NCBI GenBank assembly: GCA_002929055.1
Contig: PERY01000013.1
Span: 1 to 64,000 of the forward strand
Direction: 5' to 3'
Origin: Methylocystis sp.
Lineage (GTDB): Bacteria > Pseudomonadota > Alphaproteobacteria > Rhizobiales > Beijerinckiaceae
DNA length: 64,000 nucleotides
Of this stretch, positions 1 to 64,000 are shown one piece after another. How positions within the stretch are numbered: the first letter of the stretch is position 1; each line of letters opens with the position of its first letter. A model generated the notes under the pieces. That model made no database searches. It saw nothing but the letters and a program-made list of their open reading frames with translations, and was not told the DNA's origin. A program made the position numbers and the translations under genes.

Positions 1-120
1 GATGGGCGGCGGCGGAAGATAGACCGGGGGCGGCCCCTTGCGGGAGGGAAGGTCGGCGGCGAACGCCGAACCCGTGGAGATGGCGGCCGCCAGGAAGGCA
101 GCCAGTGCCCGATTGCTCAT
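1..120 (-). CDS. Outer membrane beta-barrel protein, N-terminal part only
   Basis: Only the first 40 residues lie in the window; the rest runs off the left edge. The visible part starts at an ATG at 120, has a typical signal peptide (MSNRALAAFLAAAISTGSAFA), and the predicted mature protein begins ADLPSRKGPPPVYLPPPPI. That start, an AFA cleavage site followed by a proline-rich tail after ADLP, is characteristic of the Omp25/Omp31-like porin-family barrels of Hyphomicrobiales. A putative structural outer membrane protein is the best call; the barrel itself cannot be seen. Confidence 0.75.
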   Translation of the reverse strand, partial: MSNRALAAFLAAAISTGSAFAADLPSRKGPPPVYLPPPPI

Positions 121-309
121 TAAACTCTCCGTTACGCTTGCGCTTATTCGCAACTTGGGATGACCCGTTGAGAGTTGTGCCAAGAAAGGTTTAATTTTTT
201 CCCTAAGCTTTGCCCCAGGGCGAAGCCGGCGCTCACGCCAATTGATTGTCCGCGCGGGTTCTTGTGGCTTCAAGACCCTTGTAGCCTGACCGGTCCTCGC
301 TGGCTGGCT

Positions 310-774
310 TCAGGCGCGAGCCCCTGTCATCGCCTTGCCGGCGGGAGGTCTTCTCTGCGGCAGACGCGCAATCTCTACACGCTTAACGGGCACGCCCATC
401 TTCTGCGCGCTCGCGATCAGTCTCTCGGTTGATTCCCCCGCGCCAAAGCAGATGATCCTGTCGGGCCGGCTGCTAGAGAGCATGCGCATGTTGCGCTCGT
501 CGATCGTTTCCTTCCGGAAGCCCCGGCGCTCGCGCACAAATGCTACGAGAGGCACATTGTTGAGCGCAGCCCAGCTTGAGCCGAGGCGCTCCGCCCCGCC
601 CTCCGAGCCGGCGATGATTGCCGAAAAGCCGAACTCCGCGTGCAGTGAAGAGAGAGTTTCGAGAACGAAAGCGCGTTCGTCGGATGAACGCGCGACTTCC
701 GCCTGCACCTGGTGACCTTCGACGTCGGAGGCCGGGCGACCAACATTTCGACTGCCGCAAATGATCACTCTCAC
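310..774 (-). CDS. DUF2493 / SLOG-fold (YspA cpYpsA-related) protein
   Basis: A 154-residue protein that opens with MRVIICGSR, the nucleotide-binding first strand and glycine/serine loop of the DUF2493 (YspA, cpYpsA-related) SLOG Rossmann family. A second family-like segment, IIAGSEGGAERL, lies near residue 53. The family is thought to bind nucleotides or nucleotide-derived ligands, but no reaction is established. The start is a GTG at 774 preceded by AGGAG about 8 bases upstream. It is monocistronic here: the left neighbour is the outer membrane gene and the right neighbour is the end of the Hyf-like operon. Confidence 0.7.
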   Translation of the reverse strand: MRVIICGSRNVGRPASDVEGHQVQAEVARSSDERAFVLETLSSLHAEFGFSAIIAGSEGGAERLGSSWAALNNVPLVAFVRERRGFRKETIDERNMRMLSSSRPDRIICFGAGESTERLIASAQKMGVPVKRVEIARLPQRRPPAGKAMTGARA

Positions 775-1116
775 GATACGCTCCTACTTAACGTCAGATC
801 AGCAAGCGCTGATTTAAGCTAAGATGTCGGCTAAGCTATGGAATGTAAACGATTTTTTTCAGGCAGACCGGCGGAGGAAAGATGACGTTTCAGCGTCGCC
901 TGGAGAGCCGCTCGCCTGTGCATCCCCCGGATTTGATCGATAAAGTGCTTTATATCAATAATTTAAGAGACGCCAACCATTTCACAAAAAGGTCGTAACC
1001 GTGTCATTAACTCTAAGCTCGGGTTAAATTTTTGCCTGTGCATTGATCATAAGTTCGGCGCGCAGCGGTTCTATTTCGGCGTGACGGCGGGGCCGCTGTT
1101 CTAGCCGCCGCCCGGC
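775..1116. other. Non-coding stretch upstream of the SLOG gene
   Basis: About 340 bases between the end of the Hyf-like operon and the start of the SLOG gene, AT-richer than its surroundings around 930-1050. It presumably holds the SLOG gene promoter and the end of the operon transcript. No ORF, tRNA, clear hairpin terminator or repeat was recognised. Confidence 0.5.
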
Positions 1117-1647
1117 TCACTCCGCGTCCTTCCTGTCCGCACAATCGACCAGCCCGATCAGACCCTTCAGCAGCGCGATGGGATCAGGGGGGCATCCGCG
1201 AATGTGCAGATCGACCGGGATGACCGCCGAAACCGCGCCGACGCATGCGTAACTTCCCGCGAACACGCCGCCATCATAGGCGCATTCGCCGACAGCCACG
1301 ACCCATTTGGGGTCCGGGGTCGCGTTATAGGTGCGCTCCAGCGCCTCGCGCATGTTCTTGGTGACCGGGCCTGTGACCATCAGCACATCGGCATGTCGCG
1401 GCGACGCCACGAAGCGCAGTCCGAAACGCTCGATGTCGTAAAAGGCGTTGTTCAGCGCGTGAATTTCAAGCTCGCAGCCGTTGCACGAACCCGCATCGAC
1501 TTCACGGATGGCGAGGCTACGGCCGAGCCGCTGGCGCGCCTTGGCGTCGAGGGCGCGGCCCAACTCCTCAAGAACGTCGCCGTCGACCGCGGGGGGAGGC
1601 TCCGTGAGCGCGCGGCGAAGAAGGGCCTGGAGAAGAAATTTCTGCAT
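1117..1647 (-). CDS. Hyf-like complex small subunit (NuoB/HyfI homologue)
   Basis: A 176-residue homologue of NuoB/HyfI/HycG, the subunit that carries the [4Fe-4S] cluster nearest the active site in complex I and group 4 hydrogenases. All four expected cysteines are present: SCNGCE (about C55 and C58), GECA (about C122) and RGCPPDP (about C152). The protein is shorter than E. coli HyfI and lacks extra ferredoxin domains. The ATG at 1647 is preferred, with AGGG upstream and 11 bases after the previous stop; an in-frame TTG at 1686 would overlap the upstream gene. It is the last gene of the operon. The retained cluster suggests electrons still reach this point, although the partner subunit lacks NiFe ligands. 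Confidence 0.85.
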   Translation of the reverse strand: MQKFLLQALLRRALTEPPPAVDGDVLEELGRALDAKARQRLGRSLAIREVDAGSCNGCELEIHALNNAFYDIERFGLRFVASPRHADVLMVTGPVTKNMREALERTYNATPDPKWVVAVGECAYDGGVFAGSYACVGAVSAVIPVDLHIRGCPPDPIALLKGLIGLVDCADRKDAE

Positions 1648-1658
1648 ATCCAACCGCC

Positions 1659-3188
1659 CTAGAGATCGTGCCCCGAATAAGAGCAATTGAAGGATTTGTT
1701 GCAGAGCGGGAAATCCGCAACGATGTTGCCCTTAATAACGGCCTCGAGAAGCGGCCACTGGAACCAGGACGGATCCCGCAGATGCGCGTGGGCGATGCGC
1801 CCGTTGGCGCCGATCCGCAGCCAGACGAGAATGTCGCCCCGGAAACTTTCGACCAGCGCCGCGCCTTCGATTTCGCGTGGCGGCGTCTCCTCGAACGTGG
1901 CGTGGATCCCGCCATGAGGAAGCCGATCCAGAACCTGCTCAATGATCCCGAGAGACGCCTTGATCTCGTCGAAACGCACCCAGATGCGCGCATCGACGTC
2001 GCCCTCCTTCGAGACGCCGAGTTCGAAGGATAGCGTTTCGTACGGCGCGTAGCCGACTGACCTGCGCGCGTCGAAGCGGCGGCCGGAAGCGCGCCCGACA
2101 AAGCCGCCGCACGCATATTGGCGCGCAAGATCCTCGCTCAACGCGCCGGTCCCTACCGTGCGATCCTGTAGCGACGTCGTGTCGCCGTAAAGCTTGAGGA
2201 GGCGAGGGAGCATCAGATTGATCCAGTCGAGCAGACCGCGAAGCTCGGCTATTTTGTCGGCCTCCAGATCGACGGATACGCCGCCCGGGACGATGCGGTC
2301 CATCATCAGGCGGTGACCGAAACATGCAGCGGCAGCGCGCAGGAGCCGCTCCCTGACGAGACCGCACTGGGCGAGCATCAAAGCGAAGGCGGCGTCGTTG
2401 CAGATCGCGCCGATGTCTCCGAAATGATTCGCCAGACGCTCGAGCTCCGCCATCAATGCGCGAAGGTATTGAGCCCGCGCCGGGACAGCGACGCCGAGCG
2501 CCGCTTCGACGGCCCGCGCAAAGGCGAAACTATAGGCGACCGTGCTGTCGCCGGAGACGCGCGCCGCGACCTTTGCAGCCTGCGCGACGGCCGCGCCGGC
2601 CATGAGTTGACCGACGCCCTTGTGAACGAAGCCGAGCCGCTCTTCGAGACGAACAACCACTTCACCATTGGCCGTGAATCGAAAATGCCCGGGCTCGATG
2701 ATGCCGGCGTGCACCGGCCCGACCGGTATCTGATGGAGCGGTTCGCCCTCGGCCTTCAGGAAGCTGTAAGCGTCGCTCGGCGTATCGATGGCTTCCCGCG
2801 CCCCGCCGGGATGTCGCAGACCCCAGCGTCCGTGATCCAGCCACCGTCTTGCGTCAGGCGAGCCGATGGGCTCCAGCCCGTAGAGATCCGCGATCGTGCG
2901 CTCGAGCCGCAGCGCCGGCATATGCAGCAGGCCAACCGACGGGAAGCGGCGATCGGGACACGCGAGCGCGCGGATCACGACGTCGGACGCGTCCTTCGCA
3001 ATCGTCGCCAGATAGACGCTTGCGCCATCGCTCCAGAGGCTGAGAAGATCGGCGTCTCCGCGCGCGATCTCCTCTACGGCGGCGCTCCAGTCCTTAGCGC
3101 CGACATCGAGCCGCGACCACGGATGGCAGGAGGGAGGCGCCGCCGGCGGGGCCTCCCCGCCCCTCTTTTCCCTTCGCATGAACATCAT
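1659..3188 (-). CDS. Hyf-like complex large subunit (NuoCD/HyfG homologue) lacking NiFe ligands
   Basis: A 509-residue fusion of a NuoC-like N-terminal domain (about 1-130) and a NuoD/hydrogenase large-subunit domain (about 150-509). It aligns with HycE/HyfG through QYLRALMAELERLANHFGD. At the place where group 4 hydrogenases have RVCGIC, this protein reads RVSGDS (residues 210-215), so both L1 nickel cysteines are serine or another residue. The C-terminus ends FNCSYSGHDL in place of the DPCxxC motif, keeping one possible cysteine (C502). It should therefore not form a normal NiFe centre and fits the energy-converting hydrogenase-related (Ehr) class. The start ATG-ATG at 3188 follows GAGGAT. 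What it reduces or oxidises is unknown. Confidence 0.85.
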   Translation of the reverse strand: MMFMRREKRGGEAPPAAPPSCHPWSRLDVGAKDWSAAVEEIARGDADLLSLWSDGASVYLATIAKDASDVVIRALACPDRRFPSVGLLHMPALRLERTIADLYGLEPIGSPDARRWLDHGRWGLRHPGGAREAIDTPSDAYSFLKAEGEPLHQIPVGPVHAGIIEPGHFRFTANGEVVVRLEERLGFVHKGVGQLMAGAAVAQAAKVAARVSGDSTVAYSFAFARAVEAALGVAVPARAQYLRALMAELERLANHFGDIGAICNDAAFALMLAQCGLVRERLLRAAAACFGHRLMMDRIVPGGVSVDLEADKIAELRGLLDWINLMLPRLLKLYGDTTSLQDRTVGTGALSEDLARQYACGGFVGRASGRRFDARRSVGYAPYETLSFELGVSKEGDVDARIWVRFDEIKASLGIIEQVLDRLPHGGIHATFEETPPREIEGAALVESFRGDILVWLRIGANGRIAHAHLRDPSWFQWPLLEAVIKGNIVADFPLCNKSFNCSYSGHDL

Positions 3189-3203
3189 CGCCCGATCCTC
3201 ACC

Positions 3204-4652
3204 TCAACCGAGAAGCCGAGCGACGTTCTGAAACCACGTCACGAGATAGGCTGGCAGATAGAGTCCCGCTAGGAGAACGATCGCAAGATGCACGACAAGC
3301 GGGACGGTCGAGGCCTGCACTTCTCCGACGCTTTTCGTCGGCTCGCCGAAGGCGAGGCCAATCAGCCTCAGCAGCAGCGCGCCGAAAGCGACCAGAAGTC
3401 CAAATACCAGCGGGACGGCGAGCCACGGCTGACGCGCAAAAGTCGAACTGACGACCAGAAACTCGCTCATGAAAACGCCGAGCGGCGGCATGCCGCAGAT
3501 CGCCATGACGCTGATGACGAGCCCCCAGCCGAGCGCCGGATGGCTCTGCGTCAAGCCCCGGATTTCAGATATCTTCTGCGTCCCCTTGACTTGCGCGATG
3601 TGGCCCACCGAGAAAAAAATCGCGGACTTCGTGAGGCTGTGCATCGTCATGTGCAGCAATCCGGCGAAATTCGCCACGGGGCCGCCGACGCCAAAAGCGA
3701 AGGCGATGATCCCCATGTGCTCGATGGATGAATAGGCGAACAGTCTTTTGATGTCATCTCGCTTGTAAAGCATGAAGGCGGCGAAGATTACCGACGCAAG
3801 GCCCAGCGCGATCATCATCGGGCCGGGCGTCACGGCGGCCGCATTGGCGGTGAGCAGCATCTTGAAGCGCAAGACGGCGTAGAGCGCGACGTTCAGGAGC
3901 AGGCCGGAGAGAACGGCCGAGATCGGCGTCGGGCCTTCGGCATGGGCGTCTGGAAGCCATGCATGCATGGGCGCAAGGCCGACCTTGGTCCCATAACCGA
4001 GCATCAGGAAAACGAAAGCGACATTCAGCAGCCGCGCGCTGAAATCCGGCGCATGCGCCATCAACGTCGACCACACCATCGAGTCGTAGCCCTCCCCCAG
4101 CACCGGCTCCGCCGCAATATAGACGAGGATCGTGCCAAAAAGCGCGAGCGCAATGCCGACGCTGCCGAGGATAAAATATTTCCATGCGGCCTCCAGCGAT
4201 TCGCGGGTGCGGTAGACGCCGACCATCAGCACCGTCGTCAGGGTGGCGACCTCGAGCGACACCCACATGAGCCCGATGTTGCTCGCGAGCAGGGCGAGAT
4301 TCATCGCGCACAGCAGAACCTGGTAGGTCGCATGGTAGAATCGGAGATTGCCCAGCGACAGCCTGCCGGTGTCGATCTCATGCTGGATGTAGCTCGCGCT
4401 GAATATGCTCGTTGTGAAACCCACCAGCGTGGAAAGCACTACGAAGACGATATTGAGGTCGTCGACGAAGAGGAAGCTGCCATCCTCATGTCCTTTGAAA
4501 AGCAGCGCCAGCGCGAAAAGGAAGGTTACGCCGGAGGCCGCGAGATTGATTTGGGCCGCCCTCCTGTAATCCGTCTGAACGACGAGCGCCGCAGCCGCCA
4601 CCGCGGGGATTGCGACGAGCGCGTTCGAGACCATCAACATTTCAGAATTCAT
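3204..4652 (-). CDS. Hyf-like complex antiporter-like subunit (HyfF homologue)
   Basis: A 482-residue, about 14-helix membrane protein of the NuoM/NuoN/MrpD antiporter family. Key segments are the glutamate in WVSLEVATL, the lysine-bearing GYGTKVGLAPMHAWLPDAHAE loop, and LFAYSSIEHMG followed by HMTMHSLTKSAIFFSVGH, which carry the histidine/lysine proton or sodium path residues. It matches HyfF of hydrogenase 4 in length and order. It overlaps the upstream hyfE-like gene by 4 bases and is separated from the large-subunit gene by 15 bases. Its role is inferred: ion translocation driven by the hydrophilic arm. Confidence 0.87.
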   Translation of the reverse strand: MNSEMLMVSNALVAIPAVAAAALVVQTDYRRAAQINLAASGVTFLFALALLFKGHEDGSFLFVDDLNIVFVVLSTLVGFTTSIFSASYIQHEIDTGRLSLGNLRFYHATYQVLLCAMNLALLASNIGLMWVSLEVATLTTVLMVGVYRTRESLEAAWKYFILGSVGIALALFGTILVYIAAEPVLGEGYDSMVWSTLMAHAPDFSARLLNVAFVFLMLGYGTKVGLAPMHAWLPDAHAEGPTPISAVLSGLLLNVALYAVLRFKMLLTANAAAVTPGPMMIALGLASVIFAAFMLYKRDDIKRLFAYSSIEHMGIIAFAFGVGGPVANFAGLLHMTMHSLTKSAIFFSVGHIAQVKGTQKISEIRGLTQSHPALGWGLVISVMAICGMPPLGVFMSEFLVVSSTFARQPWLAVPLVFGLLVAFGALLLRLIGLAFGEPTKSVGEVQASTVPLVVHLAIVLLAGLYLPAYLVTWFQNVARLLG

Positions 4653-5314
4653 CGCTTCTCTCCGCGCACGCGATCCAGCTCGAAGAGATCGACCGTGTCA
4701 AAGCGCTCCCGGATTCGGAAGAGGAAGATGCCGATCACGATGAAGGCGACGAGCACGGAAAGCGCGACGCTGATCTCGACGACGAGCGGCATGCCGTCGG
4801 CGCCCGCCGCCGCCAGGATGAGCCCGTTCTCGAGAGACATGAAGCCTATAATCTGACTGACCGCGTTGCGCCGAGTCACCATCATAAGGAGGCCCAGAAG
4901 GACGATCGCGAGCGCAAAAGCCAGATCCTCCCGCGCGAAAGGATCGGCGGAGGCGGTGGCCGGCAGCATGACGACAAGCGAGAGAGCCACGAGAAACATG
5001 CCAAGGAACATCGTCGGCCCGATGCCGCCCACGATCTCCACCGTCCGATGTATGCGCAGCTGCTTCACAATCCTGCGCAGGGCGACCGGAATGATCGTCG
5101 CCTTGAAAATGAGCGCGATGCCCGCCGTCACATAAAGGTGGGGCGCATGCTGGACATAAGCCTGCCAGGCGACCGAGAGGGTCAGAGCGACCGCATGAAG
5201 CGCAAAAATATTTATGAGCCCCGACAAGCGGTCCTGGTAGAGCAGCATGAAACTGACGAGCACGAGGCTGCCAGCGAGCAGCTGCGCGACGTCGAGGTTG
5301 AGATGCTCCATCAA
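4649..5314 (-). CDS. Hyf-like complex subunit HyfE homologue (NuoK-like)
   Basis: A 221-residue membrane protein with about six helices. The C-terminal half resembles NuoK/MrpC, including FMSLENGLILAA with the conserved membrane glutamate. The full length matches HyfE (216 residues in E. coli), which is longer than NuoK. Both ends overlap neighbouring genes by 4 bases, showing translational coupling with hyfC-like and hyfF-like genes. The presence of HyfE, which complex I lacks, is one reason to class this operon with hydrogenase-4/Ehr complexes. Confidence 0.85.
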   Translation of the reverse strand: MMEHLNLDVAQLLAGSLVLVSFMLLYQDRLSGLINIFALHAVALTLSVAWQAYVQHAPHLYVTAGIALIFKATIIPVALRRIVKQLRIHRTVEIVGGIGPTMFLGMFLVALSLVVMLPATASADPFAREDLAFALAIVLLGLLMMVTRRNAVSQIIGFMSLENGLILAAAGADGMPLVVEISVALSVLVAFIVIGIFLFRIRERFDTVDLFELDRVRGEKR

Positions 5315-6264
5315 AGACTCCTGGTGACGAAGACGAGCAACGTGCCCAAAAGCCCGAGCATGAGCGCGACCCCGAGATAGTCCGAAACGCGAAAGACCCG
5401 CATCTTCGCCGTGGACACCTCGAAAACAGCGAGGAGAAATCCCGCGACCGCGAGTTTGGCCACATAGAGGACGACGCCGTAACCCATGCCTGAGAGGCTT
5501 CCATTATGCGGCGCAAGGCCGAACGGAAAGAAAACGCAGGCGATGAGCGACACGTACAGAAGAAGCTTGAGCGCCGAGGCGAGTTCGATGACAGCGAGAT
5601 GTCTGCCCGAATATTCGAGAATCATCGCCTCATGGACCATCGTCAGCTCGAGATGGGTGGATGGATTGTCGACAGGGATACGGCCGTTCTCCGCGATCGC
5701 GACGATGACGAGGCCCACAAGCGCGAAGCCCACCGACACGCGCAGCTCGAAGTCCGACGCCATATAGGCTGCAACCTCTGAAAGCTGCGTCGATCCGGCG
5801 ATGAGCGAGACGACGAAGACGATCATGATCGTCGCAGGCTCGGCGAGCGAACCGAACATCGTCTCTCTGCTGGAGCCGATGCCGCCAAAACTCGTCCCAA
5901 CGTCCATTCCCGCGAGCGCGAGGACGAAACGCGCGCTTCCCAGTAGCGCCGTGAGCGCGATGAGGTCGGCGATCCAGCTGAACATCAGACCCGTGGCGAA
6001 GGTGGGGGCAAGCGAGGCGGCCACCCAGGTCGTCGCGAAGATGATGTAAGGCGCCGAACGGTAGAGCCATGACGCGTCTTCGGCGAGAACCGTCTCCTTG
6101 CGAAGGAGGCGGATGAGGTCGTACCAGGGCTGCATGACCGGCGCGCCCTGGCGCCGCAGGAGCCGCGCCTTCACCTTGCGCGTGAAGCCGATGAGCACGG
6201 GCGAGAGCGCCAGCACCAGAATCATCTGCATCGCCTGAGCGAAAAGGTCCAGGAGAAAAGTCAT
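5311..6264 (-). CDS. Hyf-like complex subunit HyfC homologue (NuoH-like)
   Basis: A 317-residue NuoH/HycD/HyfC-family protein that forms the membrane anchor joining the peripheral arm to the antiporter subunits. Family segments visible are RRQGAPVMQPWYDLIRLLRKE near residue 38 and AENGRIPVDNPSTHLELTM, with conserved acidic residues, near residue 195. The start ATG at 6264 overlaps the stop of the hyfB-like gene by 4 bases, a better choice than the longer upstream reading frame. E. coli HyfC is nearly the same length (315). Confidence 0.88.
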   Translation of the reverse strand: MTFLLDLFAQAMQMILVLALSPVLIGFTRKVKARLLRRQGAPVMQPWYDLIRLLRKETVLAEDASWLYRSAPYIIFATTWVAASLAPTFATGLMFSWIADLIALTALLGSARFVLALAGMDVGTSFGGIGSSRETMFGSLAEPATIMIVFVVSLIAGSTQLSEVAAYMASDFELRVSVGFALVGLVIVAIAENGRIPVDNPSTHLELTMVHEAMILEYSGRHLAVIELASALKLLLYVSLIACVFFPFGLAPHNGSLSGMGYGVVLYVAKLAVAGFLLAVFEVSTAKMRVFRVSDYLGVALMLGLLGTLLVFVTRSL

Positions 6265-8258
6265 AGGGCCACGATGATGAGCAGGACGACGAGCGCGACG
6301 AAGACCAGGCCGAGATACTCCTGGATCGACAGGAAATTGACGACGTTCAGGCGGCCCGCGCAGAACCACACCGCCTTGGCGAGCGGCGTGTAGAGGCCGT
6401 TCATGAAGCGATCGCCGATCTCCACCGTGAAGCGCGCGGCGCGCGTCTCTCCCGGCAAGGGCATGTCCAGGCTCTCCCGGGTGGAGAAAGCGAGGCCGCC
6501 GAGCGCGCGGCGCACGGGCTGCGCGAAACTGCTCGCGGTGTATTGGGTCGCGAGACTCGAGTCGGCATAGCCGCAGTCCCAGGGCGGCGCGCGGCGCACG
6601 GGGCGCGGCCATAGCGTGCGGATGAGGCGCATCGCGCCAAAGGACGACAGAAGAATGAAGACGAAGACCAGAAGCCCGTTATAGGAGCTGCGGCTTTCGG
6701 CGACGGGCGCGATAGTGAGCCACGGCAGGTCGCCCTGCACGATCATGCGGCCGCCGACATATTCCTGCGCCGCTGGCGAGATCGTGTCGATCATGAAGCT
6801 CGGCGCGACGCCGGCGAGGAGGCACATGGCGAGCAGCACGGACATGGCGCCAAGCGACCAGCCATCCGTCTCGCTCGCGGCCTGTGCGGCGGCGGAACGC
6901 GCGCGGCCGAGAAAGACAATGCCGAAGGCGCGCACATAACAGCCTGCGCCGAGCGCGGCGCTCAGAGCGAGGGCGACGCCAACAAGCGGCGTGATGAGCT
7001 TCAATATCCACTGCGGCAGCGAGGGCGTCAGGAGAATGGCCTGGAAGACCAGCCATTCCGAAACGAAACCGTTGAGCGGCGGCAATGCGGCGATGGCGAC
7101 GCAACCGCCCAGAAACAAGAAGGCTGTGCGCGGCATCGATTTGATCAGCCCGCCGAGCTTTTCGATATTCTTCTCTCCCGTGGCGCCCAGCACCGCGCCC
7201 GCGCCGAAGAACAGCACGCTCTTGAACAAGGCGTGGTTGAAGACATGGAATAGCGCCGCGGTGAAAGCCAATGCGGCCGGCAGCGCCTGGCCATTGGCTT
7301 TGAACGCCAGCGCCAGTCCGAGCGCGACGAAGATGACGCCGATGTTCTCGATCGTGCTGTAGGCGAGCAGCTTCTTGAGGTCGCTCTGGACGGTCGCGAA
7401 GAGAATGCCGGTCATGGCGCTCAGCGCCCCAAGGACGAGGGGATGGATGCTCCACCAGAAAGCAGGCTGGCCAAGGAGATCGAAAACGATCCGGATGAAT
7501 CCGTAGATCGCGACTTTCGTCATCACCCCGCTCATGAGCGCGGAGACATGCGACGGAGCCGCCGGATGCGCGAGGGGAAGCCAGATATGCAGGGGAACGA
7601 GGCCAGCCTTGGAGCCCGCGCCGAGAATGACGAGGCCGAGGACGAGCCCAGCCTTCCAGGCGTCCTTGGGCGCTTCTCGGATCGTGGAGAAATCATAGGC
7701 GCCGCCGACGCCGCCGAGCACGCCGAAAGCCATGAGCAGGCAGAGTGTGCCGAAGCTCGCCATGAGCAAATAGATATATGCGGCTGACCGGCTTTCGGCC
7801 TCCTGGTGGGACGCGAGCACGAGCGCCCATGACGAAAGCGACATGAACTCCCAGGCGACGAGGAAGGTGAAGGCGTCGTCGGCGAGCACAACGCAATTCA
7901 TTGCGGCGATGAACGCCGGGAAGAAGGGCAGCACGCGCATCGGATGCTTCTCGTGCGCGCCGTAGCCGATCGCGTAGACGCTCGCCGCCGCGCCGCCGAT
8001 ATTGACGACTGCAAGAAAGAAAGCGCTCAGCGCGTCGAGGCGAAAGCGCATCCCGATCCATGGAAGCCCCAACGGCAGCGTGGCCGAGAGCGCGTGGGCG
8101 CCCCTCGGACTCACCACCGCGACGAAGATGAGGACGCAGAGGGCGCAGCACAGAGTATAAATGATCCGGCTGATGTCGCTGCGCGCTCTCCGCCGGATTG
8201 AGAGCACGCTCACGCAGAACAGGGCTCCAACGAAAATCAGCGCAAGGTCCAGCGGCAT
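6261..8258 (-). CDS. Hyf-like complex antiporter-like subunit (HyfB/NuoL homologue)
   Basis: A 665-residue NuoL-like antiporter subunit, close to E. coli HyfB (672). Conserved segments include VAWEFMSLSSW with the TM5 glutamate, GSKAGLVPLHIWLPLAHPAAPSH with the lysine and loop, LLAYSTIENIG, and FHVFNHALFKSVLFFGAG. A helical extension at the C-terminus follows residue 500. A strong site (GAGAGGAGGG) precedes the ATG at 8258. It starts 30 bases after the SulP gene, so SulP and the whole complex are probably co-transcribed. Confidence 0.88.
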   Translation of the reverse strand: MPLDLALIFVGALFCVSVLSIRRRARSDISRIIYTLCCALCVLIFVAVVSPRGAHALSATLPLGLPWIGMRFRLDALSAFFLAVVNIGGAAASVYAIGYGAHEKHPMRVLPFFPAFIAAMNCVVLADDAFTFLVAWEFMSLSSWALVLASHQEAESRSAAYIYLLMASFGTLCLLMAFGVLGGVGGAYDFSTIREAPKDAWKAGLVLGLVILGAGSKAGLVPLHIWLPLAHPAAPSHVSALMSGVMTKVAIYGFIRIVFDLLGQPAFWWSIHPLVLGALSAMTGILFATVQSDLKKLLAYSTIENIGVIFVALGLALAFKANGQALPAALAFTAALFHVFNHALFKSVLFFGAGAVLGATGEKNIEKLGGLIKSMPRTAFLFLGGCVAIAALPPLNGFVSEWLVFQAILLTPSLPQWILKLITPLVGVALALSAALGAGCYVRAFGIVFLGRARSAAAQAASETDGWSLGAMSVLLAMCLLAGVAPSFMIDTISPAAQEYVGGRMIVQGDLPWLTIAPVAESRSSYNGLLVFVFILLSSFGAMRLIRTLWPRPVRRAPPWDCGYADSSLATQYTASSFAQPVRRALGGLAFSTRESLDMPLPGETRAARFTVEIGDRFMNGLYTPLAKAVWFCAGRLNVVNFLSIQEYLGLVFVALVVLLIIVAL

Positions 8259-8288
8259 CCACCCTCCTCTCTTGACGTTCGGAATGCG

Positions 8289-9944
8289 CTAGGCGACCCG
8301 CTTGCGCGGCGCGAGAGGATGTTTGGACGTTGCGACGAGCCTGTCGAGACCGTGAATCTCCGCCCGGCCGCCTTTTCCGCGATAGTCTTCGCAAAAATGA
8401 TGCAGGTTCTCCTTCACCGTGTGATCGATGGTCGAGGTTTCGGAGAGATCGAAGATGATAGTCTTGCCTTCCGGGATCGCGGCCAGATCTCCTTTGAGCG
8501 AGAGATAATTGCCAAAGAAGGCCGCTCCCCGCACCTCGACGTGATAGACCCCCGGTTCGGTTTCTTCGATCGTCCGGTTTAATTTGATCACCTCGCGCCA
8601 GTCGACGCTGCGCCAGAAATGGAAGAGGAATTCCGCGACGACGCCGATCGCCACGCCGATCAGGAGATCCGTCGCGAGGACGCCGACGATGGTGATGACG
8701 AAGACACCGAGCTGGTCCCAGCCAATAGCGAGTGTCTTCTTGAATTCGCCCGGCGAAGCGAGACGGTAGCCGGTAAAGACCAGAAGCGCCGCGAGCGAAG
8801 CCAGCGGAATCTCGTGGATCAGTTTCGGGAAGAGCGCGACGAAGAACAACAGAAACAGGCCATGAAAGAAATTGGCCCAGCCGGTTTTCGCGCCATTGTT
8901 CACATTGGCCGAGCTGCGCACGATCTCCGCGATCATCGGCAACCCGCCGATGAGGCCGCAGATCGCATTGCCGAGGCCAACGGACGCGACGTCGCGATTG
9001 AGGTCCGACGTGCGCTTGTAAGGGTCGAGCTTGTCGACAGCCGCGGCGCTCAGCAGACTTTCAAGACTGCCGACCAGCGCGATGGCGAACACCTGTTGCC
9101 AGAACAACGACTCACCAGCTCTGGAAAAATCCGGAAAGGCGAAGCCCGAAAAGAAATTCGCTGGCAGGGTGACGAGGAACTTCGGCCCGACGGTGAATTC
9201 GTGATGCGGCAGGAACTCGGCGCTCGTCAGGAAGAGATAGATGTGCTCGTCCTCGAGATCGAAGTATTGGGCGAGCGCCATGCCGACCAATACGACGATC
9301 AGGGGCGCCGGAAGCATTTTCAGATAGCGGTTTCGGACGAGTGTCCAAAGGGCAAGAATGGCCAGGCCGAGAAATCCGATGATCGCGACCTCGGGATTCA
9401 TGTCCGTGAAGCTGCGCGGGATGGCGCCGATCGTCTGGAAAAGCGTCTGCGCGTCCGGCTTCACCCCCAGCATGACATGGATCTGCTTGGACATGATGAT
9501 GATGCCGATAGCCGCCAGCATTCCATGCACGGCGGAAGACGGAAAGAAGGCGCTCATCTTGCCGGCCTTCATGACGCCCATCGCGATCTGTATCAGCCCC
9601 GCGAAGAAGATGGCCGCGAGCGTGTAGCGGTAACCCGCGAGCGCATTGGCGCCTCCAAGCTCCTGAACCGAGTCGAGGATGACGACGATCAGCCCCGCGG
9701 CCGGACCCATGACGGTGACGAATGAGCCGTTGATGCGCGAGACCAGGAGCCCGCCGACGATCGCCGTGATGATGCCGGCCTGTGGCGGAAAACCGGACGC
9801 CATGGCGATGCCGAGACAGAGCGGCAGGGCGATGAGAAATACGAGAAAGCCTGACAGAACGTCGGCGCGCCAGTTCTGGGCGAGCCCGGCCATCCCGGTC
9901 GAAGGGATCTGCGGAGCTTCTACTGTCAAGGGCGCAATACTCAT
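8289..9944 (-). CDS. SulP-family anion transporter with STAS domain
   Basis: A 551-residue SLC26/SulP permease. The N-terminal membrane core starts RADVLSGFLVFLIALPLCLGI and contains VTVMGPAAGLIVVI. The C-terminal STAS domain (about 440-530) includes IIFDLSETSTIDHTVKENL. SulP proteins move bicarbonate (BicA), sulfate, C4-dicarboxylates or other anions; this type, with an STAS domain, is often annotated as a bicarbonate or sulfate carrier, but the substrate cannot be read from sequence. It is the first gene of the operon encoding the Hyf-like complex, which suggests a functional link between anion uptake and ion pumping. The ATG at 9944 follows a weak purine-rich site. Confidence 0.85.
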   Translation of the reverse strand: MSIAPLTVEAPQIPSTGMAGLAQNWRADVLSGFLVFLIALPLCLGIAMASGFPPQAGIITAIVGGLLVSRINGSFVTVMGPAAGLIVVILDSVQELGGANALAGYRYTLAAIFFAGLIQIAMGVMKAGKMSAFFPSSAVHGMLAAIGIIIMSKQIHVMLGVKPDAQTLFQTIGAIPRSFTDMNPEVAIIGFLGLAILALWTLVRNRYLKMLPAPLIVVLVGMALAQYFDLEDEHIYLFLTSAEFLPHHEFTVGPKFLVTLPANFFSGFAFPDFSRAGESLFWQQVFAIALVGSLESLLSAAAVDKLDPYKRTSDLNRDVASVGLGNAICGLIGGLPMIAEIVRSSANVNNGAKTGWANFFHGLFLLFFVALFPKLIHEIPLASLAALLVFTGYRLASPGEFKKTLAIGWDQLGVFVITIVGVLATDLLIGVAIGVVAEFLFHFWRSVDWREVIKLNRTIEETEPGVYHVEVRGAAFFGNYLSLKGDLAAIPEGKTIIFDLSETSTIDHTVKENLHHFCEDYRGKGGRAEIHGLDRLVATSKHPLAPRKRVA

Positions 9945-10364
9945 CTGTCTATCTCTGCGGCAGACATGAATCGAAGGAAGCGGATCGACGGGCGTCTATC
10001 GCATGTACGGCGCCACCGGAATGGCCATCCGCGCGGTTCCTCCGCTCAGAGAATTGAATAACAATTGTGCAGGGCGGACATATATTGGGCGTGCTGCAGC
10101 GCCTAGGGCCTAGATGCGGGGGATCGTGGCGCCCCGGCGGTTCGGGGGTGCGATGCGATCTCTGGCTTCATTGATGTCCCTCGCTGACTGGCGACCGCTG
10201 GAACTTCGCAGAGGGCTGTTTCGGAAGTTTTTCGCACTGCAAGAGAATATTTCTGGTTCGTGTCTCGAAAGTGTTCCGCGGCCTCAATGCCGGACGAACC
10301 CGGCCGGAGCGGGCTATAGCGTCGAGACGAATCGCAAATGCAAAACAGGGAGCGGAGTCCAGGC
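9945..10364. other. Divergent intergenic region between SulP operon and two-component system
   Basis: A 420-base region that must hold the promoters of the leftward SulP-Hyf operon and the rightward response regulator gene. The block around 10045-10090 is AT-richer (gaattgaataacaattgtg contains the palindrome ACAATTGT flanked by AT). No convincing coding sequence was found; small reading frames on both strands here have no recognisable content. Confidence 0.45.
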
Positions 10365-11075
10365 ATGACCACGCGGGTCTTGCTCGTCGAAGACGACGCC
10401 GAGATCGGAGAGCTGATCTCGCGCTATCTTGGAAATAACGCCATGGACGTCACCGTCGTGCCAAATGGCGACGCCATGGACGACGCCTTTGCCGCCAAGG
10501 GTTTCGACGTTCTCATACTGGACCTGAACCTTCCGGGCGAGGATGGCTTTTCGATCTGCCGCCGGATGCGGGCGACCCTGGCCGTCCCGATCATCATCGT
10601 CTCGGCCCAGGGCGAAGACGTCGACAAGATCCTCGGTCTCGAAATGGGCGCCGACGACTATGTCGTCAAACCATTCAATCCCCGCGAATTGCTGGCGCGA
10701 ATCCGCGCCGTTCTTCGCCGTGCGGAGCAACCGAGCCGCGCCGAGAAAGCGATGGGCCACGCCTATCTGTTCCTGGGATGGCGGCTCGACCTCATGGCGC
10801 GCGAACTCGTGTCGCCCAGCGGCACCAAGGTGGCGGTGACCGGCGCGGAATTCGACCTTCTCCACGCCCTGTGCGAGAATCCGAACCGGATCCTGACAAG
10901 GGACCAGCTCATCAATATGACTCACGGCCCAACCTCCGGCCCTTTTGAGCGCAGCATCGACGTGCTGATTAGCCGGCTGCGACAGAAAATCGAGAGGGAT
11001 CCGAAAAACCCGTCTATTATTCAGACGGTCCGCTCGGAAGGCTACATGCTGTCGGCGGCGGTCTCCCGCCTGTGA
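10365..11075 (+). CDS. OmpR-family response regulator
   Basis: A 236-residue response regulator. The receiver domain spans about 1-120, with acidic pocket VEDD (residues 8-11), phosphoacceptor D53 in VLILDLNLPG, and the lysine in YVVKPFNP. A winged-helix DNA-binding domain follows at about 130-232, including RSIDVLISRLRQKIE. The ATG at 10365 has GGAG 8 bases upstream; an earlier in-frame start at 10338 has none. The partner kinase gene follows at once. Divergence from the SulP operon makes that operon a possible target, but no binding site was identified. Confidence 0.88.
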   Translation: MTTRVLLVEDDAEIGELISRYLGNNAMDVTVVPNGDAMDDAFAAKGFDVLILDLNLPGEDGFSICRRMRATLAVPIIIVSAQGEDVDKILGLEMGADDYVVKPFNPRELLARIRAVLRRAEQPSRAEKAMGHAYLFLGWRLDLMARELVSPSGTKVAVTGAEFDLLHALCENPNRILTRDQLINMTHGPTSGPFERSIDVLISRLRQKIERDPKNPSIIQTVRSEGYMLSAAVSRL

Positions 11076-11089
11076 GGATAAGGGATATC

Positions 11090-12466
11090 ATGCAGCGGCT
11101 GCAGCCCGACCGACTCGCGGGCCAGATCACCCTGCTGATCCTCGTCGCGATCGTGACCTTCCAGACGATCGTACTCGTCACGTTCCATGTTCTGGACGTT
11201 GAAGGACGCCGTCATATTGTCGATCAGACCGACTTCGTCGCCAGCATCATCCTGGCGCTGGACGCCGCGCCGCTGGACGCGCGCGATCATCTACTGAGGG
11301 AATTCGCGCATGCGGTTCCTTTCGCGAATATCCATATCCTGAACGAGCGCCCCCCGTCGATAGAGGCGGAAGATCGCGGCTTCCTCAATGAAGTCCGCCT
11401 CATTCATACGGACCTCTGGGCCGGTTCAGATGTCTTTGCGGTCGCCGACCCGAGCAGCAATAATCCTGGGATCATGGCGGTCGGCCTGCGCAAGAGCGGC
11501 TACGCCCTCGTCTCGATCTCCCAGCACCGCAAGCCCCCGCGCTCCGTCTGGCGATGGCTCTGGCAGCCCGATCCCGGAACGCCGTTTCTGCTGACGCCCT
11601 GGGCGCTCTCGGCGATCCTGTTCTTTCTGTGCACTTCAACGCTCGTCCTTTGGGCGTCGAACGGCATCGTGGCGCCCTTGATCACGCTTGCGCGCCACGC
11701 CGAACAATTTCCGGGCGACGCCGCCGGCGAGAGGCAGCTCGACGAGCGTGGTCCGCACGAAGTGCGCGAGCTGACCCGTTCGATCAACCGGATGCAGGAA
11801 AGGATCGGCACGATGATCGCCGCGCGCACGAGAGTGCTGGCGGCCGTCAGCCATGATCTGAAGACGATCATCACCAGGCTGAACCTTCGCACAGAGTTTA
11901 TCGCGGATGGCGATCTTCGGGCCAAGATGTTGCGCGACCTCAATCTGATGGACTCGATGTTGAAGAAGAATCTTCAGCATCTGCGCGCTGAGGGCGACCG
12001 GTCGGACTATTCGTTGATCGATCTCGACAGCGTTCTGCAAACGGTGGCCGACCAGTTTGCAGATATTGGCCATAAGGTGCGTTACCAGGGCGGAAGCCAC
12101 CAGATGATCCTGGGTTCTCTCACCGAGATGCAGCGCGTCTTCTCCAACCTGATTGAAAATGCAATCAACCACGCCGATGACGTGGAGCTTTCGATTTCGG
12201 CCGGCAACGGTCGGCTATACATCGATGTGGCGGACAACGGCCCCGGAGTCCCCGACGAAGCCAAGGAAAGCGTTTTCGAGCCCTTCGTGCGCGGCCAACC
12301 GGGCCGGACCATCGGCAATCACAGCGGCTTCGGACTTGGCCTGTCGATCGTGCGTTCGCTTGTGGAGAGCCATGGCGGAACGGTCGAACTGCTCGACCGG
12401 GAACCCAAGGGGCTGATCGCGCGCGTCAGCCTGCCGCTTGCGGACGAGTCACAGCAAGGCGCATAG
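11090..12466 (+). CDS. Membrane sensor histidine kinase
   Basis: A 458-residue sensor kinase: first membrane helix at about 11-33, a periplasmic domain of about 130 residues, second helix at about 165-190, HAMP region, H-box AAVSHDLKTIITRL, and a HATPase domain with NLIENAINHA (N-box), DNGPGVP and FGLGLSIV (G-boxes). It is built like EnvZ/RstB-type kinases and pairs with the regulator just upstream. The ATG at 11090 is chosen because AAGGG lies 6 bases upstream; a GTG at 11072 overlapping the regulator stop has no ribosome site. The signal is unknown. Confidence 0.85.
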   Translation: MQRLQPDRLAGQITLLILVAIVTFQTIVLVTFHVLDVEGRRHIVDQTDFVASIILALDAAPLDARDHLLREFAHAVPFANIHILNERPPSIEAEDRGFLNEVRLIHTDLWAGSDVFAVADPSSNNPGIMAVGLRKSGYALVSISQHRKPPRSVWRWLWQPDPGTPFLLTPWALSAILFFLCTSTLVLWASNGIVAPLITLARHAEQFPGDAAGERQLDERGPHEVRELTRSINRMQERIGTMIAARTRVLAAVSHDLKTIITRLNLRTEFIADGDLRAKMLRDLNLMDSMLKKNLQHLRAEGDRSDYSLIDLDSVLQTVADQFADIGHKVRYQGGSHQMILGSLTEMQRVFSNLIENAINHADDVELSISAGNGRLYIDVADNGPGVPDEAKESVFEPFVRGQPGRTIGNHSGFGLGLSIVRSLVESHGGTVELLDREPKGLIARVSLPLADESQQGA

Positions 12467-12469
12467 GCG

Positions 12470-12931
12470 TCAAACGCCCAATCTCAGCGCCAGCGCCTCC
12501 AGGATGGGGCGCTGTCCTTTCGTGATCTTCGCCATCGCGGCGGCCAGCGTGAACCATCCGGCGCGATCAATCTCGGGGATGTCGATGCGCCGTCCCGATC
12601 CCGGGGGCCATTCGATCTGGCAGAGATTGCTCGTGATCCGGGATGGATCGGCGTCGCCTTCGAGCGCGAAGGCGTGAACGACCTTTCCGCTCGACTGACT
12701 GTAGGCGCCGAGGGGAACCAACTCCCCCGAAAGCGTAAATCCGGTTTCCTCGAGGAATTCGCGTTTCGCCGCGCATTCGGCGTCTTCGCCGAAGGCGATC
12801 TCGCCCTTGGGGATCGACCAGGCGCCTGCATCCTTCCTCGCCCAGAATGGTCCGCCGGGATGCGCGAGAAAGACCTCCGGACCTTGTTGCGTGCGCCGAT
12901 AGAGCAGCACGCCGGCGCTTTGCTTCGTCAT
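12470..12931 (-). CDS. NUDIX hydrolase
   Basis: A 153-residue NUDIX protein. The Nudix box is complete: G at the start of GEIAFGE, seven residues, then REFLEETGF, which supplies the metal-binding glutamates. The N-terminus (MTKQSAGVLLYRR) is typical of the small cytosolic family often compared with diadenosine polyphosphate or mutated-nucleotide hydrolases; the substrate is not predictable. It ends 3 bases from the convergent kinase gene. AGGAG lies upstream of the ATG at 12931, though somewhat far. Confidence 0.85.
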   Translation of the reverse strand: MTKQSAGVLLYRRTQQGPEVFLAHPGGPFWARKDAGAWSIPKGEIAFGEDAECAAKREFLEETGFTLSGELVPLGAYSQSSGKVVHAFALEGDADPSRITSNLCQIEWPPGSGRRIDIPEIDRAGWFTLAAAMAKITKGQRPILEALALRLGV

Positions 12932-13014
12932 CGCCTGGAGCTCCTGTCAGACTTAGGCCGCAATCCTCGCTAAACAGTTGGACTTGATGAACAGTCGCAC
13001 TTAGTGAAGAGGAA

Positions 13015-13587
13015 ATGATGCGGGCAGCGCACGGGACAATTTTCGGGGCGTTCGTCGCCCTCGTCGCCTTTCCCCTTCAGGCCGCCGGCGGCCCGCTCGA
13101 TCGCGGACCTGTCGCCGACTTCCTGACCATCTTCCGGCAGCAGGCGATCCCCAAGCAACTCGTGGTCTGGAAACATCCCGAATACAAGGCGGGAACGATC
13201 GTCGTCTCGACCGAGCAGCGCAGGCTCTACTATGTGCTCGGCGGCGGGCGCGCCATCGAATATGGCGTGGGCGTCGGGCGCGAGGGCTTCACCTGGTCGG
13301 GCTCGAAAACCGTCACCCGCAAGCGCGAATGGCCCGACTGGCGCCCGCCCGCGCCCATGCTGAAACGCCGGCCCGACCTGCCGCGACACATGGCGGGCGG
13401 CATGGAGAATCCGCTCGGTGCGCGCGCACTATATCTCGGCTCTAGCGAGTATCGCATCCATGGCTCCAACGAGCCGGACACGATAGGCGCAGCCGTGTCT
13501 TCGGGCTGCATCCGTATGACCAACAATGACGTCATCGATCTCTATTCGCGCGTCAAAGTGGGAACGAAAGTCGTGGTTCTGAAGTAA
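13015..13587 (+). CDS. L,D-transpeptidase (YkuD domain), secreted
   Basis: A 190-residue protein with a signal peptide (about 1-24) and a YkuD domain. The active-site signature is complete: HGS with H149, then SSGCIRM with the nucleophile C165. Such enzymes make 3-3 cross-links in peptidoglycan or attach outer-membrane proteins to it in the periplasm. A ribosome site AGAGGAAA precedes two adjacent ATGs at 13015/13018. It is convergent with the HtrA-like gene, with 3 bases between their stops. Confidence 0.88.
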   Translation: MMRAAHGTIFGAFVALVAFPLQAAGGPLDRGPVADFLTIFRQQAIPKQLVVWKHPEYKAGTIVVSTEQRRLYYVLGGGRAIEYGVGVGREGFTWSGSKTVTRKREWPDWRPPAPMLKRRPDLPRHMAGGMENPLGARALYLGSSEYRIHGSNEPDTIGAAVSSGCIRMTNNDVIDLYSRVKVGTKVVVLK

Positions 13588-13590
13588 GCG

Positions 13591-14634
13591 CTATCGCGCC
13601 GCCGATTTCTGCCCCGCTTCGATCCTGAGACGCGCCTGCATCGCATCGCCGCCGCGGCGGAACTGGACCGTGATCTCGCTGCCGGCCGGGATGAGGGCGA
13701 GCAGCGTGCGCAGTTGCGCGGGCGAGGCGACCGGCCGGCCATCGACGGAGCCGATCAGGTCTCCTTTCACAAGACCTGCGAGAGCCGCAGGCGAAGCGGG
13801 CTCGACCGCAACGATCTCGGCGCCGGCGCGATTGCGGGCTGGCGAGCGAATCGACACGCCGATATGGCCCCGACGCACCTCGCCATTCTCGACGATCTGC
13901 GACATGATGCGACGCGCCATGTCGATGGGAATGGCGAAGCCGATGCCGTGGCTCGCGCCTGATTTGGAGAAGATCGCGGTGTTGAGGCCGACGAGCCTGC
14001 CATCGAGCGTCACCAGCGCGCCGCCCGAATTGCCGGGATTGATCGAGGCGTCCGTCTGGATGAAATCCTCATAGCCCTCGATGCCGAGGCCCGTGCGGCC
14101 CATGGCCGAGACGATGCCCGACGTCACAGTCTGGCCAAGCCCGAAGGGATTGCCCACGGCGAGCACGAAATCCCCGACCTCGAGCCCCCGGCTGTCGCCG
14201 ATCGGCACGGCGGCGAGATTGTCGGCCTTGATCTTGAGCACGGCGATATCCGTCGCCTTGTCCTTGCCGACGAGCTGGGCGCGAAAGCGGCGGTCGTCCT
14301 TGGTCGTCACTTCGATTACGGACGCGCCGCGCACGACATGCTCATTGGTGAGGACCAATCCACGCTCGGCGTCGATGATGACGCCCGAGCCGGCGGATGT
14401 CGTCTCGCGCTTCAGCCGCGCATTGGGTATTTCGAAGAACTCTTGGAGCACGGGATCGACCACTGTCGGCACTTCGACCGATTCGATCCGCTTCGTCGCG
14501 ATATTGACGACGCCCGGCGTCACGACGCGCACGACGGCGGCGACCGAGGCTTTCTGCCCGGGAGGAATCGCGCCGGCGCGCAGCGGCGTCGACGACAAAA
14601 GGAGGGCAAGGAGCAACAGTCGCAGAATCATCAT
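13591..14634 (-). CDS. Periplasmic HtrA/DegP-like serine protease with one PDZ domain
   Basis: A 347-residue trypsin-like protease with an N-terminal signal peptide (about 1-20). The catalytic triad is intact: H99 in LTNEHVV, D129 in ATDIAV and S203 in NPGNSGGAL. One PDZ domain follows (about 250-340), so it is closer to DegS/one-PDZ HtrA proteins than to two-PDZ DegP. The role is probably periplasmic protein quality control. It starts at the ATG-ATG at 14634. The adjacent L,D-transpeptidase suggests an envelope-maintenance neighbourhood, but the two genes face each other and are not co-transcribed. Confidence 0.86.
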   Translation of the reverse strand: MMILRLLLLALLLSSTPLRAGAIPPGQKASVAAVVRVVTPGVVNIATKRIESVEVPTVVDPVLQEFFEIPNARLKRETTSAGSGVIIDAERGLVLTNEHVVRGASVIEVTTKDDRRFRAQLVGKDKATDIAVLKIKADNLAAVPIGDSRGLEVGDFVLAVGNPFGLGQTVTSGIVSAMGRTGLGIEGYEDFIQTDASINPGNSGGALVTLDGRLVGLNTAIFSKSGASHGIGFAIPIDMARRIMSQIVENGEVRRGHIGVSIRSPARNRAGAEIVAVEPASPAALAGLVKGDLIGSVDGRPVASPAQLRTLLALIPAGSEITVQFRRGGDAMQARLRIEAGQKSAAR

Positions 14635-14839
14635 CCGTCACGTTGCGGAGATGGCTCGTCAAAAACATGGCGGCCGCGCACTGGGCGGCGACAGGCTGCA
14701 TTTATGGTTTAGAAACCGCTAACGCCTGCGTGAGGGAATGACGCCCGCCGGGCTGAGCAAACCGGCGCAGATGCGAGACATCGAGGCGGGCTCGCGATGC
14801 ATTGAACGCAGCACGCGGGGGCCTATTGGCGTCCGAACG

Positions 14840-15880
14840 TCAGCAGATGCGCGGCAATTGCTCTCCAGCAAGCCAATCGACGATGCGCGCGCCGCCGAAG
14901 GATGATCTCATCTGGACGAGGCGGCGCTCGTCTTCGACAATGAAGCCGATGATTGCGGCATCCCGACCAAGAGGATGCGCGCGCATGGCGGCGAGCAGTT
15001 GCTGCGCGCTCTCCGGCGCCGCGACGGCGACGAGCTTGCCTTCATTCGCGACATTCAACGGATCGAGGCCCAGTAATTCGCAGGCGGCGGCCACCTCCGG
15101 CTTCACGGGAATCGCCGCCTCCTCCAGACGGAAGCCGATCCGCGATTGCTGCGCAATTTCGTTCAGCGTCGCGGCGAGGCCGCCGCGCGTTGGGTCGCGC
15201 ATCAGTCTGAGCGAGGCGCCGGCCGCAGCGACCATGTCGGCGACGAGGCCGTTGAGCGCCGCTGAATCCGATTCAATCTCGCAGTCGAACGCGAGATTTT
15301 CGCGCTTCGACATGATCGCGACGCCATGATCGCCGATGGAGCCCGACAGAATCGCGACATCGCCCGGCCGCGCCTTGTCGCCAGAAAGCGCGAGGCCCTC
15401 CGGCACGACCCCGACCCCGGCCGTGGAAATGAAGACGCCATCCGCCTTGCCGCGCTCGACGACCTTGGTGTCGCCCGCGATCACCGGCACGCCCGCTGCG
15501 CGCGACGCGGCGCCCATGCTCTGCGCGATGCGCGCGAGATCAGCGAGCGAAAAGCCCTCCTCAATGATGAAGCTCGCCGAAAGAAAGAGCGGCCGCGCCC
15601 CGGACATGGCGATGTCGTTCACCGTGCCATGCACCGCGAGCGAACCGATGTCGCCGCCGGGAAAAAACAGCGGCGAGACGACAAAGGCGTCGGTGGCCAT
15701 CGCCAGGCGGCCTGCGGGAACGTCAAAGACGGATTGGTCGTTACCCTGTCTCAGCCAGTCATTGTCCAGCGCCGAATGGAAAATCCCTGCGATGAGCTGC
15801 GCCATCGCGCGCCCGCCCGCGCCATGCGAAAGATCGACTTGGCCGCTTTGGTCGAGCTTGCGCCGGCCCCTGTTCGTCAC
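14840..15880 (-). CDS. hypE: Hydrogenase maturation protein HypE
   Basis: HypE dehydrates the thiocarboxamide made by HypF on its C-terminal cysteine to a thiocyanate, donating cyanide to iron in the HypCD complex. The 346-residue product has the AIRS-like ATP site (LSHGAGGRAM at the N-terminus, RDPTRGGLAATLNE) and ends in the diagnostic PRIC, with the acceptor cysteine last. A GTG start at 15880 overlaps the hypD stop by 4 bases (GTGA); an ATG at 15928 would give an implausible 52-base overlap and an N-terminal extension. It is the last gene of the hypABFCDE operon. Confidence 0.93.
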   Translation of the reverse strand: MTNRGRRKLDQSGQVDLSHGAGGRAMAQLIAGIFHSALDNDWLRQGNDQSVFDVPAGRLAMATDAFVVSPLFFPGGDIGSLAVHGTVNDIAMSGARPLFLSASFIIEEGFSLADLARIAQSMGAASRAAGVPVIAGDTKVVERGKADGVFISTAGVGVVPEGLALSGDKARPGDVAILSGSIGDHGVAIMSKRENLAFDCEIESDSAALNGLVADMVAAAGASLRLMRDPTRGGLAATLNEIAQQSRIGFRLEEAAIPVKPEVAAACELLGLDPLNVANEGKLVAVAAPESAQQLLAAMRAHPLGRDAAIIGFIVEDERRLVQMRSSFGGARIVDWLAGEQLPRIC

Positions 15881-17010
15881 GACGCGGCTCTTTGCGCCGG
15901 CAGCGACCCGAAACGCCGATAACTCCATTGCGCCGCGCAGGCGCCTTCGGACGACACCATGCAGGAGCCCATCGGCGTCTCCGGCGTGCAGACCGAACCA
16001 AAGAGCTTGCAGTCATGCGGCCGCTTGACGCCGCGCAGGATCGCGCCGCATTCGCAGGCGGGATTGTCCTTTGCCGGCATCGTCTCGATCGCGAAGCGGC
16101 GCTCGGCGTCGAAATCGGCGTAGGCCGCGCGCAACTTCAGGGCGCTTCGGGCGACTTCGCCCAGACCGCGCCATTCGAAAGTCTCGCGTTCCGCGAAAAC
16201 GTCGCCGACTACAGCCTGCGCCTTCACATTGCCGTCTGGCGTGACGGCGCGGCCATACTGGTTCTCGACTTCGCAGCGGCCTTCCTTCAATTGTTGCACG
16301 AGCATGGCGATGGCCTGCATCACATCGAGCGGCTCGAACCCCGCGACGACGATGGGCCTGCCAAATTCCTGCGGCGCGAAGCGGTACGGATTCAGGCCGA
16401 TGACCGCCGAGACATGCGAAGGGCCGACGAAGCCATCGAGCGCAACGCCCTCCCCCTCGGCTCCGAGAATCGCGCGCATGGCCGCAGGGGTGAGCACGTG
16501 ATTGCAGAACACGGAGAAATTTGTGAGCCCCTTCTGTGCGGCGAATTTGATGGCGAGCGCCGTGGGCGGGGTTGTCGTCTCGAAGCCGATGGCGAAGAAA
16601 ACGACCTCGCGATGAGGTGCGGCCTGCGCTATGCGCAAGGCGTCGAGCGTTGAATAAACCATGCGGATGTCGGCGCCGGCCGCCTTCGCTTTCATGAGGC
16701 TCCCGCCGCCAGAGGCGGGAACGCGCATGAGATCCGCATAGGTGCACAGCGTCACCTGCGGATTTCGAGCAAGACGGATCGCGGCGTCGATGCGCGCGAC
16801 AGGGAGCACGCAGACCGGACAGCCGGGCCCGTGGATCATGCGGATGTTGGGCGGCAGCAGGTCTTCCAGGCCATAACGCGAAATGGCGTGGGTATGGCCG
16901 CCGCAAAATTCCATGAAGCGATAGTCGCGATCCCCACGGACGATCTCGGCGAGACGCGCCGCCATGCCCCGCGCCAAACCGCCGTCTCGGAACTCGTCGA
17001 CATATTTCAT
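15877..17010 (-). CDS. hypD: Hydrogenase maturation protein HypD
   Basis: HypD is the iron-sulfur scaffold on which, with HypC, the Fe(CN)2CO group is assembled. The 377-residue protein has the expected FCGGHTH motif (C36), GPGCPVC pair, GFETTTP, and the C-terminal cysteine cluster CECGAILRG...CKLFGSVC...GSCMVSSEGAC that binds the [4Fe-4S] cluster. Length is normal for the family. It overlaps hypC by 4 bases upstream and hypE by 4 bases downstream. Confidence 0.95.
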   Translation of the reverse strand: MKYVDEFRDGGLARGMAARLAEIVRGDRDYRFMEFCGGHTHAISRYGLEDLLPPNIRMIHGPGCPVCVLPVARIDAAIRLARNPQVTLCTYADLMRVPASGGGSLMKAKAAGADIRMVYSTLDALRIAQAAPHREVVFFAIGFETTTPPTALAIKFAAQKGLTNFSVFCNHVLTPAAMRAILGAEGEGVALDGFVGPSHVSAVIGLNPYRFAPQEFGRPIVVAGFEPLDVMQAIAMLVQQLKEGRCEVENQYGRAVTPDGNVKAQAVVGDVFAERETFEWRGLGEVARSALKLRAAYADFDAERRFAIETMPAKDNPACECGAILRGVKRPHDCKLFGSVCTPETPMGSCMVSSEGACAAQWSYRRFGSLPAQRAAS

Positions 17011-17231
17011 TCAGGCGTTCCTGCGAACTCACGGATCATGGCGAGCGTGCGTTCTGCTTCCTGCGCATTCACTTTCGAGAGGGCGAAACCCACGTGAAGG
17101 ATCACGTAATCGCCGACGGCGACGCCGTCGACGAGCGCGAGGGAGACCGTCTTCGAAACGCCGTCGAGCGAAACCTTCGCCATCTCGTCCGGCAGTAGCT
17201 CCGCGACGCGCACCGGAATGGCTAGACACAT
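17007..17231 (-). CDS. hypC: Hydrogenase maturation chaperone HypC
   Basis: A 74-residue HypC/HupF/HybG-family chaperone. It begins MCLAIPVRV, in which the second-residue cysteine binds iron and contacts HypD and the hydrogenase large-subunit precursor. GDYVILHVGFALSKV is the second conserved block. It overlaps the end of hypF by 10 bases and hypD by 4 bases, so translation is coupled. It has a single copy here; a hydrogenase-specific paralogue such as HybG is not present in the window. Confidence 0.95.
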   Translation of the reverse strand: MCLAIPVRVAELLPDEMAKVSLDGVSKTVSLALVDGVAVGDYVILHVGFALSKVNAQEAERTLAMIREFAGTPE

Positions 17232-19519
17232 GACGCGCTCTCCTTCTCGGTCGCCTCCGCCGCGAAGGCGGCGCGCGCCATGGCCGCCTGCCCCAGCGAC
17301 ACGCCGCCGTCATTGCATGGGACTGTGCGCGCAACCAATGGCGAGAGACCGCGGGCCCGCAAGGCCTGCGCGAGGCCTTCCGACAAAATTCTGTTCATCA
17401 TGCAGCCCCCGCCGAGCGCAATTCGGGTTTCGCCGTTCGCGCGCGCCGCCGCCTCGATCCACGTCGCGCAACCCTCGATCAGCGCGCCGTGGAAGATCTC
17501 CGCAGCGACTCGTTGACCGGGCCGCTCCGTTGCGATGAAGGACAGGATGGGGGTGAAGTCGAGCACGCCCGCGCTCAGGCGGAAACCGCCCGGAAAGCAG
17601 CGGGGCGCGCGGACGAGCGCCTCGAGCTCCATCGCCGCCTGGCCCTCGTAGCGCTGTTCGAGACAGACGCCCGCAAGCGCCGCCGCCGCGTCGAAGAGGC
17701 GGCCCATGCTCGTCGTCCGAATGGATGCGCCGCGCCGGAGCGTCTCCACAAGCTGTCCCGCGAGCGGCGCATGGGGAAAGAGCCGAGGCGCCGCGTCGAG
17801 CCGACCGAGAGCCGCCAGCGCCGCAACGCCCATGCGCCACGGCTCGCGCGCCGCGCGGTCGCCGCCGGCCAGCGCAAGCGGCGCAAGATGGCCGAGCCGC
17901 CTCCAGCGCGCGCCCCCGACAAGCAGCATTTCCCCGCCCCATGCGCCGCGATCGTCGCCCATGCCATAGCCGTCGAGCGCAACGCCGAGAACCTTGTCTT
18001 TCACGCCATGCTCGGCGGCGATCGCGGCGACATGGGCGGCGTGATGCTGCACGCGAAGCAGGGGTAGACCCGTCTCTTCGGCAAAACGTGTCGAGAAGAA
18101 ATCCGGATGCAGATCGCAGGCGGCAAATTCGGGCGTCACGGCGAGGATGGAAAGGAGATGGCGATAGGCTTCCTCGAAGAAACGCAGGCTTTCTGCGTTG
18201 TCGAGATCGCCGATATGTTGGGAGATGAAAGCCTCGCGGCCGCGCGTCACCGTCACCGTCGACTTCAGATGCGCGCCGAAAGCGACGACGCTGGGGCCTT
18301 CGGCGCCCAGATCAATGGGCTCTGGCGCGGCTCCGCGCGCACGGCGCAAAAAGGCTGGCGCGCCATCGACCACGGCCATGACGGAATCGTCGGCGCGCGC
18401 GACTATCGCGCGGTTGTGGCCGACAATGAGATCGGCGACGCCGGAGAGACGCCGTTTGGCGTCGCTATCGTCAAAGACGAGCGGCTCGCCCCCCGGATTG
18501 GCGCTTGTCGAGACGACGACGAAATCATTCGCCGCTTCCAGTGTCGCCCCGCCGGAGGGAAAGCCCGCCGCGGCGTGGAAAAGCAGATGGTGCAGCGGCG
18601 CATAGGGAAGCATGATGCCGATTCGGTTCAACCGCGGCGCGACCGAGGGCGCCAGGGAGCCTCTCGATTTCATCACGACAATCGGTCGCGAGCGATGCTT
18701 TAGCAGTTCGGCTTCCGCGTCGCTCGCCTCTGCAAAGCGGGCGACGGAGGCCGCATTCGCAGCCATCACGGCAAAGGGCTTGGCGTCGCGCGCCTTGCGG
18801 CGACGCAGCTCGGCGACAGCGGCTTCGCTCCGCGCGTCGCACAACAAATGATAGCCGCCAATCCCCTTCACCGCGACGATCTTTCCGGCGCGGATCGCTG
18901 TGACGATCGCCGCCGGATCGTGATCGAGCCGCGGTCCGCACGCCGGGCAGGCGACGGTCTCGGCGTGGAAGCGGCGGCTCCCGGAATCGCGATAGTCGCG
19001 CGCACAGTCCCGACACATGTGGAAACGCGCCATCGACGTCCGCATCCTGTCAAAGGGCAGAGACGAGGCGATGGTGAACCGCGGACCGCAATGCGTGCAG
19101 GTGACGAAGGGATAGAGATGAAAGCGGCTTGCAGGATCGAAAAGATCGTCGAGGCAGGCGGCGCATGTCGCAGCGTCGGCGGCGATGCGCGTGCGCGTCC
19201 GCCCGGCAGGATCTCCCGGACCTGCGCTCTCCAATATGGAGAAGCCCGTATCGCCGCGCGCACCAATGCACTCGACGTCGATCCCGTCGACGCTGGCGAG
19301 CGGCGGCGTCTCGCGGCGCAACGCTTCCAGGAACTCAGCGCAGCTCACGCCCTCGACTTCGAGCAGTACGCCTTCCGAGTCGTTTCGCACGAAACCACTC
19401 AGGCCGTAACGCGCTGCGATCGAATGAACGAAGGGACGGAAGCCCACGCCCTGAACCGTGCCGCGTAGCCGCACACGGAGCCGCGACGCCGAACAATCGC
19501 GGGCCGTCGCGCCGGCCAT
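17222..19519 (-). CDS. hypF: Hydrogenase maturation carbamoyltransferase HypF
   Basis: A 765-residue HypF, which turns carbamoyl phosphate into the cyanide precursor carried by HypE. Domains in order: acylphosphatase-like (about 12-100, LRGTVQGVGFRPFVHS), two zinc-finger pairs (CAAC...CTHCGPRF and CRDC...CPACGPRL, about 110-190), YrdC-like domain (about 200-380, RRRKARDAKPFAVM) and Kae1-like domain (about 400-760, HHAAH and GGGCMMN). The ATG at 19519 is 4 bases after the hypB stop. A longer upstream reading is possible but overlaps hypB and adds non-family sequence. Confidence 0.94.
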   Translation of the reverse strand: MAGATARDCSASRLRVRLRGTVQGVGFRPFVHSIAARYGLSGFVRNDSEGVLLEVEGVSCAEFLEALRRETPPLASVDGIDVECIGARGDTGFSILESAGPGDPAGRTRTRIAADAATCAACLDDLFDPASRFHLYPFVTCTHCGPRFTIASSLPFDRMRTSMARFHMCRDCARDYRDSGSRRFHAETVACPACGPRLDHDPAAIVTAIRAGKIVAVKGIGGYHLLCDARSEAAVAELRRRKARDAKPFAVMAANAASVARFAEASDAEAELLKHRSRPIVVMKSRGSLAPSVAPRLNRIGIMLPYAPLHHLLFHAAAGFPSGGATLEAANDFVVVSTSANPGGEPLVFDDSDAKRRLSGVADLIVGHNRAIVARADDSVMAVVDGAPAFLRRARGAAPEPIDLGAEGPSVVAFGAHLKSTVTVTRGREAFISQHIGDLDNAESLRFFEEAYRHLLSILAVTPEFAACDLHPDFFSTRFAEETGLPLLRVQHHAAHVAAIAAEHGVKDKVLGVALDGYGMGDDRGAWGGEMLLVGGARWRRLGHLAPLALAGGDRAAREPWRMGVAALAALGRLDAAPRLFPHAPLAGQLVETLRRGASIRTTSMGRLFDAAAALAGVCLEQRYEGQAAMELEALVRAPRCFPGGFRLSAGVLDFTPILSFIATERPGQRVAAEIFHGALIEGCATWIEAAARANGETRIALGGGCMMNRILSEGLAQALRARGLSPLVARTVPCNDGGVSLGQAAMARAAFAAEATEKESASCV

Positions 19520-19523
19520 GGAG

Positions 19524-20375
19524 TCAGCTCGCCTTAGCGGCGGCGAGCGCCGCCCGCGCCTCGATCCAGGCGTAGAAGGCCGACAGGCCTTCCCCTGTCG
19601 TCGCAGAGACGACGAGGGTCTGCAAATGCGGATTGACCTTGAGCGCATTGGCGAGGCATTGGCCCACATCGAACGACAGATGCGGCAGCAGGTCCGCCTT
19701 GTTCAGCAGCATGAGGTCGGCGGCCGCGAACATGTCCGGATATTTGAGCGGCTTGTCCTCGCCCTCGGTAACGGAGAGCACAACCACCTTGTGCGCTTCG
19801 CCGAGGTCGAAGGCCGCCGGACAGACGAGATTTCCGACATTCTCGATGAAGAGCGCGCCGCCGCGCCGCATATCGAGGCGCTCGAGCGCGTGGCCGACCA
19901 TATGGGCGTCTAGGTGGCAGCCCTTGCCGGTGTTGATCTGGACCGCCGGCGCGCCGGTGGCCCGGATGCGTTCGGCGTCGTTCGAGGTTTGCTGGTCGCC
20001 TTCGACGACCGCGATTGGAAGCCTGGTCTTGAGCTCGCCGATCGTTCGGACAAGCAATGTGGTCTTGCCCGAGCCGGGACTCGAGACGAAATTGAGCGCC
20101 AGCACGCCACGCGCCGCCAGCGCCGCGCGATTGTCTCGCGCATAGGCGTCGTTCTTGGAGAGAATGTCGCGTTCGATGCGGACAATGCGCTCCTGACTGA
20201 GACCAGGCGCATGCACGCGGGCCATGCCGGCGCCGAAGTCGATGAGTTCGCCGCCCGCGCCATGCGAATGGTCGTGATGGTGAAGCTCGTGCGGATGATG
20301 ATGCGCGGGCATGTCGTCGGCCGGAATTTTAGCGCCTTCCGCAGCCGCGGCGCCACAGCCGCAAATGGTGCACAT
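19524..20375 (-). CDS. hypB: Hydrogenase nickel incorporation GTPase HypB
   Basis: A 283-residue nickel-loading GTPase. It starts MCTICGCG, the high-affinity nickel CxxCxC motif, followed by a histidine-rich segment ([15 protein letters not shown], about 26-40) that can store nickel. The GTPase domain has the P-loop [11 protein letters not shown], the metal-site segment EGDQQTSND, and NKADLLPH as the guanine-specificity NKxD motif. The start at 20375 shares one base with the hypA stop. The store-type N-terminus suggests operation under low nickel. Confidence 0.95.
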
Positions 20376-20716
20376 CAGTCGACCTCCAGCTCTTCGATGC
20401 GCAGTTCGTCGCCCGACGTCATTTGCACATGCTGCCCGCCACATTCGGGGCAGGCTGCGAAGCGCTCCTCGAGCGGCACGCTCTTGCCGCAGTCAGCGCA
20501 TAGACCTTCGCCCTTCCGGCGGAGGATGTCCAGCGTCGCCCCTTCCGCCGGCGTGCCGCGCGCCACGGCGTCGAAACAGAAGCGCAGCGCCTCAGGCGCG
20601 ACATGCGCCATGGCGCCGATGCGGAGCCGGACCACGCGAATGCGGCTGGCGCCCTGCTTGCGCGCCTCGTCGCAGGCGATCTCCACGATGCTTTCGGTCA
20701 GCGCCATCTCATGCAT
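20375..20716 (-). CDS. hypA: Hydrogenase nickel metallochaperone HypA
   Basis: A 113-residue HypA. The N-terminal MHE provides the nickel-binding histidine at position 2. The zinc site is formed by CADC and CPEC pairs in the C-terminal half. The ATG at 20716 is chosen so that the protein begins with the invariant MHE; an extension to 20800 would destroy the nickel site. It is the first gene of the hypABFCDE operon and shares a 251-base divergent upstream region with the mrp operon, in which no sigma-54 or other clear promoter was recognised. Confidence 0.94.
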
Positions 20717-20967
20717 GACGGACTTCCTATCGGCCGGAAAAGCGACACGGCGATGAAGGCGACCCTGCGGACGAGCGCTTCGGTCCGCAGTTTTCCCCAT
20801 AATGCCACCTGCCTACCATTCGCGGAAGCATTTTGCTTTCTCGCAGGACGTGCGCATAGTAAGCAGGACGCTGACCTCGCGAAAGGTGAAACGGACATCA
20901 AGCGCTTACCGCTCCAGTCATTGGACAGGAACGCGGGCGTCCCACTATTTGGTTGGAGGGAAGGCGA

Positions 20968-21447
20968 ATGAGATGCTTTTTGCTCAGGTCTCTCGTTTTT
21001 CTGGGCCTCTGGCTGGTTATTTCCGGTGTCTCGACTTCGGACCTCGCACTAGGGCTCGCCGTCGCGGTCATCGCCGCCTTCGCAAGCGCGCGGCTCCTGC
21101 CTTGCACAGGCGTTCGATTGAATCCGAGAGCCTGCGTCGAGATGGCGCTGGGGCTGCCCTTCCAGATCGCAGTTGCAGGCATAGAAATTGCGCGACGCGC
21201 TTTGCATCCCAAGCTGCCGCTCAGCCCTGGCTTCATAGAATACACGTCGCATCTTCCTGAAGGCGTGTCACGAAACGCCTTTACAGCGCTCGTTTCGATG
21301 CAGCCCGGCAGCGTGCCGATAGCCGGTCACAAGGGGGGCGACATCTTGATTCACTGCCTAGATGACACGCGCCCGGTCGGCGCCGCAGTTGAAGCAGACG
21401 AGGCGAAATTATCGAGGGCTTTTGGATTGGACAGAACGCGTGGCTGA
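20968..21447 (+). CDS. mrpE: Mrp-type cation/proton antiporter subunit E
   Basis: A 159-residue MnhE/MrpE/MbhA-like membrane protein with two N-terminal helices and a conserved soluble tail (PEGVSRNAFTALVSMQPGS, HCLDDTRP). The ATG at 20968 follows GGAGGGAAGG, a strong ribosome site. It opens a seven-gene operon in which every junction overlaps. MrpE helps assemble the antiporter and faces the cytoplasm. Gene order E-F-G first is that of archaeal Mbh operons and of group-2 Mrp clusters rather than classic MrpABCDEFG. Confidence 0.85.
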   Translation: MRCFLLRSLVFLGLWLVISGVSTSDLALGLAVAVIAAFASARLLPCTGVRLNPRACVEMALGLPFQIAVAGIEIARRALHPKLPLSPGFIEYTSHLPEGVSRNAFTALVSMQPGSVPIAGHKGGDILIHCLDDTRPVGAAVEADEAKLSRAFGLDRTRG

Positions 21448-21739
21448 CTTCTTTCTCGTCGCAGCGGCGCTCGTCGTCGCGATCACCGCTGTTGGGCTCT
21501 TTCGCGTGCTTCGCGGACCGGAAAACGCGGATCGTATGATGGCGGCGCAATTGCTGGGAACGGGCGGAGTCGCAGCGCTCTTGCTTGCAGAGGTCCGTGG
21601 AATGCGCGGCGCGGTCGATGTCGCGCTCGTTCTCGCGCTCCTCGCCTCTTTCTCGGGCGTCGCTTTCGTGAATGCGTCATCCGGCGCCTCCTGCGGACGC
21701 CAAACACATGAGGGCGACGACGATGACGCTCGCGATTGA
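21440..21739 (+). CDS. mrpF: Mrp-type antiporter subunit F
   Basis: A 99-residue three-helix protein containing FRVLRGPENADRMMAAQLLG, the conserved signature of MrpF/MnhF with its membrane aspartate. A GTG at 21440 is chosen: it gives the standard N-terminus (VADFFLVAAALV) and an 8-base overlap with mrpE. The C-terminal tail is hydrophilic and acidic (EGDDDDARD). Other in-frame starts upstream would lie inside mrpE. Confidence 0.82.
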   Translation: MADFFLVAAALVVAITAVGLFRVLRGPENADRMMAAQLLGTGGVAALLLAEVRGMRGAVDVALVLALLASFSGVAFVNASSGASCGRQTHEGDDDDARD

Positions 21740-22016
21740 CGCGTTTACGATCCTTTGTGTTTGTGGCGGGCTTTTTTTCTTTCTGACAGGCGCCATCGCA
21801 TTGCTGCGATTCCCCGACACGCTGACGCGACTGCACGCGCTGACAAAAGCCGACAGTCTTGGCCTTGGATTGATCGTCCTGGGATTGCTTCCGCAATGCG
21901 ATGGCTTTCTGGCGGCCGCGAAGCTAATCTTGATTTGGGCGATCGCCCAACTCGGCGGCGCCACGCTCAGCCAGTTGATTGCGCGCATCGCCGCCATCGA
22001 GAATTCGAAGCCATGA
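21723..22016 (+). CDS. mrpG: Mrp-type antiporter subunit G
   Basis: A 97-residue three-helix protein of the MnhG/MrpG family; FPDTLTRLHALTKADSLGLGL is the family signature. The ATG at 21723 lies 17 bases inside mrpF; an alternative ATG at 21708 adds five residues. It ends by a 4-base overlap with the next gene. Confidence 0.85.
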   Translation: MTLAIDAFTILCVCGGLFFFLTGAIALLRFPDTLTRLHALTKADSLGLGLIVLGLLPQCDGFLAAAKLILIWAIAQLGGATLSQLIARIAAIENSKP

Positions 22017-22957
22017 CGCTCTCTTTCGGATTCGATCTCAGTCTCGCCGTCTTGACGTTGGCGGTCGCCGGCTACGCCATAGGCGCGCGCGAGTCGTTCG
22101 CATCTGTCGTCGCCTTCATCTCTTACGGCGTCTTGCTCGCCCTTGTCTGGGTTCGCCTCTCCGCCGTCGATGTTGCGCTGACCGAAGCCGCGATCGGCAG
22201 CGGCGTCACGGGCGCATTGTTGATCGGGGCCGCCGCCAAAGTTGGAGAAGGCGCAGTCGACGCCCCCAGGTCGGTCCGCGGAGCGGGCAGACTTCTGACT
22301 GCGCTTTTTTGCATCGCTACGACACTCGGAATCGCCACCGCGTTCTTGTCGCTCCCCGAGAAGGCGCCGACGCTCGCGCCTCTCGCAGCCGAGCATCTTC
22401 CGTCCACCGGCCTGGGCAACCCCGTCACCGCAGTTTTGCTCTCCTATCGGGCGATCGACACGCTCCTCGAGTCGGTCGTGCTTGTTTTCGCGGTTGTTGG
22501 CGTGTGGACCTTCGCTTCGGACCGAGACTGGGGCGGCAGGCCGGAGTCCCCGGGCAAAGACCGCCCGGAACAACCTCTCACGTTCCTCGGACAGATTCTG
22601 CCGCCGCTCGGCATTCTCGTTGGCGTCCACCTTGTCTGGACTGGCGCGACGGAACCCGGCGGCGCGTTTCAGGGCGGCACAGTCCTCGCGGCCGCGTGGA
22701 TTCTCGTCATGGCCGCCGGGTTGCGGAAGCCGCCGTCGATCGAGGGAGCCTGGCTCAGATTTGCGTTGATCGGCGGGCCTGCATTGTTTCTTGGCGTCGG
22801 CGTCGCCGGCTTCGCGCTGGCCAAAGCTTTTCTCGCTTATCCGGAGGGGCACTCCAAAGCTTTCATTCTTGTCATCGAAGCGGCGCTGACTTTCTCGATT
22901 GCGATTGCTTTAGGCCTGCTGGCGCTGGGGGCGCCGGGAAGGAAGGGACATCCATGA
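22013..22957 (+). CDS. mrpB: Mrp-type antiporter subunit B fused to a DUF4040 (MrpA C-terminal/MbhD) domain
   Basis: A 314-residue membrane protein. Residues about 1-75 form a DUF4040 domain (SYGVLLALVWVRLSAVDVALTEAAIG), equivalent to the MrpA C-terminal piece/MbhD. Residues about 100-310 combine an MbhE-like segment (YRAIDTLLESVVLVFA) and the MnhB domain (GGAFQGGTVLAAA). In classical Mrp these parts belong to the large MrpA subunit; here they are carried by MrpB while the MrpA antiporter core is absent. Overlaps of 4 bases occur on both sides. Confidence 0.8.
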   Translation: MTLSFGFDLSLAVLTLAVAGYAIGARESFASVVAFISYGVLLALVWVRLSAVDVALTEAAIGSGVTGALLIGAAAKVGEGAVDAPRSVRGAGRLLTALFCIATTLGIATAFLSLPEKAPTLAPLAAEHLPSTGLGNPVTAVLLSYRAIDTLLESVVLVFAVVGVWTFASDRDWGGRPESPGKDRPEQPLTFLGQILPPLGILVGVHLVWTGATEPGGAFQGGTVLAAAWILVMAAGLRKPPSIEGAWLRFALIGGPALFLGVGVAGFALAKAFLAYPEGHSKAFILVIEAALTFSIAIALGLLALGAPGRKGHP

Positions 22958-23298
22958 ATGCGGTGACGCTTGCTGGACTTGCTGGTGCGGCGCTGATTGG
23001 AATGGGCCTTTTCGGGCTTGTCACGCATTCTCATATTCTGCGGAAAATCGTAGCATTCAACGTAATCGGCAGCGGCGTCTTTCTCCTCTTTGGCGCCGTG
23101 GCGCGCAGAGGCGCGGCGTCCGGCCTCAACGCGGACCCTGTGCCCCAGGCCCTGGTGATCACAGGGATTGTCGTCGCCTTTTCCGCCACCGCGCTCGCGG
23201 TCGCGCTCCTCCTGAGATATTTCAAGGAGGTCGGCTCTCCCTTCCTGGCTGATGATCCAGGCGCAGGCGCTTCGCAGCCGGATCACGAACGCCCATGA
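22954..23298 (+). CDS. mrpC: Mrp-type antiporter subunit C (NuoK-like)
   Basis: A 114-residue three-helix protein homologous to MrpC/MbhG/NuoK. Visible signatures are KIVAFNVIGSGVFLLFG, and DPVPQALVITGIVVAFSATALAVAL, which is nearly invariant in the family. Start and stop both overlap neighbours by 4 bases (ATGA). Confidence 0.88.
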   Translation: MNAVTLAGLAGAALIGMGLFGLVTHSHILRKIVAFNVIGSGVFLLFGAVARRGAASGLNADPVPQALVITGIVVAFSATALAVALLLRYFKEVGSPFLADDPGAGASQPDHERP

Positions 23299-24833
23299 TC
23301 GCTTCGACTCTGTCTCAGCTCTCCATGCGCGCCGAAGACGCGCTTCTGCCCGTCGCCATCGCCTTGCCGGTTGGCGCCATGCTCCTGGCGCTGTGTTTGG
23401 GCGGACGATGGACCGAACGCATCGCCGTCGCTTTCATGCCGATCGGCGTATCAATCGCGGGGGCGGTCGCCTATGTCGTATGGCGCGATCAGCGTCCGCT
23501 GGTCTATTTCATCGGCGGATGGGCGCCGCCGCTGGGCGTTGCGATACGTGCGGACGGCGTCGCGGCGGCGATGCTCCTCACATCCGCGCTGATCGCGTCG
23601 GCGGCGGGTCTTTTCGCCTGCGATGTTTTTCGGGTGAAGCCGGGCGAGAAGGAAAATCGCGCCCATTTGGGATTCTGGACTCTCCTGCTGGCGATCTGGG
23701 CGGCGCTCAATTGCGTCTTCGTCGGCTGGGATCTGTTCAGCATCTATGTCGGGCTCGAAATGCTCACTTTCGCAGCCGTGCCGCTCGTCTGCCTGAAAGG
23801 ACAGAAAGAGACATTCGTCGCGGCGATGCGTTACCTGCTCTTCGCTCTCCTGGGGTCCGTCCTCTATCTGCTTGGCGCGACGCTCGTCTATGCTGCCTAT
23901 GGCTCCCTGGACATCGGCATTTTGGCGCAGAAGATTCAGCCCGAGGCGGCCGCATGGATTGCGCTTGGCGCGATGACGGCCGGCCTCCTTGCAAAGACGG
24001 CGCTCTTTCCCTTGCATATATGGTTGCCGCCCGCGCACGCGGGCGCCGCCCCGCCGGCCAGCGCCATCCTCTCGGCGCTCGTGGTGAAGGGATCATTTTT
24101 CGTGGTCGTGCGGCTCTGGCTGACGCTGGCGCCTGTGCAGATGAGTGAGGCGCCTGCGGAACTTCTCGCCATTCTCGGCTCTGTCGCCATTTTCGCGGGG
24201 AGCGTCCTCGCGCTACGTCAGGAGCGCCTGAAGTTGATGATCGCCTATTCGACGGTCGCCCAGATCGGATATCTGTTCTTGATGTTTCCCCTCGCAATCG
24301 GGCAACACCCCTGGGCGAGCGCCGCCTGGAGCGGCGGCGCGCTACAGGCGATATCGCATGCCTTCGCCAAGGCGGCGATGTTTCTTTCGGCAGGACTGAT
24401 CGTCGACGTTGTCGGTCACGATCGCCTTTCGGGTCTTCGAGGGCTCGGCCGACTTGCGCCGCAACCGGTTCTGATTTTCGCCCTGGCGGGGATGTCGCTG
24501 ATGGGCCTGCCGCCGAGCGGCGGATTCAACGCGAAATGGTTGCTCATGAGCGCCTCCGTGCAGAGCGGCCACTGGGCCCTGGCGCTTGTCATGGCAGTCG
24601 GTGGCTTGTTGACGGCGGCCTATCTCTATCGCGTGATCGCGCCTGCGCTCGCCCCCGCCGAGAACGCCCCGGCCGAGAGCGCATCTACTCCGACGCCGAA
24701 AGCCTCGTCTCGGGGCGCGGCGCTCTCGCTGGCCCTCGCGCTGGCCGCCATCCTACTGGGCTTCGCGCCGCCGGAACTCGCTTCTCTACTGGCGGTCGGC
24801 GCGCCCGCGGCGACGATCGAGAGGATCGAATGA
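23295..24833 (+). CDS. mrpD: Mrp-type antiporter subunit D (NuoM/N-like)
   Basis: A 512-residue, about 14-helix antiporter subunit. Conserved features are the TM5 glutamate in IYVGLEMLTFAA, the lysine in LLAKTALFPLHIWLPPAHAGAAP, MIAYSTVAQIGY, and the HAFAKAAMFLSAG segment. It is thought to carry a full ion path like NuoM. It overlaps both neighbours by 4 bases. Its length is typical of MrpD. Confidence 0.88.
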   Translation: MIASTLSQLSMRAEDALLPVAIALPVGAMLLALCLGGRWTERIAVAFMPIGVSIAGAVAYVVWRDQRPLVYFIGGWAPPLGVAIRADGVAAAMLLTSALIASAAGLFACDVFRVKPGEKENRAHLGFWTLLLAIWAALNCVFVGWDLFSIYVGLEMLTFAAVPLVCLKGQKETFVAAMRYLLFALLGSVLYLLGATLVYAAYGSLDIGILAQKIQPEAAAWIALGAMTAGLLAKTALFPLHIWLPPAHAGAAPPASAILSALVVKGSFFVVVRLWLTLAPVQMSEAPAELLAILGSVAIFAGSVLALRQERLKLMIAYSTVAQIGYLFLMFPLAIGQHPWASAAWSGGALQAISHAFAKAAMFLSAGLIVDVVGHDRLSGLRGLGRLAPQPVLIFALAGMSLMGLPPSGGFNAKWLLMSASVQSGHWALALVMAVGGLLTAAYLYRVIAPALAPAENAPAESASTPTPKASSRGAALSLALALAAILLGFAPPELASLLAVGAPAATIERIE

Positions 24834-26485
24834 ACGACGCCGCTCTCGCTCTTTCAACTTTCGCCTATGGTCCGCAAACGCTTGCCGCCGCCCTCGGCGC
24901 GCCTCTCGTTCTGATGCTTGCCTGCGCCTCCGCGCGCCTTCGCAGATTCGGTCCGGCCTACCTCGTTGTCGCGCCGCTTTTCGCTCTCGCCGCTTGCGTT
25001 CTCGCAAGCGACTCCGGGCCGCTCGTTCTGGATCAGATGATCTACCCGATCGTGCTGGTTCTCGATCCGCCCGGCGCGTTGCTGCTCGGCGTGACCTCGC
25101 TTCTATGGCTGGCCGCTGGAATCTTCGCGGCAAGTTCGATGCGAGACGAGACGGAGAGCGGCGCCTTCGTCGCCTTCTGGCTCGCGACGCTTGTCGGCAA
25201 TATCGGCGTGTTCATGGCGGCGGATGTCGCGAGTTTCTATCTCTTCTTCGCGCTTGTCAGCCTGCCGGCCTATGGGTTGATCGTGGCGCAAGCCCGCATG
25301 GCGGACAGCGCCGGCGGGCTGTACGTCTCGGTCGCGCTTCTGGGCGAAGCCTTCCTGATTCTCGCCTTTGCGCTCCTCGCATCGGCGACGCCTGACCATA
25401 GCCTCCTTATTTCCGACGGCGTCGACGCATTACCCGCCTCTCCGTGGCGGGACGCTACAATCGGCCTGTTGATCGCGGGCTTCGGGACGAAGATCGGCCT
25501 CCTGCCGCTGCACGTCTGGATGCCCTCGACCTATCGAGCGGCTCCTGTCGCCGCGGCGGCGGTATTGAGCGGCGGCGCCGTCAATGCGGGCGTCATCGGC
25601 CTTGTGCGATTTTTCCCCTGGGGCCATGCTGTTCCGGTGTGGGGAGAGGCTCTCGTGGTCCTCGGCATGTCCGCCGCGTTCTACGGCGTCGCCATCGGCC
25701 TCACCCAACGAAATCCCAAGACCATGCTCGCCTATTCCAGCATCAGCCAGATGGGGCTCGTCGCCGCGACGCTCGGCGCCGGCCTCGTCGCGGGAAATAA
25801 GGGCGCAGCCGCGGGCGCAGCGTTGTACGCCGCGCATCATGGTCTCGCGAAGGGCGGGCTGTTCCTTGCGGTTGGCGTCCTGTCGGGATGCGGGACGTTG
25901 CGGATGCGCCGACTGACGCCATTTGTGGGATTGCTGGCGCTCAGTCTCGCTGGTCTGCCATTTTCAGGAGGCGTCATCGCAAAGCTCGCCATCAAGCAAC
26001 CGCTGGGAGATGGTCTCCTCGGCGCCTTATCGACGCTTTCGGCGATCGCCACGACGCTGCTGATGCTGCACTTTCTGCGGCGGGTCGCCGCATTGGCCGA
26101 GCCGCGCGTCTCCAATCCGGGCTGGGCGTTGATCACGCCCATGTTCGCAATGATCGCCGCCTCGATCATGGCGCCGACGGCCTATTATTTCGCAATCGAG
26201 AACCATCGCCTCGTCTCCCTCGACGCGGCGCTGTTCTGGGAATCGCTCTGGCCGATATTGGTCGGCGCTCTGATCGCGGCCGCAGCGCGGCGATGGCTCG
26301 AACGGCTGCCGGCGCTTCCTGAAGGCGATGTCGGCGCCTTTGCCGCGCGGCCGTTCGGACTGTTTGCGCGCGGCGGGGCGGCCGCGGATCGCGGCGAGAT
26401 CATCCTGCGCAGATGGCCGGTTGCGGCGGGCGCTCTCATGGTTGTCGCCATCATGATTTCCGGAATGGGCGTCCTGAAGCCATGA
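24830..26485 (+). CDS. Second MrpD/MbhH-like antiporter subunit
   Basis: A 551-residue member of the same antiporter family, distinct from the preceding MrpD. It keeps FGTKIGLLPLHVWMPSTYRAAP with the lysine, MLAYSSISQMGLVAA, and the AAHHGLAKGGLFLAVG histidine/lysine helix. The C-terminus is extended by a hydrophilic loop and a final helix. The ATG at 24830 overlaps the mrpD stop by 4 bases; a longer in-frame reading would lie within mrpD. It probably replaces the MrpA antiporter core in this complex. It ends the operon; a short inverted repeat (CGCTGG/CCAGCG, about 26513-26528) follows without a T-run. Confidence 0.82.
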   Translation: MNDAALALSTFAYGPQTLAAALGAPLVLMLACASARLRRFGPAYLVVAPLFALAACVLASDSGPLVLDQMIYPIVLVLDPPGALLLGVTSLLWLAAGIFAASSMRDETESGAFVAFWLATLVGNIGVFMAADVASFYLFFALVSLPAYGLIVAQARMADSAGGLYVSVALLGEAFLILAFALLASATPDHSLLISDGVDALPASPWRDATIGLLIAGFGTKIGLLPLHVWMPSTYRAAPVAAAAVLSGGAVNAGVIGLVRFFPWGHAVPVWGEALVVLGMSAAFYGVAIGLTQRNPKTMLAYSSISQMGLVAATLGAGLVAGNKGAAAGAALYAAHHGLAKGGLFLAVGVLSGCGTLRMRRLTPFVGLLALSLAGLPFSGGVIAKLAIKQPLGDGLLGALSTLSAIATTLLMLHFLRRVAALAEPRVSNPGWALITPMFAMIAASIMAPTAYYFAIENHRLVSLDAALFWESLWPILVGALIAAAARRWLERLPALPEGDVGAFAARPFGLFARGGAAADRGEIILRRWPVAAGALMVVAIMISGMGVLKP

Positions 26486-26535
26486 TCAATGGCGCACGGG
26501 CGGTTGAAGCGCTGGCTTGCATCCAGCGACAAGAC

Positions 26536-27423
26536 TTACCGTATCGGGGCCGCATGAACGGACACGTCGACACGCATCCCGATCGGGTCGGCTACGTCGC
26601 CAACAAATCCGCCCGAAATCGGTATCGCCTGCGCGGCCTCGCGGGTTACGCCGACGCGTATCAGGTTCGCGCCGGCGATCAGTCCGTTGGTCGGATCATA
26701 TTCGACCCAGCCTGCGCCCGGCAGATAGACCCCGCACCAGGCATGCGTGCTTCCGCCGCCGCGCGTCTCGCCCGATGTGTCGTCATACAGATAACCCGTG
26801 ACGAATCGCGTCGCGACGCCGTAGCTGCGCAGAGCCTCCATCATCAGCACGGCGAAGTCGCGGCAAGTGCCGGACCCCAGTTCCACGGTCTCGGCCGCAG
26901 TCTGCGTTCCCTCTTCGAAGCGCGCGCCATAGCTGAACTCCGCCTTGATGGCGTGAGTCATCGCCTCCAGCACTTTCAATGTTTCGGCGGACCCGCAGTC
27001 GGCGACGACGCGGCGCGCCCAGGCATCCACCTTACGATCCGGGTCGGGCGTCTGCCGTTCGGTGAGACGCGCGAGATCCGGGATCTCGTTCTGCGCGTAA
27101 GCGAACGGAAACAGCGCCGCGCTGGGCTCGAAACTATACTGCGGCAGCGATTGGCCTTCGGGATGGTGCGTGAGGTCCAGCGTCGAAACGATGCTGAGAC
27201 GGGTGGTCTTCAGCGTTTCTGGCCATTCGAGGAAGCAAATGGAGTTGTCGAAAGCGTCATGTTTCCAGAGCACAGTCGCGGGAAGTGGATCAACCTCGAG
27301 CTCAAGCTTGTGAACGTGAAGGTCATGGCTGTCGTCCGGTCGCAGCATGAGCCGGTGTCGGAGCAACCCGACCGGGTTTCGGTAGGTGTATTCGGTCGTG
27401 TGGACGATTTTGATCCGCGCCAT
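26536..27423 (-). CDS. Transglutaminase-like cysteine peptidase family protein
   Basis: A 295-residue protein with an N-terminal beta domain (about 1-90, HTTEYTYRNPVGLLRHRL) and a transglutaminase core. The catalytic triad is complete: C187 in GSGTCRDFA, H227 in STHAWC and D243 in EYDPTNG. No signal peptide or membrane helix is present, so it acts in the cytoplasm. Bacterial relatives are usually proteases or peptide-processing enzymes; the substrate is unknown. It is convergent with the mrp operon. Confidence 0.83.
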   Translation of the reverse strand: MARIKIVHTTEYTYRNPVGLLRHRLMLRPDDSHDLHVHKLELEVDPLPATVLWKHDAFDNSICFLEWPETLKTTRLSIVSTLDLTHHPEGQSLPQYSFEPSAALFPFAYAQNEIPDLARLTERQTPDPDRKVDAWARRVVADCGSAETLKVLEAMTHAIKAEFSYGARFEEGTQTAAETVELGSGTCRDFAVLMMEALRSYGVATRFVTGYLYDDTSGETRGGGSTHAWCGVYLPGAGWVEYDPTNGLIAGANLIRVGVTREAAQAIPISGGFVGDVADPIGMRVDVSVHAAPIR

Positions 27424-27592
27424 TTTGCCGGGTCCAGCCTGTCTCGTCGCATAGTAGCACTGCAGGGGCCCTCAAAGAGACGGAATCCGTCCGAACCAGA
27501 AAAACAGGTTTCCCGAAACCGTTTTCCAACTGGAGATGAGGCGATTAATGTGTGAAGCGCGAATCCGATGATCAAATCAGCAAGGAGAAAAC

Positions 27593-27922
27593 ATGAAACG
27601 CTTGAAGGCAGTCGCCGCCGCCATGCCCGCCGCTCTGTTTTGTCTCGCCGCTTGCGAGGCCGACGCCAATCCGCTCGAGGACATTTTCTACCCGGCCGAC
27701 GCCAATGGCGTTCTTCCAATCGAGCGCATTCTGGATCAGGCGCGCGCCTCCGTGGCCGGAACGATCACGGAAATCGAATTGGAGCAGGAGCACGGCAAGG
27801 CGGTCTACGAGGTCGAAATCCTGACCGCGGACAACAAGAAGATCGAGATAGAATACGACGCCAGGACCGGCGCTGAATTGTCTCGGGAGGTCAAAAAGAA
27901 AGGCTCGAAGAAGGCGGACTGA
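27593..27922 (+). CDS. PepSY-domain lipoprotein
   Basis: A 109-residue exported protein. The N-terminus has a signal sequence ending in a lipobox-like FCLAACEAD, so it may be lipid-anchored at C20. The rest is one PepSY domain (about 35-100) with EIELEQEHGKAVYEVEIL and YDARTGAEL. PepSY domains inhibit proteases or bind metal-linked membrane proteins; which applies here is not clear. AAGGAG precedes the ATG at 27593. A conserved small PepSY protein of this kind is common in alphaproteobacteria. Confidence 0.78.
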   Translation: MKRLKAVAAAMPAALFCLAACEADANPLEDIFYPADANGVLPIERILDQARASVAGTITEIELEQEHGKAVYEVEILTADNKKIEIEYDARTGAELSREVKKKGSKKAD

Positions 27923-27994
27923 CGAGCCGGCGGGCCCGGTTGCGCCGCTCCGCGCGCGACGTCACCCCAACGGGCTCGGGAATGTGAGACAGGA

Positions 27995-28071
27995 TGGTAG
28001 CGGAGGAGGGATTCGAACCCCCGACACAAGGATTATGATTCCTCTGCTCTAGCCAACTGAGCTACTCCGCC
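27995..28071 (-). tRNA. tRNA-Met (anticodon CAU), probably elongator
   Basis: A 77-base cloverleaf with encoded CCA. The acceptor stem GGCGGAG pairs with CTCCGCT (a G-U at the first pair), the D-loop contains AGTTGGCTAGA, the anticodon stem-loop is AGGAATCATAATCCT with CAT at 28035-28037, and the T-loop is GTTCGAATC. The stem does not look like initiator tRNA (no run of three G-C pairs next to the anticodon loop). A lysidine-modified isoleucine tRNA with CAU cannot be wholly excluded. Confidence 0.92.
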
Positions 28072-28336
28072 CCGGACTGTCTTGGCGCAGCCTTCGGACG
28101 CGAGGGGTATAGGTCGCGCCCCCGCGGGAAGTCAAGCGTTTGTCGCCCCCGCCCGCGATGGCGCGCGAAGCCGCGGGCCCCACCCGGGCGAGGGGGCGGA
28201 AGGGGCTCGCACCAAGGCCGCCACCGACCGTCAAAAGCCTTTTCTTTGCCGGGCCGCCGTGCGACAAGCCGAGCGCGGCAAGCCTGCGGGCGGGGTCGCC
28301 GGCTGCTTGCAAGGGAACTCATTGGGTAGCGCGCCC

Positions 28337-29212
28337 ATGTCGGTCAAACACCCCATAATCTCGATCACCGGCTCGTCCGGGGCAGGCACGAGTTCGGTCA
28401 AGGCGACTTTCGAGCAGATTTTCCGCCGCGAGCGCATCGAGGTCGCCTATGTCGAGGGCGACAGCTTCCATCGCTACGACCGCGAGGCGATGAAAGCCCG
28501 GATGGCCGAGGCGATGGCCAGCGGAAACTACAATTTCAGCCATTTCGGACCTGAGGCCAATTTGCTCTCCGAGCTCGAAAACCTCTTTCGCGAATATGGC
28601 GAGACGGGCTCCGGCCGCTACCGCCACTACGCCCATGACGAAAACGAGGCGGCCGTGCTGGCCGTCCCGCCCGGGCAGTTCACGGACTGGGAGGAACTCC
28701 CGGCCAATACCGACATCCTCTTCTACGAAGGGCTGCACGGCGCGGTTGTGACCGACGACGTCAATGTGGCCCGATACGCCGACCTCAAGATCGGCGTCGT
28801 GCCGGTCATCAATCTGGAATGGACGCAGAAGCTCCATCGCGACCGCAATTCGCGCGGCTACACGACCGAGGCCGTCACCGAGACCATCCTGCGCCGCATG
28901 CACGATTACGTGTATTACATCTGCCCGCAGTTCTCCGAGACGGACATCAACTTCCAGCGCGCGGCGACCGTCGACACCTCGAACCCCTTCGTCGCGCGCT
29001 CCATTCCGACGCCTGACGAGTCCATCGTCGTCATCCGCTTTCGCGAGCCGCGCGGGGTGGACTTTCCCTATCTCGTCTCGATGATCGCCGGGAGCTGGAT
29101 GTCGCGGGCCAATTCCATCGTCATTCCGGGCAACAAGCTCGATCTCGCCATGCAACTGATCCTCACGCCGAGGATCCTTGAACTCGTAAAGCGCCGAAAG
29201 AGCGCGACGTGA
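28337..29212 (+). CDS. cbbP: Phosphoribulokinase
   Basis: A 291-residue class I bacterial phosphoribulokinase, which phosphorylates ribulose 5-phosphate to ribulose 1,5-bisphosphate for the Calvin cycle. The P-loop is [10 protein letters not shown] (about 12-21), followed by [14 protein letters not shown] and FYEGLHGAV. The length is standard. The ATG at 28337 begins the family-typical [12 protein letters not shown]; upstream in-frame sequence is not conserved-looking. It overlaps the transketolase gene by 4 bases, giving the order cbbP-cbbT-cbbA seen in alphaproteobacterial Calvin operons. Confidence 0.93.
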
Positions 29213-31215
29213 AAGAACAGATGATGTCCGAAGCACTCGAAGCCGCCGCCGTCGACCTGCGCACCAGCGCCAACGCCATCCGCGCGCTGGCCATGGACGC
29301 TGTGGAGAAAGCCAAATCCGGCCATCCCGGCATGCCGATGGGCATGGCCGACGTCGCGACCGTGCTCTTCCAGCGCTTCATGAAGTTCGACGCCAGCCGC
29401 CCGGACTGGCCGGACCGCGACCGTTTCGTTCTTTCGGCCGGGCACGGCTCCATGCTGCTCTACGCCCTGCATTATCTCCTGGGCTACCCCGGCATGACCA
29501 GGGCCGACCTCGAGAATTTCCGCCAGTTCGGCGCGCCGACCGCCGGCCACCCGGAATATGGCCACGCGCCCGGCGTCGAGACGACCACCGGGCCGCTCGG
29601 CCAGGGCCTCGCCACGGCTGTCGGCATGGCGATCGCCGAGCGTCTGTCCGCGGCCCGCTTCGGCGACGATCTCGTCGACCACAATACTTACGTGATCGCC
29701 GGCGACGGCTGCCTGATGGAGGGTCTCAGCCACGAGGCCATCGACCTCGCGGGGCACTTGAAGCTCTCTCGCCTGATCGTCCTGTGGGACGACAATTCGA
29801 TTTCCATCGACGGCCCGACGGATCTTGCAACCTCCACGGACCAATGCGCGCGCTTCTCCGCCGCTGGCTGGCATACGCAGCGCATCGACGGGCATGATCC
29901 CGAAGCGGTGGCGAGGGCGATCGAGGCCGCCAAGGCCGATCCCCGCCCCTCGATGATCGCCTGCCGCACGTTGATCGGCTTCGGCTCGCCCGGCAAGCAA
30001 GGCAAGGAGTCGGCGCATGGCGCCCCGCTCGGCCCGGGCGAAATCGCCGCCGCGCGCGACGCGCTGGGCTGGCCGCACACGCCCTTCGAGGTGCCGGACG
30101 ACATTCTGGCCGCCTGGCGCGCCGCCGGGGGCCGAGGCGCGGACGCGCGCGAGGCGTGGGAAAAGCGGCTTGCCGCTTCGCCGAAGGGCCGCGCCTTCGA
30201 GACTTTCCTCGCCGGCGACGTTTCGGCCGAAATCGCCGGCCCGCTCGCCGCCTTCCGCGCAACGCTCGCGGCCGACAAGCCCAAGGTCGCGACGCGTAAA
30301 TCCTCCGAAATAACGCTCGGCGTCATCAATGAGGCGACGGGCGCCACCATCGGCGGCTCGGCGGACCTGACGCATTCCAACTTCACCATCACCAAGGGCA
30401 TGGGCTCGGTGCGGCCAGGCGATTTCTCGGGCCGCTATATCCATTACGGCGTGCGCGAATTCGGCATGGCGGCGGCCATGAATGGCGTCGCCCTGCATGG
30501 GGGCTTCGTCCCCTATGGCGGCACTTTCCTTGTCTTTTCGGACTATGCGCGCGGCGCGATCCGCCTTTCGGCGCTGATGGGCCTGCGGGTGATCTATGTG
30601 CTGACCCACGACTCCATCGGCCTGGGCGAAGACGGCCCAACCCATCAGCCGGTGGAGCATCTGGCCTCGCTGCGCGCCATGCCCAATCTCCTCGTCTTCC
30701 GCCCGGCGGACGCGATCGAGACCGCGGAGTGCTGGGAGCTCGCCATCGCCCGGACGAACACGCCGTCCCTGCTCAGCCTCTCGCGCCAGAACCTGCCGAC
30801 GCTGGAGCGCCCGGTCTCGGAAAACCTCTCGGCCAAGGGCGCCTATGTCCTGCGCGAGCCGCCGGGCGGCCGCGACGTGGCGATCCTCGCCACGGGCTCC
30901 GAGGTCGAGATCGCGCTTGCGGGCGCCGACGCCCTCGCGGCCAGGGGGATCAAGGCGGCGGTCGTCTCCATGCCCTGCTGGGAGCTTTTCGAGGCTCAGC
31001 CTGCGGCATACCGTGCGCAGGTGCTGGGCAAGGCCCCGCGCGTCGGCGTCGAGGCCGCCGTACGGCTGGGCTGGGACCGCTGGATCGGCGACAATGGCGT
31101 CTTCATCGGCATGACAGGCTTCGGCGCCAGCGCCCCGGCGCCAGAACTTTATAAACATTTTGGGATAACCGCAGAGGCAGTGGCTGATGCGGCGATCGCG
31201 CTAATTGAGGCTTAA
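29209..31215 (+). CDS. cbbT: Transketolase
   Basis: A 668-residue thiamin diphosphate enzyme that exchanges two-carbon units between sugar phosphates. Visible signatures: [12 protein letters not shown] at about 30, the thiamin site [13 protein letters not shown] (about 165-177), and [19 protein letters not shown] in the pyrimidine domain. It begins with GTG at 29209 overlapping the cbbP stop by 4 bases; an ATG at 29221 is an alternative. It lies between phosphoribulokinase and aldolase, so it is probably the Calvin-cycle isoform, although the same enzyme serves the pentose phosphate route. Confidence 0.93.
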
Positions 31216-31233
31216 AGGAAAGCGGAGGCGAAC

Positions 31234-32316
31234 ATGGCTCTCATCACACTGCGGCAGTTGCTGGATCACGCCGCCGAGCACGACTATGGCGTGCCCGCCT
31301 TCAACATCAACAATATGGAGCAGGGCCTCGCCGTGCTCGAAGCCGCCTCCGCGGTCGACGCGCCGGTCATCATCCAGGCGTCGCGCGGCGCCCGCAGCTA
31401 CGCCAACGACATCATGCTCGCCAAGATGATCGAGGCGCTCATCGCCATGTATCCCGACATTCCAATCGTGATGCATCAGGACCACGGCAACAGCGAAGCC
31501 ACCTGCGCCAGCGCCATCCGCTTCGGCTTCTCCTCGGTGATGATGGACGGCTCGCTGAAAGCCGACGGCAAGACGCCGGCGGATTACCAGTACAACGTCG
31601 ACGTGACGCGCCGCGTCGTGGATCTCGCCCATTGGGTCGGCGCCTCGGTCGAGGGCGAGCTGGGCGTGCTCGGCTCGCTGGAGACGGGCGAAGGCGAGAA
31701 GGAGGACGGCCACGGCGCCGAGGGCAAGCTCAGCCACGACCAGTTGCTGACCGACCCGGCGCAGGCGGAGGATTTCGTCGCCCTCACCAAGGTCGACGCG
31801 CTCGCCATCGCCATGGGCACCTCGCATGGCGCCTACAAGTTCTCGCGCAAGCCCGACGGGGCGATCCTCGCGATGAACGTCATCGAGCAGATTCACAACC
31901 GCCTGCCCAAGACCCATCTCGTGATGCACGGCTCGTCCTCGGTTCCGCAAGACCTGCAGGACGCCTTCAACGCAGCTGGCGGCGAGATGCCCCAGACCTG
32001 GGGCGTGCCGGTGGAGGAAATCCAGCGCGGCATCAAACTTGGCGTGCGCAAGATCAACATCGACACCGACTGCCGCATCGCCATGACGGCGGCGATCCGC
32101 GCCACGCTCGGCAAGAACAAGGGCGAGTTCGATCCGCGTAAATATCTGAAGCCCGCGCAGGAAGCGATGGTGAAGGTCTGCAAGCAGCGCTACGAGGAAT
32201 TCGGCGCCGCCGGCAAGGCGAGCAAGATCAAGCCAGTGGCCATGTCGGAAATGGCCAAGCGCTACGCCAGCGGCGCGCTCGACCCGACGTTTGCTACGAA
32301 GAAGGCTGCGGAGTAA
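31234..32316 (+). CDS. cbbA: Fructose/sedoheptulose-bisphosphate aldolase, class II
   Basis: A 360-residue class II (zinc) aldolase. The first metal histidine is in VMHQDHGNS, further metal and phosphate-binding residues are in [17 protein letters not shown] and KINIDTDCR. This is the CbbA-type subfamily common in autotrophs and methylotrophs, which also joins erythrose 4-phosphate with dihydroxyacetone phosphate. The gap to cbbT is 18 bases with AAAGGAAAGCGGAGG as ribosome site. A hairpin follows the stop. Confidence 0.93.
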
Positions 32317-32321
32317 TAGCG

Positions 32322-32364
32322 GCGCCTCCCTCTCCGGCAAAAAAAAAAACGGAGAGGGCGGCGC
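32322..32364 (+). terminator. Hairpin downstream of cbbA with poly-A loop
   Basis: An inverted repeat of 15 positions with one mismatch: the left arm 32322-32336 (GCGCCTCCCTCTCCG) pairs with the right arm 32350-32364. The 13-base loop holds eleven consecutive adenines. It lies between the convergent cbbA and hypothetical genes, as expected for a shared terminator, but the U-run that normally follows the stem on the plus strand is weak (TACTTTC). Confidence 0.55.
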
Positions 32365-32388
32365 TACTTTCACTATGTCGGCGCGCCG

Positions 32389-33123
32389 TCAGCGTCGTGG
32401 GGGGTTTTGGACCGGAGGGCGTGAGGGCTGCGTGACGAGAGGCGACCGGAGTTTCCAGTACATCGTCACCTGATATTTGCCGTCATGACCGACAAATTCG
32501 GCAATTTCTTCCGGCGTGTCGCCTGAGCCGTTCCACGTCTGGTTTTCGCTGGAAATGTCGAGACTCTTGATCCCCGGCGGGAAAACTTCGTCAGCAATGA
32601 CGCCCTTGGCCCTTTCGATCAGATAGTCGCCAAGCTCCTTGAGCTTGTCGGCTGCGTATTTCTTCAGTTCGCCCACGATGAAGCTGTCCTCTTCGGCCTT
32701 GTTCGCCGCGGGCCGCCCGCGTGCGGTCTTCGCCTTTTCGACGAGGTTCTTGATGAGCTGGTCGGTCAACGTCTCTCTGAATTGCTGCGCCAGCTTCTCC
32801 AGGATGTCATTGCGGCCATTGCCCGTGTCACGCTCGGCGAGAACCAGCGCGGCGACCACGCCCTTGGGATACGGATAGACGGAGGCGTCGCCGAGATCGA
32901 AACTGAAGAGATCGCGCGCCCAGTTGACCGTTTCGCCGTCGTCGAAGTTGCCGCCTACTTCTCGCGAGCGAACGACGCGAATGTCGAAGCCCCTGTTGGC
33001 GCTGACGGCGACGAAGACGGCGCCAAGATAAATTTCGTCATTGCCAACTCTTTCGGCGATAGAGCCGCCCGTTTCGTCGAGGCAGCGGACACGCGGAACG
33101 TAAAGCGTGATGGAAGCAGTCAT
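32389..33123 (-). CDS. Hypothetical protein
   Basis: A 244-residue protein I do not recognise. The N-terminal half is rich in beta-strand-like alternation (ITLYVPRVRCLDE, DEIYLGAVFVAVSA), similar in style to C2-like or lectin-like sandwiches. A charged helical centre (about 115-180, many lysine and glutamate residues) and a beta-like C-terminal end (YQVTMYWKLRS) follow. There is no signal peptide or membrane helix. It starts at the ATG at 33123 and stands alone, convergent with cbbA. Codon use is like its neighbours. Confidence 0.6.
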   Translation of the reverse strand: MTASITLYVPRVRCLDETGGSIAERVGNDEIYLGAVFVAVSANRGFDIRVVRSREVGGNFDDGETVNWARDLFSFDLGDASVYPYPKGVVAALVLAERDTGNGRNDILEKLAQQFRETLTDQLIKNLVEKAKTARGRPAANKAEEDSFIVGELKKYAADKLKELGDYLIERAKGVIADEVFPPGIKSLDISSENQTWNGSGDTPEEIAEFVGHDGKYQVTMYWKLRSPLVTQPSRPPVQNPPRR

Positions 33124-33325
33124 TCGAAACTCCTATTGATGCGGTGATGCAAATAATGGCGTTGAACCAAGTGCGCCCGCGAGGCGATGAAAACAGACTC
33201 GAGGCGTAAGAGAGTGTTTAAGGCGCCCGAGCTATCCGCTCTGTGCGCCAAAGCACTTACTGAATTGATGATGGCGGGAGAGCTCGATATGCTGCCCGCC
33301 TCACCGCAGGAAAGCAGGAACGCAA

Positions 33326-34009
33326 GTGAATAGCGACGTCGTCATCGCCCCCTCGATCCTCTCCGCCGACTTCGCGAAGCTCGGCGAGGAGACGCGCGCG
33401 ATGGAGCAGGCGGGCGCGGACTGGATTCATCTTGACGTGATGGACGGGCATTTCGTGCCCAACATCACCTTCGGCCCCGCCGTGGTCGCGGCGCTGCGGC
33501 CGCATACGAAGCTGCCGCTCGACGTGCATCTGATGATCTCGCCCATCGACCCCTATATCGGCGCCTTCGCCGACGCGGGCGCGGACATCATCACCGTCCA
33601 CGCCGAGGGCGGCCCGCATCTGCATCGCTCGCTCCAGGCCATCCGCGCAAAGGGCAAGAAGGCGGGCGTCTCGCTGAACCCCGCCACACATGAAAGCTGC
33701 CTGCAATATGTGCTGGGCGAGATCGATCTCATCCTCGTCATGAGCGTCAATCCTGGCTTTGGCGGCCAGAGCTTCATCCCCGCGCAACTGGCCAAGATTC
33801 GCGCCATCCGTGAGATGATCGGCCGTCGCCCCATCCGCCTCGAGGTCGACGGCGGCGTGACGCCGGAAACGGCGGCCGCCATTGTCGAGGCCGGCGCCGA
33901 CGCGCTCGTCGCCGGCTCGGCGGCTTTCCGGGGCGGATCGGCGCAATACACGACCAATATCGCCGCTCTTCGCCAGGCTGCGGCGGCCGCCGGATCGTTG
34001 AGCGTGTAG
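33326..34009 (+). CDS. rpe: Ribulose-phosphate 3-epimerase
   Basis: A 227-residue TIM-barrel enzyme that interconverts ribulose 5-phosphate and xylulose 5-phosphate. Signatures include [20 protein letters not shown] with metal and acid residues, [15 protein letters not shown] and VDGGV. A GTG start at 33326 has GCAGGAA upstream. It links the transketolase product to the phosphoribulokinase substrate, so its closeness to cbbP-cbbT-cbbA is sensible, though it is a separate transcript because an opposite-strand gene intervenes. Confidence 0.93.
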
Positions 34010-34051
34010 AGCGTCATTCATCTGGCGCGCCGGATGCTTTAAGCTCACCTC

Positions 34052-35650
34052 ATGCACCCGCTCGCCCTTTTCGAAACCATCCTGCTGCTGCTCACCGCGG
34101 CGCTCGTTCTCTCGGTCGTCGCGCGGCGGCTCCGAATGCCGCCCGCCGCGGCCTATGTCATTGGCGGCGTTGCGCTCGCTTTTGCGCCGGGCGCCCCGCG
34201 CTTTGCGATCGACCCGGAATTTGTGCTGGTGCTTTTCATGCCGCCGCTGCTGCTGTCCTCCGCCTATTTCACCGTCTGGCGCGACTTCAGGGCCAATCTC
34301 CGGCCGATCCTCCTTCTCGCCATCGGGGCGGTGATCTTCACGACTCTCATCGTCGGCTTCGTGGCGCATGCGCTGGTCCCGGCGCTGCCGCTGGCCGCCG
34401 GCTTCTGCCTTGGCGCCATCGTCTCGCCGCCCGACGCGGTCGCGGCGAAGGCCGTGCTGCAGGGCCTCCCGGTTCCGCAAAGGCTCGTCACCGTTCTCGA
34501 GGGCGAAAGCCTCGTCAATGACGCCTCCGGCCTCATGCTCTACCGCCTCGCCGCAGCGGCGGCGCTCACCGGCGCCTTCAGCTGGCCGGACGCAGCCCTG
34601 ACCTTCGGCCAATTGACAGCGGGCGGCGTCGCCGTGGGCGCCTTCGCGGCCTTGGCCGCCGACGCCGCCCTCGCCCGCCTGCGGGACTCGCAGCTCATCA
34701 TCGTGACGAGCTTCCTTGTCGCCTATGTCACCTATATCGGTGCGGAATATGTCCATGTCTCGGGCGTCCTCGCGGTGGTCACGGCGGGTCTCATCATGGG
34801 CTGGCGACAGCATGAGCTCCTCGACGCCCATAGCCGACTCGAGGCGCAGGCCGTCTGGCGCACGGTGGTCTTCGTCATGGAGGCGCTGGTCTTCATCCTC
34901 ATCGGCCTCGCCCTGCGCAATGTCGTCGAGGAGCTCGGCGGCTTCGGCCCGACGCTGACGTCGGCCCTGCCCTTCGCGCTGACGGTGACGGCCGTCGTCG
35001 TGCTCGCGCGTTTCATCTGGGTCTTCCCCGCCACCTATTTGCCCCGGCTGATCCCCTCTATTCGCAAGCGGGATCCCTTCCCGCCCCTCTCCGTCCCCAT
35101 CCTCGTCGGCTGGGCGGGCATGCGCGGCGTGGTGAGCCTCGCCGCCGCGCTCGCTCTGCCGATCGGATTTCCGGGGCGCGACTTCATCATCCTGACCACA
35201 TTCGTCGTCATCGCCGTCACCGTGCTCGTGCAGGGCGCGAGCCTCGGGCCGCTGGTCGAATGGCTGAAGCCGACGTCGCCTGCACTGGAGGGAGCCGCGC
35301 ATCTTAACGAACATCAGGCGCGCGCGACGGTCTACGAAGCGGCGCTCGCTCTTATCGCGCGGGAGCTCGACGCCCATGGGCAGGAAATCCACCCCAGACT
35401 GACGGAAGAATATCGCCGCCGCGTCTTCGTCTCCCGCAAGAATCACGAAGACCGGGAGGCTCTCGCCGATGTACGCCGCGCTCATTTCGAAATGGCTCTC
35501 GCGGCGACCGACGCCGCGCGCAACGAACTTCTCCGCCTCCATCGCGCCGGAGACATCCACGACACGACCCTGCATGCCGTCGAAGGCGAACTCGACCTCG
35601 AGGAAGCGCGTCTTCGCAGGCTGTCTGGCGCAGGCGGCGCGACGCACTGA
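34052..35650 (+). CDS. Na+/H+ antiporter, CPA1 (NhaP-type) family
   Basis: A 532-residue protein with about 12 membrane helices (1-410) and a cytoplasmic tail (about 420-532). Family signatures are FMPPLLLSSAYF, GAIVSPPDAVAAKAVL, and ESLVNDASGL with the ND pair that binds the cation. GWAGMRGVVSLAAALALP is the second conserved arginine-bearing block. It probably exchanges cytoplasmic sodium or potassium for protons. It lies 42 bases after rpe and may be co-transcribed, with no obvious functional link. Confidence 0.85.
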   Translation: MHPLALFETILLLLTAALVLSVVARRLRMPPAAAYVIGGVALAFAPGAPRFAIDPEFVLVLFMPPLLLSSAYFTVWRDFRANLRPILLLAIGAVIFTTLIVGFVAHALVPALPLAAGFCLGAIVSPPDAVAAKAVLQGLPVPQRLVTVLEGESLVNDASGLMLYRLAAAAALTGAFSWPDAALTFGQLTAGGVAVGAFAALAADAALARLRDSQLIIVTSFLVAYVTYIGAEYVHVSGVLAVVTAGLIMGWRQHELLDAHSRLEAQAVWRTVVFVMEALVFILIGLALRNVVEELGGFGPTLTSALPFALTVTAVVVLARFIWVFPATYLPRLIPSIRKRDPFPPLSVPILVGWAGMRGVVSLAAALALPIGFPGRDFIILTTFVVIAVTVLVQGASLGPLVEWLKPTSPALEGAAHLNEHQARATVYEAALALIARELDAHGQEIHPRLTEEYRRRVFVSRKNHEDREALADVRRAHFEMALAATDAARNELLRLHRAGDIHDTTLHAVEGELDLEEARLRRLSGAGGATH

Positions 35651-35736
35651 ACTGCGACGCATCGGCGCAGCGACGCCCTTTGTTACGGAATTGTCGTATC
35701 GCTCGGCCCAGATGAGGGAAGAAGAGAGCGAGAGAG

Positions 35737-37203
35737 ATGATGAACGCCCATGCCGACGGACAGTCCGAGCTGCGAGAGCTGCGCAGAGAAATCGCGGCTC
35801 TGCGGGACGCGGTGGCCAGCGAAGGCGAAGCGCGCCTCGCGGATTGGGGATTCGCGGAGGGCGCTGGCGCTGGCGCGCGCAACCTTGCGCAATATCTGGC
35901 GCTACGCAGCCGCGACCTGAGCGCGCTGCAATTGCGCCTGGCCGCTTATGGCCTGTCGTCGCTGGGGCGCAGCGAGGCGGACGTCGTGCCGGCGCTCGAC
36001 GCGCTGTTGACGACCCTTCGCCGCCTCTGTGGCGAGCATGCGGATTATCCGGCGCGCGAGAGCCTGCACAGGGGTGAGGAGACGCTGGTCGCCGCCTGCG
36101 GCGCCATATTCGGCGCGCCGGACGACGCGCGCCGCACCCGCATCATGGCCACGCTTCCAAGCGAGGCGGCGGTCGACCTCGATCTGGTTTCGGCGCTCAT
36201 CGACGCCGGCATGGACTGCGCGCGCGTCAATTGCGCCCATGACGACGCCGGCGCGTGGAAACGGATGATCGCCAATGTGCGGGCGGCGGCCGCGCGGCAG
36301 CAGAGGCCATGCAGGATCCTCATGGACATCGCGGGCCCGAAGCTGCGCATTGCGCAGGTGCGCGCGCCGGAGAAATGCCGTTTGTCGGCGGGCGACCGCC
36401 TGCGCCTCGTCGCCGAGTTTCCGAAAGGCTCGAAGCAGCCGGCCGCCATCTTGAATTTCCCGCATGTCGCAGCGCTGCTTTTCACCGGCGCGGAAGTCTC
36501 CTTCGACGACGGCAAGGCGATCGGGCGCGTCATCGAGGCGAGCGCCGCCGGAGCGCAAATCGAGATCACCGCGGCGCGCGCAAAAGGGATGCGGCTTAAG
36601 CCCGGCAAGGGGGTCAATCTTCCCGGCGTCGCGCTCGACCTCTCGCCGCTGACCGAGAAGGATAGGAGCGATCTCGACGTCATCGCGGAAGAGGCGGATC
36701 TGGTCGGCTTCTCCTTTGTTCAAAGACCCGAGGATGTCGCGCTGCTGCGGCGCGAGCTCGCGGCGAGGCGAGGCGGGCGGGCGCCCCAGGCGCTGGTTCT
36801 CAAGATCGAGACGCCGCTCGCCATCTGCAATCTTCCACGCCTGATCGTCGAGTCGGCCGCAAGCGGCCCCACGGCCGTCATGATCGCCCGCGGCGACCTT
36901 GCCGTTGAAGTCGGCCTTCCGCGCCTTTCAGAGATGCAGGAAGAGATTCTGTGGCTGTGCGAGGCGGCGCATGTCCCGGTCATATGGGCGACCCAGGTGC
37001 TCGAGCAGCTCGTGCACGAGGGTGTAGCGAGCCGGCCGGAGACCACGGACGCCGCCATGGCGCAGCGGGCGGACTGCGTGATGCTCAACAAGGGCGCCTT
37101 TTTGCCCCAGGGGGTGCGCTTCCTTCGCGACGTCCTCGACCGGATGGATCGGCACCACGCCAAGAAATTCCCCCGCCTCGCCCGGCTCGCCGCCTGGCCC
37201 TAG
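35737..37203 (+). CDS. Divergent pyruvate-kinase-like protein
   Basis: A 488-residue protein. Residues about 1-130 are unrelated to pyruvate kinase and look helical (a coiled-coil-like start, LRELRREIAALRDAV). Residues about 131-470 resemble the pyruvate kinase barrel and B domain: RVNCAH (163-168), GPKLR (200-204), LKIETP with K356 and E358, and ARGDLAVEVG (384-393). These are the catalytic lysine, magnesium ligands and phosphate residues, so activity is plausible. The lysine in GPKLR, where potassium-dependent enzymes have glutamate, suggests potassium independence. The C-terminal allosteric domain is missing. It could also act on a related enolpyruvate or keto acid. Confidence 0.72.
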   Translation: MMNAHADGQSELRELRREIAALRDAVASEGEARLADWGFAEGAGAGARNLAQYLALRSRDLSALQLRLAAYGLSSLGRSEADVVPALDALLTTLRRLCGEHADYPARESLHRGEETLVAACGAIFGAPDDARRTRIMATLPSEAAVDLDLVSALIDAGMDCARVNCAHDDAGAWKRMIANVRAAAARQQRPCRILMDIAGPKLRIAQVRAPEKCRLSAGDRLRLVAEFPKGSKQPAAILNFPHVAALLFTGAEVSFDDGKAIGRVIEASAAGAQIEITAARAKGMRLKPGKGVNLPGVALDLSPLTEKDRSDLDVIAEEADLVGFSFVQRPEDVALLRRELAARRGGRAPQALVLKIETPLAICNLPRLIVESAASGPTAVMIARGDLAVEVGLPRLSEMQEEILWLCEAAHVPVIWATQVLEQLVHEGVASRPETTDAAMAQRADCVMLNKGAFLPQGVRFLRDVLDRMDRHHAKKFPRLARLAAWP

Positions 37204-37271
37204 CCGGTCGCGGGGATGGAGAACTCGGGTTGCGGAGCCGAGCCTGCGGCATTAAGGAGAGCGTGCCGCTT

Positions 37272-37346
37272 TGGGGCGTCGCCAAGTGGTAAGGCAGCGG
37301 ATTTTGATTCCGCCATACGGAGGTTCGAATCCTCCCGCCCCAGCCA
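37272..37346 (+). tRNA. tRNA-Gln (anticodon UUG)
   Basis: A 75-base cloverleaf with encoded CCA. Acceptor stem TGGGGCG pairs with CGCCCCA; D-loop CAAGTGGTAAGGC; anticodon stem-loop GCGGATTTTGATTCCGC with TTG; T-loop GTTCGAATC. The U1-A72 pair is typical of tRNA-Gln. An imperfect hairpin (GGGCG.CCTCC ttca GGAGG...CGCCC, 37378-37406) follows but without a T-run. Confidence 0.95.
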
Positions 37347-37474
37347 CGGATAATATGGTTTAAACCTCCCAACCCTTGGGCGTCCTCCTTCAGGAGGGAG
37401 TCGCCCGGCGCCATCCCCTGTTTAGCGTCGGGCGTATGCTTGTTTGCGCCTTGGAGGCGCGGAACTGCTTCGCA

Positions 37475-37732
37475 TCAGTCGAGAACCTTCCCTCCGGCGT
37501 CCTCGCAAGCTTTCGCCGATTCAAGATGCACCCATCCCTGCCCCTTGCAGGAATTCATCCCCCTGCAGGCGTTCTTCGGCGTATGACAGTCGGATTTGCC
37601 CTTGCAACTGTTCGCGCCCAGGCACTGCACTTTTCCTGTCGACGCAGCCTTGGCGGGCGGCGCGGCGCCGGCGAGCGCGATCGATACTGCGGCGACGGCG
37701 AGAGCGGTTCCGGTTATGGCTTTCTTTTGCAT
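37475..37732 (-). CDS. BufA2-like bufferin-type cysteine-rich peptide precursor
   Basis: An 85-residue exported peptide. A signal peptide (about 1-30) is followed by a mature part with six cysteines in repeated C-x-x-x-x-x-C style blocks: CLGANSCKGKSDC, NACRGMNSCKGQGW, KACEDAGGK. This pattern matches the BufA2 (formerly DUF2282-type) family of bufferins, ribosomally made copper-binding peptides whose cysteines are normally modified by BufB and BufC. Neither BufB (DUF692) nor BufC lies in this window. The ATG at 37732 has GGAG 7 bases upstream. It sits 25 bases after the PepSY membrane protein gene in the same operon. Confidence 0.75.
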   Translation of the reverse strand: MQKKAITGTALAVAAVSIALAGAAPPAKAASTGKVQCLGANSCKGKSDCHTPKNACRGMNSCKGQGWVHLESAKACEDAGGKVLD

Positions 37733-37757
37733 CACTGTTCTCCAGCTTATTGGCTTG

Positions 37758-39536
37758 TCACGCCCACTTTTTCCGCCACCAGCGGATCAGACCGGTAAAG
37801 GTCAGGAACATCGCGAGAATCGCGAAGACGTCGTTGATCCATTTGAACTCGCTCCAGAAGATCGTGCCCATATGCAGGCGCAACAACCAGTGGAACCAGG
37901 TGGCGCCGGGATCTTCGGGCTGATTCACCTCAACCGTTTCAAGCGAGCGGCCCTCCATATCGGTGGCGAAGAGCTTGGCGCCGCTCTTCCAGAAGAGGCG
38001 ATCCCCGGACTGCGTGACGTCGGTCGGCATGAACATGCCTTCCATGCCGCCCATGCCGGGCTTCTTCCCGGGCGTCGCCGGCATGTTGGCGTCGGGCGCG
38101 CCGGCCGCGCGTTTCTTGAACGCCTCCATCATCCTGGCCATCATCGCATCCATGGATTGATCCGGCGCCGCGAGCCGCTCGGTCGGCTCGGAATCCGCCC
38201 GGATGGTAGATGCGCCGGCCATGCCGTTTGGATTGAACACCCGCTCGCCGATGCGACGCAGGCGTGAGGCGGAACGCACTGGCGCGCCCTTGGCGTCGTC
38301 CTCGCGCGCGAAAGTCTCGCCGCCATCGGCGGTCGTGAACATCCCGATGCGCGTGCCGATGGTGAAGACGCCGCCAGCGCCCGGATAGGCGACGACCGAA
38401 TCGATCCATCCGTCCCAGGATGTCATGCCGAAGGCGGGCGTCAGATAGGTCTGCGGCACCTTCACCATCCGCATGAGGCCGAGAAGTTCGCGGCCATGGC
38501 CGAGCAGGATGCCGGTGACGGAGAGATAAAGCAGCATCACCACGCTGGCGATGCCGATCGTCGCGCTGTGCATCCGGAACAGCCAGACGATCGTCGCCTT
38601 CTTCGTCGCCCTGCGCGCTTCCTTCTCAGCAGGGCTCTTGAGCGGCGCATTGGAGGCTTTGGCTTTCTGCGCCTTGTGCTTCCAGTATTTCGGCAAGCCC
38701 CAGTAGAGGAGGCCTGTCAACGACAGGATGAACATGCCAAGCCCGCCGATGTCGTTCATTGTAAGCGACATCGCCGGTCCGAAGAACGATTTGCCGAGAT
38801 GCAGGTCATGCACGAAGCGGAGCATTTCGACCTCGGGCGGCCGCGTCTTCACGTCGACCGGGGCGAGCTTCACTTCCTCGATCAGCGAGAAATCCGAAGC
38901 GCGATAACGATAAAGATGCGAGCGCTCGACGACGACGTATAACTCCGCCGCCGAAGCGCCCTGCGCTATTGCCGTCACATGCTCGCCCTGCAATCCGACT
39001 GGACGCGCGCTCTCGCCGCCGTCGGTCGAGAGATAAGCGCCATTGTCCGTGCCAAACCACAATCGGTCCCATCCCGCCTCGCCCTGCGGCAGGATCACGT
39101 TGATCTGCGGATGGTCGCCGTCTTCGAAACGCGTCGGCTTCCAGCTCTTCGCGGCGTCGGTGGAGAACCACAGGCCGCGCGGGCCGCCAGCGACGCGGCG
39201 ATTGGCGTCGGCGGGATCGATCTGGTGATAGCGCGTCACATTGCGCGCCGAGAACTCCTCAAGATCGGCGGGCGTCAGAAACGCCGGCGCCTTGCCCTGC
39301 TGCTCCCAACGCCAGTCGTCGTGGTTGAGGAGGAAGCCGGTCAGGCCGAGCAGCGCGAGCCAGACGGCGCCGATGAGGCCCGCCCATTTATGAATGACGA
39401 AGGACCAGCGATAAAGCTTCGAGCCGCCCGCCTCGACTTTCCCGGCGGCGCGCGCGGGCTTGCCGGTCGGCGTTTGGTCAATTCTACCTAAATCCTCGGC
39501 CGTGCGGCGCCGAAAAACCGTTTCCATGAAAGCCAT
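37758..39536 (-). CDS. Large PepSY-associated transmembrane protein with BNR-like insertion
   Basis: A 592-residue membrane protein. Helices near 45-68, 260-285, 320-350 and 555-590 carry paired histidines (FVIHKWAG, FLLNHDD, VHDLHLG, LRLHMG), as in PepSY-TM proteins proposed to bind haem or flavin and reduce metals or siderophores at the inner membrane. Large periplasmic loops contain BNR-like motifs (FSTDAAKSW, STDGGES, TTADGGETF) and a methionine-rich stretch (about 460-510, MMARMM, GMGGMEGMFM) that could bind copper. AAGGAG precedes the ATG at 39536. It lies between a DUF2946-like gene and the bufferin-like gene and diverges from a TonB receptor, suggesting a role in metal uptake. Confidence 0.75.
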   Translation of the reverse strand: MAFMETVFRRRTAEDLGRIDQTPTGKPARAAGKVEAGGSKLYRWSFVIHKWAGLIGAVWLALLGLTGFLLNHDDWRWEQQGKAPAFLTPADLEEFSARNVTRYHQIDPADANRRVAGGPRGLWFSTDAAKSWKPTRFEDGDHPQINVILPQGEAGWDRLWFGTDNGAYLSTDGGESARPVGLQGEHVTAIAQGASAAELYVVVERSHLYRYRASDFSLIEEVKLAPVDVKTRPPEVEMLRFVHDLHLGKSFFGPAMSLTMNDIGGLGMFILSLTGLLYWGLPKYWKHKAQKAKASNAPLKSPAEKEARRATKKATIVWLFRMHSATIGIASVVMLLYLSVTGILLGHGRELLGLMRMVKVPQTYLTPAFGMTSWDGWIDSVVAYPGAGGVFTIGTRIGMFTTADGGETFAREDDAKGAPVRSASRLRRIGERVFNPNGMAGASTIRADSEPTERLAAPDQSMDAMMARMMEAFKKRAAGAPDANMPATPGKKPGMGGMEGMFMPTDVTQSGDRLFWKSGAKLFATDMEGRSLETVEVNQPEDPGATWFHWLLRLHMGTIFWSEFKWINDVFAILAMFLTFTGLIRWWRKKWA

Positions 39537-39650
39537 AGCGGGGCTCCTTCGCCCTGCGCGGACGCTTTCGCTGAGCGAAGCGTGTCGCCGACATGCGGAT
39601 CTCCCCGCGCAACGCGCGTTGCGGCGGGGCGTTTGACGTTTTGGAGAAAG

Positions 39651-40025
39651 TCAGACGGTGCGCGCGGGAGGGGCGCGGGATCGCAGATTGTCGGGCCTGG
39701 CGTCGGCCACATGGCCGAGCCGCTGCGCGAAATTCAGACGTGTCGCAATTTCATGCCTGAAAAGAAAATAGGTTGTTGGCGCCGGCTCAAGCCCAGCCGA
39801 TACGCCGGCTTCGCAAATATCGCAGCAGACTGCGGCGCCGGACTTTCCATCCTCGTCATTCTGTCCAGCGCAGATGGGCACGTTCACTGTCGCATGCGCG
39901 GCTGCGGCGCTAGCGCCGTGGCGATGGGCGCCATGAGCGGAGACGACAAGCGCAACGACAATAGTCGCGAGCGCGTAAAGCGCCACGACGCCAAGTCTCA
40001 AGCTCTTCAGAAAACCGCCGCCCAT
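39651..40025 (-). CDS. DUF2946-like small exported Cys/His protein
   Basis: A 124-residue protein with a signal sequence or N-terminal helix (about 8-30), a histidine-rich stretch (HGAHRHGA...AAHA) and a conserved-looking CAG...CCDICEAG segment. The CxxC near a pair of cysteines with histidines resembles DUF2946 proteins, which are found beside TonB receptors and copper genes. It begins the leftward group and faces away from a second DUF2946-like gene at 40161. The ATG at 40025 has only a weak ribosome site. Confidence 0.6.
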   Translation of the reverse strand: MGGGFLKSLRLGVVALYALATIVVALVVSAHGAHRHGASAAAAHATVNVPICAGQNDEDGKSGAAVCCDICEAGVSAGLEPAPTTYFLFRHEIATRLNFAQRLGHVADARPDNLRSRAPPARTV

Positions 40026-40160
40026 CGCCGCAAGCTACGGCCAAGCGCGCGAGGCTGTCAATCGTAGACTGTGACGCCCGCGCAACACAGTTCAGATTTG
40101 ATGAGAATGATGAGATGATCAACTTGACTGTTTCTTGAAGGAGCAGAATGCTCCCGCCCG

Positions 40161-40580
40161 ATGCGGCAACATCAGACAGAACGACGACTGGGCATGCGCC
40201 CCGCGCTTATCGCGTGGGCGATCGCTCTGTTGCTCGCCTTGCAGACGCTGGCGTCGCCGCTCGTCGCCGCGGCGTCGGCGGCGAAACATCACGGCGACCG
40301 CTCCGCAGTGACTCTCACGGTCTTTGGCGAGATCTGCCACTCGGACGCCGGCGGTCCAGCCGGAAAGTCCGACCGCGTCCATCACGACTGTTGCATCCTT
40401 TGCGAGGCGGGCGGGCGCGACGCGGCGCTCGTCTTCATCCTCGCCTTTGCGACGACTGTTCTGCTCCCGCAGCGGGACGCAGCGTCGGCTTCCGCTCATG
40501 CGGACACGGACGAGACTCCCCCGCGCGCGAGCGGCTGGGCGAGCAGTTGGTCTTCCCGCGCGCCCCCTTCCTTCTCCTGA
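40161..40580 (+). CDS. DUF2946-like small exported Cys/His protein
   Basis: A 139-residue protein with a signal peptide (IAWAIALLLALQTLASPLVAAASA), a cysteine in GEICHSDAG, and the HHDCCILCEAGG motif that matches DUF2946. A second hydrophobic segment follows (AALVFILAFATTVLL). The start is uncertain: 40161 or 40194 are in frame, but the only strong ribosome site (AAGGAG at 40138) sits 4 bases before an ATG at 40148 in a different frame. The gene lies 82 bases before a TonB receptor gene, which it probably accompanies. Confidence 0.65.
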   Translation: MRQHQTERRLGMRPALIAWAIALLLALQTLASPLVAAASAAKHHGDRSAVTLTVFGEICHSDAGGPAGKSDRVHHDCCILCEAGGRDAALVFILAFATTVLLPQRDAASASAHADTDETPPRASGWASSWSSRAPPSFS

Positions 40581-40662
40581 GCACATGACTGTCCGCGCAT
40601 AAGGCGCGGAGCCATCCCGTTCAGTTTGCGCGGCCATTTAGCGCCGCCTCAGGAGAAATCCC

Positions 40663-43017
40663 ATGTACTTCCCGCATCTGCTGCGCGGCGGCGCTTCCGT
40701 CGCTGCCCTTCTTTGCGCCCTCGATTCCGTCGCTTACGCCCAACAGGCGCTTCCCACGATCAGCATTGGCCCGGCGAGGCCCGGCCTGTCGCGCACGCCG
40801 GGCTCCGGCGGCGGAGCGGGAACGCGCGGCGCCGGCCCCTCCACATCTTCTTCGTCGGCCCAGCCAGTGCCGGAAAAGGAAGTTGTCGTCGAAACCGCGA
40901 CCCGAACGCAAAAGAAGGTGAGCGAAGCGCCGGGCGACCTGACGGTGTTCAGCGAAAACTACATCCAGCGCCGCGACGCGCCCCGCATCGGCGCCATCCT
41001 GCGCGACGCGCCGGGCATCTATTCCTGGGGCGCCAGCCTCGGTTACACGGCGCCCTCGGCCAATCGCGCCAGCCGCTTCTCTTTTCGCGGCGTTACGGGC
41101 ACGCAGCGCACGCTGTTCCTGCTCGACGACCAGATCATGAACGATCCCATGTTCGGGACGTTCAATTTCTCGCAATATTTCATGGACGACATCGACCGGA
41201 TCGAGACTCTCGCCGGCGCGTCGTCGGCGCTCTATGGCGCGAACGCCTATGCCGGCGTCGTGCGCGCCTTCAGCAAGATTCCTGAGAAACGCGAAATCAT
41301 CGCGCGCGGCGAGACGTCCTTCGGAGAGTTCTCGCGACAGGCTGGCAACATCATCTACCGCGACCGTCTGGCGAATGGCGTCGGCTGGAGCGCGGGCGGC
41401 CGCTGGGAAGGCAGCGAAGGTTTCCGCGACAACATCATCCAGCGCACGCTCGTTCCGCCCTTCATCGCAGGCGCGCTCCCGACCACTACGGCTCAGGGCC
41501 AGCCGATCTGGAATCTCGGCGAACAGGGCCAGGCGAAATGGCGCTCCGTCAATTCGCATCTGAAGCTCTATTACGACTACGACAACGCCACAAAATTCGG
41601 CGCTGGCGTCACCTACTTCCTGAACAACTCGATGCAGGGGCTGTTTGAGAGCTATGCGCCGCTGTCGAGCTACCTGAGATACAATTCGAGCGTTGCGCCG
41701 CCCAACCGCATCACCCCGGCGGCGACGCTCGGCGCCGGCCTCGCCTATGAAACGACCCTGACGAGCTACTTCTTCGCCAGGCACAAATTCTCCGAGGATT
41801 CGGAGATCAAGCTCAACGTCAACAATATGGCGCGCGTCTATCGCTTCACGACGCCGTCGGTGGCGCCGAACTCCAACGCATGGGCGCTGGGCGGCGCCGG
41901 CGTCTACAACAACTATCCGCAGAACCTGCTCAGCGCGAACATCCAGTACACCTTCTCGCCGAAGTTTATTCCCTTCTTCGCGCATCATGTCACGACGGGC
42001 GTCGGCGTGGATCGCGGAACGGCGGCCTTCCAGGCGTTCAACGTCTCCGACTGGACGAATTTCGGCTCGTCCACGGCCTTCACCAGCAGCATGCAGGCGG
42101 AATCCCGCTTTGTCTGGGGTTTCGCGCAGGATGAAATCAAGGTCACCAACTGGCTCACCGCCTATCTCGGCGGCCGCGTCGACTGGTGGCACACGAGCGG
42201 CGTGCGTGGGGGCGCGAATTTCTATGACAACTTCCCCGGCCAGGACGTCGTGAACTTCAATCCGAAGGTCTCGCTCGTCGCCAATATGCCCTGGGAGGAT
42301 GGCGTGCTGCGCGCTTCCGCCGGCCGCGCCTTCCGCGCGCCTGTGCTGAACGCGCTTTACGTCGACAGCACGCGCGGCAATGTTCGCAGCTTCTCCAACC
42401 CCAATCTCAAACCGGAGACGGCCATCTCGTGGGAGGTCGGCTATGAGCAATATTTCAGGCAGACCCGCACTTTTGCAAAGGCGACGTTTTTCGAGAGCCT
42501 GCTCGCCGACTACAACTCGGTGAGACGCCTGCCCGCGCCCTCGATCATTCAGACATGGTCGACGACGGTGAACACCGGCGAAGCCGTCGTGCGCGGATTC
42601 GAGATCACCGGCTCGCAGGAGCTGACCGACTGGCTCACCGCCTATGTAACCTACACCAATGTCTTCGACGCGACGACGCTGAAGGCGCCCGATCAGCCGG
42701 AGACCATCGGCAAACGCCTGCAGAACGCGCCGCGGCATCTCTTCAATGCGTCGCTGGAGGCCAATTATGGCGACTGGACCGGCACGCTCACCGGCCGCTA
42801 TACGGCGGACAGCTTCGATCTTGCGACAAACGCCGACTTCGTGCGCGGCGTTTACGGCAGCTTCGATCGCTTCTGGCAGCTCGACGCGCGCGTCTCCTGG
42901 AAGCCGACGAAATACACGGAGCTCTATTTCGCCGGCAACAACATGCTCGGGCGCTTTTACCAGTTCACCGTCAATCCGGGGGCCTTCTTCACCGCGGGCA
43001 TGAAGTTGACCTACTGA
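40663..43017 (+). CDS. TonB-dependent outer membrane receptor
   Basis: A 784-residue TonB-dependent receptor. Order: signal peptide (about 1-26), a glycine/serine-rich linker, plug domain (about 75-210) with VVVETATRTQKKVSEAPG, FRGVTG and LYGANAYAGVV, then a 22-strand barrel ending in a terminal aromatic residue (MKLTY). LKPETAISWEVGYEQ is the usual barrel motif. AGGAG precedes the ATG at 40663. The ligand is unknown; the surrounding DUF2946, PepSY-TM and bufferin-like genes point to a metal or metallophore, copper being the likeliest guess. Confidence 0.9.
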   Translation: MYFPHLLRGGASVAALLCALDSVAYAQQALPTISIGPARPGLSRTPGSGGGAGTRGAGPSTSSSSAQPVPEKEVVVETATRTQKKVSEAPGDLTVFSENYIQRRDAPRIGAILRDAPGIYSWGASLGYTAPSANRASRFSFRGVTGTQRTLFLLDDQIMNDPMFGTFNFSQYFMDDIDRIETLAGASSALYGANAYAGVVRAFSKIPEKREIIARGETSFGEFSRQAGNIIYRDRLANGVGWSAGGRWEGSEGFRDNIIQRTLVPPFIAGALPTTTAQGQPIWNLGEQGQAKWRSVNSHLKLYYDYDNATKFGAGVTYFLNNSMQGLFESYAPLSSYLRYNSSVAPPNRITPAATLGAGLAYETTLTSYFFARHKFSEDSEIKLNVNNMARVYRFTTPSVAPNSNAWALGGAGVYNNYPQNLLSANIQYTFSPKFIPFFAHHVTTGVGVDRGTAAFQAFNVSDWTNFGSSTAFTSSMQAESRFVWGFAQDEIKVTNWLTAYLGGRVDWWHTSGVRGGANFYDNFPGQDVVNFNPKVSLVANMPWEDGVLRASAGRAFRAPVLNALYVDSTRGNVRSFSNPNLKPETAISWEVGYEQYFRQTRTFAKATFFESLLADYNSVRRLPAPSIIQTWSTTVNTGEAVVRGFEITGSQELTDWLTAYVTYTNVFDATTLKAPDQPETIGKRLQNAPRHLFNASLEANYGDWTGTLTGRYTADSFDLATNADFVRGVYGSFDRFWQLDARVSWKPTKYTELYFAGNNMLGRFYQFTVNPGAFFTAGMKLTY

Positions 43018-43074
43018 ACCGGAGCGCTACTCTTCATTATCGGTTTGATAGCGGCCGAACCCAGGGAGGCCAAT

Positions 43075-44442
43075 ATGCGTAAGTCGATACTTGCATTCCC
43101 AGATGGTTACATAAGAAAAGCGCGCGGCGCGGGATATGCGTCGCTCATCGCGGCGGCGGCGCTGGCGACGGCGCCAGCCTTCGCGGAAGATGTTGCGGCG
43201 CCAAAACCAGCAGGCGGTCCGCCCGCGGCAATGGACGGCGGCGAGCACGCGCAGCATGGCGGCGGCGGGGATCATTCGAAGCATGTCATGCACCTGCCTA
43301 ACGGCGTCGTCAGCCTCGACGTCGTTCAGGATGGCGGCAAGCTGCATCTGTTGACCGGCAAGCATGCGGAGAGCGGGACGACGATCTGGCATCAGGTCTC
43401 GACCGACGAAGGAAAAAGCTGGTCCAGGGAAGCGGAGGTGCAGGGCCCGCCCGGCGCCGGCGCGACCGTCACCCGCGGTTCCGACGCGCGGCTTGCGCTC
43501 GTTGGCGGCAAGCTTGTCGCGATGTGGATGAGCCATGTCGAAGGTGGTCCGCATGGCGGCGCCGGGCCGATGGTCTCGGCGCGCTCCGATGACGGCGGCA
43601 AGAGCTGGAAACCGCTCGCGGGTCCGGCCGACTGGCCGAAGGGGCCGCACGCCTTCTTCACGCTCACGTCGGACAGCAAGACGCTGCACGCCGCCTGGCT
43701 GGACAGCCGCGACGGACCGCCTCCGGCGCCGGGCGCGCAGGGCCTGCGCTATGCGTATTCGACAGACGCGGGAGCGAGCTGGTCGAAGAACATGACGCTC
43801 GACGTCGCTTCCTGCGCCTGCTGCTGGACGACGAGCAAGGCCGACGCGAACGGCAATCTATATGTGCTCTATCGCGACAAGCAGCCCTCCGACATGGCGA
43901 TCGGGGTCGTCGACGCCAGGAGCCATGAATGGACGCGCCTCTCTACGGTCGGCGCTTTCGGCTGGGATTTCGCCGGCTGCCCGCATATCGGCGGCGGCCT
44001 CGCGATGAAAGGCGGCAGGACGCCCGAGATCCACGCCGTCGTCGGCACGCGCAAGAAGGAGAACGCAGGCTTCTACCATCTCAAATCCGCCGACGGCGGC
44101 AAGAGCTGGTCCGAGCCTTTGCGACTCGGCGACGACACGGCCGCGCATGGCGACATTTCGCTCGGCAAGGACGGACGTCTGGCCGCGGTGTGGGACATGA
44201 CAGATAGCGAGGCGAATGACGGGACGCTCGCGGTCTATGGCGCGACCTCGACCGACGCAGGCGCGCATTGGACGCCGGCCAAGCGGCTGTCGACGCTGAA
44301 GATCACAGCTTCTCATCCACGTGTCGTTCCGACGAAAACCGGGTTCCTCGTTTTTTGGACGGAACAGCCTGGCCCGAATGAGCAGCGTCTTGCGACAAAG
44401 GCGATCGGCAAGGATATCGAGCTCGGCGAGGTCGGACATTAG
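43075..44442 (+). CDS. Exported BNR-repeat (sialidase-fold) protein, probably metal-associated
   Basis: A 455-residue exported protein. After a signal peptide (about 1-38) comes a histidine-rich spacer (HAQHGGGGDHSKHVMH) and a six-bladed propeller marked by BNR boxes (STDEGKSW, SDDGGKSW, STDAGASW, SADGGKSW, STDAGAHW). A cysteine cluster, SCACCW, near residue 250 is notable for metal binding. AGGGAGG precedes the ATG at 43075. It follows the TonB receptor by 57 bases. A sialidase activity is unlikely; a periplasmic binding role in metal handling is an inference. Confidence 0.72.
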   Translation: MRKSILAFPDGYIRKARGAGYASLIAAAALATAPAFAEDVAAPKPAGGPPAAMDGGEHAQHGGGGDHSKHVMHLPNGVVSLDVVQDGGKLHLLTGKHAESGTTIWHQVSTDEGKSWSREAEVQGPPGAGATVTRGSDARLALVGGKLVAMWMSHVEGGPHGGAGPMVSARSDDGGKSWKPLAGPADWPKGPHAFFTLTSDSKTLHAAWLDSRDGPPPAPGAQGLRYAYSTDAGASWSKNMTLDVASCACCWTTSKADANGNLYVLYRDKQPSDMAIGVVDARSHEWTRLSTVGAFGWDFAGCPHIGGGLAMKGGRTPEIHAVVGTRKKENAGFYHLKSADGGKSWSEPLRLGDDTAAHGDISLGKDGRLAAVWDMTDSEANDGTLAVYGATSTDAGAHWTPAKRLSTLKITASHPRVVPTKTGFLVFWTEQPGPNEQRLATKAIGKDIELGEVGH

Positions 44443-44448
44443 TTGCAG

Positions 44449-44484
44449 TTTGGGCGACACGTTTCCACAAACGCGTCGCCCAAA
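44449..44484 (+). terminator. Hairpin after the BNR-protein gene
   Basis: A near-perfect inverted repeat: TTTGGGCGAC at 44449-44458 pairs with GTCGCCCAAA at 44475-44484, and after one A/C mismatch CGTTT pairs with AAACG, leaving the 4-base loop CCAC. It starts 7 bases after the stop codon, as expected for a transcription terminator. There is no strong T-run behind it. Confidence 0.6.
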
Positions 44485-44909
44485 GTTGCCGTAGCAGCCG
44501 CGGGTAAGCTAGAGCCCAAGCCGCTGTCTCGCTTGAAGACACGACGTTTTTCCTTCCCGCCACGCCGCGGAGACTTCGCCATATCGGCCCGTCTGGCCAG
44601 CGTTCGGGGAGCTTCGGGAAGGCGCAGATCGAAGACCGTCTCGCAGGCGTCTCCAGAGGTCTTCGATCAGGCGGACTGATGCGATTGACCGCAGCTTGCG
44701 AAACGACAAACTGGTTTTCAACCGCGATCTTCTGGGATCGAACGGCTCATCAGGCTTGTCAGAAAACTCAAGTCGCATGTGTAAGCGAAAGCTTGTCTAC
44801 CTCCCCCACTGCGCCGCACAGCTGCGCTCGCGGTCGTGAATTTGCGCCAAGGCCGCGCTTGATCCGCTCTTGAACAGGCAACTTCGCGGCCGGGGCTGTC
44901 ACCCTGCCC
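44485..44909. other. Non-coding stretch before the PAS sensor kinase
   Basis: About 425 bases without a credible gene. It contains a perfect 11-base inverted repeat (44627-44637 with 44658-44668, arms GATCGAAGACC/GGTCTTCGATC, 20-base spacer) and a moderately AT-rich part around 44690-44780. The promoter of the downstream kinase probably lies here. Short reading frames in it have no recognisable content. Confidence 0.5.
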
Positions 44910-46721
44910 GTGAGTTCCAATGTAATGGAAAGGATCGGGTCGTGCGCCATGAGAACGTCAGGAAGTTCCAATTCCCAGAGCAATGAAGAGTTCCGCACAA
45001 TGGTGGAGCGTCTGCCGGTGCTCTGCTGGATGGCTGATGCGGACGGGTATATTTTTTACTACAACAAGAAGTGGTACGAATATACCGGCGCCACGCCGGC
45101 CGAAATGGAAGGCTGGGGGTGGCAGGCCATTCATGTCCCTGCGGAACTGCCGCGGGTCATGGAGCAATGGCGCCGCTCGCTGGCCAGCGGCGAGCCATTC
45201 GAGATGACCTTTCCCCTGCTCGGCGCCGATGGCGTTGCGCGTCTGTTCTTGACGCGGGCCGTTCCTCATCGCAATGCCGATGGTAAGGTCATAAGGTGGT
45301 TCGGGACCAACACGGAAATCACCGATCTGCAGGCCGCCGAGGCCCGCGCCCGCGAAAGCGCCAACATACTCCAGTCCGTCATCGACGAGGTGCCGGCGCT
45401 CGTCTTCGTCAAGGATATGGATGGTCGACTGATAAAGGCCAACGCCGCCGTCCTGGCCATGATCGGCAGAACCTGGGCGCAAGCGCGCGAAGAGAGCGAC
45501 GCAGATTGGTTCAGCGAGGCGCAAGCCAGGGCCATCCGCGAGACGGATCGCAGAGTCATCGAGCTGGGCGAGACCGAGGAAATCGAGGAGCAGGCCGGGT
45601 TCGACGAGATTGGCCCCCGCGTCCTGCTCTCGAGAAAGAGCCCTTTCAAGGACGAGAGCGGGAACGTCATCGGTCTGATCGGCACCTCCATCGACATCAC
45701 GGATCGCAAACGCGCCGAGATGCTCCGCGCCGAAGGAGAGGCTCATCTTCGTCGCGTTCTCGATCAGCTCTTTGCTTTCGTCGGCCTCATGACCCTTGAC
45801 GGCGTCCTGATAGAAGCCAACCAGGCGCCCATCAAGGCGGCCGGGCTGAAGCCGGAGGACGTCCTGGGAAAGCCTTTCTGGGACGCTTACTGGTGGAGCT
45901 ATTCCCCGCAGATACAGCGCCGCATTCGCGACGCTTCAGACGCCGCCAGAACCGGAACAGTCGTGCGCTTCGATATCCCGGTTCGGATAGTCGACGGAGA
46001 GATGGTCACGATCGATTTTCAGATCGCCCCGCTGCGCAATGCAGAAGGCAGGATCACGCATCTGGTGCCGTCCGCGGTTGTCATCGAGGAGCGGGTGCGT
46101 CTCGAACAGGCGCGCGGCCTTTTGATCCGCGAGTTGCATCACAGAGTGAAGAATCTTTTCGCCATCGCAATCGGCATGGTGAATATGAGCGCGCGCATCG
46201 CCACGAACGTCCCGGAGTTGGCGCAAGGACTCATCGGCCGTCTCAACGCTCTGGCGACAGCGCATGAATTGATCAGGCCAGCCCTGGTGAGCGATTCTGG
46301 CGACCCGGGCGCGACAACGCTGGACAAGCTCGTCGCCTCCATATTGACGCCGCACCTGCATAGCAGCGACCAGCTTGTCTGCGCTGGTCCGTTTATCAGC
46401 ATTGGCCCGAGCGCCGTCACCAGCCTTTCGCTGATCCTTCACGAACTGGCGACAAACGCCTCCAAATACGGAGCGCTTTCAACGATTGAAGGGGCGGTCC
46501 AGATCGTCTGGGAGTCATCGAAGGACGGGCGACTGCTGGTGCTGACGTGGCGCGAGCGAAATGGGCCGCCCGTCCTTGTGCCTGTTCGAAAGAAGGGCTT
46601 CGGGAGCCAGTTGATGGAGATCAGCGCGAAGGGCCAACTCGGTGGCGATCTTCGGGTCGACTGGAATGAGAGCGGCATTGGAGTCACGCTGACGACTTTA
46701 CTGGATCGGCTCTCACGCTAA
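44910..46721 (+). CDS. HWE-family sensor histidine kinase with three PAS domains
   Basis: A protein of up to 603 residues with no membrane helix. PAS domains are at about 28-135 (YIFYYNKKWYEYTGA), 148-265 and 275-385. The kinase core has LIRELHHRVKNLFAIA with the phosphorylated histidine, HELATNASKYGALS as N-box, and TWRERNGPP, the W-x-E that defines HWE kinases. A response regulator gene follows 32 bases later. The start is uncertain: GTG 44910, ATG 44925 and ATG 44949 are in frame and none has a good ribosome site. HWE kinases commonly serve light or general stress sensing; the signal here is unknown. Confidence 0.83.
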   Translation: MSSNVMERIGSCAMRTSGSSNSQSNEEFRTMVERLPVLCWMADADGYIFYYNKKWYEYTGATPAEMEGWGWQAIHVPAELPRVMEQWRRSLASGEPFEMTFPLLGADGVARLFLTRAVPHRNADGKVIRWFGTNTEITDLQAAEARARESANILQSVIDEVPALVFVKDMDGRLIKANAAVLAMIGRTWAQAREESDADWFSEAQARAIRETDRRVIELGETEEIEEQAGFDEIGPRVLLSRKSPFKDESGNVIGLIGTSIDITDRKRAEMLRAEGEAHLRRVLDQLFAFVGLMTLDGVLIEANQAPIKAAGLKPEDVLGKPFWDAYWWSYSPQIQRRIRDASDAARTGTVVRFDIPVRIVDGEMVTIDFQIAPLRNAEGRITHLVPSAVVIEERVRLEQARGLLIRELHHRVKNLFAIAIGMVNMSARIATNVPELAQGLIGRLNALATAHELIRPALVSDSGDPGATTLDKLVASILTPHLHSSDQLVCAGPFISIGPSAVTSLSLILHELATNASKYGALSTIEGAVQIVWESSKDGRLLVLTWRERNGPPVLVPVRKKGFGSQLMEISAKGQLGGDLRVDWNESGIGVTLTTLLDRLSR

Positions 46722-46753
46722 CTATTCTTTTTATGGAAAAGCGGAGAACGTTG

Positions 46754-47119
46754 ATGGGTCACCACATCCTCGTCGTAGAAGACGAGGCGATCATCGCCAT
46801 GGACCTGTTCCTCGCGGTCGAAGACTGTGGAGGCGTCGGCCTTGGACCGGCGGCGACGGTATCGGAAGCGTTGGCGCTTTTGTCGGGGGCAGCGAGCTGC
46901 GATGGCGCGATACTCGACGTCAATCTTCCCGATGGGGACATAGGGCGGGTTCTCGATGAGCTAGAGATGAGAAACGCCGCCGTCGTCGTGCACACGGGCT
47001 TTGCGCTGCCCCCCGAGGTCAGGCTTCGCCATCCGCATGTTGAAGTGTTTCAAAAGCCCACTTTGTCGAGGGTTCTCGCGAACGCATTGGCGAAGAAACT
47101 GGACGAGGCAGCGCGGTAG
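46754..47119 (+). CDS. Single-domain response regulator
   Basis: A 121-residue receiver domain with no output domain. The acidic pocket VEDEA, the phosphoacceptor in AILDVNLPDG and the lysine in FQKPT are all present. The ATG at 46754 has GGAG 8 bases upstream and is preferred to the ATG at 46733. It is paired with the HWE kinase just upstream and probably passes phosphate to another protein or inhibits the kinase. Confidence 0.85.
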   Translation: MGHHILVVEDEAIIAMDLFLAVEDCGGVGLGPAATVSEALALLSGAASCDGAILDVNLPDGDIGRVLDELEMRNAAVVVHTGFALPPEVRLRHPHVEVFQKPTLSRVLANALAKKLDEAAR

Positions 47120-47299
47120 TCCCGTTTTTGGGCGGTTCTCTCTCGCAAAGCGCGTCGCCCAGGCGCGGTTTAGCTTTCGTCCGATCTCCTGTATTGTGTG
47201 TCTTACGACACCAGCGCGCGCAGCCCGCTCGTCGAGCGGGTTTGTTTGCGCGCAGTGAGGGCGACCGCCGCCACGCGGTCAGCACAAGCTTATCGCCGC

Positions 47300-48196
47300 A
47301 TGACCGTCCTTCCCCTCAATTATGTACAACCCGTCTATCGGCCGCCGAGCGAAGCGGATTCGCTGATCCTGCCGGTGACGAACGGCTGCTCCTGGAACAA
47401 ATGCACCTTCTGCGAGATGTACACGGCCCCGCAAAAGCGCTTCCGTCCCCGCGACGAGGCGGAGGTTCTCGAGAGCCTTAGGCGATGCGGGGAGACGTTC
47501 GGCGACAGCGTCAAGCGCATATTCCTCGCCGATGGCGACGCCATGACGCTTTCGACGCGGCGCCTTGTGGCGATACTGGACGCGATCCGCCGCGAATTGC
47601 CGGGCGTGCGGCGCGTGTCGAGCTATTGCCTGCCGCGCAATCTTCGCAGGAAATCCGTCGAGGAACTAAGCGAACTGAAGGATCTCGGCTTGTCGCTCGT
47701 CTATGTCGGCGCCGAGTCGGGCGACGACGAGGTTCTGGCGCGCGTCGAGAAGGGCGAGACCTTCGAAACCGAGCGCGAGGCGCTCGAGAAGCTCCGGGCT
47801 GCGGGGATCAAGCGCTCGGTGATGATTCTCAACGGCCTCGGCGGCCGGGCGCTCTCACGCCAGCATGCGCTGAACTCGGCCGCCCTCATGAACGCCGCGC
47901 AGCCGGAGTTTCTGGCGACGCTCGTCGTGAGCTTCCCGATGGGCGAGGAGCGCCTGCGCGCAAATTTCCCCGAATGGGAGCCGCTCGGGATTCTGGGCCT
48001 GATGCAGGAAATGGAGTTGTTCCTCTCCGCTCTGGAGCTGAAGCGGACGGTGTTTCGCAGCGATCACGCTTCGAACTGGCTGGTCCTCAAGGGAACGCTC
48101 GGCGCCGACAAGGCGCGGCTGCTCGCCGATTTGCGCGCGGCGATCGCGGCTCCAGAGGCCGCCCCGCTGCGGCCGGCCTGGGCGCGCGGCCTCTAA
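47300..48196 (+). CDS. Radical SAM protein with CX4CX2C cluster motif
   Basis: A 298-residue radical SAM enzyme of the Elp3/B12-binding-like superfamily branch. The cluster motif is NGCSWNKCTFCEMY, which has four residues between the first two cysteines rather than the usual three. Other barrel features are LADGDAMTLS, and VGAESGDDEVL, a SAM-contact region. There is no B12 or SPASM domain. The ATG at 47300 gives the family-like start shortly before the cluster; upstream sequence in frame is not conserved-looking. The reaction is unknown. Confidence 0.8.
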   Translation: MTVLPLNYVQPVYRPPSEADSLILPVTNGCSWNKCTFCEMYTAPQKRFRPRDEAEVLESLRRCGETFGDSVKRIFLADGDAMTLSTRRLVAILDAIRRELPGVRRVSSYCLPRNLRRKSVEELSELKDLGLSLVYVGAESGDDEVLARVEKGETFETEREALEKLRAAGIKRSVMILNGLGGRALSRQHALNSAALMNAAQPEFLATLVVSFPMGEERLRANFPEWEPLGILGLMQEMELFLSALELKRTVFRSDHASNWLVLKGTLGADKARLLADLRAAIAAPEAAPLRPAWARGL

Positions 48197-48281
48197 TCGC
48201 TGGCGTCTCGCCCGGAACGAGGCTAAGCTAAGATTTGTAAAGCACTTTTCATTAGCTGCTCTGAAGTTTTGGGAGGTTTAT

Positions 48282-48782
48282 ATGCCGCATTTCATCGCGC
48301 GTTTCTGCATAATCTTGACGGCTGTCTCCGCCTTCTCCGCGCCCGCAGTCCGCGCCACGACGATCACGCCGCAAGGCGTCGGCCCCGTCAAGCTCGGCGC
48401 GCGCTACGCGGATCTGCAAGCGAAGGGCCTGGTCGGCCCCATCGGCCCCGGGTGCGAACTCGCCGGGCCGAACACCCGTGCCGCGAAGCTGCGCCCCCCG
48501 CTGAAGGGCTCGGTCGACTTCACCCTCACCGAGCCGCGCCGCGCCGCGACCATCACCGTCAACGGCGGCGCGACCGCGCGCGGCGTCGGGGTCGGCTCAA
48601 CTAGCCGGGCGCTCAAAACCGCCTTCCCGGCCGCCAAATTCGATCACTCGAGCGACGAAGTCTTTCTCGCCACCTTCGTGCGCGTTCCCCGCAGCGGGGG
48701 CGGCCCCATCGCCTTCGCAGTGAGCACGAAAACCAAGCGCGTGCAGCAGATCGCCATTCCCAATCTCGCCGTTTGCGAGTAG
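48282..48782 (+). CDS. Small secreted hypothetical protein
   Basis: A 166-residue protein with a signal peptide (about 1-25, cleavage near VRATT). The rest has a GVGPVKLGARYADLQ segment like that at the start of many small periplasmic proteins of unknown function, and two cysteines far apart (GPGCEL and the C-terminal AVCE) that may form a disulfide. GGGAGG lies 8 bases before the ATG. I do not recognise its function; it stands alone between the radical SAM and DUF2946 genes. Confidence 0.65.
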   Translation: MPHFIARFCIILTAVSAFSAPAVRATTITPQGVGPVKLGARYADLQAKGLVGPIGPGCELAGPNTRAAKLRPPLKGSVDFTLTEPRRAATITVNGGATARGVGVGSTSRALKTAFPAAKFDHSSDEVFLATFVRVPRSGGGPIAFAVSTKTKRVQQIAIPNLAVCE

Positions 48783-48921
48783 GGGCGCAAAGCGTTGGCG
48801 CCGAAATAGCCGTGGCAGATAAGACACGCCCCGGACATGTTTTTAGTCAAGGCCCGGTTAACCCTTGGATTCCCACCTCGTCTAAGCGAGTAATGGCTAG
48901 ATTTACTCACTTGGGACACAA

Positions 48922-49290
48922 ATGCGTCTTTCGTCGCTTCGCGCGCTTCTCCTCACGTTGGCCATGGTCGTGCAGACCGTCGCCGGCGGCTGGAGCGTTG
49001 CGCATGCCGCGGCAGGCGCCTCTCGCACGACGATCTCCGCCCATTGCGAAAAGATGCACGGCGGCGGCCATGCCGGCGACGCGCATCACGGCGGTCATCC
49101 GAGTTGCGACAACGCCTGCTGCCTGTGTGAAGAGCCCGGATCATTTGCTCTTTCTCTCTTTGACGCACACTTCACCAATCATCTGTTCGTCACGACCCCT
49201 GGCTTTGTCGTTTCGAATCTGTTCAGCGCGCCGGCGCCCGAGACGCGGCGCCGCTTTGCGCGCGGGCCGCCCGCCGTTGCGCGCACCTGA
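48922..49290 (+). CDS. DUF2946-like small exported Cys/His protein
   Basis: A 122-residue protein with a signal peptide (LRALLLTLAMVVQTVAGGWSVAHA), a histidine/glycine-rich segment (HCEKMHGGGHAGDAHHGGHPSC) and the NACCLCEEPGS cysteine motif. It is the third protein of this type in the window and, like the one at 40161, lies just upstream of a TonB receptor gene. The motif suggests metal binding, probably copper. The DUF2946 label is by motif resemblance only. Confidence 0.65.
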   Translation: MRLSSLRALLLTLAMVVQTVAGGWSVAHAAAGASRTTISAHCEKMHGGGHAGDAHHGGHPSCDNACCLCEEPGSFALSLFDAHFTNHLFVTTPGFVVSNLFSAPAPETRRRFARGPPAVART

Positions 49291-49430
49291 TCCATAGCCG
49301 AGCGCCCGCAGTCCTTTAAACGCGGCCCGCCACACTTGTTCAAAACGTCATGTCCTTCGAGTCTCGCCCCGTCCCGATGAGGATGCGCGCAGGGTTGCGA
49401 ACGCGCATGCGCCAATACTGGAAATCTATC

Positions 49431-52112
49431 ATGATCCGTCGCTCCCGCCTCCTTGGCGCAGCCTCCGTCAATGCGCTTGCGCTCATCGTCGCGACCTCGG
49501 CCGTCGCGCAGCAATCGCTTCCGACCATCGACGTCGGCGGCGCCCGGCGGGCGGCGCCCGGTCCCTCCGGTCCGGCCCGTAGCGCCACCGGTCCAGCGCG
49601 CGTTTCCGCGCCCTCGACTGGACCCGTCCGCGTCGCGGCGCCGGCGCCCGCCCTGGCTCCGGCCCCTGGCCCGGACCGTTACGCCGAGCCCAAGCCCGCG
49701 CCCTTCAGCCGGACGATCCCTGCGAACGTCCCGGCCGTCGTCGAGTCGCGCACCCGGCAGGAGATCGAGAAGACCGTCAACGTCATGACGTCGGCGCAAG
49801 CTTTCAAATACATGCCCTCGCTCCTCATCCGCGAGCGCTATATCGGAGACCGCAACGCCATCGTTTCCGGCCGCACGACCGGCACGATCGAGAGCGCCAA
49901 GACGCTCGTCTACGCCGACAACATCCTGCTCTCGAATCTGCTCGGCAACAGCTTCGCCTTCCCGCCGCGCTGGGGCATGGTCTCGCCGGCCGAAATCGAC
50001 CGCGTCGATGTCATCTACGGCCCCTTTTCCGCGCTCTACCCGGGCAATTCGCTCGGCGGCGTCCTCGCCATCACGACGCGCATGCCCGACAAGTTCGAGC
50101 TGCACGCTTCGGCCACCGGCTCTGTGCAACCCTTCAGCCTCTACGGCCGCAGCGAGACCAATCTCGCCGGCAACGCCAACATTCTCGTCGGCGACCGCAT
50201 CGGCGACTTCCGGTACTTCTTCGCCTACGACCACCTCGACTCGCAGGGCCAGGCGCAGACCTTCCCTGGCAATTTCCTGACGCCCTTTGCGCCGACGAAC
50301 GGCACGCGCTTCTTTGGCGGCTTCCAGGACTCCAATCAGAACGGCAATCCGCGCATCATCACCGCCTCGGCGGGCGCCGACCGCGTCACGCAGGACATGG
50401 GCAAACTGAAGGTCTCCTACGACCTCTCGCCCGTCGTGCGCGCGACCTATACGCTCGGCGTCTGGAACCTGACGAACAACACGACCGTCCAGAGCTTCAT
50501 CCAGGACCGCAACGGCGTCCCGATCTACAATACGCAGAACGGCCGGATCGCCATCGGCCCCTTCGCCGTGACGCCGGGCGGCGTCAATCCCGGCTGGGGA
50601 GATTCGACGCATCTTATGCAGGCTTTCTCGCTCAAGCGCGAGACGGGCGGCGTCTTCGACTTCGACTTCTCGGCCACGTCCTACAATTTCCTGCGTGACG
50701 TCTCGGCGACCGCCTCGTCCTTCGGACTGCGGCCCAATGACGGCGCGACGGCCTACAATATCAACACGACCGGCCTCAGCACCGTCAACACGGGCACCTA
50801 TTGGCGCACCGGCGACATGCGCTTCATCTACCGGCCCGAACAGAATATCTTCGGCAAGCACGAAGTGTCCTTCGGCGGACACATGGACCAGTATTCGCTG
50901 AATACGGTGCAGAACCTCACGCCCTTCGCCGACCGCAACTATCATTCGATGGCGCTGACCGCGGTGAACTACGGCAAGACCGAGACGCGCGCCGTCTACA
51001 TCCAGGACGCCTGGAAGTTTCTGCCCGACTGGAAGCTGATCGCCGGCGGACGCGGCGAGTTCTGGCACGCCTATAATGGTTCGAACCTGACGGGCGGCCT
51101 CGCGGCCGGCAACAATTTCGCCGTCGGCGTCGTTCCGGTCGCGGCCCAGCGGGCCAACCTCGCCAATTTCCCAGACGCCTACAAGAACGCCTTCTCGCCC
51201 AAGGCGGCGCTCGAATGGCAGGCGACCGACGAAGTGAAATTCCGCGGGTCGATGGGACGCGCCTACCGCTTCCCGACCGTGACGGAAATGTTCCAGTCTC
51301 TGTCGACGCCCAACAGCCTGACCATCAACAATCCCAATCTTCAGCCTGAAATTTCCACTTCCTGGGATTTCACCGGCGAAGTTCGGAAGGTGGACGCCTT
51401 CAACGGCGCTGTCGGCCTGTTCAATCCGCGCGTCAGCGTCTTCCTCGACGATCGCTGGAACGCCATCATCACGCAGAGCGCGCTCGATCCGCTGGGCCGC
51501 ATCGTCTCGCAGAGCTCGAACCTCGACAAGGCGCGCTTCCGCGGCGTGGAGGCGGCGGTGGTGATGAAGGACATTCTCACCCCGGGTCTCGACTATTCGG
51601 GCAGCGTGACCTTCGTCGACTCGAAGATCCTCTCAAACGGCAATGCGCTGACCTTCACGGGCGGCGCTGCCGGCTCGCCGTTCCCGACGGCGGGCGGCAT
51701 TCTGCTGAATGGCATGCAATATCCGCGCGTGCCGCGCATCCGCATCCGCTCGGTGCTGAGCTACAGCCCGACGACCGACTGGTCAGTCGCGTTCGGCGCG
51801 CGTTACGCCTCGGCGGCTTTCGTGACGCTCAACAATGTCGACTTCAACCACAACAACTACGGCAATGTGGACAGCGAATATCTCGTCTTCGACGCCAAGG
51901 TGAACTACAAGGTCGCGCCGAACTGGACGGCGACCGTCGGCGTCGACAACATCGGGCGCTGGAAATACTACGTGAACCCGAATCCCTATAATCAGCGCAC
52001 ATTCTTCTTCGGTCTGAAATACGACCTCGGCGGTCCCGGCAGCGAAACCACGGTCGCGGGGCTTGGCGGCGCAGGCTCCGCGCCGACCGGCGGCGCCTAC
52101 AGCGGACGATGA
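49431..52112 (+). CDS. TonB-dependent outer membrane receptor
   Basis: An 893-residue TonB-dependent receptor. A signal peptide (about 1-26) ends SAVAQQ and is followed by LPTIDVGGA, like the sequence LPTISIGPA in the other receptor of this window. A long proline/alanine-rich linker (about 40-95) precedes the plug (about 100-230; VYADNILLSNLLG, YGPFSALYPGNSLGGVLAITTRM) and the barrel. NLQPEISTSWDFTGEV is the barrel signature. The ATG at 49431 is chosen because it starts the signal peptide; an upstream start at 49350 would bury it. A terminator follows the stop. Confidence 0.88.
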   Translation: MIRRSRLLGAASVNALALIVATSAVAQQSLPTIDVGGARRAAPGPSGPARSATGPARVSAPSTGPVRVAAPAPALAPAPGPDRYAEPKPAPFSRTIPANVPAVVESRTRQEIEKTVNVMTSAQAFKYMPSLLIRERYIGDRNAIVSGRTTGTIESAKTLVYADNILLSNLLGNSFAFPPRWGMVSPAEIDRVDVIYGPFSALYPGNSLGGVLAITTRMPDKFELHASATGSVQPFSLYGRSETNLAGNANILVGDRIGDFRYFFAYDHLDSQGQAQTFPGNFLTPFAPTNGTRFFGGFQDSNQNGNPRIITASAGADRVTQDMGKLKVSYDLSPVVRATYTLGVWNLTNNTTVQSFIQDRNGVPIYNTQNGRIAIGPFAVTPGGVNPGWGDSTHLMQAFSLKRETGGVFDFDFSATSYNFLRDVSATASSFGLRPNDGATAYNINTTGLSTVNTGTYWRTGDMRFIYRPEQNIFGKHEVSFGGHMDQYSLNTVQNLTPFADRNYHSMALTAVNYGKTETRAVYIQDAWKFLPDWKLIAGGRGEFWHAYNGSNLTGGLAAGNNFAVGVVPVAAQRANLANFPDAYKNAFSPKAALEWQATDEVKFRGSMGRAYRFPTVTEMFQSLSTPNSLTINNPNLQPEISTSWDFTGEVRKVDAFNGAVGLFNPRVSVFLDDRWNAIITQSALDPLGRIVSQSSNLDKARFRGVEAAVVMKDILTPGLDYSGSVTFVDSKILSNGNALTFTGGAAGSPFPTAGGILLNGMQYPRVPRIRIRSVLSYSPTTDWSVAFGARYASAAFVTLNNVDFNHNNYGNVDSEYLVFDAKVNYKVAPNWTATVGVDNIGRWKYYVNPNPYNQRTFFFGLKYDLGGPGSETTVAGLGGAGSAPTGGAYSGR

Positions 52113-52117
52113 AAGAC

Positions 52118-52151
52118 AAAGGGCGGTTCGACGCATATTGAGCCGCCCTTT
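52118..52151 (+). terminator. Rho-independent terminator after the second TonB receptor
   Basis: A 12-base stem with one G-T pair (AAAGGGCGGTTC at 52118-52129 with GAGCCGCCCTTT at 52140-52151) and a 10-base loop, 6 bases after the stop codon. It ends in TTTACTTTC, a modest T-rich tail. It separates the receptor from the ABC transporter operon. Confidence 0.75.
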
Positions 52152-52274
52152 ACTTTCACGGCGGGAAGCGGGCTTTGGACGCGCTTGACGTGAAGCTGAA
52201 GTGATGATGATATTAATCTTTCCTCATACTGGAGGGCGCGAGGCCACGCGCGCCCGTCCCGTGAAAGGTGCGGC

Positions 52275-52994
52275 ATGCTCGAAGCCCGGAATCTCACGAA
52301 GCGCTATGACGGAGCCCCCGCGCCGTCGCTGGACCGGCTTGATCTGAACGTCCCCGCGGGCGAAGTCTTCTGCCTGCTTGGCCCCAACGGCGCCGGCAAG
52401 ACGACGACAGTCAATCTCTTCCTCAACTTCATCGACCCCACGGAAGGTCATGCGCTCGTCTGCGGAATCGACGCAGCGGCTGACCCTTTGGGCGCGCGCG
52501 CGAAGCTCGCCTACATACCCGAGACGGTGATGCTCTACGGCGCGCTGACGGGGCTCGAGAATCTGCGCTATTTCACAGAGGTCTCCGGCGCGACCGCTGC
52601 GCCGGACAAGCTCCTTTCGCTGCTTTTGACGGCGGGCCTCACGGAAGAAGCGGCGATGCGTCCGGTGCGCGGCTACTCCAAGGGCATGCGCCAGAAGGTC
52701 GGCGTCGCCATCGCGCTCGCACGCAACGCGCAGGCCCTGGTTCTGGACGAGCCGACATCCGGACTCGACCCGCTTGCGGCGAACGAATTCGCCGCGCTGA
52801 TCGAGCGTCTGCGCCGCGAAGGCATGGCCGTTCTGATGGTCACGCATGATCTATTCCTCGCCAAGCAATGCGGCACGCGGATCGGCATCATGGCCAAAGG
52901 CAAGCTCGCCAGCGTCTTTGGCGCGGACGACGTCGACCATCCGGGACTCGAACGCGCCTATCTCGATCTCTTCATCGCGGAGAAAGCGGCATGA
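52275..52994 (+). CDS. ABC transporter ATP-binding protein
   Basis: A 239-residue ATPase. Walker A GPNGAGKTT (about 37-45), signature motif YSKGMRQKVGVA, Walker B ALVLDEPTSGLDP and the H-loop MVTHD are all intact. It groups with ABC-2-type exporters of the CcmA/NatA/NosF class. It overlaps the first permease gene by 4 bases. The gene follows a 120-base gap after the terminator and is the first of three. Confidence 0.87.
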   Translation: MLEARNLTKRYDGAPAPSLDRLDLNVPAGEVFCLLGPNGAGKTTTVNLFLNFIDPTEGHALVCGIDAAADPLGARAKLAYIPETVMLYGALTGLENLRYFTEVSGATAAPDKLLSLLLTAGLTEEAAMRPVRGYSKGMRQKVGVAIALARNAQALVLDEPTSGLDPLAANEFAALIERLRREGMAVLMVTHDLFLAKQCGTRIGIMAKGKLASVFGADDVDHPGLERAYLDLFIAEKAA

Positions 52995-54469
52995 GCGACC
53001 TCGCGATCGCACGCATCGCCGACAACGCCCGCACGCCTCCCCGCGCGCATGTCATCCGCGCCATCGCGGCGAAGGAATGGCTCGAGATGCGACGCGACAG
53101 GCGCCTCGTCGCACTCTTCGCCTTCGCGGCGCTGTTGATGCTCGCGGCCCTCGCCTTCGGCGCTTCGGAGAATGCGCGCATCTCCCGCGAGCGCGCCGCC
53201 GCAGCGGAGGCCGATCGCGCGCTCTGGACGGGGCAGAGCGACAAGAATCCCCACGCCGCCGCCCATTTCGGCCAATACGCCTTCAAGCCGACGAGCCCCC
53301 TTTCGCTCGCCGATCCGGGCGTCGATCCCTATGTCGGCTCGGCCGTGTGGCTCGAAGCCCACAAGCAGAACGAAACGCAGTTTCGCGCGGCACGCGACGG
53401 CGGCGTCGCGGGGCGGCTAGGGAGCCTCTCGCTCGCTTTCATCCTGCAAACGATCGCGCCGCTCATCGTGCTGCTAACGGGCTTTGCAAGTTTCTCCGGC
53501 GAGCGCGAAACGGGCACGCTGCGGCAATTGCTGAGCCTTGGCGCGCGTCCTGACGACCTTCTCGCCGGTAAGGCTCTGGCGCTTTTCAGCGCGAGCGTCG
53601 CGTTGCTCGCGCCGGCCTTCCTCGGCGCCTGCGTCGCCGTGGCGCTTTTAACCGACCCCAGCAAGCTTTCGCTCGCGGACCAGTTCGTCCGCCTCGGCGC
53701 GCTGACGGCGGGCTACGCCGTCTATCTTGCGGGCTTTGTCTTTCTCGCGCTCGGCGTCTCGGCGCTTGCGAAGAACAGCCGCGCCGCGCTCGTCACGCTG
53801 CTCGCCTTCTGGCTCGCCAATTCCTTCCTTGCGCCGCGGCTCGCGACTGACATCGCCCGCAGTCTCGCGCCCACGCCGACCGCGCAGGAATTCCGGGCCG
53901 CCATCGCGAAAGACAAGGCCAGAACCTTCGGTCACGACGAGACGCATCCCGCCTACATCGCTTTCCGCGACGAAGTGCTCAAGACATACGGCGTCTCGCG
54001 CGTGCAGGACTTGCCCGTGAGCTTTCGCGGTCTGACGCTGCGCAAGGACGACGAGAACGGCTACGCGATCTTCGACAGGCACTTTGGCGCGCTGCAGGCG
54101 GCCTTCGATCGGCAGGACGCTTTGCGCGCCGCAACGGGATTTCTCTTCCCGCTTCTCGCGCTGCAGCCCTTCTCAATGGCCTTCGCAGGCTCGGACAGCC
54201 GCGCACAGTTCGATTTTGCGAGCGCCGCTGAAGCGCATCGCCGCGACATTCAAAATCAGGTGAGCGACAACATCATCCACTTCCAGCACGACGACAGCTA
54301 TGCCGCGGGCTCTGAACTGTGGAAGCGCATCGCAAGCTTTTCCTATTCAGCCCCGGCCGCAGCTTTCCCTTTCGCTCACAGCGCGCAGACGATCGTGGCG
54401 CTCATCGGCTGGCTTGCCGTCACCTGCGCCTTCGCTTTTTTCGCCGCCCGCCGGCTGAGGCCGCTATGA
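52991..54469 (+). CDS. ABC transporter permease, DUF3526 type
   Basis: A 492-residue membrane protein. It begins with a cytoplasmic segment (AAKEWLEMRRDRRL), one helix near 45-65, a large periplasmic domain, then a group of five helices (about 150-310; GERETGTLRQLLSLGARP is the ABC-2 coupling helix) and another long soluble loop before the last helix. This layout matches DUF3526-containing ABC-2 permeases. It overlaps both neighbours by 4 bases (ATGA). The substrate is unknown. Confidence 0.8.
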   Translation: MSDLAIARIADNARTPPRAHVIRAIAAKEWLEMRRDRRLVALFAFAALLMLAALAFGASENARISRERAAAAEADRALWTGQSDKNPHAAAHFGQYAFKPTSPLSLADPGVDPYVGSAVWLEAHKQNETQFRAARDGGVAGRLGSLSLAFILQTIAPLIVLLTGFASFSGERETGTLRQLLSLGARPDDLLAGKALALFSASVALLAPAFLGACVAVALLTDPSKLSLADQFVRLGALTAGYAVYLAGFVFLALGVSALAKNSRAALVTLLAFWLANSFLAPRLATDIARSLAPTPTAQEFRAAIAKDKARTFGHDETHPAYIAFRDEVLKTYGVSRVQDLPVSFRGLTLRKDDENGYAIFDRHFGALQAAFDRQDALRAATGFLFPLLALQPFSMAFAGSDSRAQFDFASAAEAHRRDIQNQVSDNIIHFQHDDSYAAGSELWKRIASFSYSAPAAAFPFAHSAQTIVALIGWLAVTCAFAFFAARRLRPL

Positions 54470-55881
54470 GCGCCTTTCTCGCGGGGCTCCGTTACGAGGC
54501 GCTGACGCTGCGGCGCGAGCGCGCGGTCTGGCTGGCGCTCTTCGCGCTCGTCGCTTCCGTGCTATTTTCGCTGCACACGGGCGCAGCGCGAGTCGAGGCG
54601 CAGCAAAGCGTCGTCGCAGCGGCTCGCGCCGACGAGGCGCAGCGGCTCGAGGGGCTGAAGAAGACCCTTGCAAAAATCGAGAGAGGCGATCTCAAAGAGG
54701 ATCTTCCGCCTTTCCGCGACCCGCGCAACGCAGCCTATATGGGCGGCGGACCGGCGGCGCGCGTGGCGGCCCTCGCGCCCACGCCGCTCGCGCTTGCAGC
54801 GGTGGGGCAGAGCGATCTCTTTCCACCGGTCGTGAAAGTCACGACCGGGTCGAAAGACAGCTTTCTCTTTTCCGACGAGATCGAGAACCCCGCCAATCTC
54901 ATGAGCGGCTCCACCGATCTCGCTTTCGTGATCCTCTTCGTTTACCCGCTCGTCGTGCTGGCGCTCGCGTTCAATTTTCTCGCGGGGGAAAGGGAGCAAG
55001 GAACCCTTGCGATGACGCTGGCCGCGGCGCGGCGCCCTGGCGCGACGCTCGCAGGCAAGCTCGCGGCGCGCGTCCTCGCGCCTGTCGCCGCCGCCCTTCT
55101 TTCGGCCGCCCTTGGCGTCGCCCTCTTCGCAGGCTGGAGCGCCGTCGCTTCCGCCGGCTTTGCGCAGCTTTGCGCCGTCATTCTCGTCTACGGCGCCTTT
55201 TGGGCCGCGCTCGCGGCGGCGGTGGACGCGCTGGGGCGCAGTTCGGCCTTCAACGCATTGACGCTGGCCGGCGCCTGGGTTGTTTTGACCATGCTGGCGC
55301 CGGCGAGCGTCAACAGCCTCGCCGGTTACGCCTATCCGGCGCCCTCGCGCATCGGCATGGTGCTGGCGGCGCGGGCTGCGTCGATCGACGCCGACAAGGC
55401 GCGCGACGCAGCTCTGGCGCGCTATGTCGAAGAGCACCCGGGCGAAAGGCGCGACCGCGGGCGCGAGGCGGCCTTGCGGCGGCTCGCCACGCAGGATGCG
55501 GCGTTCCAGCGAGTCGAGGGCGTCGTTGCAGAGCATGACGCTCAACTGAGCCAACAGCGCGCCCTCACAGATCGGCTTGAATTCCTCTCGCCGCCGCTCC
55601 TCGCTCATCGCGCGCTGGCTGACATCGCAGGCGCTGGCGAAGCGCGCTACCGCGGCTTTCTGGAGCGAATCGGCGCGTTCCACGAAGAATGGCGCGCGTT
55701 TTTTCTTTCCCGGGCCAAAGCCGCCACGGCCCTCGCCGCCGCCGATTACGACGCGCTGCCCCGGTTTGCCGAAAAGGTTGGCTCGAACGCCGAAACCGCC
55801 GCGCCGCTGATGGGCGTGCTGGCGCCGACGCTGCTGCTCACGGCCTTCGCCTGGCGCCGTTTGCTGCGCGCGAAGCCTTAG
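54466..55881 (+). CDS. ABC transporter permease, DUF3526 type (second)
   Basis: A 471-residue paralogue of the preceding permease with the same design: first helix at about 22-40, periplasmic loop, coupling segment GEREQGTLAMTLAAARRPG, five helices, a long soluble loop rich in arginine and alanine (about 305-430), and a last helix. The pair probably forms a heterodimeric channel with two copies of the ATPase. A three-gene set with two permeases of this type is often next to TonB receptors. A role in exporting a peptide or moving a cofactor is possible but not shown. Confidence 0.8.
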   Translation: MSAFLAGLRYEALTLRRERAVWLALFALVASVLFSLHTGAARVEAQQSVVAAARADEAQRLEGLKKTLAKIERGDLKEDLPPFRDPRNAAYMGGGPAARVAALAPTPLALAAVGQSDLFPPVVKVTTGSKDSFLFSDEIENPANLMSGSTDLAFVILFVYPLVVLALAFNFLAGEREQGTLAMTLAAARRPGATLAGKLAARVLAPVAAALLSAALGVALFAGWSAVASAGFAQLCAVILVYGAFWAALAAAVDALGRSSAFNALTLAGAWVVLTMLAPASVNSLAGYAYPAPSRIGMVLAARAASIDADKARDAALARYVEEHPGERRDRGREAALRRLATQDAAFQRVEGVVAEHDAQLSQQRALTDRLEFLSPPLLAHRALADIAGAGEARYRGFLERIGAFHEEWRAFFLSRAKAATALAAADYDALPRFAEKVGSNAETAAPLMGVLAPTLLLTAFAWRRLLRAKP

Positions 55882-55929
55882 ATCAGGGGGCCGCTTGATC
55901 CAATCAGGCACGGCCATCGTAGAACGTTC

Positions 55930-56355
55930 ATGTCAGTCGCCCGGACCCACCTGAAAATCGTCCTGTCAGCCTATGCAGGAGCGACCGCCGCAATGCTGGC
56001 GCTCGACATCATATGGCTCTCGACGATGGCTGAGCGTCTTTACCGGCCACAACTTGGCGACCTGCTTGCGGATGATTTTCGCCCGGTTCCGGCCGTCGCC
56101 TTCTATTTGGTCTATCTTTCCGGCGTCGTTTATTTCGCGGCGCTGCCAGCACTCGGAGACGGCGGGTGGCGCAAGGCGCTTCTCAATGGCGCGTTGCTGG
56201 GGCTAGTCTGCTACGGAACCTACGATTTGACGAACCAGGCGACGCTGCGTCATTGGCCGGCGCTCGTGACGGCGCTGGATCTCATGTGGGGATCGTTTTT
56301 GACGGCGGTTGCGTCCGCGTCGGGCTACAGCGCGGCGAAGAGGTTCACTTCCTGA
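55930..56355 (+). CDS. DUF2177 membrane protein
   Basis: A 141-residue protein with four predicted helices and the DUF2177 signature GTYDLTNQATLRHW near residue 96. Function is not known. DUF2177 genes commonly cluster with DUF1295, DUF1365 and cyclopropane-synthase genes, as here, which suggests a role in lipid modification or the same stress response. It is on the plus strand and its last 11 bases overlap the end of the convergent membrane-protein gene. Confidence 0.8.
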   Translation: MSVARTHLKIVLSAYAGATAAMLALDIIWLSTMAERLYRPQLGDLLADDFRPVPAVAFYLVYLSGVVYFAALPALGDGGWRKALLNGALLGLVCYGTYDLTNQATLRHWPALVTALDLMWGSFLTAVASASGYSAAKRFTS

Positions 56356-56917
56356 CCTCGGAGGTTTCGCTCCAGGCGGCGGAGAATGTCCACGCCGCGA
56401 TGACGCTCAGAATGGCGGCGCTGTAGACGTTCAGCGACAAAAGAGCGTCATATTGGCTGGGTCCGGCCAGATAGAGGGGCGCGCCGTAACGGCGGTGCAG
56501 CAGCAGAAAGGCGCCAAGCAAAGCGACGAGAAATACGCCAAGTGCGACCCGCTCCCCCTTACGGCAAGACAAGGCCGCAATAACGAGGCAGGGCGCCAGG
56601 AAAAGCTCCACTCCCGAAGCGACGCCGAATATGAACGCGCAGAAAAAAGTATTGATGGCGCCCACCGCCGGAAAATAGAGCCTCCCGATGTTGGGGATGC
56701 GCCTCGCGACCCACGGCGCGGCAAGGAAGAATGGCGTGGAGACGAAGGTCAGCCCGAGCAGCCAGCTTCCTTCTCCCGTCACCCACCGGACGTAGAAAGG
56801 ATAGAACGGCTGGTTGGAAGCCAGCACGAGAGCGAGCGTATTGGACGCTCGCGTAAGAGGGTCTTCAGCGGCGGCGTAATCCGTGAGCCGCCGCCACAAA
56901 GACGACCAGTCAGCCAT
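56345..56917 (-). CDS. Integral membrane protein, unknown function
   Basis: A 190-residue protein with about six helices. Notable segments are LASNQPFYPFYVRWVTGEG, VSTPFFLAAPWVARR and SGVELFLAPC. I do not recognise it with confidence; its build resembles the membrane sensor parts of some signalling enzymes, but no output domain follows. The ATG at 56917 is 1 base from the upstream methyltransferase stop, so it is the last gene of the sigma-factor operon. It starts MADWSSLWRRL. Confidence 0.65.
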   Translation of the reverse strand: MADWSSLWRRLTDYAAAEDPLTRASNTLALVLASNQPFYPFYVRWVTGEGSWLLGLTFVSTPFFLAAPWVARRIPNIGRLYFPAVGAINTFFCAFIFGVASGVELFLAPCLVIAALSCRKGERVALGVFLVALLGAFLLLHRRYGAPLYLAGPSQYDALLSLNVYSAAILSVIAAWTFSAAWSETSEVRK

Positions 56918-56918
56918 C

Positions 56919-57944
56919 TCAGGGCGCTCGCAGCCGGTAATGACTGACACCCCACACGTCTCCATCCTTGTCGCCGAAAAGGCCTTCCGTTGCGAGGAAA
57001 AACAGCCGCCAGCGCCTGCGCCACAAGCCGGCGTCCGCACCATAGGTTTCGCTCAGGACGCCGTCGATTTCATCCTGGTTCGCATCGAAATTCTCGAGCC
57101 AGTCGGTGGCGGTTCTTTGATAGTGACGACCGCTCCAGCGCCATTCCTCCTCCACTTCGAAGAGATCGCTGAAAGTGTGAATAAGACCATGGCTCGGCAT
57201 GATGCCGCCTGTGAAGAAATGTTGCGCGATCCAGTCGGATTTGTCTGCGTGATCGAAGCGGTAGGGCTGATCGCGATGGGTGAAGATATGGACGAAGAGA
57301 CGCCCGCCCGGCGCCAGCCAGTCGCGCACCCTGGTCAACAATCCGCGCCAGTTGGCCATATGCTCGAACATTTCAACAGACACGACGCGATCGAAACGCT
57401 CGGCCGTCACAAAATCATTCATGTCCTGCGTCAGCACCGTCAGATTGACGAGACCAAGACGCGAGGCCTCCGACTCGATATACAGCCTTTGACTGTTGGA
57501 GTTCGATACCGCAGTAATGCGCGCATTGGGATATTTCTGCGCCATGAAGAGCGAGAGCGATCCCCAGCCGCATCCAAGTTCCAGAATCTTCTGGCCGTCG
57601 GCGAGAGCCGCATGTGCGACGGTTTCCTCCAGCGCGCGAACCTCGGCCTGCGCCAGCGTCGTCTCCGGCGCGTCATAATAGCAGCAGGAGTATTTGCGCC
57701 GCGGCCCAAGCGCGAGCTCGAAGAAGCGCGCGGGCACCTCGTAATGCTGCGCATTGGCTTCATCCGTATGCAGGGCGATCGGAAAGCGCGACATGTCTCG
57801 CGCGAAAGCTTCTTCCGTAGATCCCGTGGCCGCTCCGAGCCGCTCGCGCGTGCGCCCGACAAGAAAGTTGACGCCCATGCGCAGGAACGAGTCCGGTAGG
57901 GGCGCGCGCTCGACGACGCTGATTGCGCTTGCGATGAATGACAT
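56919..57944 (-). CDS. Cyclopropane-fatty-acyl-phospholipid synthase-like SAM methyltransferase
   Basis: A 341-residue protein of the CFAS-like methyltransferase family. It has NAQHYEVPARFFELALGPRRKYSCCYY (N-terminal lipid-binding region), the SAM site LELGCGWGSLSLFMA (about 122-136), SNSNSQRLYIE and SVEMFEHMANW. The product may be methylated or methylene-bridged fatty acid. It is one of two such enzymes in this locus (the other ends at 63584). The ATG at 57944 has GGAG 9 bases upstream and is preferred to a TTG at 57959. Confidence 0.82.
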   Translation of the reverse strand: MSFIASAISVVERAPLPDSFLRMGVNFLVGRTRERLGAATGSTEEAFARDMSRFPIALHTDEANAQHYEVPARFFELALGPRRKYSCCYYDAPETTLAQAEVRALEETVAHAALADGQKILELGCGWGSLSLFMAQKYPNARITAVSNSNSQRLYIESEASRLGLVNLTVLTQDMNDFVTAERFDRVVSVEMFEHMANWRGLLTRVRDWLAPGGRLFVHIFTHRDQPYRFDHADKSDWIAQHFFTGGIMPSHGLIHTFSDLFEVEEEWRWSGRHYQRTATDWLENFDANQDEIDGVLSETYGADAGLWRRRWRLFFLATEGLFGDKDGDVWGVSHYRLRAP

Positions 57945-57948
57945 GCGT

Positions 57949-58773
57949 TTATTCTCCAAGGCTCGAATTCAGGCCCCGTCGTTGCGGGCCCGGGAAAAAA
58001 GCGTTGACTCGCGACTGATAGGAGCGAAATGCGTCCCCCCGCGAGGCGAGCATGTGCTTTTCAAGCGGCGGCACACCGGAGACATGCGCGAGCAGCCAAT
58101 ACATGAAGGCGGGAGCCAGCGCCGCCAGCCAGCCTTGCGGCCAGTCTCCCGTGACGTCGATGGCGATGACGGCGAAGCCGACCCAGCCGAGCCACTGGAA
58201 GAAATAATTGGGATGGCGGGACCAGCGCCACGGGCCGTCTTCACATACGCTGCGGCCCGATCCCCGGACCGCGCGAAACCGCGCCAGCGTCGCATCCGAC
58301 CACGCCTCGCCAAGGATCGCCGCCACCACGATCAATGCACCGGCGGCGTCCGTGGATGCAGGAAAACCCGACGGATTTCTCGCCGCGAGAAAGAAAGCGA
58401 GCGACAGGAGAAAGGCGCAGGCCGCCTGAATCTGGAGAAACCAGAAAAGCCGGCGCGGGAAATCCCGGCCCCACTCGACAGCAAGAGCTTGATAGCGCGG
58501 ATCCTCGCCGGCGTTGAGGCTGCGCGAGACAATGTGAACGCCCAGACGAAGCGAGCCCGCCAGCGCAAGGGCGGCGACCATCACCTGCCTAGCCGTCGCT
58601 GGACCACCCGCGATCGGCGCCAGAGCAAGCGCGACGCCAGCGACGCCGATCGCGAAAGACCACGTCGCATCTATCCACCCGGACTGACCTGTTCGGCGTT
58701 GCAAATACCAGGCAAAGGTCATGACGGCGGACAGGCCGGCGGCCGTGACGGCGAGAAGAAGCCAGACGCTCAT
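57949..58773 (-). CDS. DUF1295 membrane protein (steroid reductase-like)
   Basis: A 274-residue membrane protein of the DUF1295/3-oxo-5-alpha-steroid 4-dehydrogenase-like family. The C-terminal signature is WRWSRHPNYFFQWLGW, in which the histidine and asparagine are typical of the isoprenylcysteine methyltransferase/ergosterol reductase fold. In this context it may reduce or methylate a lipid. The ATG at 58773 overlaps the ChrR stop by 4 bases. About seven helices are predicted. Confidence 0.82.
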   Translation of the reverse strand: MSVWLLLAVTAAGLSAVMTFAWYLQRRTGQSGWIDATWSFAIGVAGVALALAPIAGGPATARQVMVAALALAGSLRLGVHIVSRSLNAGEDPRYQALAVEWGRDFPRRLFWFLQIQAACAFLLSLAFFLAARNPSGFPASTDAAGALIVVAAILGEAWSDATLARFRAVRGSGRSVCEDGPWRWSRHPNYFFQWLGWVGFAVIAIDVTGDWPQGWLAALAPAFMYWLLAHVSGVPPLEKHMLASRGDAFRSYQSRVNAFFPGPQRRGLNSSLGE

Positions 58774-59426
58774 ATGTCTCTGAACTTCTGGTAAAGCCGT
58801 CCGAACCAGCCGCTCGGGCGAGTACGGCCCTCCATCGCAATCAGACACAAGCAAGGCATGTCGGAGTCGACCAGAATATCGTGCTCGACGCCAGCGTCCG
58901 CCTGCGCCACCTCACCCTCGACGTAACGCGCTTCTCCGTCCCGGAAGCTGCCGCGCAGCACGCAGGTCGTCTCGTCGCCCTCATGACCATGCCTCGGGAC
59001 GCGCACGCCGGGCGCGATCTCCAGAAGAAAGGCGCGTGAAGTCGAGGCTGGAGGTAGCCTGATGCTGGCGGATCGCACGCCAGGGCCGATCCAGCGCCAG
59101 GGCCCGATCGCGCGCCGTGCGAGCGATTCTGGAAGCACGAACCCCTCGGGCATGGCGGGATGCGAAGGCGCCACTCTTTCGCCGCCGCGCGGCGCGTCGC
59201 CAGCGTCGATCTCGCGCAGGGCGCGGTTCAGAGCCGAAGGATCGACCTGGGCAGGCTCGAGTTCATCGAGCAACATGCCCCCGAGCGCCTCGAACTGAGC
59301 GTGGATGTCGCGCGCAGCCGGCGACATTTCAAGATGCGTCTCTACCAGGAGGGAGAAGCCGGGGTCCAGAGCGCCCGCGGCGTGTCGAAACAGGAGATCG
59401 TCAGGAGAGGTTGGGAGGGTCGTCAT
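58770..59426 (-). CDS. chrR: ChrR-family anti-sigma factor with altered zinc site
   Basis: A 218-residue protein of the ChrR cupin anti-sigma family. The N-terminal anti-sigma domain (about 1-85) normally holds zinc with HxxxCxxC. Here the sequence after the histidine is ETHLEMSPAARD, so both cysteines are replaced by serine and alanine. The C-terminal cupin (about 110-200) retains its metal ligands: HGHEGDE and EHD. In Rhodobacter, ChrR releases RpoE on singlet oxygen stress. It overlaps the sigma gene by 4 bases. How it holds sigma without this zinc site is unclear. Confidence 0.83.
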   Translation of the reverse strand: MTTLPTSPDDLLFRHAAGALDPGFSLLVETHLEMSPAARDIHAQFEALGGMLLDELEPAQVDPSALNRALREIDAGDAPRGGERVAPSHPAMPEGFVLPESLARRAIGPWRWIGPGVRSASIRLPPASTSRAFLLEIAPGVRVPRHGHEGDETTCVLRGSFRDGEARYVEGEVAQADAGVEHDILVDSDMPCLCLIAMEGRTRPSGWFGRLYQKFRDI

Positions 59427-59977
59427 CCGAGATCTCCCAGTTGCGCGCGGAGCCGCTCCACCGCGAGCCGCACCCGCGATTTGACGGTGCCAAGAGGTAT
59501 GCCAAGCGTGCGGGCGATTTCCGCATGAGGCTGCTCGTCGAAATAGAAAAGTTGCACGATCTGCGCCTGTTCGCGTGAAAGGGCGCCGAGCGCCTGGCGG
59601 ACTCTTTCCTTGCGTTCGTTCATGATCGCGACGGTTTCGCCGTTCGGCGCGGCGTCCGGCTCGTCGCTCGGATCGGCGTCGAGATCATCGCCCGAACGCT
59701 CGCCTCGCAGTCGATCGATCCGCAGATTGCGCGCGATGACAAATATCCATGTGGAGGCGGCGCCGGCGCTGGCGTTGAAGGATGCCGCCCTGCGCCACAC
59801 GCGCAGCATGGTTTCCTGCGCCAGATCCTCAGCCACCGCCGGCGATGCGCCGGCTCGCAGAAGGTAGGATTTCACGCGGGGGAAATAATACGCAAAAAGC
59901 GCGGCGAACGCCTGCCGGTCGCCGTCGCACGCCAGTCTCGAGACGAGAACGCTGGCCTGCTCCGGAGAAAGCGCCAT
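59423..59977 (-). CDS. rpoE: ECF RNA polymerase sigma factor, RpoE/ECF11-like
   Basis: A 184-residue ECF sigma factor. Region 2 includes AFAALFAYYFPRVKSYLL and AEDLAQETMLRVWRRA; region 4 includes HAEIARTLGIPLGTVKSRVRLAVERL. It belongs with the ECF11 group that is coupled to ChrR. Start ATG 59977 (with AGGGG upstream) is preferred over 60061 because a likely sigma-dependent promoter has its -10 box only 8 bases before 60061, which would leave no leader. It leads the operon sigma-ChrR-DUF1295-methyltransferase-membrane protein. Confidence 0.85.
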   Translation of the reverse strand: MALSPEQASVLVSRLACDGDRQAFAALFAYYFPRVKSYLLRAGASPAVAEDLAQETMLRVWRRAASFNASAGAASTWIFVIARNLRIDRLRGERSGDDLDADPSDEPDAAPNGETVAIMNERKERVRQALGALSREQAQIVQLFYFDEQPHAEIARTLGIPLGTVKSRVRLAVERLRAQLGDLG

Positions 59978-60068
59978 CGCCCCTGTCCGCACATTCAATA
60001 CGGCGATCCTCCGCACAGGAACGGGCGGATCGAGGACAAGCGCGGTTGCGACATCGTTCATGCTCCCT

Positions 60069-60096
60069 TCTACGAGCAGTCGGGCATTTTGGATCA
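60069..60096 (-). promoter_or_regulatory. Likely RpoE (ECF11)-dependent promoter of the sigma-chrR operon
   Basis: On the minus strand the sequence TGATCC (60096-60091) is followed after exactly 16 bases by CGTAGA (60074-60069). Group ECF11 promoters have a TGATCC-type -35 and a CGTA -10 with about this spacing. It points toward the sigma gene, implying autoregulation. Confidence 0.65.
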
Positions 60097-60121
60097 TAAG
60101 TCGGTCAGGCGGAACCGGAAG

Positions 60122-60149
60122 TGATCCGATTGCCCAGACCAAGCGTATA
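60122..60149 (+). promoter_or_regulatory. Likely RpoE (ECF11)-dependent promoter of the FAD-oxidoreductase operon
   Basis: TGATCC at 60122-60127 is followed after 16 bases by CGTATA at 60144-60149. It is the same motif and spacing as the divergent promoter on the other strand, so both operons should respond to the same sigma factor. The start of transcription would be near 60156, leaving a 5' leader of about 75 bases. Confidence 0.65.
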
Positions 60150-60232
60150 AACTTCAGTGTTACACGCGCCATGACGGCGGCCAATCCTTCGAAGCCCGAG
60201 CTGCGAAGAAGCGGCTTTTAAGGTATAACAAA

Positions 60233-61537
60233 CTGAAATCACGCGCTAAAATTGCCGTTTTGGGAACCGGGATAGCAGGGTTGTCCGCCGCCTGGCTTCT
60301 TGCAGGATCCAATGACGTCACCGTCTATGAGAAAGGGCCCTATGCAGGGGGCCATTCGAACACGGTGGACGTCGCGGGTCCGGATGGCAGGATCGCCGTA
60401 GATACGGGGTTCATCGTCTATAATGAGCCGGCCTATCCAAACCTGACCGCTCTTTTCGGCCATCTTGGCGTCGCAACGACGCCGACTGACATGACCTTTT
60501 CGGTATCGCTGAACGGCGGCGCGCTGGAATATGCCGGCAACGACCTTTTCAGCCTTTTCGCGCAAAAGCGAAATCTCTTCAGCCGCCGCTTCTGGTCGAT
60601 GCTGTTCGACATCAGACGTTTCTATGCGGAGGCGCCTATTGATCTGCCGAAAATGGAAGGCGTCACGCTCGGGGCGTATCTCGACGCCAATAATTACGGT
60701 GCGGCGTTTCGCGATGATCATCTTTATCCGATGGCGGCCGCGATCTGGTCCATCCCGGCGCGACAGGTATCACAATATCCGGCGCAGGCCTTCACCAGAT
60801 TCTGCGAGAACCATGGCCTGCTCAAGATTGCAGGCCGGCCGGTGTGGCGAACCGTCGTCGGCGGCAGCCGCGAATATGTGAAGAAGCTTATCGAGCCCAT
60901 TGGCGATCAAGTCGTGCTGAACGCGCCGATCAGCCGTGTGACGCGCGACGCGGACGGCGTGACCGTAGAATGGCCAGGCGGTGCAGAGCGCTTCGATCAT
61001 GTGGTGATTGCCGCCCATGCCGATCAGGCGCTCGCCATGCTTGGAGATCCGAGCCCGGAAGAAAGACGCATCCTCTCGCGCTTCGCCTATGGCCGCAACG
61101 AAACGATCCTGCATGGCGACGCCGCGCTGATGCCGAAGCGCCGCTCCGTGTGGTCGAGCTGGAATTACCTCGCGCCGGGATCGGACGCCAGCCTCTCCGT
61201 CACCTACTGGATGAATGAGTTGCAACACATCCCCGAGACGACGCCGCTCTTCGTGACCTTGAATCCTGCCGTCCCGCCGCGAGAGGATCTCACACATAGG
61301 CGCTTCGTCTATGAACACCCCATTTTCGATCTTGCGGCGATAGAGGCGCAACGCGAACTCTGGTCTTTGCAGGGCGAACGCCGGACCTGGTATTGCGGGG
61401 CTTATTTCGGCGCAGGATTCCATGAGGACGGGCTGCAGGCGGGATTGGCGGTCGCAGAACATCTTGGCGGCGAGAAGCGCCCGTGGAAGGTCGAGAATGA
61501 GTCGGGCCGTATCCATATCACCGCGCCGAATAGCTGA
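60233..61537 (+). CDS. FAD/NAD(P)-binding amine-oxidase-like oxidoreductase
   Basis: A 434-residue flavoprotein. The N-terminus AKIAVLGTGIAGLSAAWLL is the dinucleotide-binding motif; VYEKGPYAGGHSNTVD and the C-terminal GAYFGAGFHEDGLQAG segment complete the FAD site. No ATG, GTG or TTG lies in frame upstream of the glycine motif. A TTG at 60260 would cut into the first strand, so a CTG at 60233, with AAGG 9 bases upstream, is the likely start. Homologues sit next to DUF1365 and CFAS genes and one relative in Rhodobacter is involved in furan fatty acid synthesis. It leads the rightward operon. Confidence 0.8.
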   Translation: MKSRAKIAVLGTGIAGLSAAWLLAGSNDVTVYEKGPYAGGHSNTVDVAGPDGRIAVDTGFIVYNEPAYPNLTALFGHLGVATTPTDMTFSVSLNGGALEYAGNDLFSLFAQKRNLFSRRFWSMLFDIRRFYAEAPIDLPKMEGVTLGAYLDANNYGAAFRDDHLYPMAAAIWSIPARQVSQYPAQAFTRFCENHGLLKIAGRPVWRTVVGGSREYVKKLIEPIGDQVVLNAPISRVTRDADGVTVEWPGGAERFDHVVIAAHADQALAMLGDPSPEERRILSRFAYGRNETILHGDAALMPKRRSVWSSWNYLAPGSDASLSVTYWMNELQHIPETTPLFVTLNPAVPPREDLTHRRFVYEHPIFDLAAIEAQRELWSLQGERRTWYCGAYFGAGFHEDGLQAGLAVAEHLGGEKRPWKVENESGRIHITAPNS

Positions 61538-61546
61538 GAGGCAAGG

Positions 61547-62365
61547 ATGGTGACGACCTCAGCCCTCTATGTCGGATCGGTTTCGCACCGCAGGCGGCGG
61601 CCTTCGACCCATCGTCTGCGCTATCGTGTCTTTTATCTCCTGCTCGACATCGACGATCTGCCGCGGCTCGCGCGCAAGCTGCGCTTCTTCTCCATCAACC
61701 GCTTCAATCTTTTTTCCTTCCGGGCTAAAAACCATCTCTCCGGCGCCGGCGACGATCTGCGCGGCGAGATCGAGCGTCTTCTCGCCCAGGCAGGGATGGA
61801 GCCGGACGGGGGAGCCATTCGGCTTCTGACGATGCCCCGTATCCTGGGATATGGATTCAACCCGCTGAGCATGTTCTTCTGCTACCGTCGCGACGGGGCG
61901 CTGCGCGCCATCGTCTATGAGGTGAACAACACATTCGGGCAGCGCCATTCCTATCTGTTTCCCGTTTCGGACGGGGAAAAGGGCATAATGCGTCACGCCT
62001 GCTCGAAGGAATTCTACGTCTCGCCCTTCATGGATATGGACATGTCCTATGCGTTCAGCATAAGGCCGCCGGGAGAGACTTTTACGCTCTCGATCTCGGT
62101 GCTGGATGCGAAGGGACCAATTCTCGACGCGGCGCAAAGTCTGCGGCGTCGTCCGCTGACCGACGCCGGTCTGATGCATGTCTTCGTCTCGCACCCGCTG
62201 CTCGGCCTCAAGGTCATGGCCGGAATTCATTTCGAAGCGTTGCTCATCTGGCTCAAGGGCGTCGGACTCAGAGAACGCCCGCCGCCACCCCATCTTCCGG
62301 TCACTATCGTCGCCAAAGAACATCAAAAAAGGACAGCGTCCCATGTCGCAACTGATTTCTCCTGA
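61547..62365 (+). CDS. DUF1365 protein
   Basis: A 272-residue soluble protein of the DUF1365 family. Signatures include THRLRYRVFYLLLDIDDL near the start, MPRILGYGFNPLSMFFCY, and KEFYVSPFMDMDMSYAF. No membrane helix is obvious. It follows the FAD protein by 9 bases with AGGCAAGG before the ATG and overlaps the next gene by 23 bases. Its function in lipid modification is unknown, but the three-gene association is very constant. Confidence 0.85.
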   Translation: MVTTSALYVGSVSHRRRRPSTHRLRYRVFYLLLDIDDLPRLARKLRFFSINRFNLFSFRAKNHLSGAGDDLRGEIERLLAQAGMEPDGGAIRLLTMPRILGYGFNPLSMFFCYRRDGALRAIVYEVNNTFGQRHSYLFPVSDGEKGIMRHACSKEFYVSPFMDMDMSYAFSIRPPGETFTLSISVLDAKGPILDAAQSLRRRPLTDAGLMHVFVSHPLLGLKVMAGIHFEALLIWLKGVGLRERPPPPHLPVTIVAKEHQKRTASHVATDFS

Positions 62366-63584
62366 CGCGCCGGTTTTCACGCTTTCGAACAGTTTCTCCC
62401 GCCTCGAGCAAGGGTTTGCGGCTTTTGTTCTGCGCAAGGTGCTTGCAGCGATGGACAGCGGTCGTCTGATCTTCGCGCTGCCGGACGGCACGCGTGTCGA
62501 TTGCCGCGGCCGGAGCCCCGGACCAGAGGCGACGATCGTCATTCACAATATGTCTGCGCTTCGACGGTTGCTGTTTTCGGGCGACGTCGCCTTCGCGGAA
62601 GCCTTCATCCGCGGCGAGTGGAGCAGTCCGGACCTCGTCTCGGCCATCGAAATCGCCGCGCTCAACGGCGACGACTTCATGCGCGCTGTCGAGGGTTCGG
62701 CGCCTGCGCGCTTCGCCAATTGGCTGGCGCATCGCCTTCGCGCCAACTCCCGGGCCGGAAGCCGCCGCAACATCTCGGCGCATTACGATCTCGGCAACAA
62801 TTTTTATGGAGCTTGGCTCGATCCGCAGATGTTCTACTCCTCGGGGCTTTACCGCACGGGAGAGGAGACGCTGGAGCAAGCTCAGCAGAACAAGGTCGAG
62901 CTCGTGCTCGACATTCTCGACGCCCGAAAGGGCGAGAGCGTGCTCGAGATCGGTTGCGGCTGGGGCGGTCTGGCCGCCGCCATGGCGCGCAGCGGCGCGG
63001 GAGCGATCACCGGCTTGACGCTCTCGAAGGAGCAACTCTCTCACGCACGCGCGGTCCTCGAGACGCATGGCTGCGGCGCTCAGACCGATCTGCGGCTCGA
63101 AGACTATCGCGACACGGACGGGAAATACGACCGTATCGTTTCGATCGAGATGATCGAAGCCGTCGGGCGCGAATATTGGCCGGTTTATTTCTCGACGCTG
63201 CGCGACCGGCTTGCCGATGGCGGCCATGTCGTCTTGCAAGCGATTACGATCGAGGACGTACGCTTCGAAAAATATCTTGCGACGCCCGACTTCATTCAGC
63301 GATACATCTTCCCCGGCGGGGCTCTACCCTGCCCGCGCGCGCTTGCGGAGGAATCCGAACGCGCGGGCCTTCGTCTCGAGACGCTCGAGACATTTGGAGA
63401 GAGCTATGCGCGCACGCTTGTCGAATGGCGTCGCCGCTTTCATGAGAATTGGAGCGAGATCGAAGGCCTCGGCTTCGATTCGTCGTTCCGTCGCCTGTGG
63501 GATTACTACCTTTGCTACTGCGAGGGCGGCTTCCGCGCGGGCGCAATCGACGTCGGCCTCTACAAGCTGACCCATGCGCGGTGA
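62343..63584 (+). CDS. Cyclopropane-fatty-acyl-phospholipid synthase (CfaA/UfaM-like)
   Basis: A 413-residue SAM-dependent methyltransferase. Residues about 1-140 form the N-terminal lipid-binding domain; SAHYDLGNNFYGAWLDPQMFYSSG is the substrate region; LEIGCGWGGLAAAMA is the SAM motif; and IEMIEAVG contains the catalytic region. The enzyme methylates double bonds of membrane phospholipids. It may make cyclopropane acids or, given the neighbours, methylated precursors of furan fatty acids. The ATG at 62343 follows AAAAAAGGACAGCG. Confidence 0.87.
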   Translation: MSQLISPDAPVFTLSNSFSRLEQGFAAFVLRKVLAAMDSGRLIFALPDGTRVDCRGRSPGPEATIVIHNMSALRRLLFSGDVAFAEAFIRGEWSSPDLVSAIEIAALNGDDFMRAVEGSAPARFANWLAHRLRANSRAGSRRNISAHYDLGNNFYGAWLDPQMFYSSGLYRTGEETLEQAQQNKVELVLDILDARKGESVLEIGCGWGGLAAAMARSGAGAITGLTLSKEQLSHARAVLETHGCGAQTDLRLEDYRDTDGKYDRIVSIEMIEAVGREYWPVYFSTLRDRLADGGHVVLQAITIEDVRFEKYLATPDFIQRYIFPGGALPCPRALAEESERAGLRLETLETFGESYARTLVEWRRRFHENWSEIEGLGFDSSFRRLWDYYLCYCEGGFRAGAIDVGLYKLTHAR

Positions 63585-63600
63585 CGGGGAGGATAACGAA

Positions 63601-63993
63601 ATGCGCAGTTCTGTCATGAAATTCCTTGGTCCCTCGCTGATGGCGGCCATGGCGTTGTCCGTGGCGCCGGCGGGCGCTTCTGAAGAAAACATGCTGGGGT
63701 CATGGGCGCGCGGCGACGGCAATGCGCGCGTGCGTATTGCACCCTGCGGCGGCGCGCTATGCGCAACCAATACCTGGATACGCGATCCGTCCAGCGGCGA
63801 ACATGTCGGAGACCGTCTCGTCATGAAGGTTTCAGGCGATGGCTCGTCCATGTCAGGCTCCGCGTACGACCCGCAGCGCAAGCTCAGCTACAGCTTGCAG
63901 GTCAACGTTGGTCCGCAATCAATGCAAACGCGCGGCTGCGTGCTGGCCGGCATCGTCTGCAAATCGATCAGCTGGTCGAGGGTTTCTCGGTGA
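63601..63993 (+). CDS. DUF2147 exported protein
   Basis: A 130-residue protein with a signal peptide (about 1-27, ending APAGA) and a DUF2147 domain: MLGSWARGDGNARVRIAPCG at the mature start and QTRGCVLAGIVCKSISWSRV at the end. It may bind a lipid or other ligand in the periplasm, but no function is known. The start ATG at 63601 has GGGGAGG 9 bases upstream. It ends the rightward stress operon as far as the window shows. Confidence 0.8.
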   Translation: MRSSVMKFLGPSLMAAMALSVAPAGASEENMLGSWARGDGNARVRIAPCGGALCATNTWIRDPSSGEHVGDRLVMKVSGDGSSMSGSAYDPQRKLSYSLQVNVGPQSMQTRGCVLAGIVCKSISWSRVSR

Positions 63994-64000
63994 CGACGCC

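Follow-up and report, generated by a model that had tools for sequence, protein, structure and literature searches.

A relative of complex I serves carbon uptake in the cyanobacterial NDH-1MS (NDH-1 with CupA/CupB). The Hyq "endo-hydrogenase" of Azorhizobium caulinodans, for its part, is encoded by a member of the nif regulon (PMC2650096), and H2 phenotypes have been published for hyq mutants (PMC2650096, PMC3357923); the function of the Ehr complexes has been described as unknown (PMC6349859, PMC12342949) or is disputed. As to the SulP carriers, import of bicarbonate has been proposed for a SulP next to a carbonic anhydrase both in Acidithiobacillus (PMC6458275) and in a methanotroph, Methylococcus capsulatus (PMC11423575). 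The hyf cluster of A. caldus lies next to a beta-carbonic anhydrase (PMC3826726), and one SulP of Thiomicrospira pelophila is reported to have rescued a carbonic-anhydrase-free E. coli, while another did not (PMC12628692).

The window that we analysed, a stretch of 64,000 nucleotides of Methylocystis sp., contains a SulP gene and hyfBCEFGI in one operon, all on the minus strand. The SulP/SLC26-family anion transporter (8289..9944; 551 aa; PF00916, E 1e-59) is followed after 30 bases (8259..8288) by hyfB, and our reading of this junction revealed a strong ribosome-binding sequence, AGAGGAGGGTGG, directly 5' of the hyfB ATG. Then come HyfB/HyqB, a NuoL-like ion-translocating subunit (6261..8258; 665 aa; PF00361, E 3e-53; hydrogenase-4 subunit B model NF005086, 804 bits, cut-off 667); the NuoH-like HyfC/HyqC (5311..6264; 317 aa; NADHdh, PF00146, E 1e-36), which overlaps hyfB by 4 bases; the membrane subunit HyfE/HyqE (4649..5314; 221 aa), with a TTG start and a 4-base overlap with HyfC; HyfF/HyqF, a NuoM/N-like ion-translocating subunit (3204..4652; 482 aa; hydrogenase-4 subunit F model NF005043, 821 bits, cut-off 533), which overlaps HyfE by 4 bases; HyfG/HyqG, a fused NuoC-NuoD-like protein (1659..3188; 509 aa; PF00346 and PF00329), 15 bases further on; and HyfI/HyqI, a NuoB-like [4Fe-4S] subunit (1117..1686; PF01058, E 2e-33), whose open frame begins with TTG at 1686 and whose likely start is the ATG at 1647, leaving a gap of 11 bases after HyfG. 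HyfE gave no match in the Pfam search and fell below the cut-off of its NCBIfam model (NF008556, E 2e-22; 80 versus 136 bits); its position was identical in every one of the 32 full-length loci fetched from the order. The original prediction had deduced a single operon from this short gap, the strong ribosome site and the later genes overlapping or lying 11-15 bases apart, and the junction bears that deduction out: in a pattern scan of positions 1-12000, whose promoter part reaches sigma-70-type sites only, the four promoter-like sites were all on the plus strand and none lay in the 30 bases between SulP and hyfB, nor did any terminator-like site, the terminator-like matches over the same 12000 positions numbering 15 versus 10.2 +/- 3.2 in shuffles.

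The six hyf genes encode the known Hyq/Ehr-type complex without the NiFe cysteines and not a new complex, so that the Ehr-like identity first assigned to it was correct. The gene set and order hyfBCEFGI are common to the window and to all 32 full-length order loci fetched. HyfG, which among solved chains comes nearest to formate hydrogenlyase subunit 5 (E 1e-57), lacks the two NiFe-binding CxxC motifs that characterize a [NiFe] group 4 hydrogenase: the ligand positions are occupied by S212, S215, S503 and G506, and of 84 Ehr rows 0, 1, 0 and 0 carried Cys at the four columns. All four positions were Cys in six hydrogenase rows, and one row (L251) had Cys at the first only. HyfI retains, in 35 of 35 cases, the cysteines of an N2-type [4Fe-4S] cluster (Cys 60, 63, 127 and 157 in the 181-residue translation of 1662-1120). 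We considered, without adopting it, a zinc site in place of the NiFe site of HyfG: of the 84 rows, 77 retained Cys263 and 60 retained Cys496, but Cys502 was lacking in the six listed rows from gammaproteobacterial methanotrophs. An AlphaFold model of HyfG (15 rows) was poor at the putative zinc region, with a mean pLDDT of 67.4, and residues 117-189, 339-370 and 474-509 fell below 50. A sample of 398 genomes from the phylum yielded HyfB-like genes in 71; a part of these positives was fetched (40 regions), and six of the fetched loci are true hydrogenases.

The union with SulP is conserved within the genus: SulP lay upstream of hyfB and co-directional with it in 27 of the 30 Methylocystis loci read, which number leaves out three HyfB matches without a locus (G300, G316, G331), and the gap was about 14-202 bases, being 63 or less in 22 of the 27. 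Outside the genus, SulP stood beside hyf in none of the 69 hyf loci that were fetched with at least 1.7 kb upstream, and other members of the order, including Rhizobium johnstonii, likewise carry hyf without SulP. The same SulP lineage does adjoin hyf in gammaproteobacterial methanotrophs, whose Hyf is far more distant (HyfG 41-43%), with hyf divergent from SulP in two of those loci (L096, L097) and a second SulP interposed in four (L105, L116, L117, L120). A single clade for the SulP-linked Hyf was rejected in the HyfF tree (AU p 5.5e-63), from which rejection we conclude that the SulP-Hyf union had two separate origins. Ten HyfF rows and ten SulP rows were left out of the trees as long branches, and with all rows included both trees still forced at least two changes. 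The check on relatives thus went in favour of the SulP-hyfBCEFGI link. Of the further suggestion, a novel uptake system powered by electron flow, the link to inorganic carbon is supported, bicarbonate transport and its drive by electron flow being putative; the complex itself had already been described as Hyq in Azorhizobium and other bacteria, there without SulP. The locus could be read, even so, as an ordinary Hyq endo-hydrogenase or another quinone-linked oxidoreductase carrying SulP as a passenger after a chance insertion that replaced hyqR, which reading is in keeping with the published H2 phenotypes of hyq mutants and with the Methylocystis loci L191 and L193, where a HyqR-like HTH regulator (named by eye) stands first before hyfB and SulP is missing. 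We hold this to be very improbable, since the chance insertion would be needed twice, with the same SulP lineage and unrelated Hyf lineages, and would have to persist in 27 of 30 loci, and since the NiFe ligand columns are devoid of Cys in practically all Ehr rows.

The neighbours of SulP were tabulated in the best 80 of 520 confirmed relatives, a non-random set that contains near-copies and in which the nearest named relatives are from Methylocystis (77-84%), followed by gammaproteobacterial methanotrophs. Among these 80 loci, 25 adjoin hyf, 23 adjoin DabA/DabB, none adjoins both and 32 adjoin neither, with the provisos that the hyf label of one of the 25 (L119) is a HyfI fragment 3.96 kb away, and that L104 and L125, where DAB genes lie 6.1 and 4.7 kb away respectively, were scored as none. 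The 32 comprise 22 loci without any tested gene and 10 with a two-component system only; when 4 kb were available on both sides, 14 of 50 loci from the same 80 had no tested neighbour. A DUF2490 gene lay within 8 kb of SulP in seven DAB loci, three Hyf loci and one other of the 80. A one-clade constraint was rejected in the SulP tree (AU p 0.0011), which indicates that Hyf and DAB were exchanged within the SulP lineage. The likeness to the DAB carbon pumps in the original prediction is therefore better founded than when first claimed, because one SulP lineage has hyfBCEFGI as its neighbour at some loci and DabA/DabB at others.

These results point to an apparently undescribed inorganic-carbon uptake module in the SulP-Hyf union of methanotrophs, a search of the literature having found no report of the SulP-Hyf link. 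At a probability of roughly 0.45, we propose that the SulP-hyf operon is a bicarbonate-acquisition module of methanotrophs, with Hyf in the place of DAB as the complex-I-type partner. Accepting that proposal, HCO3- would enter through SulP, probably coupled to H+ and not to Na+; HyfBCEFGI—with two antiporter-type subunits, one FeS cluster and no NiFe site—would be an ion-translocating partner linked to a putative redox partner of its own and might energise the membrane or remove the proton co-transported by SulP, perhaps in physical contact with it. In sister lineages, the neighbour of the same SulP is DabA/DabB, a CO2-hydrating pump coupled to the membrane potential. Coupling of SulP to Hyf is a supposition, adjacency being no proof of it, and SulP and Hyf might also be parallel systems, SulP importing bicarbonate and Hyf working as a separate ion pump, with the two co-transcribed because both are needed under one condition, which might equally hold for SulP and DAB. 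The dab genes are in fact divergent from SulP, and not in one operon with it, in 10 of 10 gammaproteobacterial DAB-linked loci; and SulP-CS and DAC of another bacterium were each reported to be functional alone in E. coli (PMC12628692). A union that arose twice, and that is co-directional in 27 genus loci with mostly short gaps, suggests more than shared timing, however, so that we regard uncoupled operation as unlikely, if still a serious possibility. We also find it improbable that Hyf/Hyq itself is the inorganic-carbon machine, namely an Ehr doing what DAB does elsewhere. Such an Ehr would use proton-motive force or the flow of electrons to or from quinone; CO2 hydration in one direction, or the transfer of bicarbonate, would be coupled either to the NiFe pocket left vacant or to the antiporter subunits, with SulP as the partner that handles bicarbonate. 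If true, this would give the widespread Ehr/Hyq family a function. As Hyf is widespread without SulP and belongs to the nif regulon in Azorhizobium (PMC2650096), inorganic carbon cannot be its only role.

The SulP protein contains the Sulfate_transp domain of the SulP/SLC26 family; its C-terminus has no Pfam STAS match, but the alignment with 5da0 extends to residue 545. The sodium-binding residue of BicA, which we take to be an Asp, aligns with Glu295, and Glu occupies that position in 88 of 88 SulP rows; as the NCBIfam BicA model moreover gave 131 bits with a cut-off of 880, the BicA-like sodium drive that had been suggested is not supported. SulP might, on the other hand, take up sulfate or molybdate for sulfur assimilation or nitrogenase, Hyf providing proton-motive force in diazotrophic growth. 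Consistent with that role are the family name, a weak MOT1 match just above its cut-off (30.6 versus 30 bits), the nifH gene in the own genome, the membership of hyq in the Azorhizobium nif regulon (PMC2650096), and locus L110, where genes resembling cysB and cysH (named by eye), which suit sulfate, are found some 1.6 kb from SulP. Nevertheless, DabA/DabB adjoins those 23 of the best 80 SulP loci, hyf occurs without SulP elsewhere in the order, and a scan upstream of SulP gave no clear signal of nif control: of 14 loci, three had a sigma-54-like match, against about 5% expected from shuffling, and one (L084) had a NifA-type site, neither being in the window, with the reservation that most hyf loci lacking SulP likewise give the scan nothing upstream. 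We therefore deem sulfate or molybdate uptake quite unlikely.

Divergent from SulP are an OmpR-type response regulator (10338..11075, plus strand; PF00072 and PF00486; below the NCBIfam OmpR cut-off) and its partner, an EnvZ-like sensor kinase (11072..12466, plus strand; HAMP and HATPase_c; below the NCBIfam EnvZ cut-off). The response regulator is likely a local regulator: among the 13 alphaproteobacterial loci with linked Hyf (L073-L084 and L118), 12 have it divergent from SulP, the exception being L077, and the kinase adjoins it in 10 of those 12, no kinase match being listed for L083 and L084. Such a pair, together with the antiporter-type subunits of Hyf, would also suit pH or ion homeostasis, in which SulP would swap HCO3- for Cl- or move HCO3-/H+ to buffer the acid of methane and formate oxidation and Hyf would expel protons, a role that has been proposed for the hyf beside a beta-carbonic anhydrase in A. 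caldus (PMC3826726). The tie to the CO2-hydrating DabA is more specific than one to general pH systems, and we consider this account no less improbable than sulfate uptake.

In the window's own genome a DAB operon lies on the same contig, with DabA (PF10070) at G000:C13:67260-69650, about 57 kb from the SulP-hyf operon, within which no DabA was found; a second SulP stands directly behind a beta-carbonic anhydrase. One beta- and one gamma-carbonic-anhydrase query gave no match near SulP in the best 80 of 520 loci, for which reason we set the enzyme aside as a partner of SulP-Hyf. As separate observations, among 76 hyf loci one (L243) has hyfB preceded by genes for a gamma-carbonic-anhydrase-like protein and a DASS-like transporter (named by eye) and another (L038) a weak gamma-carbonic-anhydrase-like match (37%) downstream of hyfI, and at L160 a different SulP is linked to a carbonic anhydrase. 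The organism is presumably a methanotroph, judging from the named SulP relatives and the genus. pmoA was found in 31 of 39 genus genomes, and gave no match in the own draft in a search in which no control gave a match. Methanotrophs need CO2 besides methane, and a dedicated carbon-uptake module is suggested. RuBisCO as the carbon sink was dropped, since it gave no match in the own draft (89.4% complete), in favour of PEP carboxylase, the HCO3-dependent enzyme of the serine cycle, which might be one of the HCO3-dependent steps fed by the imported carbon. Counted against the proposed carbon-acquisition module are the 32 of the 80 best SulP loci without hyf or DAB, the divergence in L096 and L097, the interposed second SulP, the lack of a nearby carbonic anhydrase, the cys-like genes near L110, the lack of a RuBisCO match, the distance of SulP from the BicA cut-off and the one Thiomicrospira pelophila SulP that did not rescue E. 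coli. Since one kind of anion carrier was joined to Hyf more than once, and to DAB in its stead, at least one Ehr/Hyq branch would gain a concrete function that can be tested.

With the cyanobacterial NDH-1MS the module would share a complex-I relative in carbon uptake, whereas the operon here holds only the SulP and hyfBCEFGI genes. BicA is likewise of the SulP family, from which the window's SulP differs in its score far below the cut-off and in the Glu at the sodium-site Asp. The can2-sulP genes of Acidithiobacillus and other SulP bicarbonate transporters resemble the present case in the placing of SulP with carbon-acquisition genes (PMC6458275, PMC11423575), but no carbonic anhydrase lies beside SulP in the loci searched. 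Azorhizobium hyqRBCEFGI agrees with the window in its six structural genes and in their order (PMC2650096, PMC3357923), with a fused NuoC/D without CxxC motifs and a HyfI with four conserved cluster Cys; there, however, hyqR comes first, while the window has SulP first, a divergent EnvZ/OmpR-like pair and no NifA-type site, and is not known to have H2 activity. The Ehr complexes have the same group-4-like architecture without NiFe ligands, although the partner discussed in excerpts of the two sources is formate dehydrogenase or none, and not an anion carrier (PMC6349859, PMC12342949). From the DAB/DAC/MpsAB carbon pumps, finally, the operon differs in being without a DabA-like CO2-hydrating subunit and in having as partner a complex of six subunits that carries an FeS cluster; common to both are the NuoL-like membrane subunit and the same SulP lineage as neighbour, and a DAB operon is present on the window's very contig.

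The original prediction that SulP, hyfB, hyfC, hyfE, hyfF, hyfG and hyfI form a single operon was borne out on the minus strand (9944–1117) by six-frame translation and inspection of the raw sequence, in which the SulP stop lies, as had been claimed, exactly 30 bases ahead of the hyfB ATG, the gap contains a purine-rich ribosome-binding sequence, and the genes after hyfB either overlap by 4 bases or are separated by gaps of 15 and 11 bases. A pattern scan of the SulP–hyfB junction for a promoter or a terminator revealed no site resembling either, while the gene names first proposed match Pfam and NCBIfam, with HyfE doing so only under the curated cut-off. An EnvZ/OmpR-like two-component pair (10338–12466; Pfam/NCBIfam, under the NCBIfam cut-offs) is oriented divergently to SulP. 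Simple co-transcription of SulP and hyf is one possible account of this arrangement.

The predicted conservation of the SulP link in relatives held within the genus Methylocystis, where HyfB was found in 33 of 39 genomes and SulP stands directly upstream in 27 of the 30 loci read, the window included, at a distance from HyfB of about 14–202 bases (≤63 in 22 of the 27). Three of the 30 have no SulP upstream of hyfB, and in two of these (L191, L193) the place is taken by a helix-turn-helix gene, HyqR-like by eye, which constitutes the classical Hyq arrangement. Within the order, a HyfG-like match was present in 39 of 297 genomes, and, the window aside, every one of the 32 full-length loci retrieved kept the hyfBCEFGI order, with G238, a congener, the only one of them to carry SulP upstream of hyf. 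Among 398 genomes sampled from the phylum, 71 had HyfB-like genes, indicating a broad hyf background. Outside methanotrophs no SulP–hyf union was found: in the 70 hyf loci fetched with 1.7 kb or more of sequence ahead of hyfB, SulP was seen there only in a congener locus (L034). In one locus (L243, genome G571) a 23% SulP match lies 7.9 kb from hyf; directly before hyfB stand, by eye, a gamma-carbonic-anhydrase-like gene and a DASS-like transporter, which arrangement is perhaps another hyf–carbon link. A pMMO/AMO subunit gene occurs in 31 of the 39 genus genomes; a search of our own draft genome for a pmoA-family gene returned no match.

The complex itself is the Hyq complex as described in Azorhizobium caulinodans in excerpts of PMC2650096 and PMC3357923, which also report H2 phenotypes of hyq mutants; other authors name such complexes Ehr, with a function stated as unknown (excerpt of PMC12342949) and a suspected charge translocation (excerpt of PMC6349859). 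Since the Hyf complex is thus already known, the unusual feature is the SulP gene at the head of the operon. HyfG—a NuoC/NuoD-like fusion whose nearest solved relative is formate hydrogenlyase subunit 5 (E 1e-57)—carries Ser, Ser, Ser and Gly at the four NiFe ligand columns. All four ligand Cys are present in 6 of 91 HyfG rows, which are true group-4 hydrogenases; in 84 of the 91, Cys appears at those columns 0, 1, 0 and 0 times, and one row (L251) has Cys at the first column only. The four cluster cysteines of HyfI are all kept in 35 of 35 rows, and HyfG His189, invariant in 91 of 91, aligns with the quinone-site His of complex I. With two antiporter-type subunits, a NuoH-like subunit, one FeS cluster and this His189, HyfBCEFGI resembles a compact quinone-linked ion pump that would draw on a presumed electron donor. 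Elsewhere in the window, hypABFDE-type NiFe-hydrogenase maturation genes lie on the minus strand (14840–20800), although HyfG lacks a NiFe site; relatives of the hyp genes precede hyfB as well at six loci (L041–L043, L051, L053, L055) belonging to another family, and in one family of small genomes (L226, L255, L261) a tandem pair of HyfB-like genes precedes hyfC.

The Hyf proteins of gammaproteobacterial methanotrophs are distant from those of the window (HyfG 41–43%, HyfC 48–56%, HyfE 37–42% and HyfI 58–66% identity; HyfB 40–50%, except for a 31% match in L121; HyfF 48–54%, except for 28–30% in the short loci L091 and L129), the HyfG of most order loci without SulP being nearer (53–66%); despite that distance, the gammaproteobacterial SulPs are 56–67% identical to the window SulP. 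In the HyfF tree, Methylocystis is nested within the alphaproteobacterial Hyq clade (starred), the gammaproteobacterial methanotrophs form a separate starred clade, and a constraint holding all SulP-linked Hyf together was rejected (AU p 5.5e-63, ten long-branch rows left out). In the SulP tree, hyf-linked sequences are intermixed with dab-linked ones, and a single hyf clade set against the dab rows was rejected (AU p 0.0011, ten long-branch rows left out). Judged from these sequences, the SulP–Hyf unions are independent.

The neighbours of SulP were counted in the best 80 of 520 confirmed relatives in genome_contigs, of which the nearest named are Methylocystis and which come mostly from alphaproteobacterial and gammaproteobacterial methanotrophs, then from Bacteroidota. 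Within 4 kb of SulP, hyf was found in 25 of these 80 loci (in L119 by a HyfI fragment only) and DabA or DabB in 23, with both beside one SulP in none; 10 had only a histidine kinase/NtrC-type pair (by eye, within 6 kb) and 22 none of the tested genes. Where at least 4 kb was available on both sides (n = 50), the counts were 17 hyf, 14 dab, 5 regulator pair only and 14 none. By lineage within the same 80, hyf lies downstream in 13 of 14 alphaproteobacterial loci, the 48 gammaproteobacterial or other proteobacterial loci include 12 with hyf and 10 with dab, and 13 of 18 Bacteroidota, planctomycete and other loci have dab. Here hyf is divergent from SulP in 2 of the 12 gammaproteobacterial hyf-linked loci (L096, L097) and a second SulP intervenes in four (L105, L116, L117, L120), while dab is divergent in all 10 gammaproteobacterial dab-linked loci; of the other 13 dab-linked loci, 12 have dab on SulP's strand. 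The strain Methylomonas lenta R-45370 carries one SulP linked to dab and another linked to hyf (L093, L108). A DUF2490 gene lies within 8 kb of SulP in 7 of the dab-linked loci, in 3 of the hyf-linked ones and in one more of the 80; the DabA, DabB and DUF2490 identities were Pfam-confirmed on one representative each. In Bacteroidota (L135–L140, L143–L145, L147), dabA, dabB and sulP are consecutive on one strand—dabA was not seen in L140—with about 69–248 bases separating dabB from sulP, measured between their aligned ends.

Gene neighbourhood, for its part, is not function. Sulfate uptake by SulP is a possible alternative, and we count against carbon uptake both one locus (L110) whose SulP lies near sulfur-assimilation-like genes (by eye) and the 32 of the best 80 of 520 loci that lack hyf and dab alike within 4 kb; of the two Thiomicrospira SulPs assayed, moreover, one did not rescue E. 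coli (excerpt of PMC12628692).

The contig that bears SulP–hyf also has, a short way outside the window, a DAB CO2-pump operon of a LysR-type gene, dabB and dabA (G000:C13, about 64.6–69.8 kb; L164:2593-7759), whose DabA scores 900 bits against a cut-off of 25. On contig C2, a second SulP (G000:C2:11993-13486, L160; 38–41% identical) immediately follows a beta-carbonic anhydrase gene. Phosphoribulokinase, transketolase and class II aldolase genes occupy 28082–32316 on the plus strand of the window. RuBisCO had no match in the draft (89.4% complete), and two queries found no carbonic anhydrase beside SulP in the best 80 of 520 loci, a result that we likewise count against carbon uptake. Mrp/Mnh-type cation antiporter genes (by eye), including two Proton_antipo_M proteins, were also seen on the plus strand of the window (20953–26485). 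BchX and BchL exceed the NCBIfam cut-offs at G000:C8:37195-38046 and 72126-72908 (L154, L155), so that the draft holds bacteriochlorophyll genes; BchX does so in 10 of 39 genus genomes.

We propose, at a probability somewhat short of even (about 0.45), that the SulP–Hyf operon is a module for the acquisition of bicarbonate or inorganic carbon, in which SulP would import the anion and HyfBCEFGI would supply or use an ion gradient. Our evidence is genetic; what SulP carries, how its transport is coupled and which donor feeds Hyf are inferred. The BicA-like sodium drive raised at first was not supported: Glu295, with Glu in 88 of 88 rows, occupies the position of the sodium-binding Asp of BicA, making proton coupling more likely than sodium. 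It is also possible that SulP–Hyf serves pH control.

No report of SulP joined to a Hyf/Hyq/Ehr complex was found in searches of the open-licence PubMed Central literature. Excerpts describe a hyf cluster adjoining a beta-CA in A. caldus (PMC3826726), a can2–sulP pairing in A. ferrooxidans (PMC6458275), a beta-CA–SulP operon of M. capsulatus, a methanotroph, together with a model of carbon concentration put forward there (PMC11423575), and rescue of E. coli by a SulP and by DAC (PMC12628692). DAB is reported, again in an excerpt, as a membrane-potential-coupled CO2 hydratase (PMC13144422); and, because DAB can stand beside the same SulP, a bolder reading of the carbon-acquisition module would be that Hyf performs a DAB-like job.
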